Assembly (NCBI GenBank): GCA_947377275.1
Contig: CANCFV010000008.1
Coordinates: forward strand, 1 to 63,882
Length of the DNA: 63,882 nucleotides
Direction of reading: 5' to 3'
DNA from: Burkholderiales bacterium
Lineage (GTDB): Bacteria > Pseudomonadota > Gammaproteobacteria > Burkholderiales > Burkholderiaceae_C
Of the stretch, positions 1 to 63,882 are shown in pieces. The position numbers and the translations under genes are program-made. How positions within the stretch are numbered: the first letter of the stretch is position 1; every line of letters starts with the position of its first letter. Under the pieces are notes generated by a model. The model was not told the DNA's origin. It ran no database searches and saw nothing but the letters and a program-made list of their open reading frames with translations.

Positions 1-1215
1 GGCCACGGCATGCTCAAGGTCTGGATGAGCCACGGCGACAAGGTCACCAAGCTGCCCGAGGGCTTCAAGCTGATGGCCTCGACGCCTTCGTGCCCCATCG
101 CTGGCATGGCCAATGAAGAGAAGGGCTACTACGCCGTTCAGTTCCACCCCGAGGTCACGCACACCGTGCAAGGCCACGCCATGCTGACGCGTTTTGTGCG
201 CGACATCGCGGGCTGCGCAGGTGACTGGATCATGGGCAACTACATCGAAGAAGCCGTTGCCAAGATCCGCGAACAGGTGGGTGACGAAGAGGTCATCTTG
301 GGCCTGTCGGGCGGTGTCGACTCGTCGGTGGCCGCAGCGCTGATTCACCGCGCCATTGGCGATCAACTCACTTGCGTCTTTGTGGACCACGGCTTGTTGC
401 GCCTCAATGAAGGCGCCATGGTGATGGACATGTTCGCCGGTCGTTTGCACGCCAAGGTCATCCACGTGCAGGCGCAAGAGCAGTTCATGGGCCACCTCAA
501 GGGCGTGACCGACCCTGAGCAAAAGCGCAAGATCATTGGGCGCGAGTTTGTGGAGGTGTTCCAGGCTGAAGCCAACAAGCTCAAGGGTGAAGGCAACAAG
601 GGCGCTAAGTGGCTGGCCCAAGGCACCATTTACCCTGACGTGGTTGAGTCGGGCGGCACGGCTTCCAAGAAGGCCACGATCAAGAGCCACCACAACGTGG
701 GCGGCCTGCCGGCCACACTGGGCCTCAAGTTGCTTGAGCCCCTGCGCGAGCTGTTCAAAGACGAAGTGCGCGAGCTGGGCGTGGCCCTGGGTCTGCCAGC
801 TGACATGGTTTACCGTCACCCCTTCCCAGGCCCAGGTCTGGGCGTGCGCGTGCTGGGTGAGGTCAAGCCTGAATTCGTGTCCTTGCTGCAGCGTGCCGAC
901 CACATCTTCATCGAAGAGCTGCGCAAGACCATTGACCCGGCCTCGGGCAAGAGCTGGTACGACCTCACCAGCCAAGCCTTCACCGTGTTTTTGCCTGTCA
1001 AGAGCGTGGGCGTGATGGGCGACGGTCGTACCTACGAGTACGTTGTGTCCTTGCGCGCCGTTGAGACCAGCGACTTCATGACCGCAGATTCAGCCGAGCT
1101 GCCCTACAGCCTGCTCAAGAAGGTGTCGAGCCGCATCATCAACGAGGTGCGCGGCATCAACCGCGTGGCTTATGACGTGTCGAGCAAGCCGCCTGCGACG
1201 ATTGAGTGGGAGTGA
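1..1215 (+). CDS. guaA: GMP synthase (glutamine-hydrolysing), 3' part
   Basis: Converts XMP, ATP and glutamine to GMP, the last step of guanine nucleotide synthesis in the cytosol. The frame is open from base 1, so the gene begins left of the window. About 404 codons are present of a usual 520-540, and the amidotransferase part carrying the catalytic Cys is missing. The His-Glu of the amidotransferase triad is visible as QFHPEV. The ATP-pyrophosphatase P-loop [10 protein letters not shown] follows, and the C-terminal dimerisation domain ends in the family-typical PPATIEWE. A strong terminator lies 46 bp downstream. The identification is certain. Confidence 0.98.
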
Positions 1216-1261
1216 TTTGAGGGCGCTTCACAGCGTCCCAGACCATCTCATGAATGCATTG

Positions 1262-1288
1262 AAGCCCTTGGTTCTCAAGGGCTTTTTT
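1262..1288 (+). terminator. Rho-independent terminator after guaA
   Basis: A 9-bp stem AAGCCCTTG / CAAGGGCTT with a 5-base loop (GTTCT) runs into a T-rich tract (TTTTTTGTTT). It sits just after the guaA stop codon. The stem, loop and T-tract are read directly; no folding energy was computed. Confidence 0.9.
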
Positions 1289-1489
1289 GTTTCTGACGCC
1301 CCATAAGGTTTCGTGCCATCCCGACTTTTTTTGTCGGCACGGAAGACGGTTGAGTGTTTGAATCAATTGATCTTTGATTACTTAGCGTCTTGATGCTCTG
1401 ACGGTAAGCGAGGCAAGCTACGAGAGGCGGTGACGAGCCACAAGACCATGCCGCCGTGCGGCGCAGGGACCTTGAGCAGGTCTGCCTGA

Positions 1490-3004
1490 TCAGCTTGTGC
1501 CGCGGTCACGAGCCCTGTTGCAATGGCTGTTGATGACGCCTGCCAGCGTTTTGAATGACGGGGCAACGGCCTCAGGTTTAACGCAGGCATAGCCCAACAG
1601 CAGCCCTTTGGGCGCTGTGGCAGGTTGAGCGTGGTAGCCGCTGAGTGGGCGAACCGCGACGCCTGCTGCCAGTGCATCCCGTGCCAGGGCCACGTCGTCG
1701 ACCGTGTCAGGCAAGCGCAGCACAAGGTGCAGGCCAGCGTTGCCGCCGAGCACCGCCATGGTGTCTCCGAAGTGCTGGGAGATGGCATCTTGCAAGGCCT
1801 GCCTGCGCAGGCTGTAGAGCCCACGCATGCGGCGGATGTGCGCACCCAGATGCCCTTGCGCTATGAAGTCGGCCAGCACCGCCTGCTGCCAAGCTTGTCC
1901 TTCGCGGTAGAGCGCGGCAGAGCCCGCCGCAAAACTTGCAGCCAGCGCGGGCGGTGCGACGATGTAACCAACGCGCAGCCCAGGAAAAAGCACCTTGCTG
2001 AAACTGCCCACATAGATGACCCGGCCGTGCTCGTCCAGGCTCTGAAGGCAGGGCAGAGGGCGAGTGCCATAGCGGAACTCGCTGTCGTAGTCATCCTCGA
2101 TCACCCAGCCCTTGTGCTCTACAGCCAGCGCCAACAGCGCTTGCCGCCGGGCCAGGCTCATCACCATGCCCAAAGGGTACTGGTGCGATGGTGTGACCAG
2201 GGCGATCTTGGGAGGCGCCATGGCGCCTTTGCTTTGCCAGGAGAGGCCCTCATCGTCCACTGGGATGGGGACGATCTCTGCGCCCAGAGATGACAGCGTG
2301 CTTCGCAGCCCCCAATAGCAGGGGTCTTCGAGCCAGACACGGTCACCGGGCGAGGCCAGCAGACGCAGCGTCAGGTCAATGGACTGGTGGCTGCCTGTGG
2401 TGACGATGACCTGCTCTGGCTCACACTGAACCGAACGCGCTTCTCGCAAGTGCGCCGCAATGGCTGCACGAAGGGCAGGCAGTCCACCTCCGGGTGCGTA
2501 GCTGAGGTGCTCGGGCACGGCCTTGCGCCAGTAGCGATTGTGCAAGCGCGTCCAGATGCGGGCGGGAAACTCCGTCACATCGGGCACGCCCGGCATGAAG
2601 GCACCCCATTGCCTGGGGGCCACGCTGCTGGCCGCCAGCAGTTCGCTGCCTCGCGCAGACAAGTCCCCGCTGACCTTGCTCATTGCCACAGCGCTCCCGC
2701 CGGCGTCTCGGCCCGGCGCGGGCACCATCTCGTCAGCAGAGAGATCGGCGACCACCGTCCCGCTGCCCCTCACGCTGTGCAGGCAACCCTCTACCGCCAG
2801 TTGCTCGTAGGCATCAATCACGGTGTTGCGGGCGATTCCCAGCTCAGTGGCCAGCAGTCGACTGGAGGGCAGTCGTGTGCCCGCAGGGAGCTCGCCACTG
2901 ATCACGGCCTGCCGAAGCAGGCGTTGGAGCTGTCGGTAGACGTGCTCGTCGCTGTTGCGATCAAGATGTTGTTGCAGCCAGTCGGTCAGCGCGGCACTTC
3001 TCAT
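1490..3004 (-). CDS. MocR/GabR-family transcriptional regulator (wHTH-aminotransferase fusion)
   Basis: 504 aa. Residues 1-75 form a GntR-type winged helix, with the pattern HVYRQLQRLLRQAVISGELP followed by TRLPSSRLLATELGIARNTV. A fold-type I aminotransferase-like domain fills residues about 115-495. The PLP-binding lysine is Lys337 in VGSFSKVLFPGLR, so a PLP-sensing role is expected. MocR proteins such as GabR activate the divergent GABA genes when GABA forms an adduct with PLP. This gene is divergent from gabT-gabD with 197 bp between starts, which strongly suggests GabR-like control of those genes. PdxR is the other common member of the family, but no pdx genes are adjacent. Confidence 0.88.
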   Translation of the reverse strand: MRSAALTDWLQQHLDRNSDEHVYRQLQRLLRQAVISGELPAGTRLPSSRLLATELGIARNTVIDAYEQLAVEGCLHSVRGSGTVVADLSADEMVPAPGRDAGGSAVAMSKVSGDLSARGSELLAASSVAPRQWGAFMPGVPDVTEFPARIWTRLHNRYWRKAVPEHLSYAPGGGLPALRAAIAAHLREARSVQCEPEQVIVTTGSHQSIDLTLRLLASPGDRVWLEDPCYWGLRSTLSSLGAEIVPIPVDDEGLSWQSKGAMAPPKIALVTPSHQYPLGMVMSLARRQALLALAVEHKGWVIEDDYDSEFRYGTRPLPCLQSLDEHGRVIYVGSFSKVLFPGLRVGYIVAPPALAASFAAGSAALYREGQAWQQAVLADFIAQGHLGAHIRRMRGLYSLRRQALQDAISQHFGDTMAVLGGNAGLHLVLRLPDTVDDVALARDALAAGVAVRPLSGYHAQPATAPKGLLLGYACVKPEAVAPSFKTLAGVINSHCNRARDRGTS

Positions 3005-3026
3005 ACAGTTTGGGATTGCTTCGAAA

Positions 3027-3048
3027 ATGGTTCCCTCAAATTTACCAT
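3027..3048. promoter_or_regulatory. Possible operator between the MocR gene and gabT
   Basis: Inverted repeat ATGGT-N12-ACCAT in an AT-rich patch 23 bp upstream of the MocR-type start codon and about 155 bp before gabT. Regulators of the GabR class bind repeated GGT/ACC-type half sites in such intergenic regions. The assignment is inferred from position and symmetry only. Confidence 0.35.
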
Positions 3049-3201
3049 AGTGGATCTTTTGGGTGGTGCCAGATGTGAATATGCTGAGCGCTCATGTCAT
3101 CGCCCCGAGGCTCCGCTCGAGGCGCCGCCGGTGGTTGCTGGCGGCGGCCATCCTCTGAGTGGCCGAGTGCGCGTCACCTTCATTTCTAGCCCGGTTTCAT
3201 C

Positions 3202-4521
3202 ATGTCTGCTGCACCCGAATTTTCCCTTGATCCCGCCTTCGCCAACGGCCATAACGCAGATTGGCAGCTTCGCAAGAACGCCGCTACACCGCGTGGTGTG
3301 GCGGTGGGCAACAGCTTCTACGCCGCCAAAGCCCTGAACGCAGAACTGTGGGATGTGGAGGGGCGGCGCTACATTGATTTTGGCAGCGGCATCGCGGTGC
3401 TCAACACCGGGCACCGCCACCCCAAGGTCACCGCGGCCGTGCGAGCGCAACTCGACCTCTTCACGCATACCGCTTACCAGGTGGTGCCCTATCCCTCTTA
3501 CGTGGCCCTCGCTGAGGAATTGAACCGCCGCACGCCGGGCACGCACGCAAAGAAGACCACCTTCTTCACCACGGGCGCAGAAGCGGTTGAGAACGCCATC
3601 AAGATCGCCCGGGCCTTCACTGGTCGCAGCGGTGTGATCGGCTTCAGCGGCGGCTTCCATGGCCGCACGTTCATGGGCATGGCGCTCACGGGCAAGGTGG
3701 TGCCCTACAAGCGGGGCTTTGGTCCTTTTCCTGGGGAGGTTTACCACGCGCCATTCCCCAATGAATTGCATGGCGTGAGCGTGCAAGACGCCCTGGATGC
3801 TGTGCACGCCTTGTTCAAGTCGGACATCGATCCAGCCCGTGTTGCGGCATTCATCTACGAGCCTGTGCAAGGCGAGGGGGGCTTCAATGTGGCACCCGTT
3901 GAGTTCATCGAGGGGCTGCGCCAGATCGCTGACGAGCACGGCATTTTGCTGATCGCCGATGAAATTCAGACCGGCTTCGCCCGCACGGGCAAGTTGTTCG
4001 CCACACACCACCACGGCGTGATGGTTGACCTGATCACGTTCGCTAAAAGCCTGGCGGGCGGCTTGCCACTGTCAGGTGTGACCGGCCGAGCCGACGTGAT
4101 GGACGCTGCCGAACCGGGCGGCCTGGGTGGCACCTACGCAGGCAACCCCTTGGCCGTGGCTGCGGCCCATGCCGTGCTTGAAGCCATCGACAGTGAAGGG
4201 CTCGAGGACCGAGCGGTGGTCTTGGGCGACCGCTTGAAAAGCCGACTCCATGACCTGAAGTCAGATGTGAAGCAGATTGTCGACGTGCGTGGCCCTGGTT
4301 CCATGGTGGCCGTCGAGTTCGCCGATCCTGAAACGGGCCACCCGGATGCTGCCTACGCCAAGCGGGTGCAGACAGAGGCTCTTTCGCGCGGCTTGCTCTT
4401 GTTGCTCTGCGGCGTCTACGGCAATGTGATCCGTTTTCTGCACCCGCTGACCACGGAAGACGCCGTCTTCAATGAGGGATTGGACATCTTGGAAGCCGCG
4501 CTGTTTGCGGCCCGCGTCTGA
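3202..4521 (+). CDS. gabT: 4-aminobutyrate aminotransferase
   Basis: 439 aa class III PLP aminotransferase, close to the usual 420-430. It transfers the amino group of GABA to 2-oxoglutarate, giving succinate semialdehyde and glutamate. The cofactor lysine is Lys282 in TFAKSLAGGLPLSG, preceded by the aspartate motif LLIADEIQTGFARTG. The glycine-rich FSGGFHGRTFMGMALTGK and the C-terminal GNVIRFLHPLT segments are typical of GabT/PuuE. It is followed 44 bp later by gabD, so the two form an operon. It also serves as the aminotransferase step for the putrescine pathway encoded opposite. Confidence 0.95.
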   Translation: MSAAPEFSLDPAFANGHNADWQLRKNAATPRGVAVGNSFYAAKALNAELWDVEGRRYIDFGSGIAVLNTGHRHPKVTAAVRAQLDLFTHTAYQVVPYPSYVALAEELNRRTPGTHAKKTTFFTTGAEAVENAIKIARAFTGRSGVIGFSGGFHGRTFMGMALTGKVVPYKRGFGPFPGEVYHAPFPNELHGVSVQDALDAVHALFKSDIDPARVAAFIYEPVQGEGGFNVAPVEFIEGLRQIADEHGILLIADEIQTGFARTGKLFATHHHGVMVDLITFAKSLAGGLPLSGVTGRADVMDAAEPGGLGGTYAGNPLAVAAAHAVLEAIDSEGLEDRAVVLGDRLKSRLHDLKSDVKQIVDVRGPGSMVAVEFADPETGHPDAAYAKRVQTEALSRGLLLLLCGVYGNVIRFLHPLTTEDAVFNEGLDILEAALFAARV

Positions 4522-4565
4522 GTTCCCCCAGCCAACTTCACTCCGACACGACACCGGATCGAACC

Positions 4566-6020
4566 ATGAGCTTTTTGCAAGACCCCCATCTGTTGCGCCA
4601 ACAGGCCTACCTCGACGGCCGCTGGACCGATGCCGACAACGGCGAAACCCTGCCTGTGACCAACCCGGCCACGGGGGATGTGCTGGGCAGCGTGCCCCTG
4701 ATGGGCGCTGCAGAAACCGAGCGTGCCATCTCTGCCGCCAACGCCGCCTGGCCTGCCTGGCGCGCCCTGACGGCCAAGGCCCGTGGTGCGTTGCTGCAAA
4801 AGTGGTTGCAGCTCATCCAGGCTCACGCGGAAGATCTGGCCCTGCTGATGACCCTGGAGCAGGGCAAGCCCCTGGCGGAGGCTCGCGGAGAGGTTGCTTA
4901 CGCGGCCTCCTTCATCGAGTGGTTTGCCGAAGAGGGCAAGCGCCTGTATGGCGAGACCATCCCCAGCCCGCTTGCCGACCGCAAGCTGCTGGTGCTGCGA
5001 GAGCCCATTGGCGTTTGTGCCGCGATCACGCCGTGGAACTTCCCACTGGCCATGATTACTCGCAAGGTGGCGCCGGCACTGAGTGCAGGCTGTCCCATCA
5101 TCGTCAAGCCGGCCGAGTCCACGCCTTTTTCTGCCTTGGCGCTGGCTGCACTGGCAGAGCGAGCCGGCATCCCTGCAGGCGTTTTGCAGGTGATCACAGG
5201 TGACGCGCGAGCCATTGGCGGCGTGCTCACCGCCAGCCCCGTGGTCCGCAAGCTGAGCTTCACGGGCTCGACCGAAGTGGGCCGCCTGCTGTATGCCCAG
5301 TCTGCGCAGACGGTCAAGAAGTTGTCGCTGGAGTTGGGGGGCAATGCGCCCTTCATCGTCTTTGACGATGCTGACCTGGATGCCGCCGTGCAGGGCGCCA
5401 TCGTCTCAAAGTTTCGCAACGCAGGGCAGACCTGTGTGTGCGCCAACCGCCTGTATGTGCACGACAAGGTGTACGACGCCTTTGCCGACAAGCTGGTGAA
5501 GGCCGTGGCCGAGTTGCGCGTGGGCGATGGCCGCGAGGCGGGTGTCACCCAAGGGCCGTTGATCGACCGCGCAGCCCTCGCGAAGGTAGAAGACCACATC
5601 GACAATGCCGTGAGCTTGGGCGCTCGCGTGCTGCTGGGTGGGCGCCGCTCCGATTTGGGTGGAACCTTCTTTGAGCCGACCGTTTTGGCAGACGTGCCAG
5701 CTCACGCCAAGGTGGCCAAAGAAGAGACCTTTGGTCCGCTGGCACCGTTGTTCCGCTTTCACTCGGAAGAGGAAGCGGTGCGTCTGGCCAATGACACCGA
5801 GTTCGGTCTGGCCAGTTATTTCTTCAGTCGTGACGTGGGCCGCATCTTCCGTGTGGCCGAGGCCCTGGAGTGCGGCATGGTGGGCGTCAACACAGGGCTG
5901 ATCTCCAACGAGGTCGCGCCTTTTGGCGGCGTCAAGCAGTCTGGTTTGGGCCGCGAGGGTTCACGCCATGGCATCGAAGACTACCTGGTCACCAAGTACG
6001 TTGCGCTGGCTGGTCTCTGA
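4566..6020 (+). CDS. gabD: Succinate-semialdehyde dehydrogenase [NADP+]
   Basis: 484 aa, standard length for GabD. It oxidises succinate semialdehyde to succinate, feeding the TCA cycle. Visible motifs are the N-terminal QAYLDGRW, the cofactor-binding TPWNFPLAMITRK, the general base Glu256 in LELGGNAPF and the nucleophile Cys290 in NAGQTCVCANR. The double-Cys QTCVCAN and the C-terminal EYLVTKYV-like ending (DYLVTKYVALAGL) are characteristic of GabD among aldehyde dehydrogenases. It is co-directional with gabT and probably cotranscribed with it. Confidence 0.95.
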   Translation: MSFLQDPHLLRQQAYLDGRWTDADNGETLPVTNPATGDVLGSVPLMGAAETERAISAANAAWPAWRALTAKARGALLQKWLQLIQAHAEDLALLMTLEQGKPLAEARGEVAYAASFIEWFAEEGKRLYGETIPSPLADRKLLVLREPIGVCAAITPWNFPLAMITRKVAPALSAGCPIIVKPAESTPFSALALAALAERAGIPAGVLQVITGDARAIGGVLTASPVVRKLSFTGSTEVGRLLYAQSAQTVKKLSLELGGNAPFIVFDDADLDAAVQGAIVSKFRNAGQTCVCANRLYVHDKVYDAFADKLVKAVAELRVGDGREAGVTQGPLIDRAALAKVEDHIDNAVSLGARVLLGGRRSDLGGTFFEPTVLADVPAHAKVAKEETFGPLAPLFRFHSEEEAVRLANDTEFGLASYFFSRDVGRIFRVAEALECGMVGVNTGLISNEVAPFGGVKQSGLGREGSRHGIEDYLVTKYVALAGL

Positions 6021-6113
6021 CTGAGAGGGACGAGGCGCCGTGCGTCATCGCCCTGATGTCCATCTTCGTCTTGGATGAAAGCCTGCGCTGAGCAGGTTCA
6101 GCTGGAGTGCTTT

Positions 6114-6998
6114 GTGAGCCGTTTGAAGGGCGCAGTGTGCGTGCTGCTGTCTGCCACGGGGTTCGGGGTGATGGTGCTGTTCACTCGCACCGCACAACAT
6201 GAGGGTGTGTCACCCACCAGCCTGTTGTTCATGCGCCTGGCGCTGGCGGCACTGGTGCTGTCTGCCATGGCTTGGCAGCAGCAAGCCCCGTGGCCGACCG
6301 GGCGTGCAGCCTGGGTGGCAGCGCTGATGGGCGCCGTTTTCTCTGGCAACGCCTTGGCCTATTTTCATGCGCTCAATCGCGGGGCGGCAGCTTCGGTGCC
6401 GGCTGTGTTTTTTTGCTATCCGGTGTTCGTTGCACTGATCACCAGCATGCTCACTCGCCGGCTGATGAGCGCGCACAGCGCCTTGTGCACCTTGTTGGCG
6501 GTGGGTGGTTGCTGGTTGACGGTGATCCCGTCGCAGGGGAGTGCACCTTTGGCTGGCCCAGCGCTGGCTTTGGCATTGGCTTCGGCGGCCTGCTATGCCG
6601 TGTATGTGATCTTGTCGCGCTCGCTGGGTCAACGCAGCGCCCCCCTGGCTCAGGCTGGCGTCATCACCACCAGTTCGGCTCTTTGCCTGGGGCTGCTGGT
6701 GGCCTGGCAGGGCCTGGACCAGCCGGTGACCTGGCTGGGGTGGGGTTGCGTACTGGCCCTTGCCATCTTCTCCACGGTTGTGTCGATCACGGCCTTCCTG
6801 GCAGGTGCCCGCATCCTTGGCACCACGCATGCGGCTGCCTTGTCTGCGGCCGAGCCAGTGGTCACCGCGCTGACGGCCTGGGCTGCCTTTGACGAGGCCA
6901 TGGCTCCAGTCAGCTGGCTGGGCATGGTCCTGGTGGTGGCCTCTGTGGTGCTGTCGACGTTCCTGCACAAAGAGCGAGCGCAAGAAGTCAAGGATTGA
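6114..6998 (+). CDS. EamA-family (DMT superfamily) transporter
   Basis: About 294 aa with ten hydrophobic segments in two EamA repeats, typical of inner-membrane metabolite exporters. An in-frame ATG lies at 6075, but GTG 6114 has a GGAG six bases upstream and places the first membrane helix right at the N-terminus as usual, so the GTG is preferred. It follows gabD by 93 bp on the same strand. The substrate cannot be read from the sequence; export of an amine or amino acid by-product would fit the location. Confidence 0.82.
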   Translation: MSRLKGAVCVLLSATGFGVMVLFTRTAQHEGVSPTSLLFMRLALAALVLSAMAWQQQAPWPTGRAAWVAALMGAVFSGNALAYFHALNRGAAASVPAVFFCYPVFVALITSMLTRRLMSAHSALCTLLAVGGCWLTVIPSQGSAPLAGPALALALASAACYAVYVILSRSLGQRSAPLAQAGVITTSSALCLGLLVAWQGLDQPVTWLGWGCVLALAIFSTVVSITAFLAGARILGTTHAAALSAAEPVVTALTAWAAFDEAMAPVSWLGMVLVVASVVLSTFLHKERAQEVKD

Positions 6999-7002
6999 GC
7001 CG

Positions 7003-7021
7003 CCGCGCCACGGGGGCGCGG
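7003..7021. terminator. Hairpin between convergent EamA and puuB genes
   Basis: Perfect 7-bp stem CCGCGCC / GGCGCGG with a 5-base loop, in the 33 bp between two convergent stop codons. There is no T-tract, so it may act as a weak or factor-assisted bidirectional terminator. Confidence 0.45.
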
Positions 7022-7031
7022 TGTGCCCTCC

Positions 7032-8381
7032 TCAGACCCCCAGTTTGTCGCGCAGGTCGTAGTACAAGGCGCCCATGGCCGTGAGCGGCACGCGCAGCAT
7101 GCGCCCGCCCGGGAAGGGGTAATGGGGCAGCTTGGCAAAGGCGTCGAAGCGACTGGCCTGACCCTGTATGGCCTCGCTGAGCACGCGACCGATCAAGTGG
7201 GTGAACGTCACGCCATGGCCCGAACAGCCTTGTGAGTAGTAGATGTTGGGCGACAGCTGCCCAACCTCAGGCAAGCGCGTGAGCGTGAGCAGAAAGTTGC
7301 CTGTCCATCCGTAGTCGATCTTCACATCTTTGAGTTCAGGGAAGGTCTTGAGCATCTTGGGGCGGACGATGGATTCGATGTGCGCCGGATCTCGCGCACC
7401 GTAGATCACCCCACCGCCATAAAGGAGCCGGCGGTCTGCCGACAGCCTGAAGTAATCGAGCAGGAAGTTGCAGTCCTCTACGCAGTAATCAGTGGGCAGA
7501 ATTTCGGGGAAGCGCTCGCCCAGAGGCTCGGTGGCAAGCACCTGCGAACCGCAGGGCATGGAGCGTGAAGCCAATGCAGGCTCAAGGTCGCCGATGTAAG
7601 CATTGCAGGCCACCACCACGAACTTGGCGCGAACCTGGCCCTGGGCCGTGTGCACCACCGCGGTGTCTCCACGCTCAATGCGTGTCACCGCAGACAGCTC
7701 GTGTATCACGCCACCGAGTGACTCAAAAGCCGCCGCCTCACCTTGCGCCAAGCGCAGAGGGTGCATGTGGCCGGTGCTGTGGTCGAGCAAGGCCGCCTTG
7801 TAGCGGCGGGTGCCGGTGGCCTGCTCGGTGGCTTTGGCATCCAGAAGCTCCAATTGCTTGTGGCCGTGGCGCTCCCACAGTGCCTTGTGGTGCTCAAGCT
7901 GGCGTGCCTGTTTATCGGTCATCGCCGTGAACATGCCGCCTGGCTTGAACTGGCAATCAATCTGGTGGCGTTCGATCAGCTCTTTGATGATCCTGGCGCC
8001 TTCAAAGGCCATGCTGCCAAGGGCTGAGGCAGCCTCCTTGCCATGACGTGCCTCGATCACGTCGAGGTCGCGCGAATAGCTGTGCACCAGCTGGCCGCCG
8101 TTTCGCCCGGAGGCGCCCCAGCCCACGCGGGCCGACTCCAGCACGATCACTTTGAAGCCAGCGTCGGCCAGGTGCAAGGCCGTGGACAGGCCGGTGTAGC
8201 CGGCACCAACGATGCAAATGTCGGCCTCTACCGCGCCTTGCAAGGGCGGGCGATCATGCTGGGGCAGCCCCGATGCCGCGTAGTAGGAAGGGGCGTGGGT
8301 CTGGCTGCCCGCCTGCCCCAGGCTTCGGCTGGGGCTAGCAGGGGTTTGAAAGAAAATGGCTTCGGTAGTCATGGTGCTCAT
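7032..8381 (-). CDS. puuB: Gamma-glutamylputrescine oxidase-type FAD oxidoreductase
   Basis: 449 aa DAO-family flavoprotein. PuuB oxidises gamma-glutamylputrescine to gamma-glutamyl-aminobutyraldehyde with H2O2 and ammonia released. The Rossmann FAD motif is at residues about 52-80 (DICIVGAGYTGLSTALHLAD), followed by GASGRNGGQLVHSYSRD. Near the C-terminus NIYYSQGCSGHGVTFTHLIG is the conserved flavin-contact loop of the PuuB/OrdL group. It is the last gene of the minus-strand polyamine block, 20 bp after the amidohydrolase gene. A second in-frame ATG at 8372 is possible. Confidence 0.88.
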   Translation of the reverse strand: MSTMTTEAIFFQTPASPSRSLGQAGSQTHAPSYYAASGLPQHDRPPLQGAVEADICIVGAGYTGLSTALHLADAGFKVIVLESARVGWGASGRNGGQLVHSYSRDLDVIEARHGKEAASALGSMAFEGARIIKELIERHQIDCQFKPGGMFTAMTDKQARQLEHHKALWERHGHKQLELLDAKATEQATGTRRYKAALLDHSTGHMHPLRLAQGEAAAFESLGGVIHELSAVTRIERGDTAVVHTAQGQVRAKFVVVACNAYIGDLEPALASRSMPCGSQVLATEPLGERFPEILPTDYCVEDCNFLLDYFRLSADRRLLYGGGVIYGARDPAHIESIVRPKMLKTFPELKDVKIDYGWTGNFLLTLTRLPEVGQLSPNIYYSQGCSGHGVTFTHLIGRVLSEAIQGQASRFDAFAKLPHYPFPGGRMLRVPLTAMGALYYDLRDKLGV

Positions 8382-8401
8382 CCATCTGGTGCAGGTGAGT
8401 G

Positions 8402-10381
8402 TCAGTGGTTGTGTCCATCGCCACGGACCGCACCCAGCACGGCAGGTCGGGGCGCGCGGTTGGCGATGGACTGATGGTTGACGCCGCTGGCATGGACGCT
8501 CAACGAAGCCGCGCTGAAACGTTTGGCTTTGGCTGGTGCGGGGAGGGCGGTGGTGACCGCATCAACGAAGGGCGCTTTGGCCATCACGACTTTGCCGCCC
8601 ACCACAGTCAAGAGCACTTGGTTTCGAGCCAGCTCTTCCTCTGGCACTTGCATGAAGTTTCGATCCAGCACGATGAGGTCGGCGAACTTGCCTTTTTCAA
8701 TCGAACCGATCTTGCCATCCATGCGAAGCTGGTAAGCCGAGGTCATGGTGATCGAACGCAAGGCATCTGCGCGCGACAAGGCGGGGTCGTTGTTGATCTT
8801 CCCAGCAAAGGCTGGGCCGAAGCTGTTGGCGCTGGTCGGGTCGCCCGAGCGGGTCACGGCGATCTTCAGTGCCAGCATTTCGTCCAGGGGGTCGATCGGC
8901 CAGTCGCTGCCATAGCCCACGCGGGCACCAGCGTTTTTCACGCTGCCAAAGGGCTCCATGCGGGCGAAGCGGTCAGGACCCAGGTGCGACTCGGTTTCGC
9001 CGATTGAGTACGGTGCTTGCTGCGCCCACTGGAATGAGAACGAAGCGATCACGTCCAGCGCCTTGTAGCGAGGGTAATCCGCCACGGCGACGGTCTCGTT
9101 GTGGGCAATGGCTGGGCGGAACTTGGTGTTGGGCACCTGCTGGCGCGCGTATTCAACGGCGTCGAGCGTTTCACGCACGGTGCGCTCACCTGTGGCGTGC
9201 ACATGTACGTCAAAGTCGGATTTGGCAATCTCGGCCATCAGTGGCTTGAGCACCGATGGTGCAAAGTAAACACTGCCGGCGTTGCTGCCCGGCACCCAGT
9301 TCGGGGCTTCGTTGGTGCCGCTGTTGGTGAAATAGGGAGAAAGCAAACCGCCCGTGTCTGCCGGAGCGTTGACCACGCCGTCGCCGAAGAGCTTGATGTG
9401 GCGGATGCTGACTGTGGGCGACTGTGCCAGCCATGCGCCTTGGTCGTATTTGTCTCGCAGCGCCTTGACCACGGACAGCGCGTTGCTTGCGCTGGCGGTC
9501 GCGCTGTCGACGTCGATCTGGGCAGCCAGGAAGGGCCGCGCGGTCAGCTCGCCTGATTTTTGCAGGGTCGTGAACGCGACGGCATGGCCCTCGCCAGCCG
9601 CGGCGTCCATGAAGGTGGTGATGCCCTGCGCTTTGAGGGCGCTCAGTGCAGCTTTGGCCTGTTCGATGCGGTCGGCGTCGGTGTCAGGGGGCACCACCTC
9701 GTTGACGATGAAGCTGGCGGCGTCTTCTGCGATGCCGGTGGGTTCGCCGTTGGCGTCACGAGCGAAGCTCCCGCCAGCCGGATCGGGCGTGTCCTTGGTC
9801 ACCCCAGCCAGGCTCAAGCCTCGGGTGTTGGTCAAGATGGTGTGGAAGTCACTTGAACGCACAATGATCGGGCGCTTTGTGGCCAAGGCATCCAACACGG
9901 CCTTGGTTGGGTCGGCGTCGACGCTGGAAGTGCCCTGGCGCGACCAGTTCACCACTTCAAGCCAGGTGTCGGGCTCTTCGGCTGCAGAGCTGTTCAGGCA
10001 AGTCTGGATCGCAGTCTGCATCTGTGCACGGGTGAGCGTGGCGTAGTTCAGATTGCATTGCAGCAGCGCACGTCCGCCCGCGATGCTGTGCAGGTGGCCG
10101 TCCACCAGGCCAGGCATGAGCATGCGGCCTCCCAGATCAACCACCTTGGTTGTGGCGCCCACAAAGTCAGCCGCTTCGGCGTTGCTGCCAACGTAAACGA
10201 TGACGCCATCACGCACAGCAACGGCTTGTTTGACCGAGTTCTTGGCATCGACCGTGTAGACGTAGCCATTGGTGTACACCGTGTCGGCATCGCCTTTGCA
10301 GCCGGCGAGAAGGAGCGCGACGCCAATCGCGGCAGCGATCGGGCCGATGGCGTGTTTGCGTAGGACAAGTTTGGTGGTCAT
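8402..10381 (-). CDS. YtcJ-like amidohydrolase, predicted lipoprotein
   Basis: 659 aa from the ATG at 10381, which has a TAGGAA ribosome site; the frame also opens at a TTG at 10423. The N-terminus is a lipoprotein signal with lipobox LLAGC (Cys28), so the enzyme should be membrane-anchored and face the periplasm. Then comes an amidohydrolase_3 domain: TVYTNGYVYTVD, the metal-binding GLVDGHLHSIAGG, HVHATGERTVRETLD, GYGSDWPIDP and the closing GSIEKGKFADLIVLDRN. Members of this family deacylate N-acyl amines and amino acids or hydrolyse cyclic amides. Its place between puuC and puuB suggests it frees an amine from a periplasmic amide; the substrate is unknown. Confidence 0.82.
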   Translation of the reverse strand: MTTKLVLRKHAIGPIAAAIGVALLLAGCKGDADTVYTNGYVYTVDAKNSVKQAVAVRDGVIVYVGSNAEAADFVGATTKVVDLGGRMLMPGLVDGHLHSIAGGRALLQCNLNYATLTRAQMQTAIQTCLNSSAAEEPDTWLEVVNWSRQGTSSVDADPTKAVLDALATKRPIIVRSSDFHTILTNTRGLSLAGVTKDTPDPAGGSFARDANGEPTGIAEDAASFIVNEVVPPDTDADRIEQAKAALSALKAQGITTFMDAAAGEGHAVAFTTLQKSGELTARPFLAAQIDVDSATASASNALSVVKALRDKYDQGAWLAQSPTVSIRHIKLFGDGVVNAPADTGGLLSPYFTNSGTNEAPNWVPGSNAGSVYFAPSVLKPLMAEIAKSDFDVHVHATGERTVRETLDAVEYARQQVPNTKFRPAIAHNETVAVADYPRYKALDVIASFSFQWAQQAPYSIGETESHLGPDRFARMEPFGSVKNAGARVGYGSDWPIDPLDEMLALKIAVTRSGDPTSANSFGPAFAGKINNDPALSRADALRSITMTSAYQLRMDGKIGSIEKGKFADLIVLDRNFMQVPEEELARNQVLLTVVGGKVVMAKAPFVDAVTTALPAPAKAKRFSAASLSVHASGVNHQSIANRAPRPAVLGAVRGDGHNH

Positions 10382-10419
10382 GAGGCAATTCCTATGTTGG
10401 GATGGTCGTGTGATGGCGT

Positions 10420-11931
10420 TCAAGACTGGATGCGCAACCAGGTGGTTTTCAGTTCGGTGTATTTGTCGAATGCGTGAAGCGACTTGTCCCGTCCGTTACC
10501 GGATTGCTTGACGCCGCCAAAAGGCACGGTGATGTCGTCTTCGTCGTATTGGTTGACGTGCACTGTGCCGGCTCTCAAGGCACGGGCGACCCGGTGAGCG
10601 CGATCAAGCTGGCCGCTCCAGACGCTGGCTTGCAGCCCATACGGGCTGTCATTGGCAATGGCAATGGCTTCGGCTTCGTCTGCGAAAGGAATCACGCTGA
10701 TCACCGGACCGAAGATCTCTTCCCGCGCGATGGCCATGCCGTTGTGGACGCCAGAGAAGATGGTGGGCTGCACGTAGTGGCCTCCTGTCTCGGAAAGGGC
10801 GCGGTGCCCACCGCACAAAAGTTGAGCACCCTCAGCCAGCCCTTGATCGACGTACCCCAAGACCGAGTTCAGCTGCGCTTCGTCCACAACCGCACCCAGC
10901 CTGGTGCTGCTGTTCAATGGGTCGGCTGCAGGCCATGATTTGGCCTCGTCGCCCATGACGGCCAGCACCTCGGCCAGCACGTCTTGTTGCACCAGCACAC
11001 GGGTGGGCGCATTGCATGACTCGCCCTGGTTGAAAAACACGCTGCCGACGGCGGTGCGCGCAGCACGCTCGATGTCGTTGGCATCACTGAACACGAGGAA
11101 GGCCGACTTGCCGCCCAACTCGTTGTACACACGCTTGAGGTTGGACTGGGCCGAATAAGCCAGCATGCGGCGCCCCACACGGGTCGAGCCTGTGAAGCCG
11201 ATGGCATCGACATCCGGGTGCAGGGCAAGGGCCTCGCCAGCCTCGTGGCCAAAGCCGGGAACCACGTTGAGAACGCCTTCAGGCAAGCCCGCTTCAAGCG
11301 CGAGTTCAGCCAGGCGCAGCGCGGTATACGGTGATTTTTCGGAAGGCTTGAGTACCACGCTGTTGCCAGATGCAAGTGCCGGGCCTAGCTTCCAGGACGC
11401 CATGATCATTGGGTAGTTCCAGGGCACGATGGCACCGATCACGCCCATGGGTTCGCGTGTGATCAGGGCCAGGTCGTTCGGGCCCGTGGGTGCCACCTCA
11501 CCGTAGATTTTGTCGACGGCTTCTGCGTACCAGGCAATGGCGCGAGCGGCCGCGGGCACATCCACGGAAAGGCTGTGTGATATGGGCTTGCCCATGTCCA
11601 GCGTCTCGATCAAAGCCAGTTCTTCACGGTTTGCCAGGATCAAATCGGCCCAGCGTTGCATCACCGCTTTTCGCGCAGCAGGGGGCTGGCCTGACCAGCG
11701 CTTGTCTTCAAAAGCGGCGCGGGCGCTGCGCACGGCCACGTCAATGTCGTGTGCGCTGCCGCGAGCCACTGGGCCGAGCAAGCGGCCATGCACGGGGGAG
11801 CACTTGGCGAAGGTCTCGCCATGGGCCGATGCCTGCCGTTGGCCTTCGATCAGGCTGCGACCATCGAAGCGCACTGCGGCTGCTCGGTCGGCCCAGTTAG
11901 GCGATGTGGTCTGTGCGTGTGGTTCGTGCAT
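10420..11931 (-). CDS. puuC: Gamma-glutamyl-gamma-aminobutyraldehyde dehydrogenase-type aldehyde dehydrogenase
   Basis: 503 aa, the usual PuuC length. It oxidises gamma-glutamyl-gamma-aminobutyraldehyde to gamma-glutamyl-GABA with NAD(P)+. Visible motifs: IETLDMGKPI, the cofactor contact IVPWNYPMIM, the general base Glu in VYNELGGKSAF and the nucleophile Cys306 in FNQGESCNAPTR. The C-terminal HVNQYDEDDITVPFGGVKQSG is typical of PuuC. It follows the outer-membrane barrel gene by 15 bp and precedes the amidohydrolase gene. Confidence 0.9.
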   Translation of the reverse strand: MHEPHAQTTSPNWADRAAAVRFDGRSLIEGQRQASAHGETFAKCSPVHGRLLGPVARGSAHDIDVAVRSARAAFEDKRWSGQPPAARKAVMQRWADLILANREELALIETLDMGKPISHSLSVDVPAAARAIAWYAEAVDKIYGEVAPTGPNDLALITREPMGVIGAIVPWNYPMIMASWKLGPALASGNSVVLKPSEKSPYTALRLAELALEAGLPEGVLNVVPGFGHEAGEALALHPDVDAIGFTGSTRVGRRMLAYSAQSNLKRVYNELGGKSAFLVFSDANDIERAARTAVGSVFFNQGESCNAPTRVLVQQDVLAEVLAVMGDEAKSWPAADPLNSSTRLGAVVDEAQLNSVLGYVDQGLAEGAQLLCGGHRALSETGGHYVQPTIFSGVHNGMAIAREEIFGPVISVIPFADEAEAIAIANDSPYGLQASVWSGQLDRAHRVARALRAGTVHVNQYDEDDITVPFGGVKQSGNGRDKSLHAFDKYTELKTTWLRIQS

Positions 11932-11946
11932 GGTCGCTCTCTCTTT

Positions 11947-13410
11947 TTAGAAACTCACGACCACCGAAGTGCCCAGCAACTGGTTGCTCTTCTTGTAGCT
12001 GTCGTCCTTGGTGTCCTTGAACACGGCACCGCTGGCGCGGTCAAGGCGGTACTCCACCTTGAACACGGTGTTGAGGTTGAAGGCGTAGTTCACACCGAAG
12101 GTCAGCGCCGAGCGGTTCACGCCGCGGTTGCTGTCGGTCTGCGTCCACGTGTCACCGACCAGCGAATACGCGGGGCCGATGCCGTTGTGGTCATCGGCGG
12201 TGGCGTAGGTCAACAAACCACCACCGTTCTTGGCATTGGCGATGTAGTCGGCGCGCACGATGCCTTCCAGCCAAGGCTGGAACTTGTAGGCCACCAAGCC
12301 CGAGATGCCCGACCAGTAAGCGTCACGCAGCACTTTGTTGCCGTCGGCATCGGTTGTGGCCGTGATCGAGGCCTTCTTTTGGCGCCCCCAGCTCAACTGG
12401 CCTTGCACCGTCAAGTCACCCCGGATGAAGTAGGCATCGGCTTCAAAAAGGTCGACGCGTGAGTCACTCTGAGGCTTGACGACGTCCGTCAACTCAACGG
12501 CACCTGTGTCGGCATTCACCGCAAACTGTTGCGTCGTCACACCCTCAGAGCCATTCTTGGCCTTGCCATGCACCCCAGCAAACCCAAAGCCCTGGAACTC
12601 GCCCTTGGCGTAGTCCACGCGGTAGGCCACGACTGGTGTCTTCTCTTTGGCGTTGCGCTTGCTCGCGTTCATGTTGGCCAGCAAGCCCTTGACGATCCAC
12701 TTGTCGCGCGTGAGCTCCAGCCCCGCACCGGTGTAGGCCGTCGGCAAGGTCAGGTCAAACAACAGGTTGTGCGTGACCAGCTTGTTTTGCGTGGCCGGCA
12801 GGTACTCGTAGCCCGACCAGTCTGGGATGTGGCCAGCAATGAAGCGCGTTTGCAAGTCGGTCAAAGGCACGGACACCGAAGCCTCCTGAATGGGCGACGA
12901 CGACGACTCGGCAACCCCCTGTGTGCTGCGCTGCGGCGCCAAGGTCAGGTGCCAACGCGCCCCACCGTCGGTTTCCTTGAGGAAGTCGATCACGGCGGTG
13001 CCGATGTACGAGTTGTCGTAGAAGTAGCCGCCCTCTGACACCGAGTTCAAGAACTGGAAGCCCGCGCGGTGCTGACGCTGGTTGTAGATGTAGGTCGGGT
13101 CCATGTAACCCGCGATCTTCAAGCCCTTGAAGCCCAGCGCATCCCGCGAGTCCTCCATGGCTTCCACCTTCACCGCGATGCGGTTGGCCTCCTGCTGCTG
13201 CTCGGGCGTCATGCCGGGGGCTGGCAAGTTGGCCGCCGACTCGGCTAGCTTGGCTTCTTGCGCGCCGAGCTTCTTCTCCAGCTCGGCCATCCGCGCCTTG
13301 AGCGCGCGCATTTCCATGAGCAAGGTGTCGTTCGATTCCGGGGCAGCCAGGGCCAGGGGATAGGCCGCAGCAAGGGCCAGGCTCAGTGTGGCAAGGGTCA
13401 GGCGTTTCAT
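11947..13410 (-). CDS. Outer-membrane beta-barrel protein with N-terminal coiled coil (porin-like)
   Basis: 487 aa. A Sec signal peptide of about 22 residues ends at ALALA-APES. Residues about 28-65 form a short heptad-like helix (LMEMRALKARMAELEKKLGA). The rest has alternating hydrophobic residues and ends in TSVVVSF, the terminal-Phe signature of outer-membrane barrels. This resembles the Burkholderiales-specific DUF3138 family, named from memory. AAGGA lies 7 bases before the ATG. It sits directly after potI and before puuC, so it may be an outer-membrane entry channel for polyamines; this role is inferred. Confidence 0.75.
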   Translation of the reverse strand: MKRLTLATLSLALAAAYPLALAAPESNDTLLMEMRALKARMAELEKKLGAQEAKLAESAANLPAPGMTPEQQQEANRIAVKVEAMEDSRDALGFKGLKIAGYMDPTYIYNQRQHRAGFQFLNSVSEGGYFYDNSYIGTAVIDFLKETDGGARWHLTLAPQRSTQGVAESSSSPIQEASVSVPLTDLQTRFIAGHIPDWSGYEYLPATQNKLVTHNLLFDLTLPTAYTGAGLELTRDKWIVKGLLANMNASKRNAKEKTPVVAYRVDYAKGEFQGFGFAGVHGKAKNGSEGVTTQQFAVNADTGAVELTDVVKPQSDSRVDLFEADAYFIRGDLTVQGQLSWGRQKKASITATTDADGNKVLRDAYWSGISGLVAYKFQPWLEGIVRADYIANAKNGGGLLTYATADDHNGIGPAYSLVGDTWTQTDSNRGVNRSALTFGVNYAFNLNTVFKVEYRLDRASGAVFKDTKDDSYKKSNQLLGTSVVVSF

Positions 13411-13429
13411 GGGTAGTCCTTGTGGAGGG

Positions 13430-14290
13430 TCAGTGGCGTTGTGCGGCTGCCATCTCGGCTGCCAGCTGTCGCTCGCGTCTGGCCATGAGCCAACTGGCCA
13501 GCACCACCCCTGTCGCCACCACGAGAATGATCACGGTGGCCACGGCGTTGATGCTGGGGCTCAGGCCCAGACGGGCGCGGGAAAAGATGGCCAGGGGCAA
13601 GGTGGTGGCCCCTGGGCCGGAGAGGAAGGCCGACAGCACGACGTCGTCAAGCGAGACCGTGAAGGTCAACAACCAGGCCGACAGCAGCGAGGGCAGCATG
13701 CTTGGCAGGGTGACCAGCATGAAGACCTGAGGCGGCTTGGCGCCGAGGTCCATGGCCGCTTCTTCAAGTTGCGGGTTGATCTCTTTCAGGCGAGCCTGCA
13801 GCACCACGGTGGCGTAAGCCACCCCCAGCAACAGGTGCCCAAGCCAGATCGTCACGGCACCACGCTCCGGGAAACCCAGCCAGCGCTGCATGGACACGAG
13901 CATCAGCAGCAATGACAGGCCGACGATCACCTCGGGCATGACCAGTGGCGCATTGACCATGCCAGAAAACAGCGTGCGTCCCCAGAAGCGCGGATACTTC
14001 ACCAGAGAGAAGGCCGCCAACATGCCCAAGACCACTGACCCGCAGGCTGTGGCCAGGGCGATCTTGAGAGACAAACACAGGCCATCTAGCAGCTCCTGAT
14101 CCTGAGCCAGCGCGCTGTACCACTTGAGCGTGAAGCCTCCCCATACGTTGGGCAAGTCTGATCCGCTGAAGGAGTAGAAGACCAGCGCGACGATGGGCAG
14201 GTAGAGGAACAGAAAGCTGCCAACTAGCCAGACGCGGCCAAAACCGCGGTTGAAGCCAGGCGTGAAAGGGGTGTGTGGGGTGCGGCTCAT
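13430..14290 (-). CDS. potI: Putrescine ABC transporter permease PotI
   Basis: 286 aa inner-membrane permease with about six hydrophobic helices. The binding-protein-dependent permease EAA loop is visible as EEAAMDLGAKPPQVFMLVTL. The frame is open upstream to 14419, but the ATG at 14290 overlaps the potH stop codon by 4 bp (ATGA) and gives the expected length, so translation is probably coupled. LTFTVSLDDVVLSAFLSGPG is typical of PotC/PotI permeases. It works with PotH, PotG and PotF to import putrescine. Confidence 0.93.
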   Translation of the reverse strand: MSRTPHTPFTPGFNRGFGRVWLVGSFLFLYLPIVALVFYSFSGSDLPNVWGGFTLKWYSALAQDQELLDGLCLSLKIALATACGSVVLGMLAAFSLVKYPRFWGRTLFSGMVNAPLVMPEVIVGLSLLLMLVSMQRWLGFPERGAVTIWLGHLLLGVAYATVVLQARLKEINPQLEEAAMDLGAKPPQVFMLVTLPSMLPSLLSAWLLTFTVSLDDVVLSAFLSGPGATTLPLAIFSRARLGLSPSINAVATVIILVVATGVVLASWLMARRERQLAAEMAAAQRH

Positions 14291-15201
14291 CGTTGGCCCT
14301 CCTGGCTCTCGGCCTGCGCCTTGTTGAACAGGGCCAGCGGCACGATGATCAGCAAAATCATCACCACGGCCACGCTGGATGCCATCGGCCAATCGTTGTT
14401 GGCAAAGAACTCGTCCCACAGCACGCGGCCAATCATCAAGGTGGACGGGCCACCCAACAGTTCAGGGATCACGAACTCACCCACGCAGGGGATGAACACG
14501 AGCATGGCGCCAGCCAAGATGCCGGGACGTGACAAGGGCACCGTGACCCGCCAAAACGCCACCCAGGGCGTGGAGCCCAGGTCGGATGCAGCTTCCAGCA
14601 GGCGGATGTCCATCTTCGACAAGGTGGCGAACAGCGGCAGCACCATGAAGGGCAGGTAGGTGTAGACCATGCCGATCACCAGTGAAAACGGCGTGTTCAT
14701 CAGCTGGCCTGGCGCAGGGATGAGCCCGAGGTTGGCCAACAGGGGTTCGATGCCGATGGCGCCCATGGCCTCAGCCACCCATCCGCCTTCGCTCAGCAAG
14801 CCCTTCCATGCGTAGACACGCAGCAGGAAGCTGGTCCAAAAGGGCAGCATCACCAGCATCAGCAGGCTGGCCTGCACTGCCTTGTTGGCCCTTGCCATGA
14901 AATAGGCAAAGGGATAACCGATCCACAGGCAGCACACGGTGGTGATGGCCGCGTACTTCAGGCTGGTGAGGTAGGTTTTGAAGTAGAGGTCATCCTGCGT
15001 GATGAACACATAGTTGGCCACGCGGATGCTCAGGTGAAGCACGCCTTCGGAATAGGTGATGAGGTCCTTGAAGCGCACGGTCTCCATCTCGGAGACGCTG
15101 ATCTTGAAAACAATCAGGAAGGGCAGCAGGAAGAAAATCAGCAGCCAGGTGTATGGCACGCCGATCACGGCACGCCGGCCAGGGTTGAGGTTGAAGCTCA
15201 T
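14287..15201 (-). CDS. potH: Putrescine ABC transporter permease PotH
   Basis: 304 aa inner-membrane permease of the PotB/PotH type. After a short cytoplasmic start comes the first helix (WLLIFFLLPFLIVFKISVSE), a periplasmic segment, and five more helices. The EAA loop reads LEAASDLGSTPWVAFWRVTV. FIPCVGEFVIPELLGGP is a conserved family stretch. It is 10 bp downstream of potG and overlaps potI. Confidence 0.93.
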   Translation of the reverse strand: MSFNLNPGRRAVIGVPYTWLLIFFLLPFLIVFKISVSEMETVRFKDLITYSEGVLHLSIRVANYVFITQDDLYFKTYLTSLKYAAITTVCCLWIGYPFAYFMARANKAVQASLLMLVMLPFWTSFLLRVYAWKGLLSEGGWVAEAMGAIGIEPLLANLGLIPAPGQLMNTPFSLVIGMVYTYLPFMVLPLFATLSKMDIRLLEAASDLGSTPWVAFWRVTVPLSRPGILAGAMLVFIPCVGEFVIPELLGGPSTLMIGRVLWDEFFANNDWPMASSVAVVMILLIIVPLALFNKAQAESQEGQR

Positions 15202-15211
15202 GGTGCGGGCC

Positions 15212-16330
15212 TCATTGCGTCAGCACGACTTGAGCTGTGTCGTCCCAGCTTGCCCAAACCAGATCACCCGTCTGAAGCGCGTCATCGCTGTGGCGGCTGG
15301 TATTGGCCATCGATACCTTGATCGTGGCGCCACTGCTCAATTGCACGTGGTAGACCGTGAAACTGCCAAAGTACGCGAGGTCACGCACGGTGCCTCTGGT
15401 GTGGTTGTACAAGCCTTCAGGTCGCACGCGGCTCAACCCGACCTTCTCGGGGCGCACGGCCACAGCGACGGACATGCCTTCGGTCCCGGTGATGCCATGC
15501 CCGACGAGGTGGTGGCAGTCATCGCACTGGATCACCACATGATCGGGTGCATCCTGCACGACGACGCCTTCCATCATGTTGACGTTGCCGATGAAGTCGG
15601 CCACGAAGCGGGTGGCGGGGGTTTCGTAGATCTCGTGTGGCGCGCCCACCTGCAGGATGCGGCCTTCGCTCATCACGGCGATGCGGCTGGCCATGGTCAT
15701 GGCTTCTTCCTGATCGTGGGTCACCATCACGCAGGTCACACCCACGTCTTGAAGGATGTTGACCAGCTCAATCTGCGTCTCTTCGCGCAGCTTCTTGTCC
15801 AGTGCGCCCAGGGGCTCGTCCAGCAAGAGGAGCTGCGGCTTCTTGGCCAAGCTGCGGGCCAGCGCCACGCGTTGTTGCTGGCCGCCCGACAGTTGGTGCG
15901 GCTTGCGCTTGGCGAACTTGCCCAGTTGGACCAACTTGAGCATGTCGTCCACCCGCGCTGCCACCTCGCCTTTGCCCAGGCCGTCGCGTTTGAGGCCAAA
16001 GGCGATGTTCTCCCACACCGACAGGTGCGGGAACAGCGCATAGCTCTGGAACATCATGTTGATGGGCCGCTGGTAGGGCGGCAAGCTCACCAGGTCCTGT
16101 CCATTGAGGACGATGCGGCCTGAGGTGGGCGTCTCGAAGCCAGCCAGCATGCGCAGCAGCGTGGTCTTGCCACAGCCGCTGGAGCCAAGCAAAGCGAAGA
16201 TCTCGCCCCGCGCGATGTCGAGGTTGATGTGGTTGACCGCCACCGCGCCGCCACCGAAGTCTTTGACGACGTCATGGATCTGCAAGAAGGTCTTGGATGC
16301 TGTGGGGGGAGGGGAAAGAACTGCGCTCAT
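15212..16330 (-). CDS. potG: Putrescine ABC transporter ATP-binding protein PotG
   Basis: 372 aa cytoplasmic ATPase. Walker A is GSSGCGKTT, the Q-loop lies at [21 protein letters not shown], the signature is [16 protein letters not shown] and Walker B is [12 protein letters not shown], with the switch His in VTHDQEEAM. The C-terminal about 120 residues form a TOBE domain ([11 protein letters not shown]). The [19 protein letters not shown] stretch is characteristic of the polyamine/spermidine group. It lies 28 bp after potF. Confidence 0.94.
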
Positions 16331-16358
16331 GATGGGTTTGGCTCCTGTTTGCTCAGAC

Positions 16359-17480
16359 TCACAAGCCGGTCTTGAACGAGGTGTAGATGCGTGTCATCTG
16401 GCGGCGGATGTCGTTGCTGAGCGAATCAGGCTGCGCCATCTTGGCCATCTCAGCTTCTGACGGGTACACGGCTGGGTCGTTGGCAATTTCTGGCTTGACG
16501 AACTTGCGCGCTGCCTGGTTGGGGTTGGGGTAGAACACCTTGTTGGTCAGCGATGCGTGAACCTCGGGCCTCAGGATGTAGTTGATCCACTTGTGGGCGT
16601 TCTCAGGGTGTGGCGCATCGGCCGGTATGGCCATCGTGTCCATGAAAATCACGCCGCCTGTTTTGGGCAACAGGGTCTGGATGTTTTGACCCGTCTTGCC
16701 TTCGATGGCCCGGTTTTTCGCGATGTTGATGTCACCGGCATATCCAAAAGACACGCAGAGCGAGCCGTTGGCCAGGTCGTTGATGTAGCCACTGGAGCTG
16801 AACAAGGTCACATAGGGCCGAATGGCCTTGAGCACAGGCGGCACCAGTTGGTAGTCGCCAACAGCCCTGCTGTAGGCGGGCTTGCCGAGGTAGTGCATGA
16901 CAGCGGGCACCACTTCCGTGGGTGAATCGAGGAAGGACACGCCACAGCTTTTCAGCTTGCTGATGTACTCAGGCTTGAAGATCAGGTCCCACGCGTTGTC
17001 GGGCATGGGCAGGCTGCCGAGCGCGGCTTTGACCTTGTCAACGTTGATGCCCACCGTGGTGTAGCTCCACATCCAATCGACGAGGTACTGGTTGCCAGGA
17101 TCCAGCTTGCTCAATTGAGCAAGCATCACGGGGTCCAGGTTCTTGTAGTTGCTCAGCTTGCTCTTGTCGATTTTTTGCAGAAGGCCACCGTCGGCCTGCA
17201 TCTTGGCCCAGTAGGACGATGGCACCACGATGTCATAGCCCGTCTTGCCGGCCACCAGCTTGGCGTGCACGATTTCGTTGTTGTCGAAAACGTCGTACCG
17301 CACCTTGATGCCAGTCTCTTTTTCGAAGTTGGCAATGGTGTCGGGCGCGATGTAGTTGGACCAGTTGTAAACGTTGAGCACCTTCTCTTCTTCGGCCTGG
17401 GCCTGCCCCATGGGCAGGGCAAGCAGTGCCAGGCAAGGCAACAGAGATCGGAGCGGACGGCGACTTGGGGTTCGTGACAT
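16359..17480 (-). CDS. potF: Periplasmic putrescine-binding protein PotF
   Basis: 373 aa. The Sec signal peptide ends about residue 29 (GQAQA-EEEK). The mature protein starts with LNVYNWSNYIAPDTIANFEK, where the Trp-Ser pair contributes to polyamine binding in PotF proteins. IVVPSSYWAKMQADGGLL, WDLIFKPEY and DTMAIPADAPHPENAHKWIN are conserved features of the family. It captures putrescine in the periplasm for PotGHI. It follows puuA by 25 bp. Confidence 0.94.
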   Translation of the reverse strand: MSRTPSRRPLRSLLPCLALLALPMGQAQAEEEKVLNVYNWSNYIAPDTIANFEKETGIKVRYDVFDNNEIVHAKLVAGKTGYDIVVPSSYWAKMQADGGLLQKIDKSKLSNYKNLDPVMLAQLSKLDPGNQYLVDWMWSYTTVGINVDKVKAALGSLPMPDNAWDLIFKPEYISKLKSCGVSFLDSPTEVVPAVMHYLGKPAYSRAVGDYQLVPPVLKAIRPYVTLFSSSGYINDLANGSLCVSFGYAGDINIAKNRAIEGKTGQNIQTLLPKTGGVIFMDTMAIPADAPHPENAHKWINYILRPEVHASLTNKVFYPNPNQAARKFVKPEIANDPAVYPSEAEMAKMAQPDSLSNDIRRQMTRIYTSFKTGL

Positions 17481-17505
17481 GTGGTGGTTCCTTCAGATGG
17501 CGTGA

Positions 17506-18900
17506 TCAGACGTGCAGCAGCAGGTGCTCTCGCTCCCACGGCGAGATCACCTTCATGAATTCGGCGTGTTCGGTCTCTTTGACTTCGGCGTAGACCGTGA
17601 TGAACTCTTGGCCCAACAGCTCGGCCAGGTCGGCTTCTTCGCGCAGCAAGCTCACTGCCTCACCCAGGCTGCGTGGCAAGCCGTAGTCACCCAGATAAGC
17701 ATCGCCCTTGCATTCCGCAGTGGGCTCGATCTGCTTCTGGATACCGAGGTAGCCGCAGGCCAGGGTGGCAGCCAGTGCGACATAGGGATTGGCATCGGCA
17801 CCGATCACACGGTTCTCGATGCGGCGCGCGGCCGGTGGGGCAACGGGGGAGCGAAAGCCCACGGTGCGGTTGTCCGTGCCCCATTGGATGTTGATGGGCG
17901 CAGCGGTGTGGCGCGCAAGGCGACGGTAGCTGTTCACATAGGGTGCGAGCAAGGCCATGGCCGAGGGGATGTAGCGCTGCAGGCCGCCGATGTACCAGTA
18001 GAACTCTTTGGAGGCGGTGCCATCCGGGTTGCTGAAGATGTTCTGTCCGGTGACCTTGTCGACCACGCTCTGGTGCACGTGCATGGCGCTGCCAGGCTCG
18101 TTGGCAATTGGCTTGGCCATGAAGGTGGCGTACATGTCGTGGCGCAGGGCGGCCTCGCGCACCGTGCGCTTGAAGAAGAAGACCTCGTCGGCCAGTTGCA
18201 GCGGGTGATCGTGAAAGAAGTTGATCTCCATCTGCCCGGCGCCAATTTCGTGGATGAGGGTGTCCACGTTGAGCTTCATGGCCTCGCAGTAGGCGTAGAT
18301 GTCTTCAAACAGGGGGTCGAACTCGTTGACGGCGTCAATCGAATAGGCTTGGCGAGACGTTTCAGCTCGGCCGCTGCGACCCTTGGGCGGCTTCAGTGGC
18401 AGGTCCGGATCGAGGTTGCGCTCGACCAGATAGAACTCCAACTCAGGGGCCACCACGGGCGCCCAGCCCTTGGCATCGAAGAGCTCACACACGCGCTTGA
18501 GCACTGATCGCGGCGCAAAGGGGATGAGCTTGCCGTCGCGGTCGTAGCAATCATGGATGACCTGAGCGGTCGGATCGGTGGCCCAGGGCACGATGCGGGC
18601 GGTGCTCGGGTCGGCCCGCAGGTGCATGTCGTGGTCGGTGGCGCTGATCACCTCGAAATAGGGGCCAGACTCGGGCTGCTCGCCGGTCACGCCCATGGCC
18701 ACGACGATCTCGGGCAGGCGCATGCCGCGGTCTTCTGTGAAGCGGTCACGGGGCAGGATCTTGCCTCTGGCCACGCCGGTGAGGTCAGGAACAAGGCACT
18801 CGACCTCGGTCACGCGTTGCTCGATGAACCACTTCTCAAGCTCGGCGAACGACTGGTTTGTGGTGGAGGTGTTGGGGTTCGGATTGGTTGGCGTGCTCAT
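17506..18900 (-). CDS. puuA: Gamma-glutamylputrescine synthetase (glutamine synthetase family)
   Basis: 464 aa from the ATG at 18900; a GTG at 18984 would add 28 residues without family similarity, so the ATG is preferred. It ligates glutamate to putrescine with ATP as the first committed step of the Puu pathway. Visible GS features: ELEKWFIEQRVTEVECLVPD, the Glu-rich metal site APELEFYLVE, EIGAGQMEINFFHDHPL, the ATP/glutamate loop ANEPGSAMHVHQSV and NRTVGFRSP. The first copy of two in this locus (the other is at 23609-24946). It is 25 bp upstream of potF. Confidence 0.9.
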   Translation of the reverse strand: MSTPTNPNPNTSTTNQSFAELEKWFIEQRVTEVECLVPDLTGVARGKILPRDRFTEDRGMRLPEIVVAMGVTGEQPESGPYFEVISATDHDMHLRADPSTARIVPWATDPTAQVIHDCYDRDGKLIPFAPRSVLKRVCELFDAKGWAPVVAPELEFYLVERNLDPDLPLKPPKGRSGRAETSRQAYSIDAVNEFDPLFEDIYAYCEAMKLNVDTLIHEIGAGQMEINFFHDHPLQLADEVFFFKRTVREAALRHDMYATFMAKPIANEPGSAMHVHQSVVDKVTGQNIFSNPDGTASKEFYWYIGGLQRYIPSAMALLAPYVNSYRRLARHTAAPINIQWGTDNRTVGFRSPVAPPAARRIENRVIGADANPYVALAATLACGYLGIQKQIEPTAECKGDAYLGDYGLPRSLGEAVSLLREEADLAELLGQEFITVYAEVKETEHAEFMKVISPWEREHLLLHV

Positions 18901-19055
18901 GGGGAGGTCTTTTGAATGGTCGCCAGCCTCATCTTCGGCTTGCGAAAGGCGTGGCTGGGCTTGGCACGGGCGCGAGATGGGCACCCGTGGTCCGTTTGGG
19001 TCTGATGTGCGTGGAGGTCGGCGTCACCTGAACAGGCGATGCCAAGCAGGTGCAG

Positions 19056-19859
19056 TCAGGGTCCGGGTGGGCGATGCAGGTCGCGCCAGGACCGGCATGC
19101 ATCACCAAATGCCTTGAGAATGCCCAGTGAGATTGGGTTCGCGTTGGCCTGCCACTCGGGATGCCACTGAACGCAAAGGCTGAAGCCAGCGCTTTGTGGC
19201 ACGGAGAAGGCTTCGACCAAGCCATCCGGCGCGGTGGCCTCGATCCGCAAACCATCGGCGAGCCGCGCTATGCCTTGGCCGTGCAGGCTGTTGACCTGCA
19301 AGCAGTCGGTTTCAAGCAAGGCAGACAACAGGCCGCCGGGGTGAACTTGAATTGGGTGAGCCAAGCCGTATTGCACATTGACAGGCTGGGCGTCATCAGG
19401 TGCGCGGTGGTCAGCGAGTCCGTGCTGCTCGTGCACGGCCTGATACAAGCTGCCCCCCAACGCGACGTTGGTTTCTTGGAACCCTCGACAGATGCCGAGC
19501 AGTGGCAGGCCACGCTTCACTGCATGGCGTATCAGAGGCAGGGTCCAAAGATCTCGGACTGGATCCAGGGGCAGGGTGGCATCGTGAACGGCCTCGCCAA
19601 AGTGCTGAGGGTGCACGTTGGAGGGGGAGCCTGTCAGCAAGATCCCATCGGCGATGTCCAGCCAGTCAAGCAGCTCTTCAGGGTGGGCGCTGGGCACCAC
19701 AATCGGCAGGCAACCGGCCAGGCGCACAGCCTCGATGTATTTCTGCCCCACGACATGAAATGGGTGCTGTCCGACCGTGCGATGACACGAGGGCACCAGC
19801 ACACGTGGTGCATGGCGCGGCAGCGAGCTGTTGATCGGACGGAGTTCGGGGGTCGACAT
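19056..19859 (-). CDS. puuD: Gamma-glutamyl-gamma-aminobutyrate hydrolase (peptidase C26)
   Basis: 267 aa from the ATG at 19859; upstream in-frame codons to 20009 run through a terminator and are not coding. It hydrolyses gamma-glutamyl-GABA to GABA and glutamate. The class I amidotransferase-like triad is complete: Cys124 in LLGICRGFQE, His233 and Glu235 in VQWHPEW. GILLTGSPSNVHP is the conserved loop following the first half. No Shine-Dalgarno is visible, and a TTGTGATCA operator-like word lies 3 bp before the start. The gene lies 155 bp upstream of puuA. Confidence 0.9.
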   Translation of the reverse strand: MSTPELRPINSSLPRHAPRVLVPSCHRTVGQHPFHVVGQKYIEAVRLAGCLPIVVPSAHPEELLDWLDIADGILLTGSPSNVHPQHFGEAVHDATLPLDPVRDLWTLPLIRHAVKRGLPLLGICRGFQETNVALGGSLYQAVHEQHGLADHRAPDDAQPVNVQYGLAHPIQVHPGGLLSALLETDCLQVNSLHGQGIARLADGLRIEATAPDGLVEAFSVPQSAGFSLCVQWHPEWQANANPISLGILKAFGDACRSWRDLHRPPGP

Positions 19860-19861
19860 GT

Positions 19862-19873
19862 TTGTGATCAAAT
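19862..19873. promoter_or_regulatory. Operator-like site TTGTGATCAAAT before puuD
   Basis: Nine of its first ten bases follow the palindrome TTGTGATCACAA found before puuA2. It begins 3 bp from the puuD start codon, so a bound repressor would cover the translation start and probably the promoter. It is a probable site for the GntR/FCD regulator encoded just upstream; this is inferred from the repeated word. Confidence 0.5.
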
Positions 19874-19980
19874 CTTTGATGTACGAACAATATCTGCAGA
19901 ACGATCCATCTGGAAGAGCCACTTGATGCCAGATGGCTGGTCCACTTTTTGCTTGTTTTTGGGGCGTGGCTGTTGGTGTG

Positions 19981-20004
19981 AAAAAAATGCCCCAGGTTGG
20001 GGCA
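19981..20004 (-). terminator. Rho-independent terminator after the GntR regulator
   Basis: Read on the minus strand: stem TGCCCCA / TGGGGCA with a 3-base loop followed by seven T. It would end the regulator transcript about 210 bp after its stop, implying that puuD and downstream genes have their own promoter. Confidence 0.85.
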
Positions 20005-20216
20005 ATCAAGTCTGAGCGACTGGCACAGGAATTCAGGGTTTTGGATGACAGGCGTCGGGCAGTGCTCGAGCGTCATGCGGTAGCCTTCCCAGGCTGGTGA
20101 GCGCTGTCTCTTGCTCGCGCGGAACTGGTCTGGCGCGGGCGACAGGCGAGGCTGTCAAACCGGCTATATCGAGCACCTCATTGGTGCGCGCGAACTGCGG
20201 CCGAGGTGCCGGCAAT

Positions 20217-20924
20217 TCAAGGCGTTCGGATCTCCGATTTGATCGGCTGCCTGAGTGCTCGCAGCCTTTGGCGAAGAAACTGACTGGCCACAAAGATGTC
20301 TTTCTCGATGGCGCGGCGCACACCGGCGCTGTCGCCGCGCATCAGGGCCTTGATCACCTCTTCATGGGAGTCGTTGAGCACCAAAGAGGCTTCCTCTGTG
20401 TCAAACAACTGGTTGGAGATGGGGCCTGCCTTGAGCCACAGCGTGTCTATCATGCTGAACAGCAGGGGCGATCCAGCTGCTCGGTACAGCAGAATGTGAA
20501 AGTCTTCGTTGATGGCCAGATAGGTCGCAGAGTCACCCTGCTCAAGCGCCTCGTGCATTTGAGCGCACAAGCTCTGTAATGCGACTTTTTGAGCGCCGTC
20601 CATGCGAGCGGCGCCACGCTCTGCGGCTTCGCCCTCTAACAGCATCCGCATCTGGAGCAGGTCGTCGAACTCGGCGGGCGCCATGCTGGGAATGGCCACC
20701 CCTGCGTTGGGCATGTTGATCAGCGCGCCCTCTGCAGCCAGTCGCTGCAAAGCTGCGCGCACGGGCATGATGCCGACACCCATGTCGGCTGCAACATCTC
20801 GGATCTTCAGCCGTTGACCGGGCAGAAAATGTCCGACAGTCACCCACTTGCGCAAACGGGAATAAACCGCATCTTGCTGCGTGCTGCTTGCATTCTCAGG
20901 CGAGGCGTTTGCTTCAGCGGTCAT
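20217..20924 (-). CDS. GntR-family regulator, FCD (FadR) subfamily
   Basis: 235 aa. Residues about 15-85 are the winged helix (VYSRLRKWVTVGHFLPGQRL, then VAADMGVGIMPVRAALQRLA). Residues about 95-220 are the all-helical FCD ligand domain with the metal-ligand pattern NEDFHILLYRAAG and NDSHEEVIKAL. It lies inside the polyamine block, between the SDR and puuD genes. FCD regulators bind GT-N-AC palindromes, which fits the TTGTGATCACAA sites nearby. It is most likely the local repressor, with a polyamine-pathway intermediate as inducer; neither point is shown by the sequence. Confidence 0.88.
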   Translation of the reverse strand: MTAEANASPENASSTQQDAVYSRLRKWVTVGHFLPGQRLKIRDVAADMGVGIMPVRAALQRLAAEGALINMPNAGVAIPSMAPAEFDDLLQMRMLLEGEAAERGAARMDGAQKVALQSLCAQMHEALEQGDSATYLAINEDFHILLYRAAGSPLLFSMIDTLWLKAGPISNQLFDTEEASLVLNDSHEEVIKALMRGDSAGVRRAIEKDIFVASQFLRQRLRALRQPIKSEIRTP

Positions 20925-21377
20925 CTGTCATCTGTCATTCATCATCCGTGGTTGGCCATCAGGCCGAAACATCACGCAAGTGGTGCGCACCTGCCATGCC
21001 AGTGCAAGCACACCTGAGTGACCACTGCTGGCTGCGTGAGACCGTGGGCCGGGCTCGAAAATCGGGCCCATGGCGTCGCGTTGAAGGTAGTTTGCCAGAA
21101 GCTGCGACACGTCTCCCCCAGGGGCACCCAACTGTGGTGCCGCGCTCGAAGCGTCATCGTGGTGATGGCTTCGGAGGTGAAATCGACGTTGTGGTGGACG
21201 CAGGGCTGACGTGGTGTGTTTGCACGCGGCATGAGCGGCGCCACAGTGCACCAGCCTGGACGGCGCCGTTCGCATCCATGTGATCACATCGTGAAATCGG
21301 CCATGTGGCTCGACCAGCGTGAGTTGAACCATCGGCCCGCGATACAGGCCTGCTGGATGGGCACTGCCGGGGGGCAA
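20925..21377. other. 453-bp gap between the SDR and the GntR gene
   Basis: An open frame on the minus strand (20928-21377, 149 codons) lacks a recognisable domain, ribosome site or natural composition and is not called. The palindrome at 21279-21290 is the one clear element. The gap is large for this tightly packed block and may be the site of a lost gene. Confidence 0.5.
21279..21290. promoter_or_regulatory. Perfect palindrome ATGTGATCACAT upstream of the GntR gene
   Basis: 12-bp perfect dyad sharing the TGTGATCACA core with the site before puuA2. It lies 355 bp upstream of the GntR/FCD start codon. A candidate autoregulatory site, by motif and location only. Confidence 0.5.
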
Positions 21378-22169
21378 TCAGCCCTTGCTTTCCTGGAGGC
21401 AGTTGCCACCGTCCACAACGATCAGCTGACCAGAAACATAGCTGGCGCCTGGCATGGCCAAGAAGGCGATGGCGCTGGCCACTTCTGTGGCTGTACCGGC
21501 GCGCCCCATGGGGGTGTGCCGTGCTGCTTGTGCTTCTTGCGGGTGTTGTGATTCGGTGGCAACCCAGCCCGGCGCAACGCAATTGACGGTCACCCCTTGC
21601 ATGGCGACCTCCAGCGCCAGAGCCCTGCTCATGCCCACCATGCCGGCCTTGGCTGCGCTGTAGGCGGCTTCGCCGGGGTTGCTTACCAGCGGCCCCGTGA
21701 CAGACGACACATTGACGATGCGGCCGCGCTTTCTCGCCAGCATGTCTGGCAGCACCCGACGCGTGACCAAGTAGCAGGTCGTGAGGTTGCGGGCGATGTC
21801 GTCATGCCATGCGGCGTCATCGAGCTCAGCCAGTGGTGTAAACGACTCGCGCCCGCCATCCTGCACCATGCCTGCATTGTTCACCAGCACGTCAATGTCA
21901 CCCAGGTCTGACTGGACTTGGGCAACCAGCGCGGTCACCTCCTGCGCATTGCGCAAGTCGCCGATGTAGCCGTTCGCCACATGGCCCAGCGCGCGCAATT
22001 CGGCCGAACGCTCGTGGACGCGAGGGCCTGTTGCGCACAGGGCCACTTTGCAGCCCAACTCGGCCAGCAGCCTGGCCGTTGCGAACCCGATGCCGCTGGC
22101 ACTGCCTGCCCCCGTGACCAGTGCAATCTGACCAGGCAGGGAGAAGAGCGGATGCGGGCCTTTAGCCAC
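21378..22169 (-). CDS. Short-chain dehydrogenase/reductase
   Basis: 263 aa classical SDR. Cofactor motif VTGAGSASGIGFA at residues about 18-30, NNAG at about 106, catalytic Ser in NVSSVTG and Tyr-Lys in YSAAKAG, and a C-terminal VVDGGN. The start overlaps the end of the upstream aminotransferase gene by 8 bp, so the two are translationally coupled. It belongs to the sub-operon puuA2-aminotransferase-SDR. A dehydrogenase for an alcohol or aldehyde derived from an amine would fit, but the substrate is not readable. Confidence 0.85.
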   Translation of the reverse strand: MAKGPHPLFSLPGQIALVTGAGSASGIGFATARLLAELGCKVALCATGPRVHERSAELRALGHVANGYIGDLRNAQEVTALVAQVQSDLGDIDVLVNNAGMVQDGGRESFTPLAELDDAAWHDDIARNLTTCYLVTRRVLPDMLARKRGRIVNVSSVTGPLVSNPGEAAYSAAKAGMVGMSRALALEVAMQGVTVNCVAPGWVATESQHPQEAQAARHTPMGRAGTATEVASAIAFLAMPGASYVSGQLIVVDGGNCLQESKG

Positions 22170-23547
22170 CGGTCAGTTCTTGCAGGGCCTGATCCATCGT
22201 GCTGAGCAGCAGCTCAACGTGGGCGTCGGTGGTGTCCGGGCAGATCAGCATCATGTTGTGGAACGGGGTGATCAACACGCCGCGGTTCAGCAGGTAGAGG
22301 TGGATGGCATGTTCAAGTTCTGCATCCATGGCGGCACCAGCTTCAGTGCCGTTTAGAGGTGGCAGGGCGCAGAACTGGAACTCGGTGCGCGCGCCGACTT
22401 GGGTGACGCACCATGGCAGCCCATGTCGTTTGATCAAGGTTTGCAACCCTCGCGCCAGCAGGGCGGCGCGGGCTTGCATGGGCGCGAAGACCTCTGGCCG
22501 CAGGTAGTTACTCAGCGTGGCGCGCATGGCTGCCATCGCCAGCAGATTGGCCGTGAGTGTGGTGCCGATGCCTGAGTGCCCGGCAGGGGCAGCGCGCTTG
22601 GCGGCCACTGCCCTGGAGGCCAGTTCAGCACTGAACCCATATGCTGCGCAAGGCATGCCGCCGCCCAGGGCTTTGCCAACCACCAGGGCATCAACGGCAA
22701 TGCCGTGTTCGCGTGCATAGCCGCCTGGCCCGCTGCTGAGCGTGTGGGTTTCGTCCATCACCAACAAACTGCCGTGGCGTTTGATCAGCTCGGCGGCCTT
22801 CTCCCAATAACCTGGGGCGGGCATCACCATGCCGATGTTGGTCATCACGGGTTCGGCAAGCACGCAGGCCACGTCTCCAGGTGCCAAGGCGGCTTCCAGG
22901 GCGGCAAGGTCGTTGAACTCGATGACCCGCGTCGTGGTCAGAAGGTCCTGCACTTGGCCCAGCAGGCTAGGGCGCTGGACTGGCTGCCCATCCACCAAGT
23001 CGACAAACACATCATCAACGGTCCCGTGGTAGCAGCCGTTGAAGACCAGCAGCACGCGTCTGCCCGTGGCAGCACGCACCCAGCGCAGCATGAAGCGGTT
23101 CGCGTCGGTGGCCGTCATGGCGAACTGCCATTGCGGCAAGCCAAAGCGATCTGCCAGCAGCTGTGCCACCACGGCGGCGTCTTCCCCAGCCAGCATGGTG
23201 GTCATGCCATTGCCCGCCTGGGTCTGCAGTGCTTGCGCGACCGCAGCCGGAGAGTGACCAAACATCGCACCGGTATCGCCGAGGCAGAAGTCTGCCAGCG
23301 TGTGGCCGTCAACGTCCACCAGCTCTGCACCATGTGCCCGATCGACCTGCAAAGCGAAGGGTGTGCCCCAGTCGCTCATCCAGTGCAGCGGCACGCCGAA
23401 CATCATGTGCTCGCAGGCTCGGGCAGCCATGACCTTCGAGCGAGGGCGGTTGTCGATGTAGCGCGCGCGCTCTCGTTCGAGCAGCGCGCTCACCTGCTCT
23501 GGCGCGATGCCGGTTGGCCAGTGGTGGGGGGCAATGGGGGCGTTCAT
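22162..23547 (-). CDS. Class III PLP aminotransferase
   Basis: 461 aa, related to the glutamate-1-semialdehyde aminomutase-like branch. The PLP lysine is Lys292 in VVGKALGGGMPCAAYG, the cofactor aspartate lies in LLVMDETHTLSSGPGGY, and the phosphate-binding area includes FNGCYHGTVDDV. A genuine HemL is unlikely: the length, the MDETHT variant and the context do not match heme synthesis. It sits 61 bp after puuA2 and overlaps the SDR gene. It may transaminate a glutamylated or free amine or omega-amino acid in parallel with gabT. Confidence 0.82.
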   Translation of the reverse strand: MNAPIAPHHWPTGIAPEQVSALLERERARYIDNRPRSKVMAARACEHMMFGVPLHWMSDWGTPFALQVDRAHGAELVDVDGHTLADFCLGDTGAMFGHSPAAVAQALQTQAGNGMTTMLAGEDAAVVAQLLADRFGLPQWQFAMTATDANRFMLRWVRAATGRRVLLVFNGCYHGTVDDVFVDLVDGQPVQRPSLLGQVQDLLTTTRVIEFNDLAALEAALAPGDVACVLAEPVMTNIGMVMPAPGYWEKAAELIKRHGSLLVMDETHTLSSGPGGYAREHGIAVDALVVGKALGGGMPCAAYGFSAELASRAVAAKRAAPAGHSGIGTTLTANLLAMAAMRATLSNYLRPEVFAPMQARAALLARGLQTLIKRHGLPWCVTQVGARTEFQFCALPPLNGTEAGAAMDAELEHAIHLYLLNRGVLITPFHNMMLICPDTTDAHVELLLSTMDQALQELTGG

Positions 23548-23608
23548 GGTCGAGGTCGTTGAATGCTTGAGTCGGTTTGTGTGGGGTCAGCGCTGTTTGT
23601 CTGATGGC

Positions 23609-24946
23609 TCACACGAGCAGCAACAGGTGTTCGCGCTCCCAGCTGCTGATCACGCGGTTGTAGCCCGCGTTTTCGAGCTCTTTGACTGCGCAGAAGGCGT
23701 CAACAAAGCGCTCGCCAAGCACGTCGCGCAGATCGTCGCAGGCGCGCATTGATTCCAGCGCGTCCTCAAGATGGCGGGGCAATTCGTGGTTGACGTTCCA
23801 GGCGCTGTCCAGGGTTGGCTCGGTCGGTTGGAGTTGCTTCTGCATGCCAAGGAGGCCGCATGCCAGCGTGGCAGCCATGGCCAGATAGGGGTTGGTGTCG
23901 ACCCCGGGCACACGGTTCTCTACACGGCGAGCTTGCGGGCCTGACTTGGGGATGCGGATGCCGCAGGTTCGGTTGTCATGACCCCAGCGCACGTTGATGG
24001 GCGCCGACATGTAGGGCGCCAAGCGCCGGTAGGAGTTGACGTAGGGCGCGAGCACCGGCATCACTTGCGGGATGTAGACCTGCTGGCCTGCAATGAAATG
24101 GTGGAACAGGTCTGATGCCTGCCCATCGGGGCGGCTGAAGATGTTGTCGCCAGTTGCAGCATCAACGATGCTTTGATGGATGTGCATCGCGCTGCCAGGC
24201 TCGCCCTCCATGGGCTTGGCCATGAAGGTTGCAAAAACCCCATGGCGCAGCGCGGTCTCGCGCACGGCCCGCTTGAACAAGAACACACGGTCTGCCAACT
24301 CCATCGGGTCACCGTGGCTGAAGTTGATCTCCATCTGGCCTGGGCCGGCTTCATGGATGAGCGTCTCCACGCCCAATCGGTGTTGCCCACAGAAGGTTGA
24401 CAGCTCCTGGAAGAATGGATCGAAGTCATTGACCGCATCAATCGAGTAGCTTTGACGACCGACTTCGGGCTTGCCTGTGCGACCCAGGGGCGGATGCAAT
24501 GGCTCGTGTGGGTTGAGTTGCCGTGCAACCAGGTAGAACTCCATCTCAGGTGCCACGACGGCGCGCCAACCCTGCTTCTCGTAGAGCGAGAGCACCCGGC
24601 GGAGCACAGCCCGGGGCGAGAGTTGCACGGGCTGGCCATCCCATTCTTCGCAGTCGTGAATGACCACAGCCACTGGCTCTGCCGCCCAGGGGACGATGCG
24701 GATGGTGGACGCGTCGGGCTTGCAGACCATGTCGGGATCCGTGTCCCCCACGAAAGGGCCGTTGTCCGGTTGCTGCCCGTTGACCGTGTTCAACAACACG
24801 CTTTTGGGGATGCGCATTTCACCGCTGGCGAGGAACAGATCCCTGGGAAGGATCTTGCCGCGCGCGATGCCCGTCATGTCGGGGATCACGCATTCGACCT
24901 CGTGAATGCTGTGGGTGGTGAGGAAATCGTGGAGTTCGGAGTTCAT
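23609..24946 (-). CDS. Second glutamylamine synthetase (PuuA-like, glutamine synthetase family)
   Basis: 445 aa from the ATG at 24946; upstream codons to 24994 would translate the operator. Conserved GS blocks: VECVIPDMTGIARGKILPRD, APEMEFYLV, EAGPGQMEINFSHGDPM, EGEPGSAMHIHQSI and NRTCGIRIP. It is clearly paralogous to puuA at 17506-18900 but diverged, and keeps the same C-terminal SWEREHLLLLV ending. First gene of the minus-strand block and head of the puuA2-aminotransferase-SDR unit. The amine it glutamylates may differ from putrescine. Confidence 0.87.
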   Translation of the reverse strand: MNSELHDFLTTHSIHEVECVIPDMTGIARGKILPRDLFLASGEMRIPKSVLLNTVNGQQPDNGPFVGDTDPDMVCKPDASTIRIVPWAAEPVAVVIHDCEEWDGQPVQLSPRAVLRRVLSLYEKQGWRAVVAPEMEFYLVARQLNPHEPLHPPLGRTGKPEVGRQSYSIDAVNDFDPFFQELSTFCGQHRLGVETLIHEAGPGQMEINFSHGDPMELADRVFLFKRAVRETALRHGVFATFMAKPMEGEPGSAMHIHQSIVDAATGDNIFSRPDGQASDLFHHFIAGQQVYIPQVMPVLAPYVNSYRRLAPYMSAPINVRWGHDNRTCGIRIPKSGPQARRVENRVPGVDTNPYLAMAATLACGLLGMQKQLQPTEPTLDSAWNVNHELPRHLEDALESMRACDDLRDVLGERFVDAFCAVKELENAGYNRVISSWEREHLLLLV

Positions 24947-25403
24947 GATCAGATGATAAAGAAAAAATTTGCACTTGTGATCACAAAATTGCATTAAATT
25001 TGAAAAAAGCGAGGATTAACCTTGGTATGTGATCTCATGTTTGGGTGGCGTGTGGGGATTTGAACTGACTAAGACACGTGGAAAGTGCTCCAGATCGACC
25101 CCTTGTGATACGGCCGTCATGTAGCGGTGCAAAGCGACCGAACTACGAGAGCCAACAGGGGTGACAGTGCAGCGCGCCGAGCTGTCCCATCTGTGTCAGC
25201 GAGCCGGGGCGGATGGCCGGATGGAGCTGCTGGACGCCAAGCATCAGCTGAATGCGGGGCAGAGAAGCACAGACGACACAAGCATGTGTGGTGGGTTTGA
25301 GCGCATCCTGCAAGCTCCTTGGCGATCTGTTCGCTGAGCCGGAGGGCGACACGCTCTTGGTCGGGGGGCGCTTCAATCCCGGCTTCGGTGAAGCAGGCGG
25401 GTG
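24947..25403. other. 457-bp gap between puuA2 and the hybrid kinase
   Basis: No confident gene. It holds the puuA2 operator and AT-rich promoter area (about 24947-25040), a tRNA 3'-end-like stretch (25042-25067, minus strand), and a minus-strand reading frame at about 25310-25395 whose codons look protein-like but lack a start and end. The latter two are treated as findings, not genes. Confidence 0.6.
24975..24986. promoter_or_regulatory. Perfect operator palindrome TTGTGATCACAA before puuA2
   Basis: 12-bp perfect dyad in a strongly AT-rich region, beginning 29 bp upstream of the puuA2 ATG, where a repressor would block transcription of the whole block. The same core occurs at 21279-21290 and, with changes, at 19862-19873. 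A near-match (TGTGATCTCA) lies at 25028-25037. Confidence 0.65.
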
Positions 25404-28400
25404 CTAGCTGGACACAGCTTCAAGGTGAGACTGGACTTGCGTCAATGCAGCGGCAAAGGCCAACTCAAAGTGCTCGATGAGCGCTGGTGTCAAGGCCTTG
25501 TTGCCTGCGCTTGCCGCAGCCTCAAGGGTCTCACAGGCCTGACCCAAAGCCACGGCGCCAACCGACCTGGATGATGACTTCAGTTTGTGCGCCACAGCAC
25601 TGACAGTGCGTGGGTCGCTTGCCTGAACGGCTGAGCGCAGTTCCTTCACGTGTTGCTGCGCCGACGCGTCAAAGTCGGCCAACAGTTCGTTCAATACATC
25701 GGCATCGTCGCCGACTAATGATCGCAATACTTGAAGATTCAACACGTCCAGAGGGGTGGAGGCGACAGGCTTGTCTGCATGCTGGGGCTGTTGGGCTTGG
25801 GCGGGCATCCAAGCGTTCAAGGCACTGCGCAGCACGGGCAAAGACACGGGTTTGGTCAGGTACTCGTCGATGCCGATCTTGCGTGCCTGCTCAGCTTCAC
25901 TCTTCATGGCATTGGCTGTCAGTGCGAGGATGGGCAGGCGGCGTCCTGCGTGTGCCTGTGGGCCATTCTTTTGCTCTTCTTCTCGGATGATGCGAGTCAG
26001 CGCATAGCCGTCGAGTTCGGGCATGTGCAGGTCTGTCAGCAACATGGCATGCTGGCCGGACCGCCACAGCGCCAAGGCTTGAGCGCCATCGTTTGCAAAC
26101 TCTGCGGTGTGCCCAAGCAAGGCCAGTTGGCGCTTGAGCACGGCACGGTTCGTGGCATCGTCTTCAGCCACCAGAATCAAGCGGCCTTGTGTGTTCGATG
26201 TCCCCGGCAAGGGCGCGGCCGGATCCAGCCGCCACGTCTCGGCATGTGTTGTCACTGATGGCTCGATCGTTTGGCGGCCTGCCGCCACGCCCACGGCGCG
26301 CACAAAGTGCGCTCGTCGCAGCAGGTCGATGGCGATCACTGAAGGGGTGACGGTGCGTATCGATTCCCGTTGGCCATAGCCCACCCATAGCTCACGCTGC
26401 TTACCCTCGGCAGCGTCAGGCAAGGCGAGGGTATCGCAGGCGTCCGAGCCTGCACGCACCACCACGGCGGGCGCTTCCTGGGCAAGGGCAAACTGCTGAG
26501 CGTCGTGCAAAGTTTTGGCCTCGAACACGTCGGCGCCAGCGGCCTCAAGCCATTGCCGCAATTGCGCAGCAGGCAGGTCGGCGGCAGTCGCCAACACGCA
26601 TCGCAAGCCGGTCAAGGATGGTGCAGCGCGAGGGATCTCAGCATCGGTGGGCAGTGGCAATGTGAAGGTGAACTCAGAGCCCATGCCTGGCTCACTGTGC
26701 ACCGACATGCGCCCGCCCATCAAATCGACCAAACGTTTGCAGATCACCAGCCCCAAACCGGTGCCGCCAAAGCGCCGCGTGGTGGATACCTCGGCCTGCA
26801 TGAAGGGGGAGAACAAACGCGCAACGGTCTCAGTGCTCATGCCAATGCCGTTGTCGGTGACGCCAAACCGGATGCCATCGTCGTCAGTGCTCACGCGCAC
26901 CATCACCCTGCCCGGCAGGCCATCTTTGCGGGCGCTGAACTTGATGGCGTTGCCGATCAGGTTGTTCAGCAACTGGCGTACGCGCAGCGCGTCACCCATC
27001 AGCTTTTGCGTCAAGGAAATGTCCACCCAAACCGTCAGCTGCACACCGCGCTCAATGGCCAGAGGCATCAGGGCGCTACACACGCCTTCGGCCAGTTCGC
27101 TCACATCGAATGGCGCCACATCCAGGTCCATCCGGCCGGCTTCAATTTTTGAGAAGTCCAGGATGTCATCGATCAGCATCAGCAAGGCTTGGCCTGAATT
27201 GACGATGGTTCGCACAGCCTGCGACTGGTCTTCGGTGAGCGCGCTGTGGGTCAGCAACTCGGCCATGCCCACCACGCCATTCATGGGTGTGCGGATCTCG
27301 TGGCTCATGGCCGCCAGAAAGGCACTTTTGGCACGGGTTGCTGATTCGGCCTCTTCGGCACGAACGGCCAGCTCGTCATTGAGCTGCCCCATCTGCATCT
27401 CCGCTTGCTTCAGCGGTGTGATGTCGGTCACGAGAACGATGAAGCCTTGGACCACGCCGTCTACCCAGTGCGGGATGTAGTTGGCCATCACGTGGCTCAC
27501 GCTGCCGTCGGGTTTGGTCATCTGGCGCTGGAAGTGTTGCTCTTCGCCAGCCAGCGCGCCACGCACATGGTGTTCGTTGCGCTGATACAGATCGGGGCCC
27601 ATCAGTTCATCAATGCGGATGCCCTTCATCTGCCCGCGATCGAGCCCGAACCAGCTCCGGTACGCCTTGTTGGCGAAGCGGTTGCGCAGGTCGGTGCCCC
27701 AGTAGCCGATCATGCCTGGGATGTTGTCTGTGAGTTGCTGCAAGAAGTGCTCGGTGCGCATCAGGGCGTTGTTGGCTTGCGTCAATTGCTGCTGGGCAAC
27801 GTACAGCTCGTCAAGGTTGCGGCGCCGCTCAGTGACGTCGGTTTCGATGGCCACGAAGCCTGTGAGTTGACCGTCAGCGCTGCGCAGGGGCGAGATGTGC
27901 GTCTCCACCCAGTAGTCGCGTCCATGTTTGTCGCGGTTGCGCAGTTCGCACTGGTGGCTCTGGCCAGCATTGAGCGCATCGCGCAGGCGCCCCCGTTCAA
28001 CGGGGTCGGAGTGTTCGCTATGCAGCAACAGACCCGGCGATTTCCCGATGGCTTCTTCAGCCAGATAGCCAGTCAGGCGGGTGAAGCCTTCGTTGACCCA
28101 GCGGATGCGGCGATCGGTGTCGGCCACGATCACCGCATTGGTGGTGTAGCGCGCCAGCATGGCCATGGGTTCCAGCTGCGCGGCCAAAGCGGTTGCTTCG
28201 TCGCGGGCTGACTGAAGTTGCGCTTCAACCAGCTTCATGGCCGTGATGTCGGTGTCGATGGACATGAACCCGATGACCTGGCCTTCCGCGTTGACCGTCG
28301 GCTGCAAGTCCACCTTCATCCAGAAGGTGCGACCGTCTCTGGCTCGGTTGCACACCTCGGCAGTGACTGCATGGCCTTCACGCACGCCGGCTTCAAGCCG

Positions 28401-29678
28401 CTCATTCTCCGCTGGGTCCGTCAAGAGGGTGCCCACCAGCTCGCCCATGGTGCGTCCGATGGCATCCGGCAACGCATGGCCCGTCACCTGTGTGAACGCA
28501 GGGTTGACCCAAGTGATGCGGCCCTGGCGGTCCATCATCACAACGATATTCGATGTGTGTTCGACGATGCGGGCCAGGCCTTCGAGTTTGGCCGTGAGCA
28601 ACTGGGCGCGCACTTTGACATGGGTTCGCCAACTGGCCTGCATCCAGGCGCCCCAAGCCATCAGCGTGCTCAGGGCCAATCCCGATAAGACGACAACGAC
28701 GGTGGTCTGATGCGTATGGACTGCATCGAAGCTGGGTCGCGTCGTGGTGCGCAACGTGAAGGCCATGCCTCCCAACGATAGTGCTCGGGTGGTGCTGAAT
28801 CGACTCTTCCTATGGGTGTTAGCGGCAGAGGCAGATGAGGGCGGCATGTTGGCCGCTGCGGTGGCGTTGTGCCCGTCGTCATAGACCCGGCTTGCTTCGC
28901 TGGTGTCGGTACCCGCAAAGAGCTCTATGTCCAGTTCGCCTGAGACGTAATCGTCTATGCCTCGGACGAGGTCTTCAACCACGATGGGTGCGCTCAGCAG
29001 GCCTATCAAGGCGCGCTTGCGGTCTTCATCGCTGTTGAGTACGACGCCTTTTTTGTACACGGGCAGCAGCAACAGAAAACCGATGGGCTGACCTTGGTCC
29101 TGTAAAAGCCTTACGGGCACAGTCAGCGTGGGCTTGCCCGAAGCGATGGCTTGTTCGATGGTTGCGTACCGCTTGGCTTTGCCGCCCTCGTTGAAGCCCA
29201 TGGCTTCGTGCTCATCCAAAGCTTTGACGTACTTGATACCAGGCCGATCGCTCGCATCGCCATTTGCCTTGACGACCATGACGGGCGCCGTTTCGGCACG
29301 GACGGCCGCCGCGAACCGGTCCACATCCTCACGGTACACATTCTCGAGAAAGCCAATGCCAAGGACGCCCGGAAAATCTTGCATCAAATTGATCGACCCC
29401 AAATAGGTCTGAAGCTCATTCAGCCTCACATCCTCGCTGGCGTTGAACAATCCGCGGGCGCCTTTCAGGCCGTATTCGGGCAAAGTTAAGCGGCGCTGGG
29501 TTTCCACGGCGATGCGCTCACTCAGTCGCATGAACTCGGTCTGCGCGTCCGCTTCTTCTTCGCGGAACATGGCGCGACTGACCAGCGCCGTGAGTACCAG
29601 TCCCAGCAACAGAGCAAGTGTGGCCCAGCGCCAAGGCTGGGCGCGATCTGAGGCAGGAGGGGCAGGGACTATCGGCAT
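25404..29678 (-). CDS. Hybrid sensor histidine kinase: CHASE-PAS-PAS-PAS-HisKA-HATPase-REC-Hpt
   Basis: 1424 aa membrane-bound phosphorelay kinase. Helix 1 is at about 17-36, a periplasmic CHASE domain at about 60-250 (GVLGIGFLENVYREDVDRF) and helix 2 at about 325-345. Three PAS domains cover about 365-765. The dimerisation helix carries phospho-His793 in AAMSHEIRTPMNG. The ATPase N, G1 and G2 boxes are NLIGNAIKFS, VTDNGIGM and GGTGLGLVICKRL. A degenerate receiver-like segment (about 1030-1150) precedes a true receiver with Asp1216 (LLTDLHMPELDG) and LTKPVS; Hpt His1364 lies in VAHKLKSSSRS. There is no cognate output regulator beside it. The ligand is unknown. Confidence 0.93.
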   Translation of the reverse strand: MPIVPAPPASDRAQPWRWATLALLLGLVLTALVSRAMFREEEADAQTEFMRLSERIAVETQRRLTLPEYGLKGARGLFNASEDVRLNELQTYLGSINLMQDFPGVLGIGFLENVYREDVDRFAAAVRAETAPVMVVKANGDASDRPGIKYVKALDEHEAMGFNEGGKAKRYATIEQAIASGKPTLTVPVRLLQDQGQPIGFLLLLPVYKKGVVLNSDEDRKRALIGLLSAPIVVEDLVRGIDDYVSGELDIELFAGTDTSEASRVYDDGHNATAAANMPPSSASAANTHRKSRFSTTRALSLGGMAFTLRTTTRPSFDAVHTHQTTVVVVLSGLALSTLMAWGAWMQASWRTHVKVRAQLLTAKLEGLARIVEHTSNIVVMMDRQGRITWVNPAFTQVTGHALPDAIGRTMGELVGTLLTDPAENERLEAGVREGHAVTAEVCNRARDGRTFWMKVDLQPTVNAEGQVIGFMSIDTDITAMKLVEAQLQSARDEATALAAQLEPMAMLARYTTNAVIVADTDRRIRWVNEGFTRLTGYLAEEAIGKSPGLLLHSEHSDPVERGRLRDALNAGQSHQCELRNRDKHGRDYWVETHISPLRSADGQLTGFVAIETDVTERRRNLDELYVAQQQLTQANNALMRTEHFLQQLTDNIPGMIGYWGTDLRNRFANKAYRSWFGLDRGQMKGIRIDELMGPDLYQRNEHHVRGALAGEEQHFQRQMTKPDGSVSHVMANYIPHWVDGVVQGFIVLVTDITPLKQAEMQMGQLNDELAVRAEEAESATRAKSAFLAAMSHEIRTPMNGVVGMAELLTHSALTEDQSQAVRTIVNSGQALLMLIDDILDFSKIEAGRMDLDVAPFDVSELAEGVCSALMPLAIERGVQLTVWVDISLTQKLMGDALRVRQLLNNLIGNAIKFSARKDGLPGRVMVRVSTDDDGIRFGVTDNGIGMSTETVARLFSPFMQAEVSTTRRFGGTGLGLVICKRLVDLMGGRMSVHSEPGMGSEFTFTLPLPTDAEIPRAAPSLTGLRCVLATAADLPAAQLRQWLEAAGADVFEAKTLHDAQQFALAQEAPAVVVRAGSDACDTLALPDAAEGKQRELWVGYGQRESIRTVTPSVIAIDLLRRAHFVRAVGVAAGRQTIEPSVTTHAETWRLDPAAPLPGTSNTQGRLILVAEDDATNRAVLKRQLALLGHTAEFANDGAQALALWRSGQHAMLLTDLHMPELDGYALTRIIREEEQKNGPQAHAGRRLPILALTANAMKSEAEQARKIGIDEYLTKPVSLPVLRSALNAWMPAQAQQPQHADKPVASTPLDVLNLQVLRSLVGDDADVLNELLADFDASAQQHVKELRSAVQASDPRTVSAVAHKLKSSSRSVGAVALGQACETLEAAASAGNKALTPALIEHFELAFAAALTQVQSHLEAVSS

Positions 29679-30242
29679 AAATTGGGGTGTGGTGACAGTG
29701 CTGGAACTAAAAGCCTCTGCACGTCATGCAGCGCCATGTTTGCCTTCATTGCCACCCCGTTACGGACTGTTTGTTTATCTGTTGTTGATGCTGTCGTGCT
29801 GTTGATTCGCGGCCATCAGATGGGTCTGTGATCTGAAACATCTGCGCGATATTTCGGCGCATCACGCCGGAGACTTGATGCCGAAAATCGACATCAGCGA
29901 ATAAATTTGATGCAGATCGAATAAATCTGCTGGGCTTGCTTCCCCTCGCCTGGTTCGAAAGATGCCTCCGGCCCAGCTTGATCGGCACATCTGCCGTCAT
30001 CGAGCTGCGAAAGCGCTGGTCCACTGAAAAAAGCGCATCGGGGGCGATGCTGAGGCCATGCGGCAGCGCGCGCCCGCTTCATCGCGCTGGACGCGCAGCC
30101 ATCCATGAACTCGCCGGAGCGGTATCGCTGCAAAGCCGTGGACGACAGGGCAGCGATACCGTGAGCAGGCTTAGGTAAGAGGCGACGGCGGCACGTCAGT
30201 CAATGGCAACGAACAAGGCGTGACATTGACATTTCGTACCGG
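29679..30242. other. 564-bp non-coding stretch
   Basis: No convincing gene on either strand. The notable element is an AT-rich repeat at 29898-29930: CGAATAAAT twice, the second copy forming the loop of a GCAGAT / ATCTGC hairpin. The kinase promoter should lie within its left part. Confidence 0.55.
29912..29930. repeat. Inverted repeat GCAGAT-N7-ATCTGC with a neighbouring direct repeat
   Basis: 6-bp arms around the 7-base CGAATAA. The CGAATAAAT word also occurs 20 bp to the left (29898-29906). It may be an operator or small hairpin in the non-coding stretch upstream of the hybrid kinase; no partner is known. Confidence 0.4.
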
Positions 30243-31772
30243 TCAACGCACAGCGGACGGACGGGACGTGGCTGGGCGAGATGCCTTTTGGCCGTGCCTG
30301 GCCAACAGCGCCGTTGTGATGCGCGCGTAGTCACGAGGATCCACTGGCGCGAGCCATTGCTTGAAACGCACCAGCGGTGAAAGCGGCAGCTTCAGGTCAT
30401 CGAGCAACTCGTCGATGTGGTGCACAGAAAACGGGATGATGTTGGTGCCCTTGGAGTGCTTGCCATTCGTGCGCTCCTCCATCCAGGCCAAGCGCTCTGC
30501 GACCGTCGCACGTTGCTGTGCTTCTGACGGCAGCTTGAGCTTGTGGCCCAACAGATCGGCCAACCACAGGGCACCCACTTCGGCGTTCAGTTGGCTGAAG
30601 AACGACGAGTTGTAGCCATTGAAGGACAAGCCCTTCAAGCCGATGGGCACCATGGATCGGTAGAGCAGGAAGTTGCCGTTTTCGTCGGTGATGCTGCGCA
30701 TGACCTCAGGTGACAAGAAGGGCACACTTTGGTGCCAGCCCGTTCCGCAGATGACGAGATCGGCGCGCACGGTTTCCCCGGTCGACAGCTTGGCCCAGCG
30801 CTGACCGTCCTGCACCCACAAACGTTGAACGCTGGCATTGCGTGCCACCTTGATGCGCCCCGCCGCCACACTCTCATAGAAGCCTTCGGTGACCAAACTG
30901 ACGGTGCTGCGCGCAATGGACTCGAAGGGCAGCTCGGGCAGCAAGTTCAGTTGCTTCAACTTGCACTGGTAGGTCACGACAGCCTGTACCGAACTCAGCA
31001 TGGAGTCGCGCATGGGCTTGCCGACGCCGTGCAAAAAGCGCTCAAAGCCCCTCAGGCGGATGTAGCGAAACAGGCCCTCACCCAATCGCGTGAGCAGCAG
31101 GTGCTTGTAGTTCAGCACGTTCATCAATTTCTTGGGCACCTTCCAGATCAGGCTGCGTGCCACCACCGTCATGCTGGCCGTGGTGCTCGACAGAGACTGG
31201 GCCACATCGCAAGATGATTTGCCATAGCCGATCACCAGCACATGCTTGCCCTTGGCCTCATCCAAGTTGGTGAACTCACTGGTGTGGCAGACACGACCAC
31301 CGGCCGCGACAAACTCGGCGGCGCCAGGGTATTCGGGCACCATCGGCTGCGAAAAAATGCCGTTGCACACGATGAGCTGATCATAGGTTTGCGTGCTCAA
31401 TGGGCCATCTGGCTGGTCGGCAGAGACCACGCTCACTTCCCACCTGCCGTCGCCAACGGGGCGGCTTGCCATCACCTGTGTGCGCAGGTGGATGTGGGGC
31501 ATCAATTCAAAGTGCTTTGCGTAGGCATCCAGATAGCGCTGCACCTGCTCGCCGCTGGGCCACTCAGGGTAATCGGCTGGGTACGGGAAGTCTGACAGGG
31601 CATACGTGGACCGCACGTTCTGCGTGGTCAGCCCCGGATAGCGGCGGGAGCGACTCCACACCCCGCCAACGTCGGCCTCCTTCTCAAAGACGGTGACCCG
31701 ATGACCAAATGCCTTCAAGACCTTGGCCGCACTCAAGCCGGCGAAGCCAGCACCCACGATGCAAATATCCAT
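30243..31772 (-). CDS. Flavin-containing monooxygenase
   Basis: 509 aa from the ATG at 31772, which puts the FAD fingerprint VGAGFAGLSAAKVLK at the N-terminus; the frame extends to 31829. The NADPH motif is VIGYGKSSCDVAQSL. The FMO signature FxGxxxHxxxF is present as AxGxxxHxxxF (AAGGRVCHTSEF), with Ala replacing the first Phe. VGGVWSRSRRYPGLTTQN is typical of FMO enzymes that oxidise N, S or ketone groups. Divergent from the SDR-porin pair, at the edge of the aromatic cluster. Substrate unknown. Confidence 0.85.
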   Translation of the reverse strand: MDICIVGAGFAGLSAAKVLKAFGHRVTVFEKEADVGGVWSRSRRYPGLTTQNVRSTYALSDFPYPADYPEWPSGEQVQRYLDAYAKHFELMPHIHLRTQVMASRPVGDGRWEVSVVSADQPDGPLSTQTYDQLIVCNGIFSQPMVPEYPGAAEFVAAGGRVCHTSEFTNLDEAKGKHVLVIGYGKSSCDVAQSLSSTTASMTVVARSLIWKVPKKLMNVLNYKHLLLTRLGEGLFRYIRLRGFERFLHGVGKPMRDSMLSSVQAVVTYQCKLKQLNLLPELPFESIARSTVSLVTEGFYESVAAGRIKVARNASVQRLWVQDGQRWAKLSTGETVRADLVICGTGWHQSVPFLSPEVMRSITDENGNFLLYRSMVPIGLKGLSFNGYNSSFFSQLNAEVGALWLADLLGHKLKLPSEAQQRATVAERLAWMEERTNGKHSKGTNIIPFSVHHIDELLDDLKLPLSPLVRFKQWLAPVDPRDYARITTALLARHGQKASRPATSRPSAVR

Positions 31773-32044
31773 GACATACCTTGCCGTTGTTGAAAGCACA
31801 TGAGCGATGTGCACGGGACTCAGTATCAAAGTGCGTTCACCCGATCACTATCCAGTTTTGGCGCTGCCTGTGCGGCAAGCGCACTCATCGCATTTGTGGG
31901 CCGGCACGAGCGCATGGGCATCGGAACAGGCACGCCGCATGAGCGCACTTTGCGGATAGGCGATGCCACAAGCGGCTAGAGCAGCGTGGGGCATTTGTCG
32001 ATCATCAAGGCATGGCGACGACGTTTGTGATCACGCCTCTTGAT

Positions 32045-32049
32045 AAGGA
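32045..32049 (+). promoter_or_regulatory. Ribosome binding site deciding the SDR start
   Basis: AAGGA ends directly at an in-frame ATG at 32050 (zero spacing) but lies six bases from the next ATG at 32056. The second is therefore the probable start. Confidence 0.75.
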
Positions 32050-32055
32050 ATGTCC

Positions 32056-32844
32056 ATGAAAGGTCTTGAAGGCAAAGTGGCCATCGTCACTGGCGGTGCC
32101 ACATTGATTGGTGCCGCTGTGGTGGTGAGCCTGAAGGCAGCCGGCGCCAAGGTGGCTGTGTTTGACATTGACGAAGCTGGCGGTCAGGCCGTGGCTGAGG
32201 CCAGCGGCGATGAGGTCGCCTTCTGGCCGATCAACATCAGCGACGACGAACAGATCACCCAAGGCCTGGCGGCCGTGCAGGCACGCTTTGGCCGCATCGA
32301 CCTGCTGGTCAACCTGGCCTGTACTTACCTGGACGACGGCCCGCTATCGGGCCGCTCAGATTGGCAGACGGCACTCAATGTGAACGTGATCAGCGCCGTG
32401 ATGATGGCCCGCGCCGTGCGCCCATTGATGGTCGAGGCGGGTGGCGGCGCCATCGTCAACTTCACCAGCATCTCGTCAAACGTGGCGCAAACCGGGCGCT
32501 GGCTCTACCCCGTTTCTAAAGCCGCGCTGGTGCAAGTCACCCGCAGCTTGGCGATGGACTTCGCAGCAGACCGCATCCGTGTGAACTCGGTGTCGCCGGG
32601 CTGGACCTGGTCGCGCGTGATCGGCGAGGTCTCAGGCGGTGATCGCGCCAAGGCAGATGCCGTGGCCGCCGACTACCACCTGCTGGGGCGCCTGGGCGAG
32701 CCGTCAGAGGTGGCCGAAGTCGTCGCCTTCTTGCTGTCTGACCACGCGAGTTTCGTGACCGGTGCCGACTACGCCGTCGATGGCGGCTACTCGGCCATGG
32801 GCCCAGAACAGGCCGTGCCCGCCATCCCCAGGCTCATGGCCTGA
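32056..32844 (+). CDS. Short-chain dehydrogenase/reductase (possible dihydrodiol dehydrogenase)
   Basis: 262 aa. Cofactor motif VTGGATLIGAAVVVSLK (the usual GxGIG is altered to GATLIG), catalytic Ser in NFTSISSN, Tyr-Lys in YPVSKAA and GGYSAMGPEQ near the end. NNAG is replaced by NLAC. Chosen start has AAGGA at proper distance. It is followed 53 bp later by a MetA-type outer-membrane protein gene and lies in the same direction as the Rieske dioxygenase genes. Dehydrogenation of a cis-dihydrodiol made by that oxygenase is a reasonable but unproven role. Confidence 0.83.
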   Translation: MKGLEGKVAIVTGGATLIGAAVVVSLKAAGAKVAVFDIDEAGGQAVAEASGDEVAFWPINISDDEQITQGLAAVQARFGRIDLLVNLACTYLDDGPLSGRSDWQTALNVNVISAVMMARAVRPLMVEAGGGAIVNFTSISSNVAQTGRWLYPVSKAALVQVTRSLAMDFAADRIRVNSVSPGWTWSRVIGEVSGGDRAKADAVAADYHLLGRLGEPSEVAEVVAFLLSDHASFVTGADYAVDGGYSAMGPEQAVPAIPRLMA

Positions 32845-32897
32845 ACACCCCTTTCTTTGAGTTTCAACTGTTTGGTTCAACCCTGGAGTAAAGCAAG

Positions 32898-33806
32898 ATG
32901 ACATCGACTTCACGACTCGCCGCCCGCAGTGTGGCAATTGCTGCGGCCCTGGTCAGTGCACAACTGTTCAGCACCACAGCCCACGCCACAGAAGGCAGCG
33001 GCCTTGGCGTCTACCCCGACGGCTTGGAAAACTTCTTGTCGGGCGCCTTGCCACCCCCCGGTGTGCATGCCTTGGTGTATGCCGGCCAGGGCAGCTACGA
33101 CAAGCTGCTCAACAACAGTGGCGACCGCGCTGGTCCACCTGACTTCAAAGTCGATGTTGGCCTGGTCGTGCCGCGGGTGGTCTGGGTTACCAGCCAGACC
33201 GTGCTGGGCGGGCAATTGGCCTTTGAAGCGCTGCTGCCGGTGCTCGACGTGAAGGTCACGGCAGGTGGTGCAAATTTTTCAAAGACCGGCCTGGGTGACG
33301 CCATTGTGGGCGCGGCGCTTGGCTATCACCACTCACCCTCACTGCACTCGGTGTTTGGTGTTGATGTCTACCTGCCCACAGGCCAGTACGACAAAACAAA
33401 TCCAGCCAGCTTGGGCAAGAACATCTGGGCCATTCAACCCATCGTGGCCGTCAGCCGCATTGACCCCGCTGGCTGGAATGCCGACATGAAACTGATGTGG
33501 GACATCAATGGCCGCAACAGCGCCACAGACACGCGCTCAGGCCAGGCCTTGCACGCCGATCTCGACGCGGGCTGGGGGCTTGGCAATGGCTGGGTGTTGG
33601 GCGTGGCCGGGCACATCTTCCAGCAGTTCACCGACGACGCCGGCCCGAACGCTGGCAGCGGCAAAGCCAGCGCCATGGGCTTTGGTCCCTCGCTGCGCTA
33701 CATGAGCGGGCCTTGGTTGATCACGGCCAAGTGGCAAAACGAGTTCAATGTGCGCAACCGCCCTGAAGGCCAGCAGCTCTTGCTGAAAGCTTCATTGCCG
33801 TTCTGA
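32898..33806 (+). CDS. Phenol_MetA_deg-family outer-membrane protein
   Basis: 302 aa. Signal peptide of about 30 residues ending TTAHA-TEGS. The mature start TEGSGLGVYPDGLENFLSGA followed by LPPPG is the hallmark of the family found in meta-cleavage and aromatic gene clusters. It continues as a beta-barrel and ends in LLKASLPF with a terminal Phe. Expected to be an outer-membrane channel for hydrophobic or aromatic substrates. Probably cotranscribed with the SDR gene. Confidence 0.88.
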   Translation: MTSTSRLAARSVAIAAALVSAQLFSTTAHATEGSGLGVYPDGLENFLSGALPPPGVHALVYAGQGSYDKLLNNSGDRAGPPDFKVDVGLVVPRVVWVTSQTVLGGQLAFEALLPVLDVKVTAGGANFSKTGLGDAIVGAALGYHHSPSLHSVFGVDVYLPTGQYDKTNPASLGKNIWAIQPIVAVSRIDPAGWNADMKLMWDINGRNSATDTRSGQALHADLDAGWGLGNGWVLGVAGHIFQQFTDDAGPNAGSGKASAMGFGPSLRYMSGPWLITAKWQNEFNVRNRPEGQQLLLKASLPF

Positions 33807-33819
33807 TCGCGTAGGAGAG

Positions 33820-33844
33820 CGCCGGCGACGCCATGTCGCCGGCG
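33820..33844. terminator. Hairpin between convergent genes
   Basis: Perfect 10-bp GC-rich stem CGCCGGCGAC / GTCGCCGGCG with a 5-base loop, in the 45 bp between the barrel gene and the convergent AraC gene. No T-tract; likely works as a two-way transcription barrier. Confidence 0.6.
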
Positions 33845-33851
33845 GATCTGA

Positions 33852-34862
33852 TCAATGCCGGCGCAAGGTATCGCTTGGCGACTCGCCATGGCGAGCCTTG
33901 TATTCGGCGCTGAATCGGCCCAGGTGGGTGAAGCCCCAGCGCATGGCCACTCCGGACACACTCGTGCCTTGGCCCACCGCCAGCAAATCGCCTCGGGCTT
34001 GATCCAGGCGCAGGTTGCGCAGATAGAGCATCGGGCTGACACCGCAATACTCTTGGAAGCCCGCGTACAAGCCTCGCACGCTGACCCCCGCCACCTCGGC
34101 CAGGCGTTCGGCCGAAACCGGTTCGTGCACATGTGCCTGCAGGTATTCCTGGACACGGTGCACATGCCGCGGAAGCACAGCCTTGCGCGGGGACAAGCCC
34201 GTGTCTTTGTGGTTATGGTCTTGCTCGGCCAGCAAGGTGGCCGCCACAAGCTCTTGCACATGCGCGAGCATCATGCGGTGAGAGCCCGTCGACAAGTCGT
34301 GCTCGGCGCAATCGACCAGCAAGCGCAGCACGCACTGCCAGGCCGAGCTGCTTTGCCATGCGAAGTCAGGGCGAAAGCGCAAGGCCTCTCGCAAAGGATG
34401 GCCCAGCTGGGCAGACAGCATGCGCTCCATGAAGGACCGCGAGATGCGCACCATGAGTTGATCGCAATCGGCGCTCCAACGCATGCGAAGCGCCTGGTCC
34501 GGGCTGGCGATGCACGCGTGGCCTTGGGTCGACACGGTGTGCGCGTCGCCGTGCTGCATCTCGGCATGGCCCTGCAAGGGCATCATGATCAAAAAGAAGT
34601 CTTGCAGTGGGCCTGGGTTGATGTCGACTTCAGCGCCGTAGCAAAGGCGGTTCAAGCTGACCTCACCCAAGCCCATGTGGTGCATGCGTGCATCAACGCG
34701 TGCACGGCCCTGGACCGGCAAGAGCTCATGCTGCTTCATCACCTGCCCGACCATCGACCGAGTCTCGTCCAGATCCCGCGAAGCGAAAAGCCTGTGTGCA
34801 TTGGTGTGCAACATCGCGCGCTGAAGCGGTGCGATGGCTGCCGATGCAAAGGCTGTGGTCAT
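33852..34862 (-). CDS. AraC/XylS-family transcriptional regulator (AndR-like)
   Basis: 336 aa from the ATG at 34862; a TTG at 34892 is an alternative. The N-terminal two thirds match the AraC-binding-like domain of XylS-type regulators (DFFLIMMPLQGHAEMQHGD). The C-terminal AraC DNA-binding region has two helix-turn-helices: SAERLAEVAGVSVRGLYAGF and VSGVAMRWGFTHLGRFSAEY. It is divergent from the dioxygenase operon with 229 bp between starts. An AraC-type AndR regulates the and operon of Burkholderia, so control of this dioxygenase is likely, with the aromatic substrate as effector. Confidence 0.88.
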   Translation of the reverse strand: MTTAFASAAIAPLQRAMLHTNAHRLFASRDLDETRSMVGQVMKQHELLPVQGRARVDARMHHMGLGEVSLNRLCYGAEVDINPGPLQDFFLIMMPLQGHAEMQHGDAHTVSTQGHACIASPDQALRMRWSADCDQLMVRISRSFMERMLSAQLGHPLREALRFRPDFAWQSSSAWQCVLRLLVDCAEHDLSTGSHRMMLAHVQELVAATLLAEQDHNHKDTGLSPRKAVLPRHVHRVQEYLQAHVHEPVSAERLAEVAGVSVRGLYAGFQEYCGVSPMLYLRNLRLDQARGDLLAVGQGTSVSGVAMRWGFTHLGRFSAEYKARHGESPSDTLRRH

Positions 34863-35091
34863 GGGCTGTTTTGAAAACTGACGTGTTGACAAGGATCACG
34901 CAAAGTGCATGCCAGAGTGCCCAGCCTGAGCGCGCTAGCGGGCTCAAATCGCAGGGTGGCCGTGAAGCTGGGCTTGCGTGCGACCCCAGCGATAACTGGA
35001 CAAGCCACGCAAGCCCATGCCGAAATCGGATGGCCGGTCAAGGCGGCAACTTTCACACTGAGCGCATCTCATCCAGATCGGAGCCCTCAAA

Positions 35092-36372
35092 GTGAACTGC
35101 CCCATCGAAGCCCCTGTGTCGCCCCCCGCCGCCGACACCCCCAAAAGTGATCGGCCGGTCTATTTCCCTCAGACCGATGGCTCGCGCATTCCCTACCGCG
35201 TGTTCAGCTCACAAGAGGTGTTTGACCGTGAGCAAGAGCGCATCTTCCGTGGCCCCACCTGGAGCTTTCTGGGGCTGGAAGCAGAGATCCCCAAGGTGGG
35301 CGACTACAAGTCCACCTTCATTGGCGACACGCCCGTGGTGGTCACGCGCACACCCGATGGGTTGTCTGCCTGGGTGAACCGCTGCTCGCACCGCGGCGCC
35401 ATGATCTGCCGCGAGAAAAAGGGCAACGCCAGCTCGCACACCTGCGTCTACCACCAGTGGAGCTTTGACCAAAAGGGCAACTTGCAGGGCGTGCCTTTCC
35501 GGCGCGGTCAAAAGCACATGATCGGCATGCCCGCCGATTTCGACCCCAAGAAGCACCCGCTCAAGCAGTTGCGCGTTGACAGCTACAAGGGCCTGTTGTT
35601 TGCCACCTTCAGCGACGAGACCCCGCCTTTGATCGACTACCTGGGTGCCGAAATGCGCCCATGGATCGACCGCGTCTTCCACAAGCCCATCGTCTACCTG
35701 GGCTGCACGCGGCAGTACTCCAAGAGCAACTGGAAGCTCTACATGGAGAACGTGAAAGACCCCTATCACGCCAGCATGCTGCACCTCTTCCACACCACCT
35801 TCAACATCTTCCGGGTGGGGATGAAGGCACGCTCGATCCCGGATGCCACGCATGGCCTGCACAGCATCATCACCGTCACCAAGAACGACGAGAACACGGC
35901 CGATGCGTACAAGCAGCAGAACATCCGTTCGATGGACGATGGCTTCAAGCTGGAAGACCCGACCGTGCTGGGCCAGATTCCGGAGTTCGACGAGATGTGC
36001 ACCAACCACATCCAGCCGATCTTCCCGCAGCTGGTGATCCAGCAGATCCACAACACCTTGGTGGCGCGTCAGTTGCTGGCCAAGGGGCCGTCGAACTTCG
36101 AGCTCGTCTTCCACTTCTTTGGCTATGAAGACGACACGCCAGAGATGCGCGACCTGCGTCTGCTGCAAGCCAACCTGGTGGGCCCGGCGGGCTACATCTC
36201 GATGGAAGACACCGAGGCCACCGAGCTGGTGCAACGTGGCACCTTCCGAGACCCCGACGCCTGCTCGGTGATCGAGATGGCCAAGGGCGCGCCCGAACAA
36301 ACCGACACGGTCATCACCGAAAACATGATCCGCCGCTTCTGGCTGGGTTACCAAAAGCTCATGGGCTATTAA
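35092..36372 (+). CDS. Rieske dioxygenase large (alpha) subunit, AndAc/NagG type
   Basis: 426 aa, GTG start with GGAG eight bases upstream. The Rieske 2Fe-2S ligands are Cys98, His100, Cys118 and His121 (CSHRG and CVYHQW). The catalytic iron site has Asp223, His226 and His231 in KDPYHASMLHLFH; Asp223 is the inter-subunit electron bridge and the third iron ligand lies further on. It hydroxylates an aromatic acid using electrons from the ferredoxin gene downstream. The gene order large, small, ferredoxin, reductase is that of andAcAdAbAa (anthranilate 1,2-dioxygenase). Anthranilate or a salicylate-like acid is the best guess. Confidence 0.88.
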   Translation: MNCPIEAPVSPPAADTPKSDRPVYFPQTDGSRIPYRVFSSQEVFDREQERIFRGPTWSFLGLEAEIPKVGDYKSTFIGDTPVVVTRTPDGLSAWVNRCSHRGAMICREKKGNASSHTCVYHQWSFDQKGNLQGVPFRRGQKHMIGMPADFDPKKHPLKQLRVDSYKGLLFATFSDETPPLIDYLGAEMRPWIDRVFHKPIVYLGCTRQYSKSNWKLYMENVKDPYHASMLHLFHTTFNIFRVGMKARSIPDATHGLHSIITVTKNDENTADAYKQQNIRSMDDGFKLEDPTVLGQIPEFDEMCTNHIQPIFPQLVIQQIHNTLVARQLLAKGPSNFELVFHFFGYEDDTPEMRDLRLLQANLVGPAGYISMEDTEATELVQRGTFRDPDACSVIEMAKGAPEQTDTVITENMIRRFWLGYQKLMGY

Positions 36373-36392
36373 AGAAGAACAGAGGCATCGAC

Positions 36393-36869
36393 ATGGACAA
36401 AATGAAGCTTTGGTTCGAGATCAACGAACTGCAACAGGCCTATGTGGCCGCGCTGGACAACGACCGGCTTGAAGTGTGGCCCTCCTTCTTCACCGAAGAC
36501 GCCCGCTACGAAATCATCCCGCGTGAGAACTTCGATGAGGGCCTACCTGCGCCGATCATGCTTTGCACCAACGCCCGCATGATCCGCGACCGCGTGCTGT
36601 CGCTGCGCCACGCCAACATCTACGAGAAGCACGCCTACCGGCACATGACCTCGGGCCTGAGCATCGCGCCTCAGGCGGATGGCTCGGTGCACGCCGAGTC
36701 GAGCTATGTGGTGATCATCACCGGGCAGGCGGGTGAGTCCAGCGTGTACCAGGCAGGGCGCTACCTGGACGTGATCGTGCAGGGCGACGACGGCACTTGG
36801 CGCTACCGCAGCAAGCGCGTGGTGTACGACACCTCGCGTGTGGCCACGCTGCTGGCCACGCCGATTTGA
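36393..36869 (+). CDS. Rieske dioxygenase small (beta) subunit
   Basis: 158 aa, the usual beta-subunit length. An NTF2/SnoaL-like fold family member with EINELQQAYVAALDNDRLE, WPSFFTEDARYEIIPREN and a C-terminal WRYRSKRVVYDTS. It forms the structural ring of the alpha3beta3 oxygenase and carries no cofactor. AGAGG lies before the ATG. It starts 21 bp after the large-subunit gene. Confidence 0.9.
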   Translation: MDKMKLWFEINELQQAYVAALDNDRLEVWPSFFTEDARYEIIPRENFDEGLPAPIMLCTNARMIRDRVLSLRHANIYEKHAYRHMTSGLSIAPQADGSVHAESSYVVIITGQAGESSVYQAGRYLDVIVQGDDGTWRYRSKRVVYDTSRVATLLATPI

Positions 36870-36880
36870 GGGAGGCGAGC

Positions 36881-37327
36881 ATGAACACAACTGTGGACAC
36901 CCCTATGGACACCCCTTTGAACGCAGACGAGCGCTGGCACGCCGTTGGCAGCACAGATGACTTCCCCGATGGCGACCTCTGGCCGGTGGTGGCCGATGGC
37001 CTGCCCATCGTCGTGTACCGAGAAGGCGAGGCCTTCTACGCCCTGTATGACCAGTGCAGCCACGGGCCCACGCGCCTGTCTGAAGGCTTTGTGGTCGACG
37101 GTTGCGTGGAGTGCCCACTGCACCAAGGGCTGGTCGATTTGAAGACCGGCGAACCACGCAGCGAGCCCATCACGGTGGCCGTGCGCGCTTTCGCCACGCA
37201 GGTGGTGGGCGGCGAGGTGCGCATCGCGGTGCCGCCGGTTGGCGCCGCATCGTTGTCCAAACCAACAGGTGCCATGGCCGGATGTGGCACCCATGGCAGT
37301 GCCTGCGGCACGCCACAAGGCAGCTGA
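36881..37327 (+). CDS. Rieske-type ferredoxin of the dioxygenase system
   Basis: 148 aa from the ATG at 36881, which has GGGAGGCG upstream; the open frame begins at 36797 inside the small-subunit gene. The 2Fe-2S ligands are Cys59, His61, Cys78 and His81 (CSHG and CPLH). It passes electrons from the reductase to the oxygenase. About 35 residues longer than usual at the two ends together, including a C-terminal tail with two Cys and a His (GCGTHGSACG) that is not part of the Rieske fold. Confidence 0.87.
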   Translation: MNTTVDTPMDTPLNADERWHAVGSTDDFPDGDLWPVVADGLPIVVYREGEAFYALYDQCSHGPTRLSEGFVVDGCVECPLHQGLVDLKTGEPRSEPITVAVRAFATQVVGGEVRIAVPPVGAASLSKPTGAMAGCGTHGSACGTPQGS

Positions 37328-37329
37328 CG

Positions 37330-38340
37330 ATGACTGCGCACACCGTTCAACTCAGCGGCCCAGGCCAGGTACACAGCTTGGTCGTCAGCGAAGCTGAAAC
37401 CCTGCTGGATGCCGCCCTGAATGCCAACTTGCCCGTGGCCTACAGCTGCCGAACGGGCGACTGTGGCCGCTGCCGTGCCACGGTGCTGGAGAACTGCGAC
37501 ATGCACGCGCCCGGCGACACGCTGCTCATGTGCCAGACCCGCCCCACCGGCGCGATGCACTTGCGCTGCGATTTTGTCGAAGGCCTCCAGGGCCAGGTGC
37601 GCCAACGCCTGCCGACGCGGGTCAAGTCGTTGGAGAAACTCGCCCCTGATGTGATGCGCCTGACGCTCACGCCACCCGCAGGGCAGGGCTTGGATGCGCT
37701 GCCCGGCCAGTACCTCGACGTGCTGCTCAGAGGCGGCTTGCGGCGCAGCTATTCATTGGCCCGCGCCGTGCGCCAAGGTGAGGCCATGGAGCTGCACTTG
37801 CGCTTGGTGCCGGGGGGCGTGTGCACGTCCCATGTGTTTGACGGCATGAAGCTGGGTGAAGTGGTGCGCGTGGAGGGCCCTTATGGCACCTTCTTTCATC
37901 AAGCCCATTCACAGCGCCCCATGCTGCTGTTGGCCACCGGCACGGGCTTTGCGCCCATCCAGGCCATCATCGAAGCCGAACTGGCCTCAGGGGGAGATCG
38001 CCCCATGGTGCTGTACTGGGGCGGGCGCACCGAGCCTGATCTCTACCTCGACGCGCTGTGTCGCCAATGGGCGGCCGAGCACCCGCGCTTGCAGTACAGG
38101 CCCGTGTTGGACCATGCCCCTGCGTCATGGCCAGGCCGCCGCGGCTTCATCCAGGACGCGGTGCTGGCCGACCTGAAGGCGCAAGGGCAATGGAACGGGC
38201 AAACGCAAGACCTGTCCGCCTGGGAAGCCTATGCCTGCGGTGTCGGCGTGATGGTGGCCTCGGCCAAGGCAGCTTTGACGCAGCATGCGGGCCTGCCCGC
38301 TGAGCACTTTCACAGCGATGCCTTCAGCCCAGCCAACTGA
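37330..38340 (+). CDS. Dioxygenase reductase: 2Fe-2S, FAD and NAD(P)H domains
   Basis: 336 aa; ATG two bases after the ferredoxin stop. Residues 1-85 are a plant-type ferredoxin domain with Cys40, Cys45, Cys48 and Cys68. Then come a ferredoxin-reductase FAD domain (RRSYSLARA) and an NAD domain (MLLLATGTGFAPIQAIIE). The spacing between the third and fourth Cys is 19 residues, shorter than the about 29 of BenC-type reductases. It feeds electrons from NAD(P)H to the Rieske ferredoxin. With that ferredoxin, this is the layout of class III (naphthalene dioxygenase-like) systems. Confidence 0.88.
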   Translation: MTAHTVQLSGPGQVHSLVVSEAETLLDAALNANLPVAYSCRTGDCGRCRATVLENCDMHAPGDTLLMCQTRPTGAMHLRCDFVEGLQGQVRQRLPTRVKSLEKLAPDVMRLTLTPPAGQGLDALPGQYLDVLLRGGLRRSYSLARAVRQGEAMELHLRLVPGGVCTSHVFDGMKLGEVVRVEGPYGTFFHQAHSQRPMLLLATGTGFAPIQAIIEAELASGGDRPMVLYWGGRTEPDLYLDALCRQWAAEHPRLQYRPVLDHAPASWPGRRGFIQDAVLADLKAQGQWNGQTQDLSAWEAYACGVGVMVASAKAALTQHAGLPAEHFHSDAFSPAN

Positions 38341-38341
38341 C

Positions 38342-39310
38342 TCAGTGCTTGCAGCGGCGCGCGGTGACCGAGGGCGGCTCGCCAAACCGCTCTGCATACA
38401 CGATGGCAAAACGCCCAAGGTGGCCGAAACCGTGGTCCAAGGCCACCTCGGTCACGTTGCGGTGGTCATGGGGGGCGATCAGGGCACTGCGGCAGTGGTC
38501 GAGCCGCACGTCGCGCAGGCGGTGCATGGGGCTGACGCCATGCACACGCCGGAAGTTGTCGAGCAAGGTGCGCGCGGGCACGTCGGCCGCCTGGGCAATG
38601 TCGGCCAGGGTGATGGGCTCGCTCGCATGGGCGGCGATGTAGTCATCTGCGCGGCGCACGCAGCCTGGGCGCACACGCCAACTGGCAGCGCCTGAAGGCG
38701 TATCGTGCGGCTGGCCTGCCAGCATCAGGCTGACGAGCAGGTTGCCGTAATCCTGAGCCACCAGGGCGTTGCTGCGCAAGAGCTTCACCAGCGCGGGCTC
38801 GCGCAACATGTTGGCCAGGTGGTTGAGCCAGGGCCAATGGGCCTCGTCGTCTAAGCGCACTTGAGGCGCAAACTGCACGGCGCTGTGCCCGGCATGGGCA
38901 CTGACGAGCTGGCGGTCCACACGCAACACGAGCTGTTCGCAATCGTTTGAGGTTTGCAACTTGAAAGACGCCTCGGGTGGCAACAAGGCTGCATGCTGCG
39001 CATCGCAGCGCAGTTGCTGTCCCTGGTAGCTCACCTCGGCACTGCCCTGGGTGCAGGTGATGAGCAAGTGGCTGTCTTTCAGGTCAGGCACTTCCACCTG
39101 CATGGAGCCAAAGGCAATGGCACCCAGGCTGAATCCCGGCACCGTGATGTGATCCATGTGTGCCCGAAAGCCCCGCTCGGCGCGCAGGGATTTGAGCCTG
39201 TGCTCCACCAGCACCTCGGCGATGCGGCGCTTGGTGTCTTCAACATCGCAGGATTCGAAGTAGCGGTGCTGCCGCAAGGTGTCGGACGGGGTCAGGGCAA
39301 GGGCATGCAT
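38342..39310 (-). CDS. AraC-family transcriptional regulator
   Basis: 322 aa. Residues 1-190 form an AraC-type ligand-binding domain (FSLGAIAFGSMQVEVPDLKD). The C-terminal DNA-binding part shows two helix-turn-helices, ITLADIAQAADVPARTLLDN and VTEVALDHGFGHLGRFAIVY. It is the second AraC protein of the cluster, convergent with the reductase gene (one base between stops) and upstream of the dienelactone hydrolase on the same strand. It may control the hydrolase-side genes or another branch of the pathway. Confidence 0.86.
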   Translation of the reverse strand: MHALALTPSDTLRQHRYFESCDVEDTKRRIAEVLVEHRLKSLRAERGFRAHMDHITVPGFSLGAIAFGSMQVEVPDLKDSHLLITCTQGSAEVSYQGQQLRCDAQHAALLPPEASFKLQTSNDCEQLVLRVDRQLVSAHAGHSAVQFAPQVRLDDEAHWPWLNHLANMLREPALVKLLRSNALVAQDYGNLLVSLMLAGQPHDTPSGAASWRVRPGCVRRADDYIAAHASEPITLADIAQAADVPARTLLDNFRRVHGVSPMHRLRDVRLDHCRSALIAPHDHRNVTEVALDHGFGHLGRFAIVYAERFGEPPSVTARRCKH

Positions 39311-39324
39311 GACGCGCTCCCCGT

Positions 39325-40563
39325 TCAGAGCTCAGCGCTCTTGGACCAAGATGCCATCAGGGTGTTCGACGGCTGGGTCTCGTCCAGCAGCTTGCGGGCT
39401 GTTTCGACACCCGCCACCGGCAGCCCTTTGGGGTCAAGCACGCCGAGCTGCACCAGCACGCTGGCCTGGTCCCAGTAGATGTGTTCGTGGCACAGCTTGT
39501 CGCCACGGAAGCGCACCACGCCCAACATGGGGATCTCGACCACGCGACCCGTTGGGGCAATGCCGGGCACCATCCAGTCGATCTCGGTGGTGTGCGTGAA
39601 ACGCAGGATGAACTCGTCCACCAACTGCGCGGCGCCGATGGTGCGCGAGATGGGCAGCAGCGTCATGTCTGGCGGGTTGCCATGCACAAAGTGGTGCTTG
39701 TAGAAGCGGTAGAGCTGCTTGTAGCCCACGCCGCCGGTCATGGTCGGGATGTGGTTCACATAGGGCTCGCTGACCATGGTGGCCATGGTGTCTTCGACAT
39801 TGCGGGTGCCGAACTCATACTCGCAATGCTTGTCCCACAGCGCGCTGAGGTCGTGGTTGGGGCCAATGTGGCGCTGCAAGGCGGCCAGGGTGCGCTGGTG
39901 GGCCATCATGGCGGCGGGCTTGTCAAAGTGCATGCCGCCTGCTCGGGCAAAGGCGTGGTCAACGCCAGGGTAGGTGTAGAGCTCGGTTTGCGGGCGCCCC
40001 TTCAAGACATCGGTGATCTGTGTGCGGGCTGCGGCGTCGCAATAGGCGTCTTGCTCGGCAAAGTGCAGCACCAGGCGGCCCTTGATGCGCTCGGCCTCGT
40101 TCAGCGCATGTTCAATGCCCATGCCGTAGTAGCCCACTGACACCGCCACATCGGTGCGACAGGCTGCGAAGTAAGCCAGGCGGCCACCCAGGCAGAAGCC
40201 GACCAGGCCCTGCCCGACGCTGGTGTCCACCTCGGGGAGCGCGCGCAGGGCATTCAGGCAAGCCTGAATGTCCTCGATGCCCTTGTCGAGGTTGAAGCCT
40301 TGGAACAGGCCGATGGCGCGCTCGAAGTCGGCCGGTGTGTAGCCCAATTCGATGCCAGGCGTTTGGCGCCAGAACAGATCGGGCACGATGGCGACATAGC
40401 CCTCTTCGGCGTAGGCATCGGCCACGGCACGCATGTTGGCGTTCACGCCGAAGATCTCCTGGGCGATGACGACGCCAGGACCGCGGCCGCTGGTGGGAAC
40501 AGCCATGTAGGCCGAAAAAGTACCGGTGCCGTCGCCGGCTTGGATCTGGAGGGTCTGCGACAT
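39325..40563 (-). CDS. Dienelactone hydrolase fused to a SnoaL-like domain
   Basis: 412 aa from the ATG at 40563 with AAGAGG upstream; the frame extends to 40722. Residues 1-235 are a dienelactone hydrolase with an intact catalytic set: Glu36 (QEIFG), Cys124 (GFCLGG), Asp172 and His203 (GVDHAF). Residues about 245-412 form a SnoaL/NTF2-like domain (NVEDTMATMVSEPYVNHIPT). Dienelactone hydrolases act in ortho-cleavage of (chloro)aromatics, turning dienelactone into maleylacetate. The gene lies 14 bp before the AraC gene and may be cotranscribed with it. The added domain has no known catalytic residues visible. Confidence 0.88.
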   Translation of the reverse strand: MSQTLQIQAGDGTGTFSAYMAVPTSGRGPGVVIAQEIFGVNANMRAVADAYAEEGYVAIVPDLFWRQTPGIELGYTPADFERAIGLFQGFNLDKGIEDIQACLNALRALPEVDTSVGQGLVGFCLGGRLAYFAACRTDVAVSVGYYGMGIEHALNEAERIKGRLVLHFAEQDAYCDAAARTQITDVLKGRPQTELYTYPGVDHAFARAGGMHFDKPAAMMAHQRTLAALQRHIGPNHDLSALWDKHCEYEFGTRNVEDTMATMVSEPYVNHIPTMTGGVGYKQLYRFYKHHFVHGNPPDMTLLPISRTIGAAQLVDEFILRFTHTTEIDWMVPGIAPTGRVVEIPMLGVVRFRGDKLCHEHIYWDQASVLVQLGVLDPKGLPVAGVETARKLLDETQPSNTLMASWSKSAEL

Positions 40564-40829
40564 GGGGGGCCTCTTGAGGAAAAACTGTGTGCTTACATCA
40601 CACCGTAAATCCCGCGCCCCGACTATCCGTAAACTGCAGTCGTTATCGCTCGGCTGCATGGATGTGGACAAGATGCGCACTGGCCCTGTGGACATGAGCC
40701 CGTGATACCCGGGGCGCTTCACACCGACGGTTCGGCGCTGGCGCGCTGCCGTGTGACACGAACGGCGCGCTTGCCGCAGCCCCCCGGCTGTTCACCGCTG
40801 CACGCGCCGCACCTGATTTGGCCAGGCCG

Positions 40830-41237
40830 CTACAGCGGCGTCAACCAATCCGCCAGTGCCTTGCCACCGGCAGCGGCCGCCGCGCTGACGCAGGTGCCCC
40901 AGGCCATGTCCACCAACGACAAGCCAACGGGCCATTGTTTGAGCGTGGCCAGGTTGGTGAGGTCATAGGTGGCATAGGCGAAAAACCCGAACAGGGCCGC
41001 CATGCCGACGGTCTTGCCCCAGCCCGGGGCGGGCCCGCTGGGCAACACCGCAAACACCACCAGCCCAAGCCCGAACAGCACGTAAAACAGCATAGCCACC
41101 GGCACATTGGGTTTGTCGGACATCAGGTGCCCAATGCCTTGCTGGTACATCGGCTTGGCGACAACGCCCAACCACAGCAAGTCCAGCGCCACCATCACGA
41201 TCATGGTGCCGGCATAGGCGGCAAGTTGTCTTTTCAT
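40830..41237 (-). CDS. DUF2177-family inner-membrane protein
   Basis: 135 aa from the ATG at 41237. Four hydrophobic helices: TMIVMVALDLLWLGVV, AMLFYVLFGLGLVVFAVL, GMAALFGFFAYATYDLTNLA and a final VDMAWGTCVSAAAAAGG. This length and the LFGFFAYATYDLTNLAT stretch match DUF2177. Function unknown. Its start overlaps the stop of the upstream flavin-protein gene by 4 bp, so they are coupled. Confidence 0.82.
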   Translation of the reverse strand: MKRQLAAYAGTMIVMVALDLLWLGVVAKPMYQQGIGHLMSDKPNVPVAMLFYVLFGLGLVVFAVLPSGPAPGWGKTVGMAALFGFFAYATYDLTNLATLKQWPVGLSLVDMAWGTCVSAAAAAGGKALADWLTPL

Positions 41238-41755
41238 GTTTGCTGGGCCTGTGTTGATGCCGATAGGGCGGAGTGTGACCCATGCGTGCCCAGTGCCACG
41301 GGCTTGCCGGCAATGACCGAAGCCATCATTCCGAACGCACGTACCATTTTGCTGCTGGGGCCATCCCAGTAGTCGGCAGTATCGGGAACGAATTTCAGCA
41401 GTGCCAGGTTGTCTGAGTCGGGGCCGCTCGGAAACCAGGGCTTGGCGAACACGGTCCACAAGCTCTTGATGCGCGCGCGGTCAGTGTCAATATCGCCGCG
41501 GCCCGAAAGCGAAACATAGTCGCCGTGATCTCTGTCCGTGAAACTGAGATTGACCGCGCTCAGGTGCTCGGCTTTCGAGGACTGCACGTCAATGAAGAAC
41601 CAGAGTGCGCCTTGGGCATCCATTTCCAGAGCGGTCATCGGGCGGCTGACCAAGGCGCCATCGGCATCCAGGGTTGTCAGCATGGCGATCGGGATGTTCT
41701 CGATCAGCTGGGCGACGTGGGTGAGTTCGGCACTGGTCTGGGTAGCGATCTTCAT
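41234..41755 (-). CDS. Pyridoxamine 5'-phosphate oxidase-like (general stress protein 26 type) flavin protein
   Basis: 173 aa, split-barrel flavin-binding family. IAMLTTLDADGALVSRPMTA and WFFIDVQSSKAEHLSAV are characteristic of stress-associated PNPOx-like proteins. It has no true PdxH substrate signature. It overlaps the DUF2177 gene (ATGA) and lies next to the fasciclin fragment and katG, so an oxidative-stress role fits by context. Confidence 0.85.
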   Translation of the reverse strand: MKIATQTSAELTHVAQLIENIPIAMLTTLDADGALVSRPMTALEMDAQGALWFFIDVQSSKAEHLSAVNLSFTDRDHGDYVSLSGRGDIDTDRARIKSLWTVFAKPWFPSGPDSDNLALLKFVPDTADYWDGPSSKMVRAFGMMASVIAGKPVALGTHGSHSALSASTQAQQT

Positions 41756-41839
41756 GGGTGAACCTCTTCATTCGGTGGATTGAGACTGGTGCTGGCGCGC
41801 CAGGTGGGGCGCCGCGCCGCGTTGTGCCCAGGGGGGCGC

Positions 41840-42043
41840 TCACTGGCGCATCGACACCGTGTCGGTGGCAGGGATGAGGCCGTTGTCGGCTTTCGGGGTC
41901 TTTGCAAGGGCGTCGTCGGTGGGCGCGAAAACAGTGGAGGGGCCAGTCCCTTTGAGGGGCGCGATGATGCCGGCGGCCGTGAAGGCCTTGGCCAGTGTCT
42001 TGAAATGGCCGTCGGCCACGGCAACATCAACGATCGTCTTCAT
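41840..42043 (-). pseudogene. Fasciclin (FAS1) domain gene with an internal deletion
   Basis: 67 codons with a good AAGGA site 8 bases before the ATG at 42043. The first half matches FAS1 ([20 protein letters not shown] and [14 protein letters not shown], the H1 motif). It then joins directly to [14 protein letters not shown], which resembles the terminal H2 motif (NGVIHVIDTVLMP-like). The 60-70 residues between H1 and H2 are missing in frame, so the domain cannot fold normally. Either a deletion remnant or a minimised protein; the remnant is more likely. A longer open frame reaches back through katG, but the start here is clear. Confidence 0.65.
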
Positions 42044-42256
42044 GAGGTGTTCCTTCGGATGAGGTGGTAGCGCGTTCCGCCGGCGCGGCGGCTTGTGCAA
42101 CGGTTTGTTCGCAGCAGGCTTGATGTGAAAGTGATCGGGACGCTTGAACTCTGAAACCCCGAGCGTTGATGGTCTGTGCGTTGACCCACGTCGCGAGCAG
42201 AACCCCAGGTGCCCTGGCGCACAGAACCTTGCGCTTGCTTCAGCGAGCATGGCGCC

Positions 42257-44548
42257 ATGAACACCACCACCCTTGACAAGACCCAAACGGCCACCCACCC
42301 GATGGAGGGCAAGTGCCCCTTCGGCGGAGACCGGGTTGGCGGCGCATTCGCAACGCCACCGACCCTTGAGGACTGGTATCCGGACCGCCTGCGGGTGGAA
42401 CTGCTGCATCAGAACGGCCTGGCGGCGGACCCGCTGGGCCCGGATTTCGACCACGCCGCCGAGTTCGCCAAGCTCGACTTCGAGGCGCTGAAGAACGACA
42501 TCAAGCAGTTCCTGGCCACCTCGGTTGATTGGTGGCCGTCCGACTATCACCACTACGGCCCGCAGATGGTGCGCATGGCCTGGCACGCGGCCGGCACCTA
42601 CCGGATCGCCGACGGCCGAGGCGGCGCCGGCACGGCCATGCAGCGCTTTGCCCCCATCAGCAGCTGGTGGGACAACGGGAACACCGACAAGTCTCGCCGC
42701 CTGCTTCAGCCGATCAAGCACAAGTACGGCAACGGCTTGTCCTGGGGCGACCTCATGATCCTGACCGGCAACTGCGCGCTGGAAATCATGGGTGTCCCGA
42801 CCTATGGCTTTGGTGGCGGGCGGCGCGACGCCTGGGAGGCTGACAACGCGACGTATTGGGGCCCCGAGATCTGGGATCCGAAGAACGTCGACGGCTTCAA
42901 CAGCATGGTCACGCGCGACAAGCGCTGGCGCGGCCAGAACGGCGATGCCGACTACGACCTCGAAAATCCGCTGGCGGCAACGCACCAGGCGCTGATCTAC
43001 GTGAATCCGGAAGGTCCCTACGCCAATGGCGACCCCATGGGATCGGCCCGCGACATCCGCATCGCCTTCACCCGCATGGCGATGAACGACGAAGAGACCG
43101 TGGCGCTGATCGCGGGCGGCCACGCCTTCGGCAAGAGCCACGGCATGGTGTCGCCGAAAGATGTCGGACCGCCTCCCGAAATCGCGCCCATGGAGGCCAT
43201 GGGGCTGGGATGGGCCAATCCGGAGGGCCCGGGCTTTGCGCAATACACGATGACGAATGGGATCGAAGGCAGCTGGACACCCAACCCCACGCAGTGGGAC
43301 AACAGCTACCTCGAGAACCTGTTCAAGTTCGAATGGAGGCAGATCAAGAGCCCGGCCGGGGCACTGCAGTGGACGCCGATGGACCCGAATGCGCCCAAGA
43401 CACCCGATGCGCACGTCAAAGGTCAGATGAACGATTTGATGATGATGACCAGCGACATCGCGCTCAAGGTCGACCCCGAGTACCGCAAGGTCTGCGAGAA
43501 CTTCCTGGCAGACTTCGACGCCTTCACCCAAGCGTTCTCAAAGGCTTGGTACAAGCTGACCCACCGCGACATGGGGCCTGGGCATCGCTACCTCGGCCCT
43601 GAGGTGACGCTCGAGCCCGGCCTGCTCTGGCAGGACCCCTTGCCAGAGCGCAACCATGAGCTGGTCGACGAGGCGGACATCACTGCGTTGACGGAGGCCA
43701 TCCTCGCCACGGGCCTGTCGGTGTCTGATCTCGTCTTCACCGCTTTCTCTGCGGCCGCGACTTACCGCGACAGCGACAAGCGTGGCGGAGCAAACGGTGG
43801 GCGGCTGGCGTTGGCGCCGCAGAAGGACTGGGTGGTCAACCGCCGCGCAGCTCCGGTCGTCGAGCAGCTGCGCGCCACCATGGCTCACTTCAACGGCAGG
43901 CAGGGCAATGGCAAGCAGATCTCGCTGGCCGACATGATCGTTCTGGGCGGCTGCGCGGCCGTTGAACGCGCGGCTCATGCGGCGGGCATCGAGGCCACGG
44001 TGCCTTTCAAGCCCGGGCGGGTCGACACCACCCAGGAGCTCACCGATGTGGAGATGTTCGAGTGGTTGAAGCCGGTCGCGGACGGCTTTCGCAACTACAC
44101 CGATGAGCGCTTCGGGCAGATCTCTCAGGGTGTCGCTCCGGAAGCGTTCTTCCTCGACAAGGCCCACCTGATGAGCCTCTCCGCGCCGCAATGGACGGTG
44201 CTCACGGGCGGCTTGCGGGTGCTCAACGCGAACCACGATGCATCAGACCTCGGCATCTTCACGGACAAGGTCGGCGTGTTGACGAACGACTTCTTTGTCC
44301 ATCTCACCGACACCGATTTGGTCTGGGAGAAGGCCGAGGCGGATGGCATGAGCTTTGTGCTCAAAGATCGCGCATCGGGCGCCCCCAAATTCAGGGCATC
44401 ACGCAACGACTTGGTCTTCGGGGCGAACGCGCAGTTGCGTTCCATCTGCGATGTCTATGCCGGCAGCGACGGGCACCCACGTTTCGTGAATGACTTCATC
44501 CAAGTCTGGGACAAGGTGATGATGTTGGACCGCTTCGACGTCAAGTGA
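42257..44548 (+). CDS. katG: Catalase-peroxidase
   Basis: 763 aa heme enzyme that destroys H2O2 and has peroxidase activity. The distal set is Arg106, Trp109 and His110 in [13 protein letters not shown]. Tyr248 (LIYVNPEGP) and Met274 (RMAMNDEE) complete the Trp-Tyr-Met adduct needed for catalase activity, and the proximal heme ligand is His289 in GGHAFGK. The C-terminal half shows the usual degenerate duplicated domain. Start chosen at 42257 on family length; an ATG at 42249 is out of frame. No clear OxyR site is visible in the 213-bp divergent gap. Confidence 0.96.
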
Positions 44549-44570
44549 CACCTGCGCACGCCCATCCCGC

Positions 44571-44603
44571 ATTGACATTCAAATAAATGTGCATAATTCA
44601 CAT
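44571..44603 (+). promoter_or_regulatory. AT-rich promoter with an embedded palindrome before the PEP-CTERM gene
   Basis: A perfect -35 box TTGACA (44571-44576) precedes CATAAT (44591-44596, short 14-base spacer) or an overlapping later -10. An inverted repeat AATGTG-N7-CACATT (44585-44603) covers the -10 area and would fit an operator. The whole stretch is far richer in AT than its surroundings. Confidence 0.5.
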
Positions 44604-44688
44604 TAATTGATTTGGTGATCACGCTGTTCACAAGGGCATGAGGCCCTTGGGATGCCCCGCGCGACACCGCGTCGAAGGGGTTCCGTTC

Positions 44689-45480
44689 ATGTTCAAACGC
44701 GCATTGGTTTTTGCCTTCTGCTGTGCAGCTTTGGCGCCAGCCGTGGCCGACACGGTTCAATACAGCTTCTCTGGCACTTACAACGGTGTCAGCAATGGCA
44801 CGTCCGTGCCTTTGGCGTACACCGGCATGTTTTCTGTCACCGATCCGCTCGGGACGGACGTCAGGCCTGCCAATGCCGCGGACGTGAGCGCGCCCGCATT
44901 TGTCGGGGTCTGGGCGGGGGACTCCACTTTCTACCAAGGTGCCACCAACCTGCAGATCAACTTTGCCAACGGTGCATCGGTGAGCGCGCCTGAGCTCGAC
45001 ATCGTTGTCAACCACACCATGCTGGCTGGCCCGGGCTCACCCTATCCCTTGGGCTTGTCTGTGCAACTTTTCACCCGTGGCTTCGCCACCAACGGCATGA
45101 GTGCCTCCTTGGTGTGTCCGAATGGCACCCTTGATGCCGTTTGCGACGACAGTGGTGTCGATCCGCTTTACCGGCGTGGTGACGCCGCTGACGTGGCCGT
45201 AAAGCGCATGACCGGGGTGTATTTCGCCTTCTTTGGCGACCCCTTGTCAGCTCCCGGTGCCGGGGTTCCTCAGTTCGCAGAAACCTTCGGAGCCAGTGGT
45301 GGAGGTCTGGGCGTGTATTCGGTCACTGACTTGGGTGAGCCCGTGACGACGCTCACGCAATTCCAAACCTTGACTGCCACGAGCGTACCCTCATCGGTGC
45401 CCGAGCCATCCGCCTGGGCGCTGAGTGCACTGGGCATTGGATTTTGCCTGCTTCGTCGCAGGCAGTTGAGGGCAGCTTGA
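44689..45480 (+). CDS. PEP-CTERM sorting-domain protein
   Basis: 263 aa from the ATG at 44689. A signal peptide (MFKRALVFAFCCAALAPAVA) precedes a beta-rich body with no recognised domain. The C-terminus is a textbook PEP-CTERM signal: VPEPSAWALSALGIGFCLLR followed by Arg residues. Such proteins are processed by an exosortase and exported to the surface or matrix. No exosortase gene lies in this window. The body contains a Cys pair (CPNGTLDAVC) that may form a disulfide. Function unknown. Confidence 0.85.
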   Translation: MFKRALVFAFCCAALAPAVADTVQYSFSGTYNGVSNGTSVPLAYTGMFSVTDPLGTDVRPANAADVSAPAFVGVWAGDSTFYQGATNLQINFANGASVSAPELDIVVNHTMLAGPGSPYPLGLSVQLFTRGFATNGMSASLVCPNGTLDAVCDDSGVDPLYRRGDAADVAVKRMTGVYFAFFGDPLSAPGAGVPQFAETFGASGGGLGVYSVTDLGEPVTTLTQFQTLTATSVPSSVPEPSAWALSALGIGFCLLRRRQLRAA

Positions 45481-45498
45481 GCGGGCCAGCCTATGACA

Positions 45499-46173
45499 TC
45501 AGGCTTTGATGGGGTGATCCGCCTGGATCAGTTTCATCACGCCCTCGAACACCTTTGAGGACGCGGCCACCAGGGCTTGAGTCGGTTCTTTGTAGCCGCC
45601 CAGCACCCAGTGTGTGATGGGCTGGCTCACCGCACCGATCAGCGCGAGGCCCAGCATGCGTTGCTCATCCTCATTGACTTGCCAGTGTGGAAACATCTGG
45701 CGGGCAAAGCCAACCACCAGGTCCGCGAAGCCGCTGACATTGCGCATATAAGTCTCGTCCACCCGTGTGCTCAGGCCGAGCACCTCCAGCCAGCACACGC
45801 GGGCTACGCAAGGGTTTGAGGCCATCTCAAACAGGGCGTTCAATCCGGCTCGCACCACAGTCATGACATCGGTCGTGCCGGGCAGGGCGCCCACCATTTC
45901 GGCCACAACCGCGCGTTGCAGTTGCTCGAATTGCTGCTGGTACACCGCAATCAAGAGGTCCTCGGTGCTGCTGAACGATTCGTAAAAGTAGCGATCTGTC
46001 AGCTCGGCCTGCTTGCACAGTTGCCGAACGGTGGCGGTACGGTAGCCCGTGGTGCCAAACACGTGCAAGCCAGCGTCCATGAACTTTTGGCGGCGTGTCG
46101 CCATGCGGTCGACCAGTTTTTGCCCTCCGTAGACGCGGCCTGCCGGTTCGCTGTTTTGCGCTGTGCTGGTCAT
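45499..46173 (-). CDS. TetR-family transcriptional regulator
   Basis: 224 aa from the ATG at 46173. The helix-turn-helix lies at residues about 30-75 (FGTTGYRTATVRQLCKQAEL then TDRYFYESFSSTEDLL). The remaining helical domain binds an unknown effector. Divergent from the Baeyer-Villiger monooxygenase gene; palindromic direct repeats in the 78-bp gap are its likely operators. Probably a repressor released by the monooxygenase substrate. Confidence 0.9.
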   Translation of the reverse strand: MTSTAQNSEPAGRVYGGQKLVDRMATRRQKFMDAGLHVFGTTGYRTATVRQLCKQAELTDRYFYESFSSTEDLLIAVYQQQFEQLQRAVVAEMVGALPGTTDVMTVVRAGLNALFEMASNPCVARVCWLEVLGLSTRVDETYMRNVSGFADLVVGFARQMFPHWQVNEDEQRMLGLALIGAVSQPITHWVLGGYKEPTQALVAASSKVFEGVMKLIQADHPIKA

Positions 46174-46182
46174 GCCTCTATT

Positions 46183-46230
46183 TGACGACATTCATCGTCA
46201 CTTGTAAACTGACGTTGTTCATCTTCACTT
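46183..46230. promoter_or_regulatory. Tandem TetR operator-like repeats
   Basis: TGACGA-CATTCA-TCGTCA (46183-46200) is an exact 6-bp-arm dyad. A related copy starting TGACG and ending TTCA lies at 46211-46228. The two copies also form a 19-bp direct repeat (46185-46203 and 46212-46230, mostly conserved), offset by 27 bp. They fill the 78-bp divergent promoter between tetR-type and monooxygenase genes. Confidence 0.65.
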
Positions 46231-46251
46231 TACGCCCCAGGCGTTTCGTCC

Positions 46252-47709
46252 ATGCAGCAACACACCGCCATCATCATCGGCAGCGGCTTCGGTGGCCAGG
46301 CCGCAGCCATCAACCTCCGTCGCATTGGCGTTGAAGACTTCCTGATCCTCGAGCGTCGCGCTTGGATGGGTGGAACCTGGAGCCAGAACAGCTACCCCGG
46401 TGCAGCGGTGGACGTGCAGTCACCTCTGTATTCGCTCTCGTTCGAGCCCTACAAGTGGACGCAAATGTTCGCTGAGCAAGACGAGTTGGTCGAGTACACC
46501 AACCATGTCTTGAACAAACACGGCCTGCGCGAGAAGACGCGCCTGAACGCGAACGTGCTGCGTGTGCAGTGGGACGAGGCCAAGGGTCTGTGGGAGATCG
46601 AAACCGAGGGGCAGGGCAGCTTCTTCGCCAAGTTCCTGATCAACGCCTCAGGCCCATTGAGCACGCCGGTGATTCCCGCGTTCAAGGGCCGAGACACGTT
46701 CAAAGGGCAGACCTTCCACACGAATGCCTGGGATCACAGCTACGACATCCAGGGCAAGCGGGTGGCCATCATTGGCAGCGGTGCCAGCGCGGCCCAGGTG
46801 ATCCCGGCGATTGCGCCGAAGGTAGGCAAGCTGGATGTGTTTCAGCGCACGCCGCACTGGGTGTTGCCGCGACCCGATCGCGTTTTCTCGGCTTTCGAGC
46901 GCAGCCTGTTGGGCTCCAAGCTGGTCTACAAGGCCTTGCGCACGGCCATTTACTGGGGTTTGGAGAGCCGCGTCATTGGCTTCAAGTACTCCCAGACCAT
47001 GCTCAACCTGGTCGCGAAGCAAACGGCGCTCAAGCACATCCGCACGCAACTCAAAGACCCGAAGCTGCAAGCCGCGGTGACGCCCGACTACACGATCGGT
47101 TGCAAACGCATCATCCTCTCGAGCACCTTGTACCCCGCGTTGGCGCGGCCCAACGTGCAGTTGCACACCCGTGACGACGGCATCGCCGAAATCAACGATC
47201 GCGGCATCTTGACCACCAAGGGCGAGCAGATTGACCTCGACCTCATCGTGTATTCCACCGGTTATGACGCCACCGATGGCGTCATCTCTTACCCGGTGAT
47301 TGGCAAAAACGGCGTGTCGGTGCAAGACAAGTGGCACGAGTTCCCGCGCGCCTACCTGGGCACCACCTTGCCCGGCTTCCCGAACTTCTTTGTGGTGACT
47401 GGCCCCAACACGGGCATTGGCCACACCTCGGCCATCTTCGTGATCGAGGCGCAGATGGAATACATCTGCCGGGCCATTGCGGCCGTTCAATCGCGCAAGG
47501 GCCGCACCATCGAGGTCACGCCCGAAGCCGAAAACGACTACACCACCATGATCCACCGCGAGATGAAGCAGACGGTGTGGCAATCGGGCGGGTGCAACAG
47601 CTGGTACCAAAGCAAGAGCGGTCATGTCATCGCCATGTTCCCGGGGTTCAGCTTCACGTTCCGGCAACTGGCCAAGGCCTTCAAGGCCAAGCACCACCTG
47701 TTCACTTGA
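46252..47709 (+). CDS. Baeyer-Villiger-type flavin monooxygenase
   Basis: 485 aa. FAD motif GSGFGG at 10-15, NADPH motif GSGASA at 175-180, and the full Baeyer-Villiger fingerprint FxGxxxHxxxWD as Phe150-Gly152-His156-Trp160-Asp161. It inserts oxygen next to a ketone, giving an ester or lactone. The alpha/beta hydrolase gene 44 bp downstream could cleave that ester. The TetR gene is divergent. The substrate is not readable; cyclic or long-chain ketones are typical. Confidence 0.92.
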   Translation: MQQHTAIIIGSGFGGQAAAINLRRIGVEDFLILERRAWMGGTWSQNSYPGAAVDVQSPLYSLSFEPYKWTQMFAEQDELVEYTNHVLNKHGLREKTRLNANVLRVQWDEAKGLWEIETEGQGSFFAKFLINASGPLSTPVIPAFKGRDTFKGQTFHTNAWDHSYDIQGKRVAIIGSGASAAQVIPAIAPKVGKLDVFQRTPHWVLPRPDRVFSAFERSLLGSKLVYKALRTAIYWGLESRVIGFKYSQTMLNLVAKQTALKHIRTQLKDPKLQAAVTPDYTIGCKRIILSSTLYPALARPNVQLHTRDDGIAEINDRGILTTKGEQIDLDLIVYSTGYDATDGVISYPVIGKNGVSVQDKWHEFPRAYLGTTLPGFPNFFVVTGPNTGIGHTSAIFVIEAQMEYICRAIAAVQSRKGRTIEVTPEAENDYTTMIHREMKQTVWQSGGCNSWYQSKSGHVIAMFPGFSFTFRQLAKAFKAKHHLFT

Positions 47710-47753
47710 CACGCTCGGGTGCCCCGGTTTTCCATTCTCTCAAGCAGTACCCC

Positions 47754-48695
47754 ATGACATTGAACTTCAAGGCCGTTCTGGCCGCAGTGGCTGGCGCAGC
47801 CGCATTGGCCTGGTCTTACGCCACTTATCCACGCATCGGGCAGCTCACCTATGACCTGGGTGCCGCAGTCGAGTCTCGCCTGTATGGCTTGCACAAAGAA
47901 ACCGTGCAAGTTGACGGCATCCCGATCACGCTGTATCGATCAGCAGGTGAGGGCGAGGCCATCTTGATGCTGCACGGCTTCAGCGCCGACAAAGACGTTT
48001 GGGCTCGCTTTGCGCGGCACTTCACAGGCAAGCACACGGTGATCATCCCCGACCTGCCTGGGCACGGTGAAACCGGTTTCAAGCCCGAGTGGTCATACAC
48101 CGCGTCGGCCCAGGCTGCGCGGCTGGTCATGCTCATGGACCAGTTGGGTGTGAAGAAAGCGCACGTGATTGGCAACTCCATGGGTGGCTACATCACCGCG
48201 CAGATGGCGTTGACCTACCCTGATCGCGTGCTCTCGGCTGGTTTGGTGGACCCTGCCGGTTTAGCCCAGCCCACACCCAGCGAAATGCAGCGCATGTTGG
48301 CCGAAGGCCGCAACCCCTTCCTGATCCAATCGCGTGAGGACTTTGCCAAGTTCTACCCCATGACCATGGCCTCGCCGCCATGGATGCCCGGGCATGTGCT
48401 GGACGCCATCGCAGATCAGTACATCACCCGTCGCCCCGAGCTGGCGATCATCTTCCCGCAAGCACACCAGCCCACCGACCTGCAGGCGAACGTGTCTCAG
48501 ATCAAGGCGCCGACCCTGTTGCTGTGGGGCAAGGAAGACCGCCTGATCGATGTCAGCGCCGTGCCCGTTTGGAAAGCGGCACTGCCGCAAGCCATGGTGG
48601 TGGTGTGGGATGGCGTTGGCCACATGCCCATGGTTGAGCGCCCCGCGGACACGGCAGAGCTCTACCAGCGCTTCCTCGCGACGCAACATCGCTGA
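47754..48695 (+). CDS. Alpha/beta hydrolase (esterase/lipase-like)
   Basis: 313 aa from the ATG at 47754. The first about 22 residues are hydrophobic (membrane anchor or signal). The fold shows the oxyanion HGFSADKD, nucleophile Ser142 in GNSMGG, an acid Asp in WGKEDRLID and His in GVGHMPMVE. Placed 44 bp after the monooxygenase gene, it is the probable esterase of the same pathway. GC-rich antisense frames here are shadows. Confidence 0.9.
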   Translation: MTLNFKAVLAAVAGAAALAWSYATYPRIGQLTYDLGAAVESRLYGLHKETVQVDGIPITLYRSAGEGEAILMLHGFSADKDVWARFARHFTGKHTVIIPDLPGHGETGFKPEWSYTASAQAARLVMLMDQLGVKKAHVIGNSMGGYITAQMALTYPDRVLSAGLVDPAGLAQPTPSEMQRMLAEGRNPFLIQSREDFAKFYPMTMASPPWMPGHVLDAIADQYITRRPELAIIFPQAHQPTDLQANVSQIKAPTLLLWGKEDRLIDVSAVPVWKAALPQAMVVVWDGVGHMPMVERPADTAELYQRFLATQHR

Positions 48696-48759
48696 CCTTT
48701 GGGCAGGCGTTGCGGCCACGCTGGGCGCCAGGCCGATCGTTATGATGTACGCCTGTTGA

Positions 48760-49404
<645 letters not shown>

Positions 49405-49428
49405 GCCCCATCGAGTGGCTCAACCATG

Positions 49429-49456
49429 AAAAAAGGAGCCCGCAGGCTCCTTTTTT
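49429..49456. terminator. Bidirectional terminator between tadA and the ETF-QO gene
   Basis: AAAAAAGGAGCC / GGCTCCTTTTTT is a 12-bp perfect stem with a 4-base loop (CGCA), A-rich on one side and T-rich on the other. It can terminate both convergent genes. Confidence 0.92.
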
Positions 49457-49459
49457 GCA

Positions 49460-51148
49460 TCACATCCCAGCGTAGTTGGGACCGCCGCCGCCCTCAGGCG
49501 TGACCCAGACGATGTTCTGGGTAGGGTCCTTGATGTCGCAGGTCTTGCAGTGCACGCAGTTCTGCGCATTGATCACCAAGCGGTCGCTGTTGTCTTCGTT
49601 CTTGACGAACTCATACACGCCAGCGGGGCAGTAACGCGACTCAGGCCCAGCGTACTTGGCCAGGTTGATGTTCACGGGCACCGAGGCGTTTTTGAGCGTC
49701 AAGTGCGCTGGCTGGTGCTCTTCGTGGTTCGTGTTGGACACGAACACCGAGCTCAGGCGGTCGAAGGTGTACTTGCCATCGGGCTTGGGGTACTCGATCT
49801 TGGCGCACTCGGCCGCGGGCTTGAGGAAGGTGTGGTCTGCCGCAGGGTTCTTGAGCGTCCAAGGCGGTGCCTTGAAGCCCAGCTTGGGCAGCAACCAATG
49901 TTCGACACCGGTCATGGCCATGCCAACGTACATGCCCTTCTTGAACCAGGGCTTGAAGTTGCTGGCACCGTTCAGCTCTTCATGCAGCCAGCTTTGTTCG
50001 AAGGCCGCGGGGTAAGCGCTCAGTTCGTCGTGCTGACGGCCACCGACCACAGCTTCAAACGCGGCTTCTGCGCACAGCATGCCCGACTTGATTGCAGCGT
50101 GGCTGCCCTTGATGCGCGAGGCGTTCATGTAGCCTGCGTCGCAACCGATCAGGGCGCCGCCAGGGAACACGGTCTTGGGCAGGCTGGGCAGCATGCCGTT
50201 GTTGATGGCACGGGCGCCATAGCTCAGGCGCTTGCCGCCTTCGATGTGAGCCATGATGCTGGGGTGCTTCTTCCAGCGCTGCATTTCTTCGAAGGGGCTC
50301 AGCCAGGGGTTCTTGTAGTCCAGGCCGACCACAAAGCCCAAGGTCACCTTGTTGCCTTCGAGGTGGTACAAGAAGCCGCCACCGAAAGTTTCGGTGTCCA
50401 TGGGCCAGCCGGCGGTGTGCACGACCAGACCAGGTTTGGCCTTGGCGGGGTCGATTTCCCACAGTTCTTTGATGCCGATGCCAAAGCTTTGCGGGGCCTT
50501 GCCAGCGTCCAGCTTGAAGTTGGCGATCAGTTGCTTGCCCAGGTGGCCGCGCGCACCTTCCGCGAAGACGGTGTATTTGCCCAGCAGTTCCATGCCCAGC
50601 TGGAAGTTGTCGGTGGGTTCGCCCGACTTGTCGACACCCATGTTGCCGGTGGCCACGCCCTTGACGGAGCCGTCGTCGTTGTAAAGCACTTCGGCAGCCG
50701 CGAAGCCCGGGAAGATTTCAACGCCCAATGCTTCGGCTTGCTCGGCCAACCAGCGGGTCACGGCGCCCAGGCTGATGACGTAGTTGCCTTCGTTGTGGAA
50801 GTTGTTCGGCACGAACGCGTCGGGGGTCTTGAAGACACCGGTTTCATTCGTCAAGAACAGCACTTCGTCAGACGTGACGGGCTGGTTCAGCGGGGCGCCC
50901 AGCTCTTTCCAGTTGGGGAACAGCTCGGTGATCGAACGGGGGTCCATCACGGCGCCCGACAAAATGTGCGCGCCAGGCTCGGAGCCCTTTTCCAGCACGA
51001 CGACGTTGATTTCCTTGCCGGCCTTTTCAGCCAGTTGTTTCAGGCGGATGGCTGTCGACAAACCGCCAGGGCCAGCGCCGACGATCACGACGTCGTATTC
51101 CATCGACTCACGGGGGCCAAACTGCGCAAGGATTTCCTGGGGCGTCAT
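49460..51148 (-). CDS. Electron-transfer flavoprotein-ubiquinone oxidoreductase
   Basis: 562 aa, normal length. It carries electrons from ETF to ubiquinone at the inner membrane. The FAD motif is VIVGAGPGGLSTAIRLK. The C-terminal 4Fe-4S domain has CPAGVYEF and NCVHCKTCDIKDP. GGALIGCDAGYMNASRIKGS is conserved. The gene is monocistronic, between a bidirectional terminator and the divergent SDR gene. It supports acyl-CoA and amino-acid dehydrogenases. Confidence 0.95.
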   Translation of the reverse strand: MTPQEILAQFGPRESMEYDVVIVGAGPGGLSTAIRLKQLAEKAGKEINVVVLEKGSEPGAHILSGAVMDPRSITELFPNWKELGAPLNQPVTSDEVLFLTNETGVFKTPDAFVPNNFHNEGNYVISLGAVTRWLAEQAEALGVEIFPGFAAAEVLYNDDGSVKGVATGNMGVDKSGEPTDNFQLGMELLGKYTVFAEGARGHLGKQLIANFKLDAGKAPQSFGIGIKELWEIDPAKAKPGLVVHTAGWPMDTETFGGGFLYHLEGNKVTLGFVVGLDYKNPWLSPFEEMQRWKKHPSIMAHIEGGKRLSYGARAINNGMLPSLPKTVFPGGALIGCDAGYMNASRIKGSHAAIKSGMLCAEAAFEAVVGGRQHDELSAYPAAFEQSWLHEELNGASNFKPWFKKGMYVGMAMTGVEHWLLPKLGFKAPPWTLKNPAADHTFLKPAAECAKIEYPKPDGKYTFDRLSSVFVSNTNHEEHQPAHLTLKNASVPVNINLAKYAGPESRYCPAGVYEFVKNEDNSDRLVINAQNCVHCKTCDIKDPTQNIVWVTPEGGGGPNYAGM

Positions 51149-51204
51149 CGTGCTTCTTTCTGTTCGAGCAAACAGGTATTGCTTGTTTTTGAAACGGGTG
51201 CGCG

Positions 51205-51233
51205 ATTCTAAGCGGTGTCTGTGCGCCCCTGAA
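51205..51233 (-). promoter_or_regulatory. Putative promoter of the ETF-QO gene
   Basis: Minus strand: -35 TTCAGG (51228-51233), 17-base spacer, -10 TAGAAT (51205-51210), about 55 bp upstream of the ATG. A reasonable sigma-70 match; not proven. Confidence 0.5.
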
Positions 51234-51273
51234 CATGGATTCTCGCAAAAATAGCACGATCGTTCGAAAATGT

Positions 51274-51291
51274 CCCCCGCATTGGCGGGGG
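51274..51291. repeat. GC-rich hairpin upstream of the SDR gene
   Basis: CCCCCGC-ATTG-GCGGGGG, a 7-bp perfect stem in the divergent gap 134 bp before the SDR start. There is no T-tract. Role unknown. Confidence 0.4.
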
Positions 51292-51424
51292 CTCCAGGAA
51301 CGCGGGAATTCCTGCCCTCTCCAAAGGGGATGAGCCTGCGACAGCCGTGCTAATGTTTCGCCATGCGGTGACGTGTGAATGACGCCGTCGCGCTCGATGG
51401 CATGAGATTTGAGGAGCAATTTGA

Positions 51425-52210
51425 ATGAGCTACACCCTTGACCTGTCCGGCCGCGTGGCCTTGATCACCGGCGCCTCCAGCGGCCTGGGCACGCAGTTCG
51501 CCCACACCCTGGCCAAGGCGGGGGCTGCGGTGGTGTTGGCGGGGCGCCGCATCGAGCGGCTCAAAACGCTGCGCTCTGAAATCGAAGCCTATGGAGGCGA
51601 CGCGCATGCCGTGTCTTTGGACGTGACCGATCTGGACAGCGTCAAGTCCGCCGTGGCTCACGCAGAGACCGAGGTCGGTCCCATCGACATCCTGATCAAC
51701 AACTCCGGTGTGAGCACCACCGAGCGCCTTATCGACGTCACCGAAGACAGCTACGACTTCGTGTTCAACACCAACACGCGCGGTGCGTTTTTCGTGGCGC
51801 AAGAGGTGGCCAAGCGCATGCTGGCCCGTGCCAAAGGCTCGGCGCCTGGCACTTACACCGGCGGCCGCATCATCAACATCGCTTCGGCCGCGGGCTTGCG
51901 CACCATGCCGCAAATCGGCGTGTACTGCATGAGCAAGGCCGCCACTATCCACATGACCAAGGTGATGGCCGCCGAGTGGGGGCGCTTTGGCATCACCAGC
52001 AACGCCGTTTGCCCGGGCTACATCGACACCGAGATCAACCACCACCATTGGGACACCGAGGGCGGTAAGAAGCTGGTCAGCATGCTGCCGCGCAAGCGCG
52101 TGGGGCAGCCCAAAGACCTGGACGCGCTGGTGGTGATGTTGTGCTCTGCCGAGAGCGATTTCATCAACGGCGCCGTGATTTCGGCCGACGACGGCATGGT
52201 GGCGGCCTGA
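51425..52210 (+). CDS. Short-chain dehydrogenase/reductase (3-ketoacyl reductase-like)
   Basis: 261 aa. Cofactor motif TGASSGLGTQF at residues about 15-25, NNSG at about 93, catalytic Ser in NIASAAG and Tyr-Lys in YCMSKAA, and VISADDGMVA at the end. FabG-like but not in a fatty-acid synthesis operon. It precedes a thioesterase gene by 76 bp, suggesting a role in acyl-CoA or ketone metabolism. Confidence 0.88.
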   Translation: MSYTLDLSGRVALITGASSGLGTQFAHTLAKAGAAVVLAGRRIERLKTLRSEIEAYGGDAHAVSLDVTDLDSVKSAVAHAETEVGPIDILINNSGVSTTERLIDVTEDSYDFVFNTNTRGAFFVAQEVAKRMLARAKGSAPGTYTGGRIINIASAAGLRTMPQIGVYCMSKAATIHMTKVMAAEWGRFGITSNAVCPGYIDTEINHHHWDTEGGKKLVSMLPRKRVGQPKDLDALVVMLCSAESDFINGAVISADDGMVAA

Positions 52211-52286
52211 GGCCTTGAAGTTGCGCGACGTGCCCGCACGTGCAGCACCAAGTTCTCATCAACCTGTGCATCTCATTTGAATCGCC

Positions 52287-52757
52287 ATGCGCCTCGACCT
52301 GCCTGAACACAAGATCCTTGTCCATGAGGTCCAGATCCCCATCATGTGGGGCGACATGGACAGCCTGGGTCACGTCAACAACACGGTTTACTTCAAGTAC
52401 ATGGAGCAAGCCCGGGTGACTTGGATCGAGTCAATCAATGGCGCCGTCTCGTCTGCAAGCGACGGGCCTGTGATTGCCAATGCCTTTTTCAACTTCTACC
52501 GCCCTTTAGAGTTTCCAGGGGAGCTGGTGGTCAAGTTGCACGTGGCAGCACCCGGTCGCACCAGCATCGACACCTTCGTGACCATCGAGCGCAGCGACGA
52601 GCCTGGCTCGCCGTATGCGGCCGGCGGTGCCACGCTCGTGTGGGTCAGCCACAGCGATGGCCGGCCAGTGCCCCTGCCTGAGGCCATCCGCGCGATTGCC
52701 AGCGGCATGCCTGCGTTGCCTGGCGGAGACAACCCGCCGGCCTTGCTTGCCAAGTGA
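52287..52757 (+). CDS. Acyl-CoA thioesterase (4HBT hotdog family)
   Basis: 156 aa hotdog-fold thioesterase. The motif WGDMDSLGHVNNTVYFKYME is the active-site region of the family. It hydrolyses acyl-CoA thioesters. Between an SDR and the scoAB genes on the same strand, consistent with acyl-CoA turnover. Substrate range unknown. Confidence 0.88.
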   Translation: MRLDLPEHKILVHEVQIPIMWGDMDSLGHVNNTVYFKYMEQARVTWIESINGAVSSASDGPVIANAFFNFYRPLEFPGELVVKLHVAAPGRTSIDTFVTIERSDEPGSPYAAGGATLVWVSHSDGRPVPLPEAIRAIASGMPALPGGDNPPALLAK

Positions 52758-52883
52758 GCGCCGCTTTAACGGGATTTTTTCGTTGATTCCTCTGGATCCC
52801 CAGGCGTGTGTGGGTGTACGCTTGAAATGCTGCACTGCAGCGAAGTGCTGCCTAATGAACCCCTGTAGCCAAGGAGTGAATGG

Positions 52884-53603
52884 ATGAACAAGGTCTATCC
52901 CGACGCCGCCAGTGCGCTGGCTGGGATTGTCAAAGACGGGCAGTTGCTCGCAGTGGGTGGCTTCGGCCTGTGCGGTATCCCAGAAGCCCTGATCGATGCC
53001 TTGCAGGCAACGGGCGTGAAGGACTTGACCGTCATCTCCAACAACGCTGGGGTCGATGGTTTCGGCCTGGGTAAGCTGCTCAACACGCGCCAGATCAAAA
53101 AAATGATCTCGAGCTACGTGGGCGAGAACAAAGAGTTCGAGCGCCAATATTTGGCGGGCGAGCTTGAGCTGGATTTCACACCGCAAGGCACCTTGGCTGA
53201 AAAGCTGCGGGCCGGTGGTGCGGGCATCCCCGCCTTTTTCACCAAGACGGGCGTCGGCACGCTGGTGGCCGAGGGCAAAGAAACGCGCGAGTTCGATGGC
53301 GAGGTCTACGTGATGGAGCGTGCCCTGATCCCAGAGGTGTCGCTGGTCAAGGCCTACAAGGCAGACAAGTCGGGCAACTTGCTGTTCCGCCGCACGGCGC
53401 GCAACTTCAACCCGGCCGCTGCGATGGCGGGCAAGATCACCGTGGTCGAGGTCGAAGAGATCGTCGAGACCGGCACGTTTGACCCGGATGAAGTGCACTT
53501 GCCTGGCATTTATGTGCACCGCATTGTGCTGAATGCGACGCCCGAGAAGCGCATTGAAAAGCGCACCATCACCGAAACCGCGGCATCAAAGGCAGGAGCT
53601 TGA
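52884..53603 (+). CDS. scoA: 3-oxoacid CoA-transferase subunit A
   Basis: 239 aa. Moves CoA from succinyl-CoA to acetoacetate (or a related 3-oxoacid), opening ketone-body or PHB-derived acetoacetate use. [30 protein letters not shown] and [15 protein letters not shown] are family features. AAGGAG lies 8 bases before the ATG. The stop codon precedes the scoB start by 2 bases. Confidence 0.93.
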
Positions 53604-53605
53604 CC

Positions 53606-54250
53606 ATGGCATGGACGCACGATGAGATGGCGGCCCGTGCCGCCAGTGAGTTGCAAGACGGCTTCTACGTGAACCTAGGCATTGGCTTGCCCACGCTGGT
53701 GGCCAACCACGTCAGCCCCGACATTGACGTGTGGCTGCAGTCTGAAAACGGCATGCTGGGCATTGGCCCGTTCCCGACCGAAGATGAGGTCGACGCTGAC
53801 CTGATCAACGCGGGCAAGCAAACCGTGACGGTGCTGCCTGGTTCGTCGATTTTTGGCTCGCACGAAAGCTTCGCCATGATCCGCGGCGGCAAGATCAATT
53901 TGTCGATCTTGGGCGCCATGCAGGTGTCTGACCAAGGCGACCTGGCGAACTGGATGATCCCCGGCAAGATGGTCAAGGGCATGGGCGGCGCGATGGACTT
54001 GGTCGCAGGCGTCAAGCGCGTGGTGGTGCTGATGGAGCACGCTGCCAAGAATGGCGAACACAAGCTGCTGCAAAAGTGCACGCTGCCGGTGACCGGCTTG
54101 GCCGTGGTCGACCGCATCATCACCGAGCTGTGTGTGCTGGACGTGACCCCAGCTGGCTTCAAGTGCATCGAGATGGCTCCTGGGGTGACGGCCGATGAAA
54201 TCCGCGCCAAGACCGGTGCACCTGTGGACATGTCGGCCCTCACTGCTTGA
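53606..54250 (+). CDS. scoB: 3-oxoacid CoA-transferase subunit B
   Basis: 214 aa. The catalytic Glu47 lies in SENGMLG and forms the glutamyl-CoA intermediate. [15 protein letters not shown] is the N-terminal signature. The frame opens at a TTG at 53600, but AGGAG is placed seven bases before the ATG at 53606, so the latter is chosen. Translationally linked to scoA and followed by a terminator. Confidence 0.94.
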
Positions 54251-54294
54251 GCCATTGATGCACCGCGCAAGGGCCAGACAAGGCCGTTGCCGAC

Positions 54295-54317
54295 AAGCCG
54301 CCTTCGGGCGGCTTTTT
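54295..54317 (+). terminator. Rho-independent terminator after scoAB
   Basis: Stem AAGCCGCC / GGCGGCTT with a TTCG tetraloop followed by TTT. It ends the scoAB transcript 45 bp after the stop and 30 bp before rmuC. Confidence 0.9.
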
Positions 54318-54346
54318 CATGCCTGCTGCTCTGAGACAATCGCCGC

Positions 54347-55840
54347 ATGAACTGGATCACCCTTGCTCTGCTTGTTGTCAACCTGTTGCTGCTGCTGTGG
54401 CTCTTGTTCAAGCCTTCTGGGCAAAGGGACGATGCTGTGGCGCCGGCATGGGGCAGCGAGTTGGGCTCAGGCCTGCAACAGCGCAGCGAGCAGCTTGAGC
54501 GTGCGTTGCGCGATGAGGTGCTGCGCAGCGCCTCTGGCACGCGGCAAGAGCTGAGCGGCACGGTGGCTTTGTTCCAGCAAACGCTGCTGGCGCAACAAGG
54601 CGATGCCACGCGGACGCAGAACGAACAGCTCGACAGCTTCCGCGTGCAGCTCGCGACCATGCAGCAGGCGCTGAGCGATGGCTTGCGCGAGTCTTCCCAT
54701 TTGCAAGCCCAGCAGGCTGATGCCTTGCGTGAAGCGCAAGCCGGGGCATTGGCGCGTTTCAACGAAGCGCAGGAGGCCGCCTTGCGTCGCTTGGGTGAGG
54801 GCACGGCCGAGCAACTGCGCAATGTGTCTGAGGCCAACGACCGCCGCATGACCGAGGTGCGCACCACGGTCGAGACACGCTTGCTGGCCTTGCAGGCCGA
54901 CAATGAGAAGAAGCTGGAGCAGATGCGCCAGACGGTGGACGAAAAGCTCCACGCCACGCTGGAGGCCCGCTTGGGCGAAAGCTTCAAGCAAGTGGCTGAG
55001 CGCCTGGAGCAGGTCCACAAGGGCTTGGGCGAAATGCAGCGTTTGGCCAGCGACGTCGGATCGCTCAACCGGGTGCTGAGCAACGTCAAGACGCGCGGCA
55101 TCTTTGGTGAGGTTCAGCTCGCCGGTTTGCTGGAGCAGGTGTTCACGCCTGAGCAATACGCGGTCAACGTGGAGACGGTACCCGGCAGTGGCGCCCGGGT
55201 GGAGTTCGCCATCCGTTTGCCAGGGCAGGGCGGTGTCGATGGTCAGCCGCTGTGGCTGCCCATTGATGCCAAGTTCCCACGCGAAGACTACGAGCGCTTG
55301 CTCGATGCCCAGGACCGTGCTGACGCCGCCGGCGTCGAAGTGGCCGGCAAGGCCATTGAGCAGCGCCTCAAGCTGGAGGCGCGCACCATCAAAGAAAAAT
55401 ACCTCGCGCCACCGCACACCGCTGACTTCGCCATCTTGTTCGTGCCAACCGAAGGCCTCTATGCCGAAGCCTTGCGCCGCCCGGGTCTGATGGAGGCCAT
55501 GCAGCGTGAATGCCGCGTCATGCTGGCCGGCCCGACCACGCTGCTGGCCACGCTCAACAGCCTGCAAATGGGCTTTCGCACGCTCGCGCTTGAAAAGCGC
55601 TCGTCCGAGGTCTGGCAGGTGCTGGGCGCGGTCAAAACCGAATTTGCCAAGTTCGGCGATGTGCTGGCCAAGACGCGCAAGAAGCTGGACGAGGCCAGCA
55701 ACACCATTTCGTCGGTCGAAACACGCACCCGTGTGATGGGGCGCGCGCTCAAACAGGTTGAAGCCATGCCGGAGGGGCAGACGCAAGCGCTGCTGCCGTC
55801 GGACGCCGGCCAGTTGCCTTTGGATGAGGATCAGGCCTGA
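54347..55840 (+). CDS. rmuC: DNA recombination protein RmuC
   Basis: 497 aa. An N-terminal membrane helix (WITLALLVVNLLLLLWLLF) is followed by a long coiled coil (about 45-225) rich in Gln, Glu and Arg, and the RmuC nuclease-like domain (about 235-440: GNLNRVL-like SLNRVLSNVKTRGIFGEVQL and LPIDAKFPREDYERL). RmuC limits inversions at short repeats. Own transcription unit after the scoAB terminator. Confidence 0.92.
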   Translation: MNWITLALLVVNLLLLLWLLFKPSGQRDDAVAPAWGSELGSGLQQRSEQLERALRDEVLRSASGTRQELSGTVALFQQTLLAQQGDATRTQNEQLDSFRVQLATMQQALSDGLRESSHLQAQQADALREAQAGALARFNEAQEAALRRLGEGTAEQLRNVSEANDRRMTEVRTTVETRLLALQADNEKKLEQMRQTVDEKLHATLEARLGESFKQVAERLEQVHKGLGEMQRLASDVGSLNRVLSNVKTRGIFGEVQLAGLLEQVFTPEQYAVNVETVPGSGARVEFAIRLPGQGGVDGQPLWLPIDAKFPREDYERLLDAQDRADAAGVEVAGKAIEQRLKLEARTIKEKYLAPPHTADFAILFVPTEGLYAEALRRPGLMEAMQRECRVMLAGPTTLLATLNSLQMGFRTLALEKRSSEVWQVLGAVKTEFAKFGDVLAKTRKKLDEASNTISSVETRTRVMGRALKQVEAMPEGQTQALLPSDAGQLPLDEDQA

Positions 55841-56250
55841 CGCAAGACCGACCACACAGCCGCCGATAAACCGTGGCTGTGCCGTGGTTGGCGGGTGAGG
55901 CTTCGCTCCCGGTCTGAAGTCCATCGTGAACCTGTTTCGGTCGTTGAGGCGCTGCCTCTGCGCTTCGGTGCTGACCGCGCCCGCTTGGGCAGGCCACAAC
56001 GGTGGTTGACTTCGCGGCGCTCACTGGACGTGGCGATCCTTCGTCGGTCGAGACCGCGGTGGCGGCGTGTCGCTGCAATCCCCTGGGCCTGCGTTGGAAG
56101 GCGCACAAGCGCGCCGATGGCTTGGCAGGCTCAGCCCTCGGGCGTGCGCTGGGTTTTGAGCCAAGTGCAGCATGGGTTTGATGTGGCTTGCTTTGTCATC
56201 TCGCCGTGGCTGGCTAACGCGTCGTACCGTCTGGGCGACACCGGGCCGTT
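55841..56250. other. 410-bp stretch with a possible decayed gene
   Basis: No intact gene. On the plus strand a GTG-initiated signal-peptide-like run (MNLFRSLRRCLCASVLTA-PAWA) stops after 27 codons, and the next frame continues protein-like for about 60 codons (VVDFAALTGRGDPSSVE) before stopping. This could be a frameshifted relic, or chance in GC-rich DNA. Confidence 0.35.
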
Positions 56251-56394
56251 CTAGGATCGTTCGATCCACTCGTTTGCAAAGTGGTTGATCCCCTGGTCGC
56301 TGCGTCCGGGGCAGGTGGCGCATTGGCCTTCACGGCACTGTTCGTCCATGCCCTTGGACGAACCCAAGGTGGGCTGCAGCTTCGTGACCCACAT
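56251..56394 (-). CDS. Possible small Cys-rich protein
   Basis: 47 codons from the ATG at 56394, or 32 from an internal ATG preceded by AAGGG. The ending MDEQCREGQCATCPGRSDQG and NHFANEWIERS has a C-x4-C-x2-C pattern and a natural composition, unlike shadow frames around it. No good ribosome site at the first ATG. It lies on the same strand as, and 120 bp after, hemH. Metal binding is a guess from the three Cys. Confidence 0.45.
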   Translation of the reverse strand: MWVTKLQPTLGSSKGMDEQCREGQCATCPGRSDQGINHFANEWIERS

Positions 56395-56514
56395 GCTCGG
56401 TTTTGAACGCAAACAAGCGGTGTTGCAAGCGATGATTGACGTCGGTCACGGGCTGAGCCTGAGTGGGACGATCGAGGGCATCGATGTCGTTCAAGGCCTT
56501 TTCTTCAGCCGCCC

Positions 56515-57612
56515 TCAGCGAGGTGAGCCCAGTGCGCGGGCTCTGTCGTTTTGCGCCTTGAGGCAGGCACCCGATGGCTGATCGCTGCGCTGTGTCGGCC
56601 AGCCAGCAAGGTGTCGGGTCACCAATTGCGACAAGGCCCGAATCCATTCGGGGCGCTCGTTCAGGCAGGGGATGTAGGCAAAGCGCTGGCCACCGCTGTG
56701 CAGGAAGGCCTCTTTGGCTTCCATGGCGATTTCTTCCAGCGTTTCGATGCAGTCCCCCACAAAACCCGGGCAGATGACATCGACGCTGGTGGTGCCTTGC
56801 TTGGCGAGTTCACGCAAAGTGGGCTCGGTGTAGGGCTGCAGCCATTTGGCTCGACCGAAGCGGCTCTGGAAGGTCACCACGTAGTCGTCTTTGCCCAAGC
56901 CCAGTCGCTCAGCCAGCAGGCGGCCTGTCTTGAGGCACTCGCAGTGGTAGGGGTCACCCAACAGCAAGGTCCGGTGCGGCATGCCGTGGAAGCTCATCAC
57001 GAGTTTGGCACCCCGGCCATTTGACGCCCAATGCTGCTTGACGCTGTCGGCCAACGCCTCGATGTAGCCCGGATCGTCGTGGAAGCGGTTGATGTGTCGC
57101 AGCTCGGGCAGGGTGCGTGTCTCGCGACCCCAGGCGAAGACGTCGTCCATGACGCTGGCCGTTGTGGCGCCAGAGTATTGTGGGTACAAGGGCACCACCA
57201 GGATGCGCGTCGCGCCTTGTGCTCGCAGTGCCGTCAGCTGGGAGCCAATGCTGGGCTGGCCGTATCGCATGGCGTGTTGAACCGACACCACGTGCCCAGC
57301 TTCACCCAGGTAGCCCTGAAGCAGGGTGGCCTGCCGTTCTGTCCAGACGCGCAAGGGCGATCCCTCTGGCATCCAGATGCTGGCGTACTTGGCCGCTGAC
57401 TTGGCGGGCCGCACGCGCAGGATGATGCCGTGCAGGATCGGCCACCACAGCAACCGTGGGATCTCCACCACGCGTGGGTCGCTCAGGAACTGCCCGAGGT
57501 AGCGGCGCAGTGCGGGCGCCGTTGGCGCTTCGGGGGTGCCCAGGTTGACCAGCAAGACCCCGGTGCGGGGCGTTTGGCCGTGTTGAAAATCAGGTTCGGT
57601 TTTGACGCTCAT
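56515..57612 (-). CDS. hemH: Ferrochelatase
   Basis: 365 aa, normal for beta-proteobacteria. Inserts Fe2+ into protoporphyrin IX, the last step of protoheme synthesis. GVLLVNLGTPEAPTAPALRR, YPQYSGATTASVMD, the active-site His in VMSFHGMPHRTL and CPGFVGDCIETLEEIAME are conserved. The C-terminus has a short extra tail. Its start overlaps the stop of the sensor kinase gene by 4 bp (ATGA), so it is translated from the kinase transcript or coupled to it. Confidence 0.95.
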   Translation of the reverse strand: MSVKTEPDFQHGQTPRTGVLLVNLGTPEAPTAPALRRYLGQFLSDPRVVEIPRLLWWPILHGIILRVRPAKSAAKYASIWMPEGSPLRVWTERQATLLQGYLGEAGHVVSVQHAMRYGQPSIGSQLTALRAQGATRILVVPLYPQYSGATTASVMDDVFAWGRETRTLPELRHINRFHDDPGYIEALADSVKQHWASNGRGAKLVMSFHGMPHRTLLLGDPYHCECLKTGRLLAERLGLGKDDYVVTFQSRFGRAKWLQPYTEPTLRELAKQGTTSVDVICPGFVGDCIETLEEIAMEAKEAFLHSGGQRFAYIPCLNERPEWIRALSQLVTRHLAGWPTQRSDQPSGACLKAQNDRARALGSPR

Positions 57613-60600
57613 GGGGCCGTATTGTCACGGCTGTCCGCCAACCTGCACAGCTCTGTGGTCACTGCGGTGATGTCGATGGGTTTCGTCCAATAGCCGACAA
57701 AGCCTGCCTTCTCAGCCTTGACCAGGTCTTCCGGCATGGCGTCCGCAGAGCACATGTAGGCGGGAACGTTTGCCAGAGCAGGCAGCATTCGCAAGGCTTC
57801 GAGCACCTGAAAGCCCGACATGCCAGGCAAGTGGGCGTCCAGCACCAGCACCTCAGGCTGTGTTTCAAGTGCCATAGACAACGCCATCTGACCATCCTCA
57901 GCGATGCTCAATTCGAGTTGGGGGTAGGGCCTCAAGGCCTCCTCGAAGAGCATGGCGTTGATGCGGTTGTCTTCAACGTACAGCACACGCATTGGCGCAT
58001 TGGCCGAGTCACTTTGTGGAGGCATGGGTGTGGTGTCAAGAATGTCGATGGTGCTGAACAAAGTGAGTTCGGGCTCGGCGTGTGGCGCTTCGCCCACCCG
58101 GGGCAGCGTGATCTGAACCCGGGTCCCGGCCCCCGGCTGGCTGCGGATGTTCATGTGTCCGCCCATTGCATGGATCAAAGACCGGGTGATGATAAGACCC
58201 AGCCCCGTGCCTTCGATCGCGGAGGTCTCACGACCGAGCCGTTCAAAGGGTTGATACAGCAGTGAAAGTTGTTGGGCGCTCAGGCCTGCACCGGTGTCCT
58301 CGATGATCAGGCTCAGGCCCTGTGGCATGGCGCTGTCAACAGACAGGCGCACCATGCCGCCAGCCTGGTTGTATTTGATCGCGTTGGAGCCGATGTTCAT
58401 GATGATTTGGCGCAGCCGTTGCCGGTCAGCAACCACATGCCAAGGGCCATCGACCCTGTTGCTCAGGGTGATGCTGCGTTGGGCGGCCATCGGGCTCAGC
58501 ATGGACAAACACTGCGCCACCTCAGCGTCCAGCGACAAGGCCTCAGGTTTGATGCTGAGGATGCCGGCCTCGACTTGCTGCAGGTCGAGCACGTCGTTGA
58601 CCAGCCCCATCAAATGCTGGCTGGCGTGCAAGATCTGATTCACATAGCTCGCTTGCGTCGGACATGCATCAGATTGGCCCAGTTGCAGCTTGAGCAGCTG
58701 AGCGAAGCCATTCACCGCATTGAGTGGTGTTCGTATCTCATGGCTCATGCGCGAGAGGAACTCGGTCTTGGCTGCATTGGCCGCTTCGGCCGTTTGCTTT
58801 TCGCGCAGGGCCAGCTCGGCTTGCTTGATGGGGGTGATGTCGGAGTGGGTACCCACGATCCGCTGCGGTTGGGCATCGGCACCGCGGCTGACCACCTTGC
58901 CGCGCGACAAGATGCAGAGGTAGCGCCCGTCTCGGTGCTGCATCCGGAACTCGGTTTGCAGGATTTCGTCGCCCAGCTTGCGGCAGTGGGTGAGCGTTTT
59001 TGCCAAAGCCTCTCGGTCATCAGGGTGTACCAGCCGGAAGAGCTCGTCCAGGTTGTGCTGAACTTCGTGATCGTCGTAGCCCAGCATGCCTTTCCAGCGA
59101 TGCGAGTAGAAGACGTGTCCCCGTGCCAGGTCCCAATCCCAAACGCCGTCGCCAGCACCCTCCAGGGCAAAGCCCCAGCGCTCCTCGCTCAATTGCAGGG
59201 CCTGTTGAGCTTGGCGCTCCAGGGTGATGTCGCGCAGCGTTGCCATTGCGGCAAACGGTTCGGCGTTTGGATCGACCCTCAGCAAATGGCTGGAGACCTG
59301 AACCCACACGATCTGGCCATCGGGCCGGCGCAGCGGGTGCACACGGTCGACAATGCGCTCACCTTTGGCCAGTGTGGCCGCGATCGGCCACTCGGGTACG
59401 GGCAGCGGCTGCTGAAGGTCATCCTGCAGGAATTCGATCCCCAACAGGCTGGGCGATGTGAGGTTGACCAGCACATCCTGTGGGACGCCGAGGATGCGGC
59501 TGGCAGCCGGGTTCAAGGCAACGACGCGGCCTGACAATTCGACGATCACCAAGCCATCGCTGATGGTGGCTGCGACCGAACGGTAGAGCTCCTCGCTCAC
59601 CCGCAGCTCCTCAGCGGCGCGCTCGCGCTCGGTGATGTCGCGTGTCAAAAAGAGGATTTGTTTGTCGGGCATCGGCGTCATGCGCGCCTCGAAATGCCTC
59701 AACTTGCCTTCAGGGCTTCTCAACTTGTATTCAAGCCACTGTGCCTGCCTGCTGGACCTGACCTGCCGTACGGCTTCTCGCTGAGCTCGGGCCTGCTCGT
59801 CGGGCAGGCCCGAGCCCAGTGGCTGCCCACGCAGTTGCTCCAGTGGGCGTATCAACATCGGGTGCCCCTCGTGCGCATCGACAACGCAATCGTTGGCGTC
59901 GATCACGAACCACAAGTCGGGCAGGGCGCTGAGCACGGCGCTCAAGCGGGCCCGCGCTTCGAACAGAACGTTTTGCTGCTCGGTGAGCAAGGCCGCATCG
60001 CGCTTGCTTTGCGTGATGTCCATGGCGAAATGGACCACACAATGGTCTGGCAGGTCGTGGTCTTTGATGAGCAGCCAGCGGTCGGCAAATCGCGTTTCCT
60101 GTGGGGTCGCCTGCTCGCGCAAGTTCAGCCGCCACTCGTAGTACGCCTCTTCCTGGTTTTTTGCATCTGGGTAGTCACCACGCTTGATCAGGGCGCGCAA
60201 GATGCTGGGCCAGTGTTGTCCATGCTCGTCAAACAAGTTGCCGACGTGGTCTCGCCAATGCTGGTTGGCCAGCAGGACCTGGCCGTTCACGTCGGTGATC
60301 ATCACGCTGATCTGGAAGGACTCGATCGCTTGCCTCAGCAGGTGATCGGCCCGACGAGCTTCGCGCTCGATGACGATTTGGTGGGTCACGTTGCGGCTGG
60401 CGCCCCGGTAGCCCATGAACTCGCCACGCGAGTTGAACACCGGCGTGCCACTGACGGACACGGTGATCACGCCCATCGGCGTGACGCGGTCGGCAATCAC
60501 GTTCCTGAAGGGCTCGCGGCGTTGCCGAGCCTGGAGGAAGGCTTCCCATTGGGGCTGTGTTTCGTCACCGCGAGGCCTCAGGAGCCCAACGGCTCGCTCG

Positions 60601-61238
60601 CCAATCACATTGGCTGGGTCCAGCCCAGTGTGCTGCGTGAGCCTCGCCGAGACCCAGCGCAGCATGCCATCCTTGTCTGTCTCCCACAGTAAATCGCTGC
60701 CTGAAAGGCTTGCGGTTTTGACGCGCGCCTGCATCACGCGTGCGCGCTGCGCTTTCAGTTGGGCTTCGATCAAGGCGGTGGCGCTGATGGCCAAGTCGGT
60801 CAAATTGGCGATTTCGCGGTCTTGCCAAGTGTGTGTTTCAGGGCCGAACACACACAAGGCCCCCACGGCCAGCCCTTCGACCACCAGCGGGAATCCGGCA
60901 TAGGCGCGTGGCATCGCTTCGAAGCCGTCGCTTGGCATTGAGGCCAATCGCCCATCCGAACTGCTGTCGCTCACCAGCAGAGGACCATCATGCGCAATCG
61001 CCAGGTGGCATAAAGAACGATCGCGTGTGTTTTGCGTTTGGTTCAGGCCCACGCCAGACAGTGACCAGACCACATGCGTGTCCACCAGGTTGATGGCAGC
61101 CTGCGGCTGGCCGGTGATCGACGCAGCCAAACGGGTCAATGCATCGAATGCTGGCGCGTGTGTCGCATTCAGCAGTTTGGTCGCGTGGAGCAAGGCCACG
61201 CGATCAGATTCGCTGTGTGAAACGGCGGTGGGGGGCAT
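57609..61238 (-). CDS. Hybrid sensor histidine kinase: GAF, five PAS, HisKA, HATPase, REC
   Basis: 1209 aa, no membrane helix, so cytoplasmic. GAF at about 10-155 (SLCHLAIAHDGPLLVSDSSS), then five PAS domains to about 800, the last a PAS_3 (WDWDLARGHVFYSHRWKGML). Phospho-His833 is in SRMSHEIRTPLNA, ATPase boxes NIGSNAIKYN, IEDTGAGL and GTGLGLIITRS, and a receiver with Asp1134 in LVLDAHLPGMSG. The conserved Lys lies in YWTKPIDI. Its stop overlaps hemH. A redox, heme or oxygen signal is possible through the GAF or PAS domains but not shown. Confidence 0.93.
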   Translation of the reverse strand: MPPTAVSHSESDRVALLHATKLLNATHAPAFDALTRLAASITGQPQAAINLVDTHVVWSLSGVGLNQTQNTRDRSLCHLAIAHDGPLLVSDSSSDGRLASMPSDGFEAMPRAYAGFPLVVEGLAVGALCVFGPETHTWQDREIANLTDLAISATALIEAQLKAQRARVMQARVKTASLSGSDLLWETDKDGMLRWVSARLTQHTGLDPANVIGERAVGLLRPRGDETQPQWEAFLQARQRREPFRNVIADRVTPMGVITVSVSGTPVFNSRGEFMGYRGASRNVTHQIVIEREARRADHLLRQAIESFQISVMITDVNGQVLLANQHWRDHVGNLFDEHGQHWPSILRALIKRGDYPDAKNQEEAYYEWRLNLREQATPQETRFADRWLLIKDHDLPDHCVVHFAMDITQSKRDAALLTEQQNVLFEARARLSAVLSALPDLWFVIDANDCVVDAHEGHPMLIRPLEQLRGQPLGSGLPDEQARAQREAVRQVRSSRQAQWLEYKLRSPEGKLRHFEARMTPMPDKQILFLTRDITERERAAEELRVSEELYRSVAATISDGLVIVELSGRVVALNPAASRILGVPQDVLVNLTSPSLLGIEFLQDDLQQPLPVPEWPIAATLAKGERIVDRVHPLRRPDGQIVWVQVSSHLLRVDPNAEPFAAMATLRDITLERQAQQALQLSEERWGFALEGAGDGVWDWDLARGHVFYSHRWKGMLGYDDHEVQHNLDELFRLVHPDDREALAKTLTHCRKLGDEILQTEFRMQHRDGRYLCILSRGKVVSRGADAQPQRIVGTHSDITPIKQAELALREKQTAEAANAAKTEFLSRMSHEIRTPLNAVNGFAQLLKLQLGQSDACPTQASYVNQILHASQHLMGLVNDVLDLQQVEAGILSIKPEALSLDAEVAQCLSMLSPMAAQRSITLSNRVDGPWHVVADRQRLRQIIMNIGSNAIKYNQAGGMVRLSVDSAMPQGLSLIIEDTGAGLSAQQLSLLYQPFERLGRETSAIEGTGLGLIITRSLIHAMGGHMNIRSQPGAGTRVQITLPRVGEAPHAEPELTLFSTIDILDTTPMPPQSDSANAPMRVLYVEDNRINAMLFEEALRPYPQLELSIAEDGQMALSMALETQPEVLVLDAHLPGMSGFQVLEALRMLPALANVPAYMCSADAMPEDLVKAEKAGFVGYWTKPIDITAVTTELCRLADSRDNTAP

Positions 61239-61304
61239 GCCTGCGACAGAAGGGAACGACTGAATGCCGACTCTAGCCCATCTGAGCGCGATTGGCGCTA
61301 CGCG

Positions 61305-62240
61305 TCAATACTGAGGGAGGGTGTCAGAAAAGCTCAGCACCTCGAAATGAAGCTGCGTGCCGGTCGGGTCGATCGTGGGCGCGCCCATGCTGATGATGCC
61401 GCTGCCGTGCAGGGTGCAGGTGCCTCTGCGCAAGGTCAACACCTGTTCATCGTGATCAAACTTGACGTGCGTGCCGTTGTAGCTGAGGTCGGTGAGGTAG
61501 ATGTGCCCACTGTGCGATTCGATGCGCGCGTGCGAGCGAGACACCCGTGAGTCGCTCACGCAGAACGAGGCCTGAGGGCTGCGCCCCAGCACGATGGGCA
61601 TGTGCGCCGTTGAAAAAATGCGCTCGGTACCCAGCCACATCAGGCGCACGCCGTCCGGCATGTCGGTGGCGCCGGGCTCCATGATCATGGTTGACTGCGT
61701 GTCGCCAAAACGACGCCCTTCCATCCGAAGCACAGCCACGGGTTCTTTGCGGCCGCGCAGGTGGAGTTTGTCGATGCTGCGAAAGCGTTCGTGCTGGTCT
61801 GACGGCAGCTGGCGCAGGAGTTGCGCCGTCGTCAGGGTTTCGTTGTCGCCGGCCAGATCCAGCAGACGTGCGGCCACGTTCACGGCATCGCCAAAGCAGT
61901 CGCCGTCCACCTCGACCATCTCGCCCCAGGCCACCGCCACCTTCAGCTTGATGGCGGGGGCCTTGGTGGGGGCTTGGTCTGCCACAGGGCTGATGCGGTC
62001 GAGCGCCTCGTGCAGGCTGTCTGCGGATTCGACCGCGCGCTCGGCATCGTCGTACACCGCCATCAGCCCGTCGCCCAAGGTCTTGATCACTCGGCCCCCC
62101 GAGCGGGCCACGATCTGTCCGAGCAAGGCCAGGCTGTGCGTGACCACTGTGGCGGCCTCGGTGTTGCCAAGCTTGACGTAGAGCGCCGTGCTGCCGCGCA
62201 GGTCGGCAAACAGAATGGCTCGTTCCTTGGTGGTTTCCAT
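61305..62240 (-). CDS. Adenylate/guanylate cyclase fused to an FHA domain
   Basis: 311 aa from the ATG at 62240. Residues 1-175 are a class III nucleotide cyclase with every catalytic residue: metal Asp13 (FADLRGS) and Asp57 (GDG), purine-contact Lys53 and Asp114, and transition-state Asn121 and Arg125 (NVAAR). Lys and Asp indicate cAMP rather than cGMP. Residues 210-300 are an FHA domain (VLGRSPQASF, SRVSRSHARI, LSYNGTHVKF) that binds phospho-Thr. So it is a cyclase controlled by, or docked to, a Ser/Thr-phosphorylated partner; no kinase lies in the window. Confidence 0.92.
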   Translation of the reverse strand: METTKERAILFADLRGSTALYVKLGNTEAATVVTHSLALLGQIVARSGGRVIKTLGDGLMAVYDDAERAVESADSLHEALDRISPVADQAPTKAPAIKLKVAVAWGEMVEVDGDCFGDAVNVAARLLDLAGDNETLTTAQLLRQLPSDQHERFRSIDKLHLRGRKEPVAVLRMEGRRFGDTQSTMIMEPGATDMPDGVRLMWLGTERIFSTAHMPIVLGRSPQASFCVSDSRVSRSHARIESHSGHIYLTDLSYNGTHVKFDHDEQVLTLRRGTCTLHGSGIISMGAPTIDPTGTQLHFEVLSFSDTLPQY

Positions 62241-62326
62241 GGAGGGCCATCTTGCAGTGCAATGGGGGCCATTGGTGTGACGAATTGCACACCTTTCAGC
62301 CCAGATTTGCTGGCCCACCAAAGAAA

Positions 62327-62347
62327 AACCCGGCACGGGGCCGGGTT
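62327..62347 (-). terminator. Rho-independent terminator after rpoD
   Basis: Minus strand: stem AACCCGGC / GCCGGGTT with a 5-base loop followed by a T-rich tail (TTTTTCTT), 42 bp after the rpoD stop codon. Confidence 0.9.
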
Positions 62348-62388
62348 CTGGGTGATCTGGTCGCCTCGCAACGCGGGCGTGCCGGCGA

Positions 62389-63882
<1,494 letters not shown>

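Follow-up and report, generated by a model that had tools for sequence, protein, structure and literature searches.

Organization of the locus

The window, that is the whole 63,882-nucleotide stretch analysed here, carries on its minus strand a gene set made up of puuA2, a PLP aminotransferase gene, an SDR dehydrogenase gene and gntR, followed by a puuD–puuA1–pot gene set (Table 1). Among the transporter genes, potF and potI were identified by scan and potG and potH were named by gene order. The gntR product belongs to the GntR/FCD group, scoring 53 bits against PF00392 (cut-off 27) and 92.3 bits against PF07729 (cut-off 24.3). An earlier note, made from the letters alone, had called it the only FCD gene, which is true of this contig; six other FCD proteins are encoded elsewhere in the genome. 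The 455-bp gap between the SDR gene and gntR contains no recognisable gene remnant. The hairpin between gntR and puuD is weak, since 6 such hairpins were found against 4.4 expected by shuffling. Promoter matches scatter around the proximal site, too variably to fix a promoter in the window.

Table 1. Genes and candidate regulatory features of the locus (positions in the window).
Feature	Position	Strand	Remarks
potF, potG, potH, potI-like transporter genes	13430..17480	-	Collinear in G356
puuA1, second glutamine-synthetase-like ligase	17506..18900	-	Profile comparison
puuD-like gamma-glutamyl-GABA hydrolase	19056..19859	-	199 bits (cut-off 266); Peptidase_C26; beside puuA1 and pot genes
Candidate operator at puuD	19862..19873	.	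TTGTGATCAAAT; exact consensus; 2 bp upstream of puuD ATG
Two AGTGG direct repeats upstream of puuD	19915..19950	-	Common to G356; ~45-75 bp upstream of the 19862 site
Terminator-like hairpin with T run	19988..20004	-	Weak
GntR/FCD regulator, proposed site binder	20217..20924	-	Pfam GntR and FCD; relatives in 80 loci
Candidate operator, SDR–gntR gap	21278..21289	.	ATGTGATCACAT; exact consensus
SDR dehydrogenase	21378..22169	-	Reading frame overlaps aminotransferase by 8 bp
PLP aminotransferase	22162..23547	-	NCBIfam PRK07046, 731 bits (cut-off 425)
puuA2, glutamine-synthetase-like ligase	23609..24946	-	NCBIfam matches all below cut-off
Candidate proximal operator, puuA2–aminotransferase–SDR operon	24975..24986	.	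TTGTGATCACAA; 28 bp upstream of puuA2 ATG
Candidate distal operator	25027..25038	.	ATGTGATCTCAT; 1 mismatch to family consensus

Palindromic sites in the window

The family consensus, WTKTGATCAMAW, has exactly three matches in the 3.81 Mb genome, and a genome-wide search placed all of them within one 5.1 kb stretch of the window. Only the proximal operator carries the full TTGTGATCACAA, of which it is the sole exact copy in the genome and which many relatives have in the corresponding position; the centre of the distal operator lies 52 bp from its own. The 12-mer at puuD is the proximal operator of six relatives (L088, L090, L091, L093, L108 and L113), and that of the SDR–gntR gap is also found upstream of puuA2 in L113 and L119. 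The latter site follows the SDR stop by 88 bp and precedes gntR by 353 bp, and is thus not immediately before gntR; no partner was detected in its vicinity.

The repeated palindrome described in the earlier note was confirmed by direct reading of the sequence and is not a matter of chance, and its sites are all intergenic by our gene calls, as claimed. Of the two perfect dyads placed at 21279-21290 and 24975-24986, the second is correct, but the first is shifted (giving TGTGATCACATC), the dyad itself being at 21278-21289. The two match the same consensus but do not share the full core, and the former is upstream of the GntR/FCD gene only at the distance given above.

A first-order Markov model built from the window predicts 2.5 matches to the consensus per genome and 0.0034 in 5,125 bp, and gives P ~6e-6 for two further sites within 5,125 bp. 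When one mismatch was allowed, TGTGATCACA gave 7 matches in the window; shuffled sequences averaged 2.46, and 1 of 100 shuffles reached 7. TTGTGATCACAA with up to two mismatches gave 4 against 2.32 expected in the window, which is not significant alone. A near-match at 32025-32036, before an SDR gene, has two deviations from the family consensus and was set aside as chance. One match with a single mismatch elsewhere in the genome (C85:3963) lies inside a 425-aa reading frame, by eye an amidohydrolase.

A conserved operon with paired sites

In the 80 loci compared around relatives of the GntR/FCD gene, with up to 7 kb per side, the conserved unit is the operon puuA2–aminotransferase–(SDR)–gntR. 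The aminotransferase gene is conserved in it, puuA2 is its first gene in most relatives, and the SDR gene is present in few of them (L056, with fragments in L055 and L071). Twelve loci were dropped because their upstream sequence was absent or poorly defined, and 3 more because they had no puuA2 or aminotransferase match, which left 65 upstream regions that could be judged. The consensus is present in 59 of them, the shuffles giving a mean of 0.04 and a maximum of 1 and the reversed pattern 0, and TGATCA, the top of the 64 six-base palindromes, occurs in 63 of the 65 against 5.3 expected. The conservation in orthologous loci on which the earlier note had staked its proposal was thus found.

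A second site is usual, and 35 of the 56 pairs are spaced 51-54 bp apart. Conservation, pairing and spacing of the predicted operators are all read from this comparison of loci. Helical phasing of the pairs gives P ~0.02 on distinct spacings, with a best period of 9.75 or 11.0, not 10.5. Eight loci have gntR and puuA2 in divergent orientation, and there the two sites precede puuA2 on the side facing gntR.

Dependence of the sites on gntR

In genomes G000-G199, the exact 12-mer occurs in 5 of the 10 with a gntR orthologue versus 4 of the 190 others (P 1.1e-5). The same dependence is seen around the aminotransferase gene: in genomes with gntR, 6 of 8 loci have the exact consensus and the remaining 2 have near-sites, and in genomes without gntR the consensus is present in 0 of 21 loci (flanks ~1.5 kb; L252, at a contig end, was left out, and L268, with its upstream side cut off, is counted among the 21). 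In L096, where gntR stands alone, ATTTGATCAAAT lies 10 bp ahead of the gntR ATG, and in Pseudorhodoferax near-sites precede aminotransferase–gntR units that have no puuA2. These observations make it very probable that the FCD regulator of the locus uses the motif as its operator. The earlier proposal that the FCD gene's product is the binder gains support from the conservation, the gntR dependence and the stand-alone gntR, all of it comparative, and the protein is accordingly named here as a predicted binder.

Two loci with gntR depart from this pattern. One is L125, where gntR stands without an aminotransferase match and no site lies upstream. The other is L055 (Aquabacterium terrae), whose regulator is the most similar in the named set (76%); its locus has no site, and the exact consensus occurs nowhere in the genome (G299). 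The puuA2 match there does not begin until residue 66, which suggests that the DNA upstream has been replaced. Across 23 relatives the exact consensus is infrequent in the genome, with 0-10 copies each and the most in G318. Of the 14 genomes that contain the exact 12-mer, in seven (G113, G124, G154, G184, G216, G218 and G238) it lies apart from any puuA2 match.

Two operator dialects

The published GntR/FCD operator consensus, which has known exceptions, is NyGTNxACNy according to passages of PMC4494728. TTGTGATCACAA fits it at x=4. The T-type operator ATTTGATCAAAT, found in Hydrogenophaga, Vogesella and some Paraburkholderia, lacks GT-Nx-AC and does not. The GT-(N)-AC dyads that the earlier note gave as the targets of FCD regulators therefore suit the former but not the family as a whole, the operator core of which is TGATCA. 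All 36 loci whose operator contains G have R at the position of FadR Arg35, and the 18 loci with H, K or N there are T-type without exception; another 11 T-type loci keep Arg, and equally strong correlations are seen for columns outside the HTH. This covariation has the right direction, but only about two independent events underlie it, and it lacks significance once the tree is taken into account. At the position of FadR Arg45 the loci examined differ from FadR, with I in the window and mostly Q, V or L elsewhere; a non-Arg residue here is a trait common to McbR, which is the nearest solved regulator structure (4p9f). The two dialects within one group of relatives constitute a natural experiment on FCD specificity.

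The puuD–pot operon and its counterpart in a genus-mate

The consensus was found in 0 of 48 other puuD upstream regions (L204 and L228, at contig ends, and L231, which duplicates L203, were excluded, and one search covered the best 30 places), three of them from genomes with gntR elsewhere (G069, G076 and G100). The enrichment suggested by the earlier note upstream of puuA, puuD and gntR homologues was accordingly seen at the puuA2 operon, with a site before the stand-alone gntR as well, but not at puuD, and puuD as a general target of the motif is not borne out.

The genus-mate G356 has a collinear puuD–pot operon beside a MocR-type gene, and the operator is absent at the aligned puuD place. 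The predicted operator at puuD is thus peculiar to this genome among the relatives examined. The AGTGG repeats, common to both genomes, are by inference MocR-type boxes. The synteny ends 102 bp upstream of puuD, and a search of 41 further genomes of the genus found neither gntR nor the close puuA2. For the MocR-type protein of G356 no close counterpart was found in the window's genome (best 44%); the G356 protein passes the PdxR model and scores 262 of 600 bits against the GabR model, so that equating it with GabR is unsupported.

It is probable that the FCD module came to lie beside the puuD–pot operon, which then gained an operator. A fuller reading, which we give a little less than an even chance, is one of regulatory capture: an acquired module would have brought the FCD regulator beside puuD–puuA1–pot, the MocR gene would have been lost and an operator would have evolved at the puuD start, whereby two gamma-glutamyl-amine pathways would have come under one switch. 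At the puuD site an operon seems to have come under a new regulator recently.

Enzymes and substrate

The earlier note's label "polyamine regulon" is plausible, but the polyamine substrate that it implies is not supported by the profile scores or the gene context. PuuA2 fails the gamma-glutamylputrescine synthetase model NF045547 (192.8 bits against a cut-off of 650), and in the DNA flanking gntR in the 80 relatives, at most 7 kb per side, no match to puuD, potF, potH or potI (E up to 1e-10) is seen. The potG matches there are ABC ATPases at 28-41%. In the neighbouring operon the best models, PuuD-type (199 of 266 bits) and PuuC (650 of 850 bits), are likewise below cut-off, although the PuuD and PuuC homologues match Pfam Peptidase_C26 and Aldedh.

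Across the 80 loci no flanking gene is conserved and recognised beyond puuA2, the aminotransferase gene and gntR. Eight Pseudorhodoferax, Variovorax and Hydrogenophaga loci share a permease-like family, presumably of branched-chain-amino-acid type. The closest solved aminotransferase structure, 5ykr, is entitled "Probable aminotransferase", with no substrate named; among the titles listed for PA4088, which we take to be its locus tag, nothing useful appeared.

Proposed mechanism and its alternatives

We propose that the FCD protein recognises the TGATCA palindromes, thereby regulating its own operon and, in this genome, also the neighbouring puuD–puuA1–pot genes; as a whole this explanation seems to us likely. 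The protein would bind the TGATCA-centred WTKTGATCAMAW as a dimer. In the ancestral setting it would control a single operon that includes its own gene (puuA2, the PLP aminotransferase gene, sometimes the SDR gene, and gntR), with a pair of operators at the promoter, separated by about five turns of the helix. The bound dimers may cooperate or hold a small loop, thereby blocking transcription, and an amine-derived ligand would release them. The two additional exact operators of this genome, at the puuD start codon and in the SDR–gntR gap, would place puuD–puuA1–pot, and probably gntR too, under the same control.

Could the FCD protein be an activator instead, with the distal site activating and the proximal one modulating? 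The distal site does lie upstream of promoter-like elements in several relatives, where promoter positions vary. However, it is usually the proximal site that matches better, and its centre is in places only 16-28 bp before the start codon; with FCD regulators in general, repression is expected from a site that close. Activation is therefore held to be unlikely. We consider it rather more doubtful that only the puuA2 pair is functional and that the puuD and SDR–gntR sites are chance matches. The 48 site-less puuD regions and the distant, unpartnered position of the 21278 site would agree with that, but these two are the only other exact matches in the genome, with the small P value given above, and their exact 12-mers occur at puuA2 promoters of relatives.

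Another regulator encoded elsewhere might bind the palindromes, gntR being a conserved passenger of the operon. The six further FCD proteins, the non-significant HTH covariation and the site-less L055 are in keeping with this idea, which is nevertheless improbable given that the sites track gntR and not the enzymes, occur before a stand-alone gntR and, as near-sites, where puuA2 is missing, and are rare in the genomes of relatives. Least credible of all is an assembly chimera joining the FCD module to the puuD–pot operon. The assembly is in 221 contigs, 86.9% complete and with 6.15% contamination, and both the end of synteny with G356 and the absence of gntR and the close puuA2 from the other genus genomes searched would fit a false join; yet the FCD-type operator at the puuD start lies inside the G356-collinear part, and misassembly would not create an operator. 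Binding by the locus FCD protein, as a repressor, is hence the reading we retain.

Comparison with known systems

As in GntR regulators of the FCD type (FadR/VanR) such as McbR, a winged helix is combined with an FCD domain, the site is palindromic and the gene lies in or beside the regulated operon. A further parallel is Atu1419 of Agrobacterium fabrum, also of the FCD/VanR type with two palindromes per promoter, a repressor whose tetramer is able to loop DNA according to the sections of PMC7797058 that treat it; its site is ATGTATACAT and its sites are 190 or 109 bp apart, in contrast to the mostly 51-54 bp here.

PuuR of E. coli, which represses the puu genes and is said to be absent in Comamonadaceae in part of PMC5320631, belongs to the XRE family, unlike the neighbouring regulator here. 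The earlier note had concluded that the pathway appears to have a different regulator; for genes of this kind, control by something other than PuuR was already in the literature: in the same part of PMC5320631 the regulons of the MocR-type GabR in some Comamonadaceae include puuA, puuD and an ABC transporter. The same kinds of genes are found here, and a MocR-type gene lies beside puuD in G356, but the regulator class and the site differ. A literature text search found nothing for TTGTGATCACAA; among the matches listed for ATTTGATCAAAT, TTGTGATCACA and TGTGATCACAA, none was about a bacterial regulator by title and one passage was a primer. TGATCA together with GntR family, operator and FCD gave no match, nor did gamma-glutamylputrescine together with GntR.

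The analysis thus assigns a predicted operator to a widespread FCD regulator and makes an operon-level prediction for cultured strains, the cultured relatives including Ideonella paludis, Rhodoferax, Hydrogenophaga pseudoflava and Vogesella indigofera.

Sites of the locus

The repeated palindromes described in the earlier note, with the core TGATCA, are present on direct reading of the window, which is the entire contig C8 of a 3.81 Mb assembly (221 contigs, 86.9% complete).

Features and palindromic sites of the locus
Feature	Position	Strand	Remark
puuA2	23609-24946	-	
PLP aminotransferase	22162-23547	-	
SDR	21378-22169	-	
GntR/FCD regulator (gntR)	20217-20924	-	
puuD	19056-19859	-	
puuA1	17506-18900	-	
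pot-type transporter genes, DUF3138 protein, PuuC-like aldehyde dehydrogenase	beyond puuA1	-	
Proximal site TTGTGATCACAA	24975-24986		read directly; 28 bp from puuA2 ATG
Site ATGTGATCACAT	21278-21289		read directly
Site TTGTGATCAAAT	19862-19873		read directly; nearly touching puuD start codon
Distal site ATGTGATCTCAT	25027-25038		read directly; 52 bp from proximal site, centre to centre

With up to one mismatch, TGTGATCACA matches 7 times in the window against 2.46 expected, a count reached in 1 of 100 shuffles, whereas the longer word, allowed two mismatches, does not stand out; the evidence against chance from the window itself is moderate. The whole-genome count is more telling. The consensus WTKTGATCAMAW, derived from the operator dialects at the puuA2 promoters of relatives, has three exact matches in the 3.81 Mb genome, all intergenic and all within this locus. 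Under a Markov model 2.5 would be expected per genome but 0.0034 in the 5,125 bp that hold them; because the degenerate letters were picked with the window sites also already known, the P value is indicative. A near-match at 32025-32036 (TTGTGATCACGC), which combines a perfect half-site with two deviations and lies 13 bp ahead of an SDR gene (32050), is probably due to chance.

Conservation and pairing of the putative operators

In a scan of 84,980 species, one genome each, 205 relatives of the regulator were found and the best 80 kept. In most of these 80 loci gntR closes the operon puuA2-aminotransferase-gntR, which in L056 also includes an SDR gene. A divergent arrangement of gntR and puuA2-aminotransferase is seen in eight loci (six Vogesella, a Neisseriaceae MAG and Beta proteobacterium L13), and puuA2 is missing from the gntR loci of Pseudorhodoferax and one Variovorax. 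With 15 loci left out as not judgeable, the exact consensus lies upstream in 59 of 65 (shuffles average 0.04 regions), in two copies in 26, and among six-base palindromes the strongest enrichment is that of TGATCA (63/65 regions against 5.3 expected). The motif, whose conservation in related loci the earlier note had proposed to check, is conserved upstream of these operons. Among the six remaining regions, four Pseudorhodoferax or Variovorax loci carry the one-letter variant TTATGATCAAAA and L092 carries ATTGGATCAAAT. The sixth, L055, whose regulator is the most similar among the named relatives, counts against the association of operator and gntR, with no exact consensus found anywhere in its genome; there the match to puuA2 does not begin until residue 66, and it is preceded by DNA that looks replaced.

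A second site, counted when at least 6 of 8 scored flanking positions match, occurs in 56 regions including the window's. The centres are 51-54 bp apart in 35 of the 56 pairs, 24 bp in all eight divergent loci, and otherwise 38, 62-66, 72-74, 84, 86 or 140 bp. A Rayleigh test at 10.5 bp gives P 2e-8 over related loci and 0.02 on distinct spacings, but helical phasing is suggestive only, because the two tests disagree on the best-fitting period (9.75 and 11.0). Double sites at constant distance are described for FadR-type regulators (PMC4494728), and the FCD protein Atu1419 likewise has two palindromes, its tetramer being seen to loop DNA (PMC7797058).

The probable binding protein

Of 200 family genomes in which both 12-mer and gntR were sought, those with a gntR orthologue (identity 62% or more) contain the exact 12-mer in 5/10 cases and those without in 4/190 (P 1.1e-5). 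Of 30 aminotransferase loci, one of which was not judged, those from gntR genomes have exact sites in 6/8 and near sites in 2/8, whereas no site was found in 21 from genomes without gntR, within about 1.5 kb on each side (one lacked its upstream side). At the stand-alone gntR of L096, whose divergent neighbour lies outside the operon, ATTTGATCAAAT precedes the ATG by 10 bp; no such site precedes gntR in L125, which has no aminotransferase match. Arg35 of FadR makes an Arg-G contact (PMC4494728). At the aligned position, every one of the 36 loci whose variable operator base is G (G-type) has Arg, and 18 loci, all of them T-type, have H, K or N, but 11 further T-type loci also have Arg. On the tree this covariation amounts to about two independent changes, short of significance, and an equally good correlation is seen for several columns outside the HTH.

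Given the co-occurrence of 12-mer and gntR, the aminotransferase loci, the L096 site and the Arg35 pattern, the link between motif and FCD regulator suggested in the earlier note is well supported by comparison. We consider it likely that this protein binds the TGATCA palindromes and controls its own operon and, here, the adjacent puuD-puuA1-pot genes, a confidence slightly reduced by the L055 genome without the consensus. The regulator can now be assigned a putative operator; of greatest interest is the apparent rewiring at puuD.

Proposed working and ligand

Where relatives carry gntR within the operon, the proximal operator centre mostly precedes the inferred start codon by 16-70 bp (93-94 bp in L114, L121 and L127). 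Because of this closeness, an occupied proximal operator should impede transcription initiation or early elongation, and at puuD, where the operator nearly touches the start codon, a bound site would act as a roadblock. A promoter-like pair lies between the operators in some relatives (TTGACA-17-TAAATT in Limnohabitans L067) and downstream in others.

Judging from gene content, release would be by an amine or gamma-glutamyl-amine; gamma-glutamyl ligase, aminotransferase and dehydrogenase fit an amine substrate. In L081-L084 (Pseudorhodoferax and one Variovorax), ABC ATPases and a near-operator pair spaced 52 bp accompany aminotransferase and gntR, while puuA2 is missing, which hints at a ligand tied to the aminotransferase substrate. 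PuuA2, however, falls below the curated cut-off for gamma-glutamylputrescine synthetase, and in the regulator loci of the best 80 of 205 relatives conserved neighbours of the pot, puuD or puuC type were not found. Of the polyamine regulon proposed earlier, the link between motif and regulator stands; the polyamine regulon itself is a plausible but unproven extension specific to this lineage.

The putative operator at puuD

The consensus is in none of 48 judgeable puuD upstream regions of other genomes, three of them from genomes with gntR elsewhere, and gntR with a close puuA2 occurs in 1 of 42 genus genomes, the window's own. Among genus-mates, the region upstream of puuD in the orthologous cluster is readable in G356 alone, as the G359 and G344 contigs end there. 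G356 has the identical order aldehyde dehydrogenase-DUF3138-pot-puuA1-puuD (77% identity over window 10429-19961), and it shares with the window a pair of AGTGG repeats upstream of puuD. Collinearity ends 102 bp upstream of puuD, and no operator lies at the puuD start in G356, where the aligned bases differ. Beyond the break stands a divergent MocR-type gene, its product above the PdxR model cut-off with Pfam detecting the GntR domain only. The window's other side, where a hybrid sensor kinase of 1424 aa (25404-29678, -) lies upstream of puuA2, gave no nucleotide match within the fetched 37.1-206.6 kb of the G356 contig. The best match to the G356 MocR protein in the window genome (44%) is a different paralogue, a MocR-type regulator at the far end of the contig (1490-3004, -), with 77% counterparts elsewhere in G356 and in G359.

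In a published reconstruction (PMC5320631), PuuR is absent from Comamonadaceae, and a MocR-type GabR controls puuA, puuD and a transporter in some of them. Given that the puuD site is found in this genome alone among those judged, and that the collinear operon of G356 has a MocR-type gene beside it and no operator, the simplest history would be that the FCD module came to adjoin the puuD-pot operon, the MocR gene beside puuD was lost and the puuD start acquired an FCD operator. The MocR gene could still reside in the missing 13% of the assembly. A second cluster, DUF3138-pot-puuA-puuD (L234, 1567-9441 of G000:C5), lacks TGATCA in the 250 bp that precede its puuD, which suggests that the two clusters of that genome are controlled differently.
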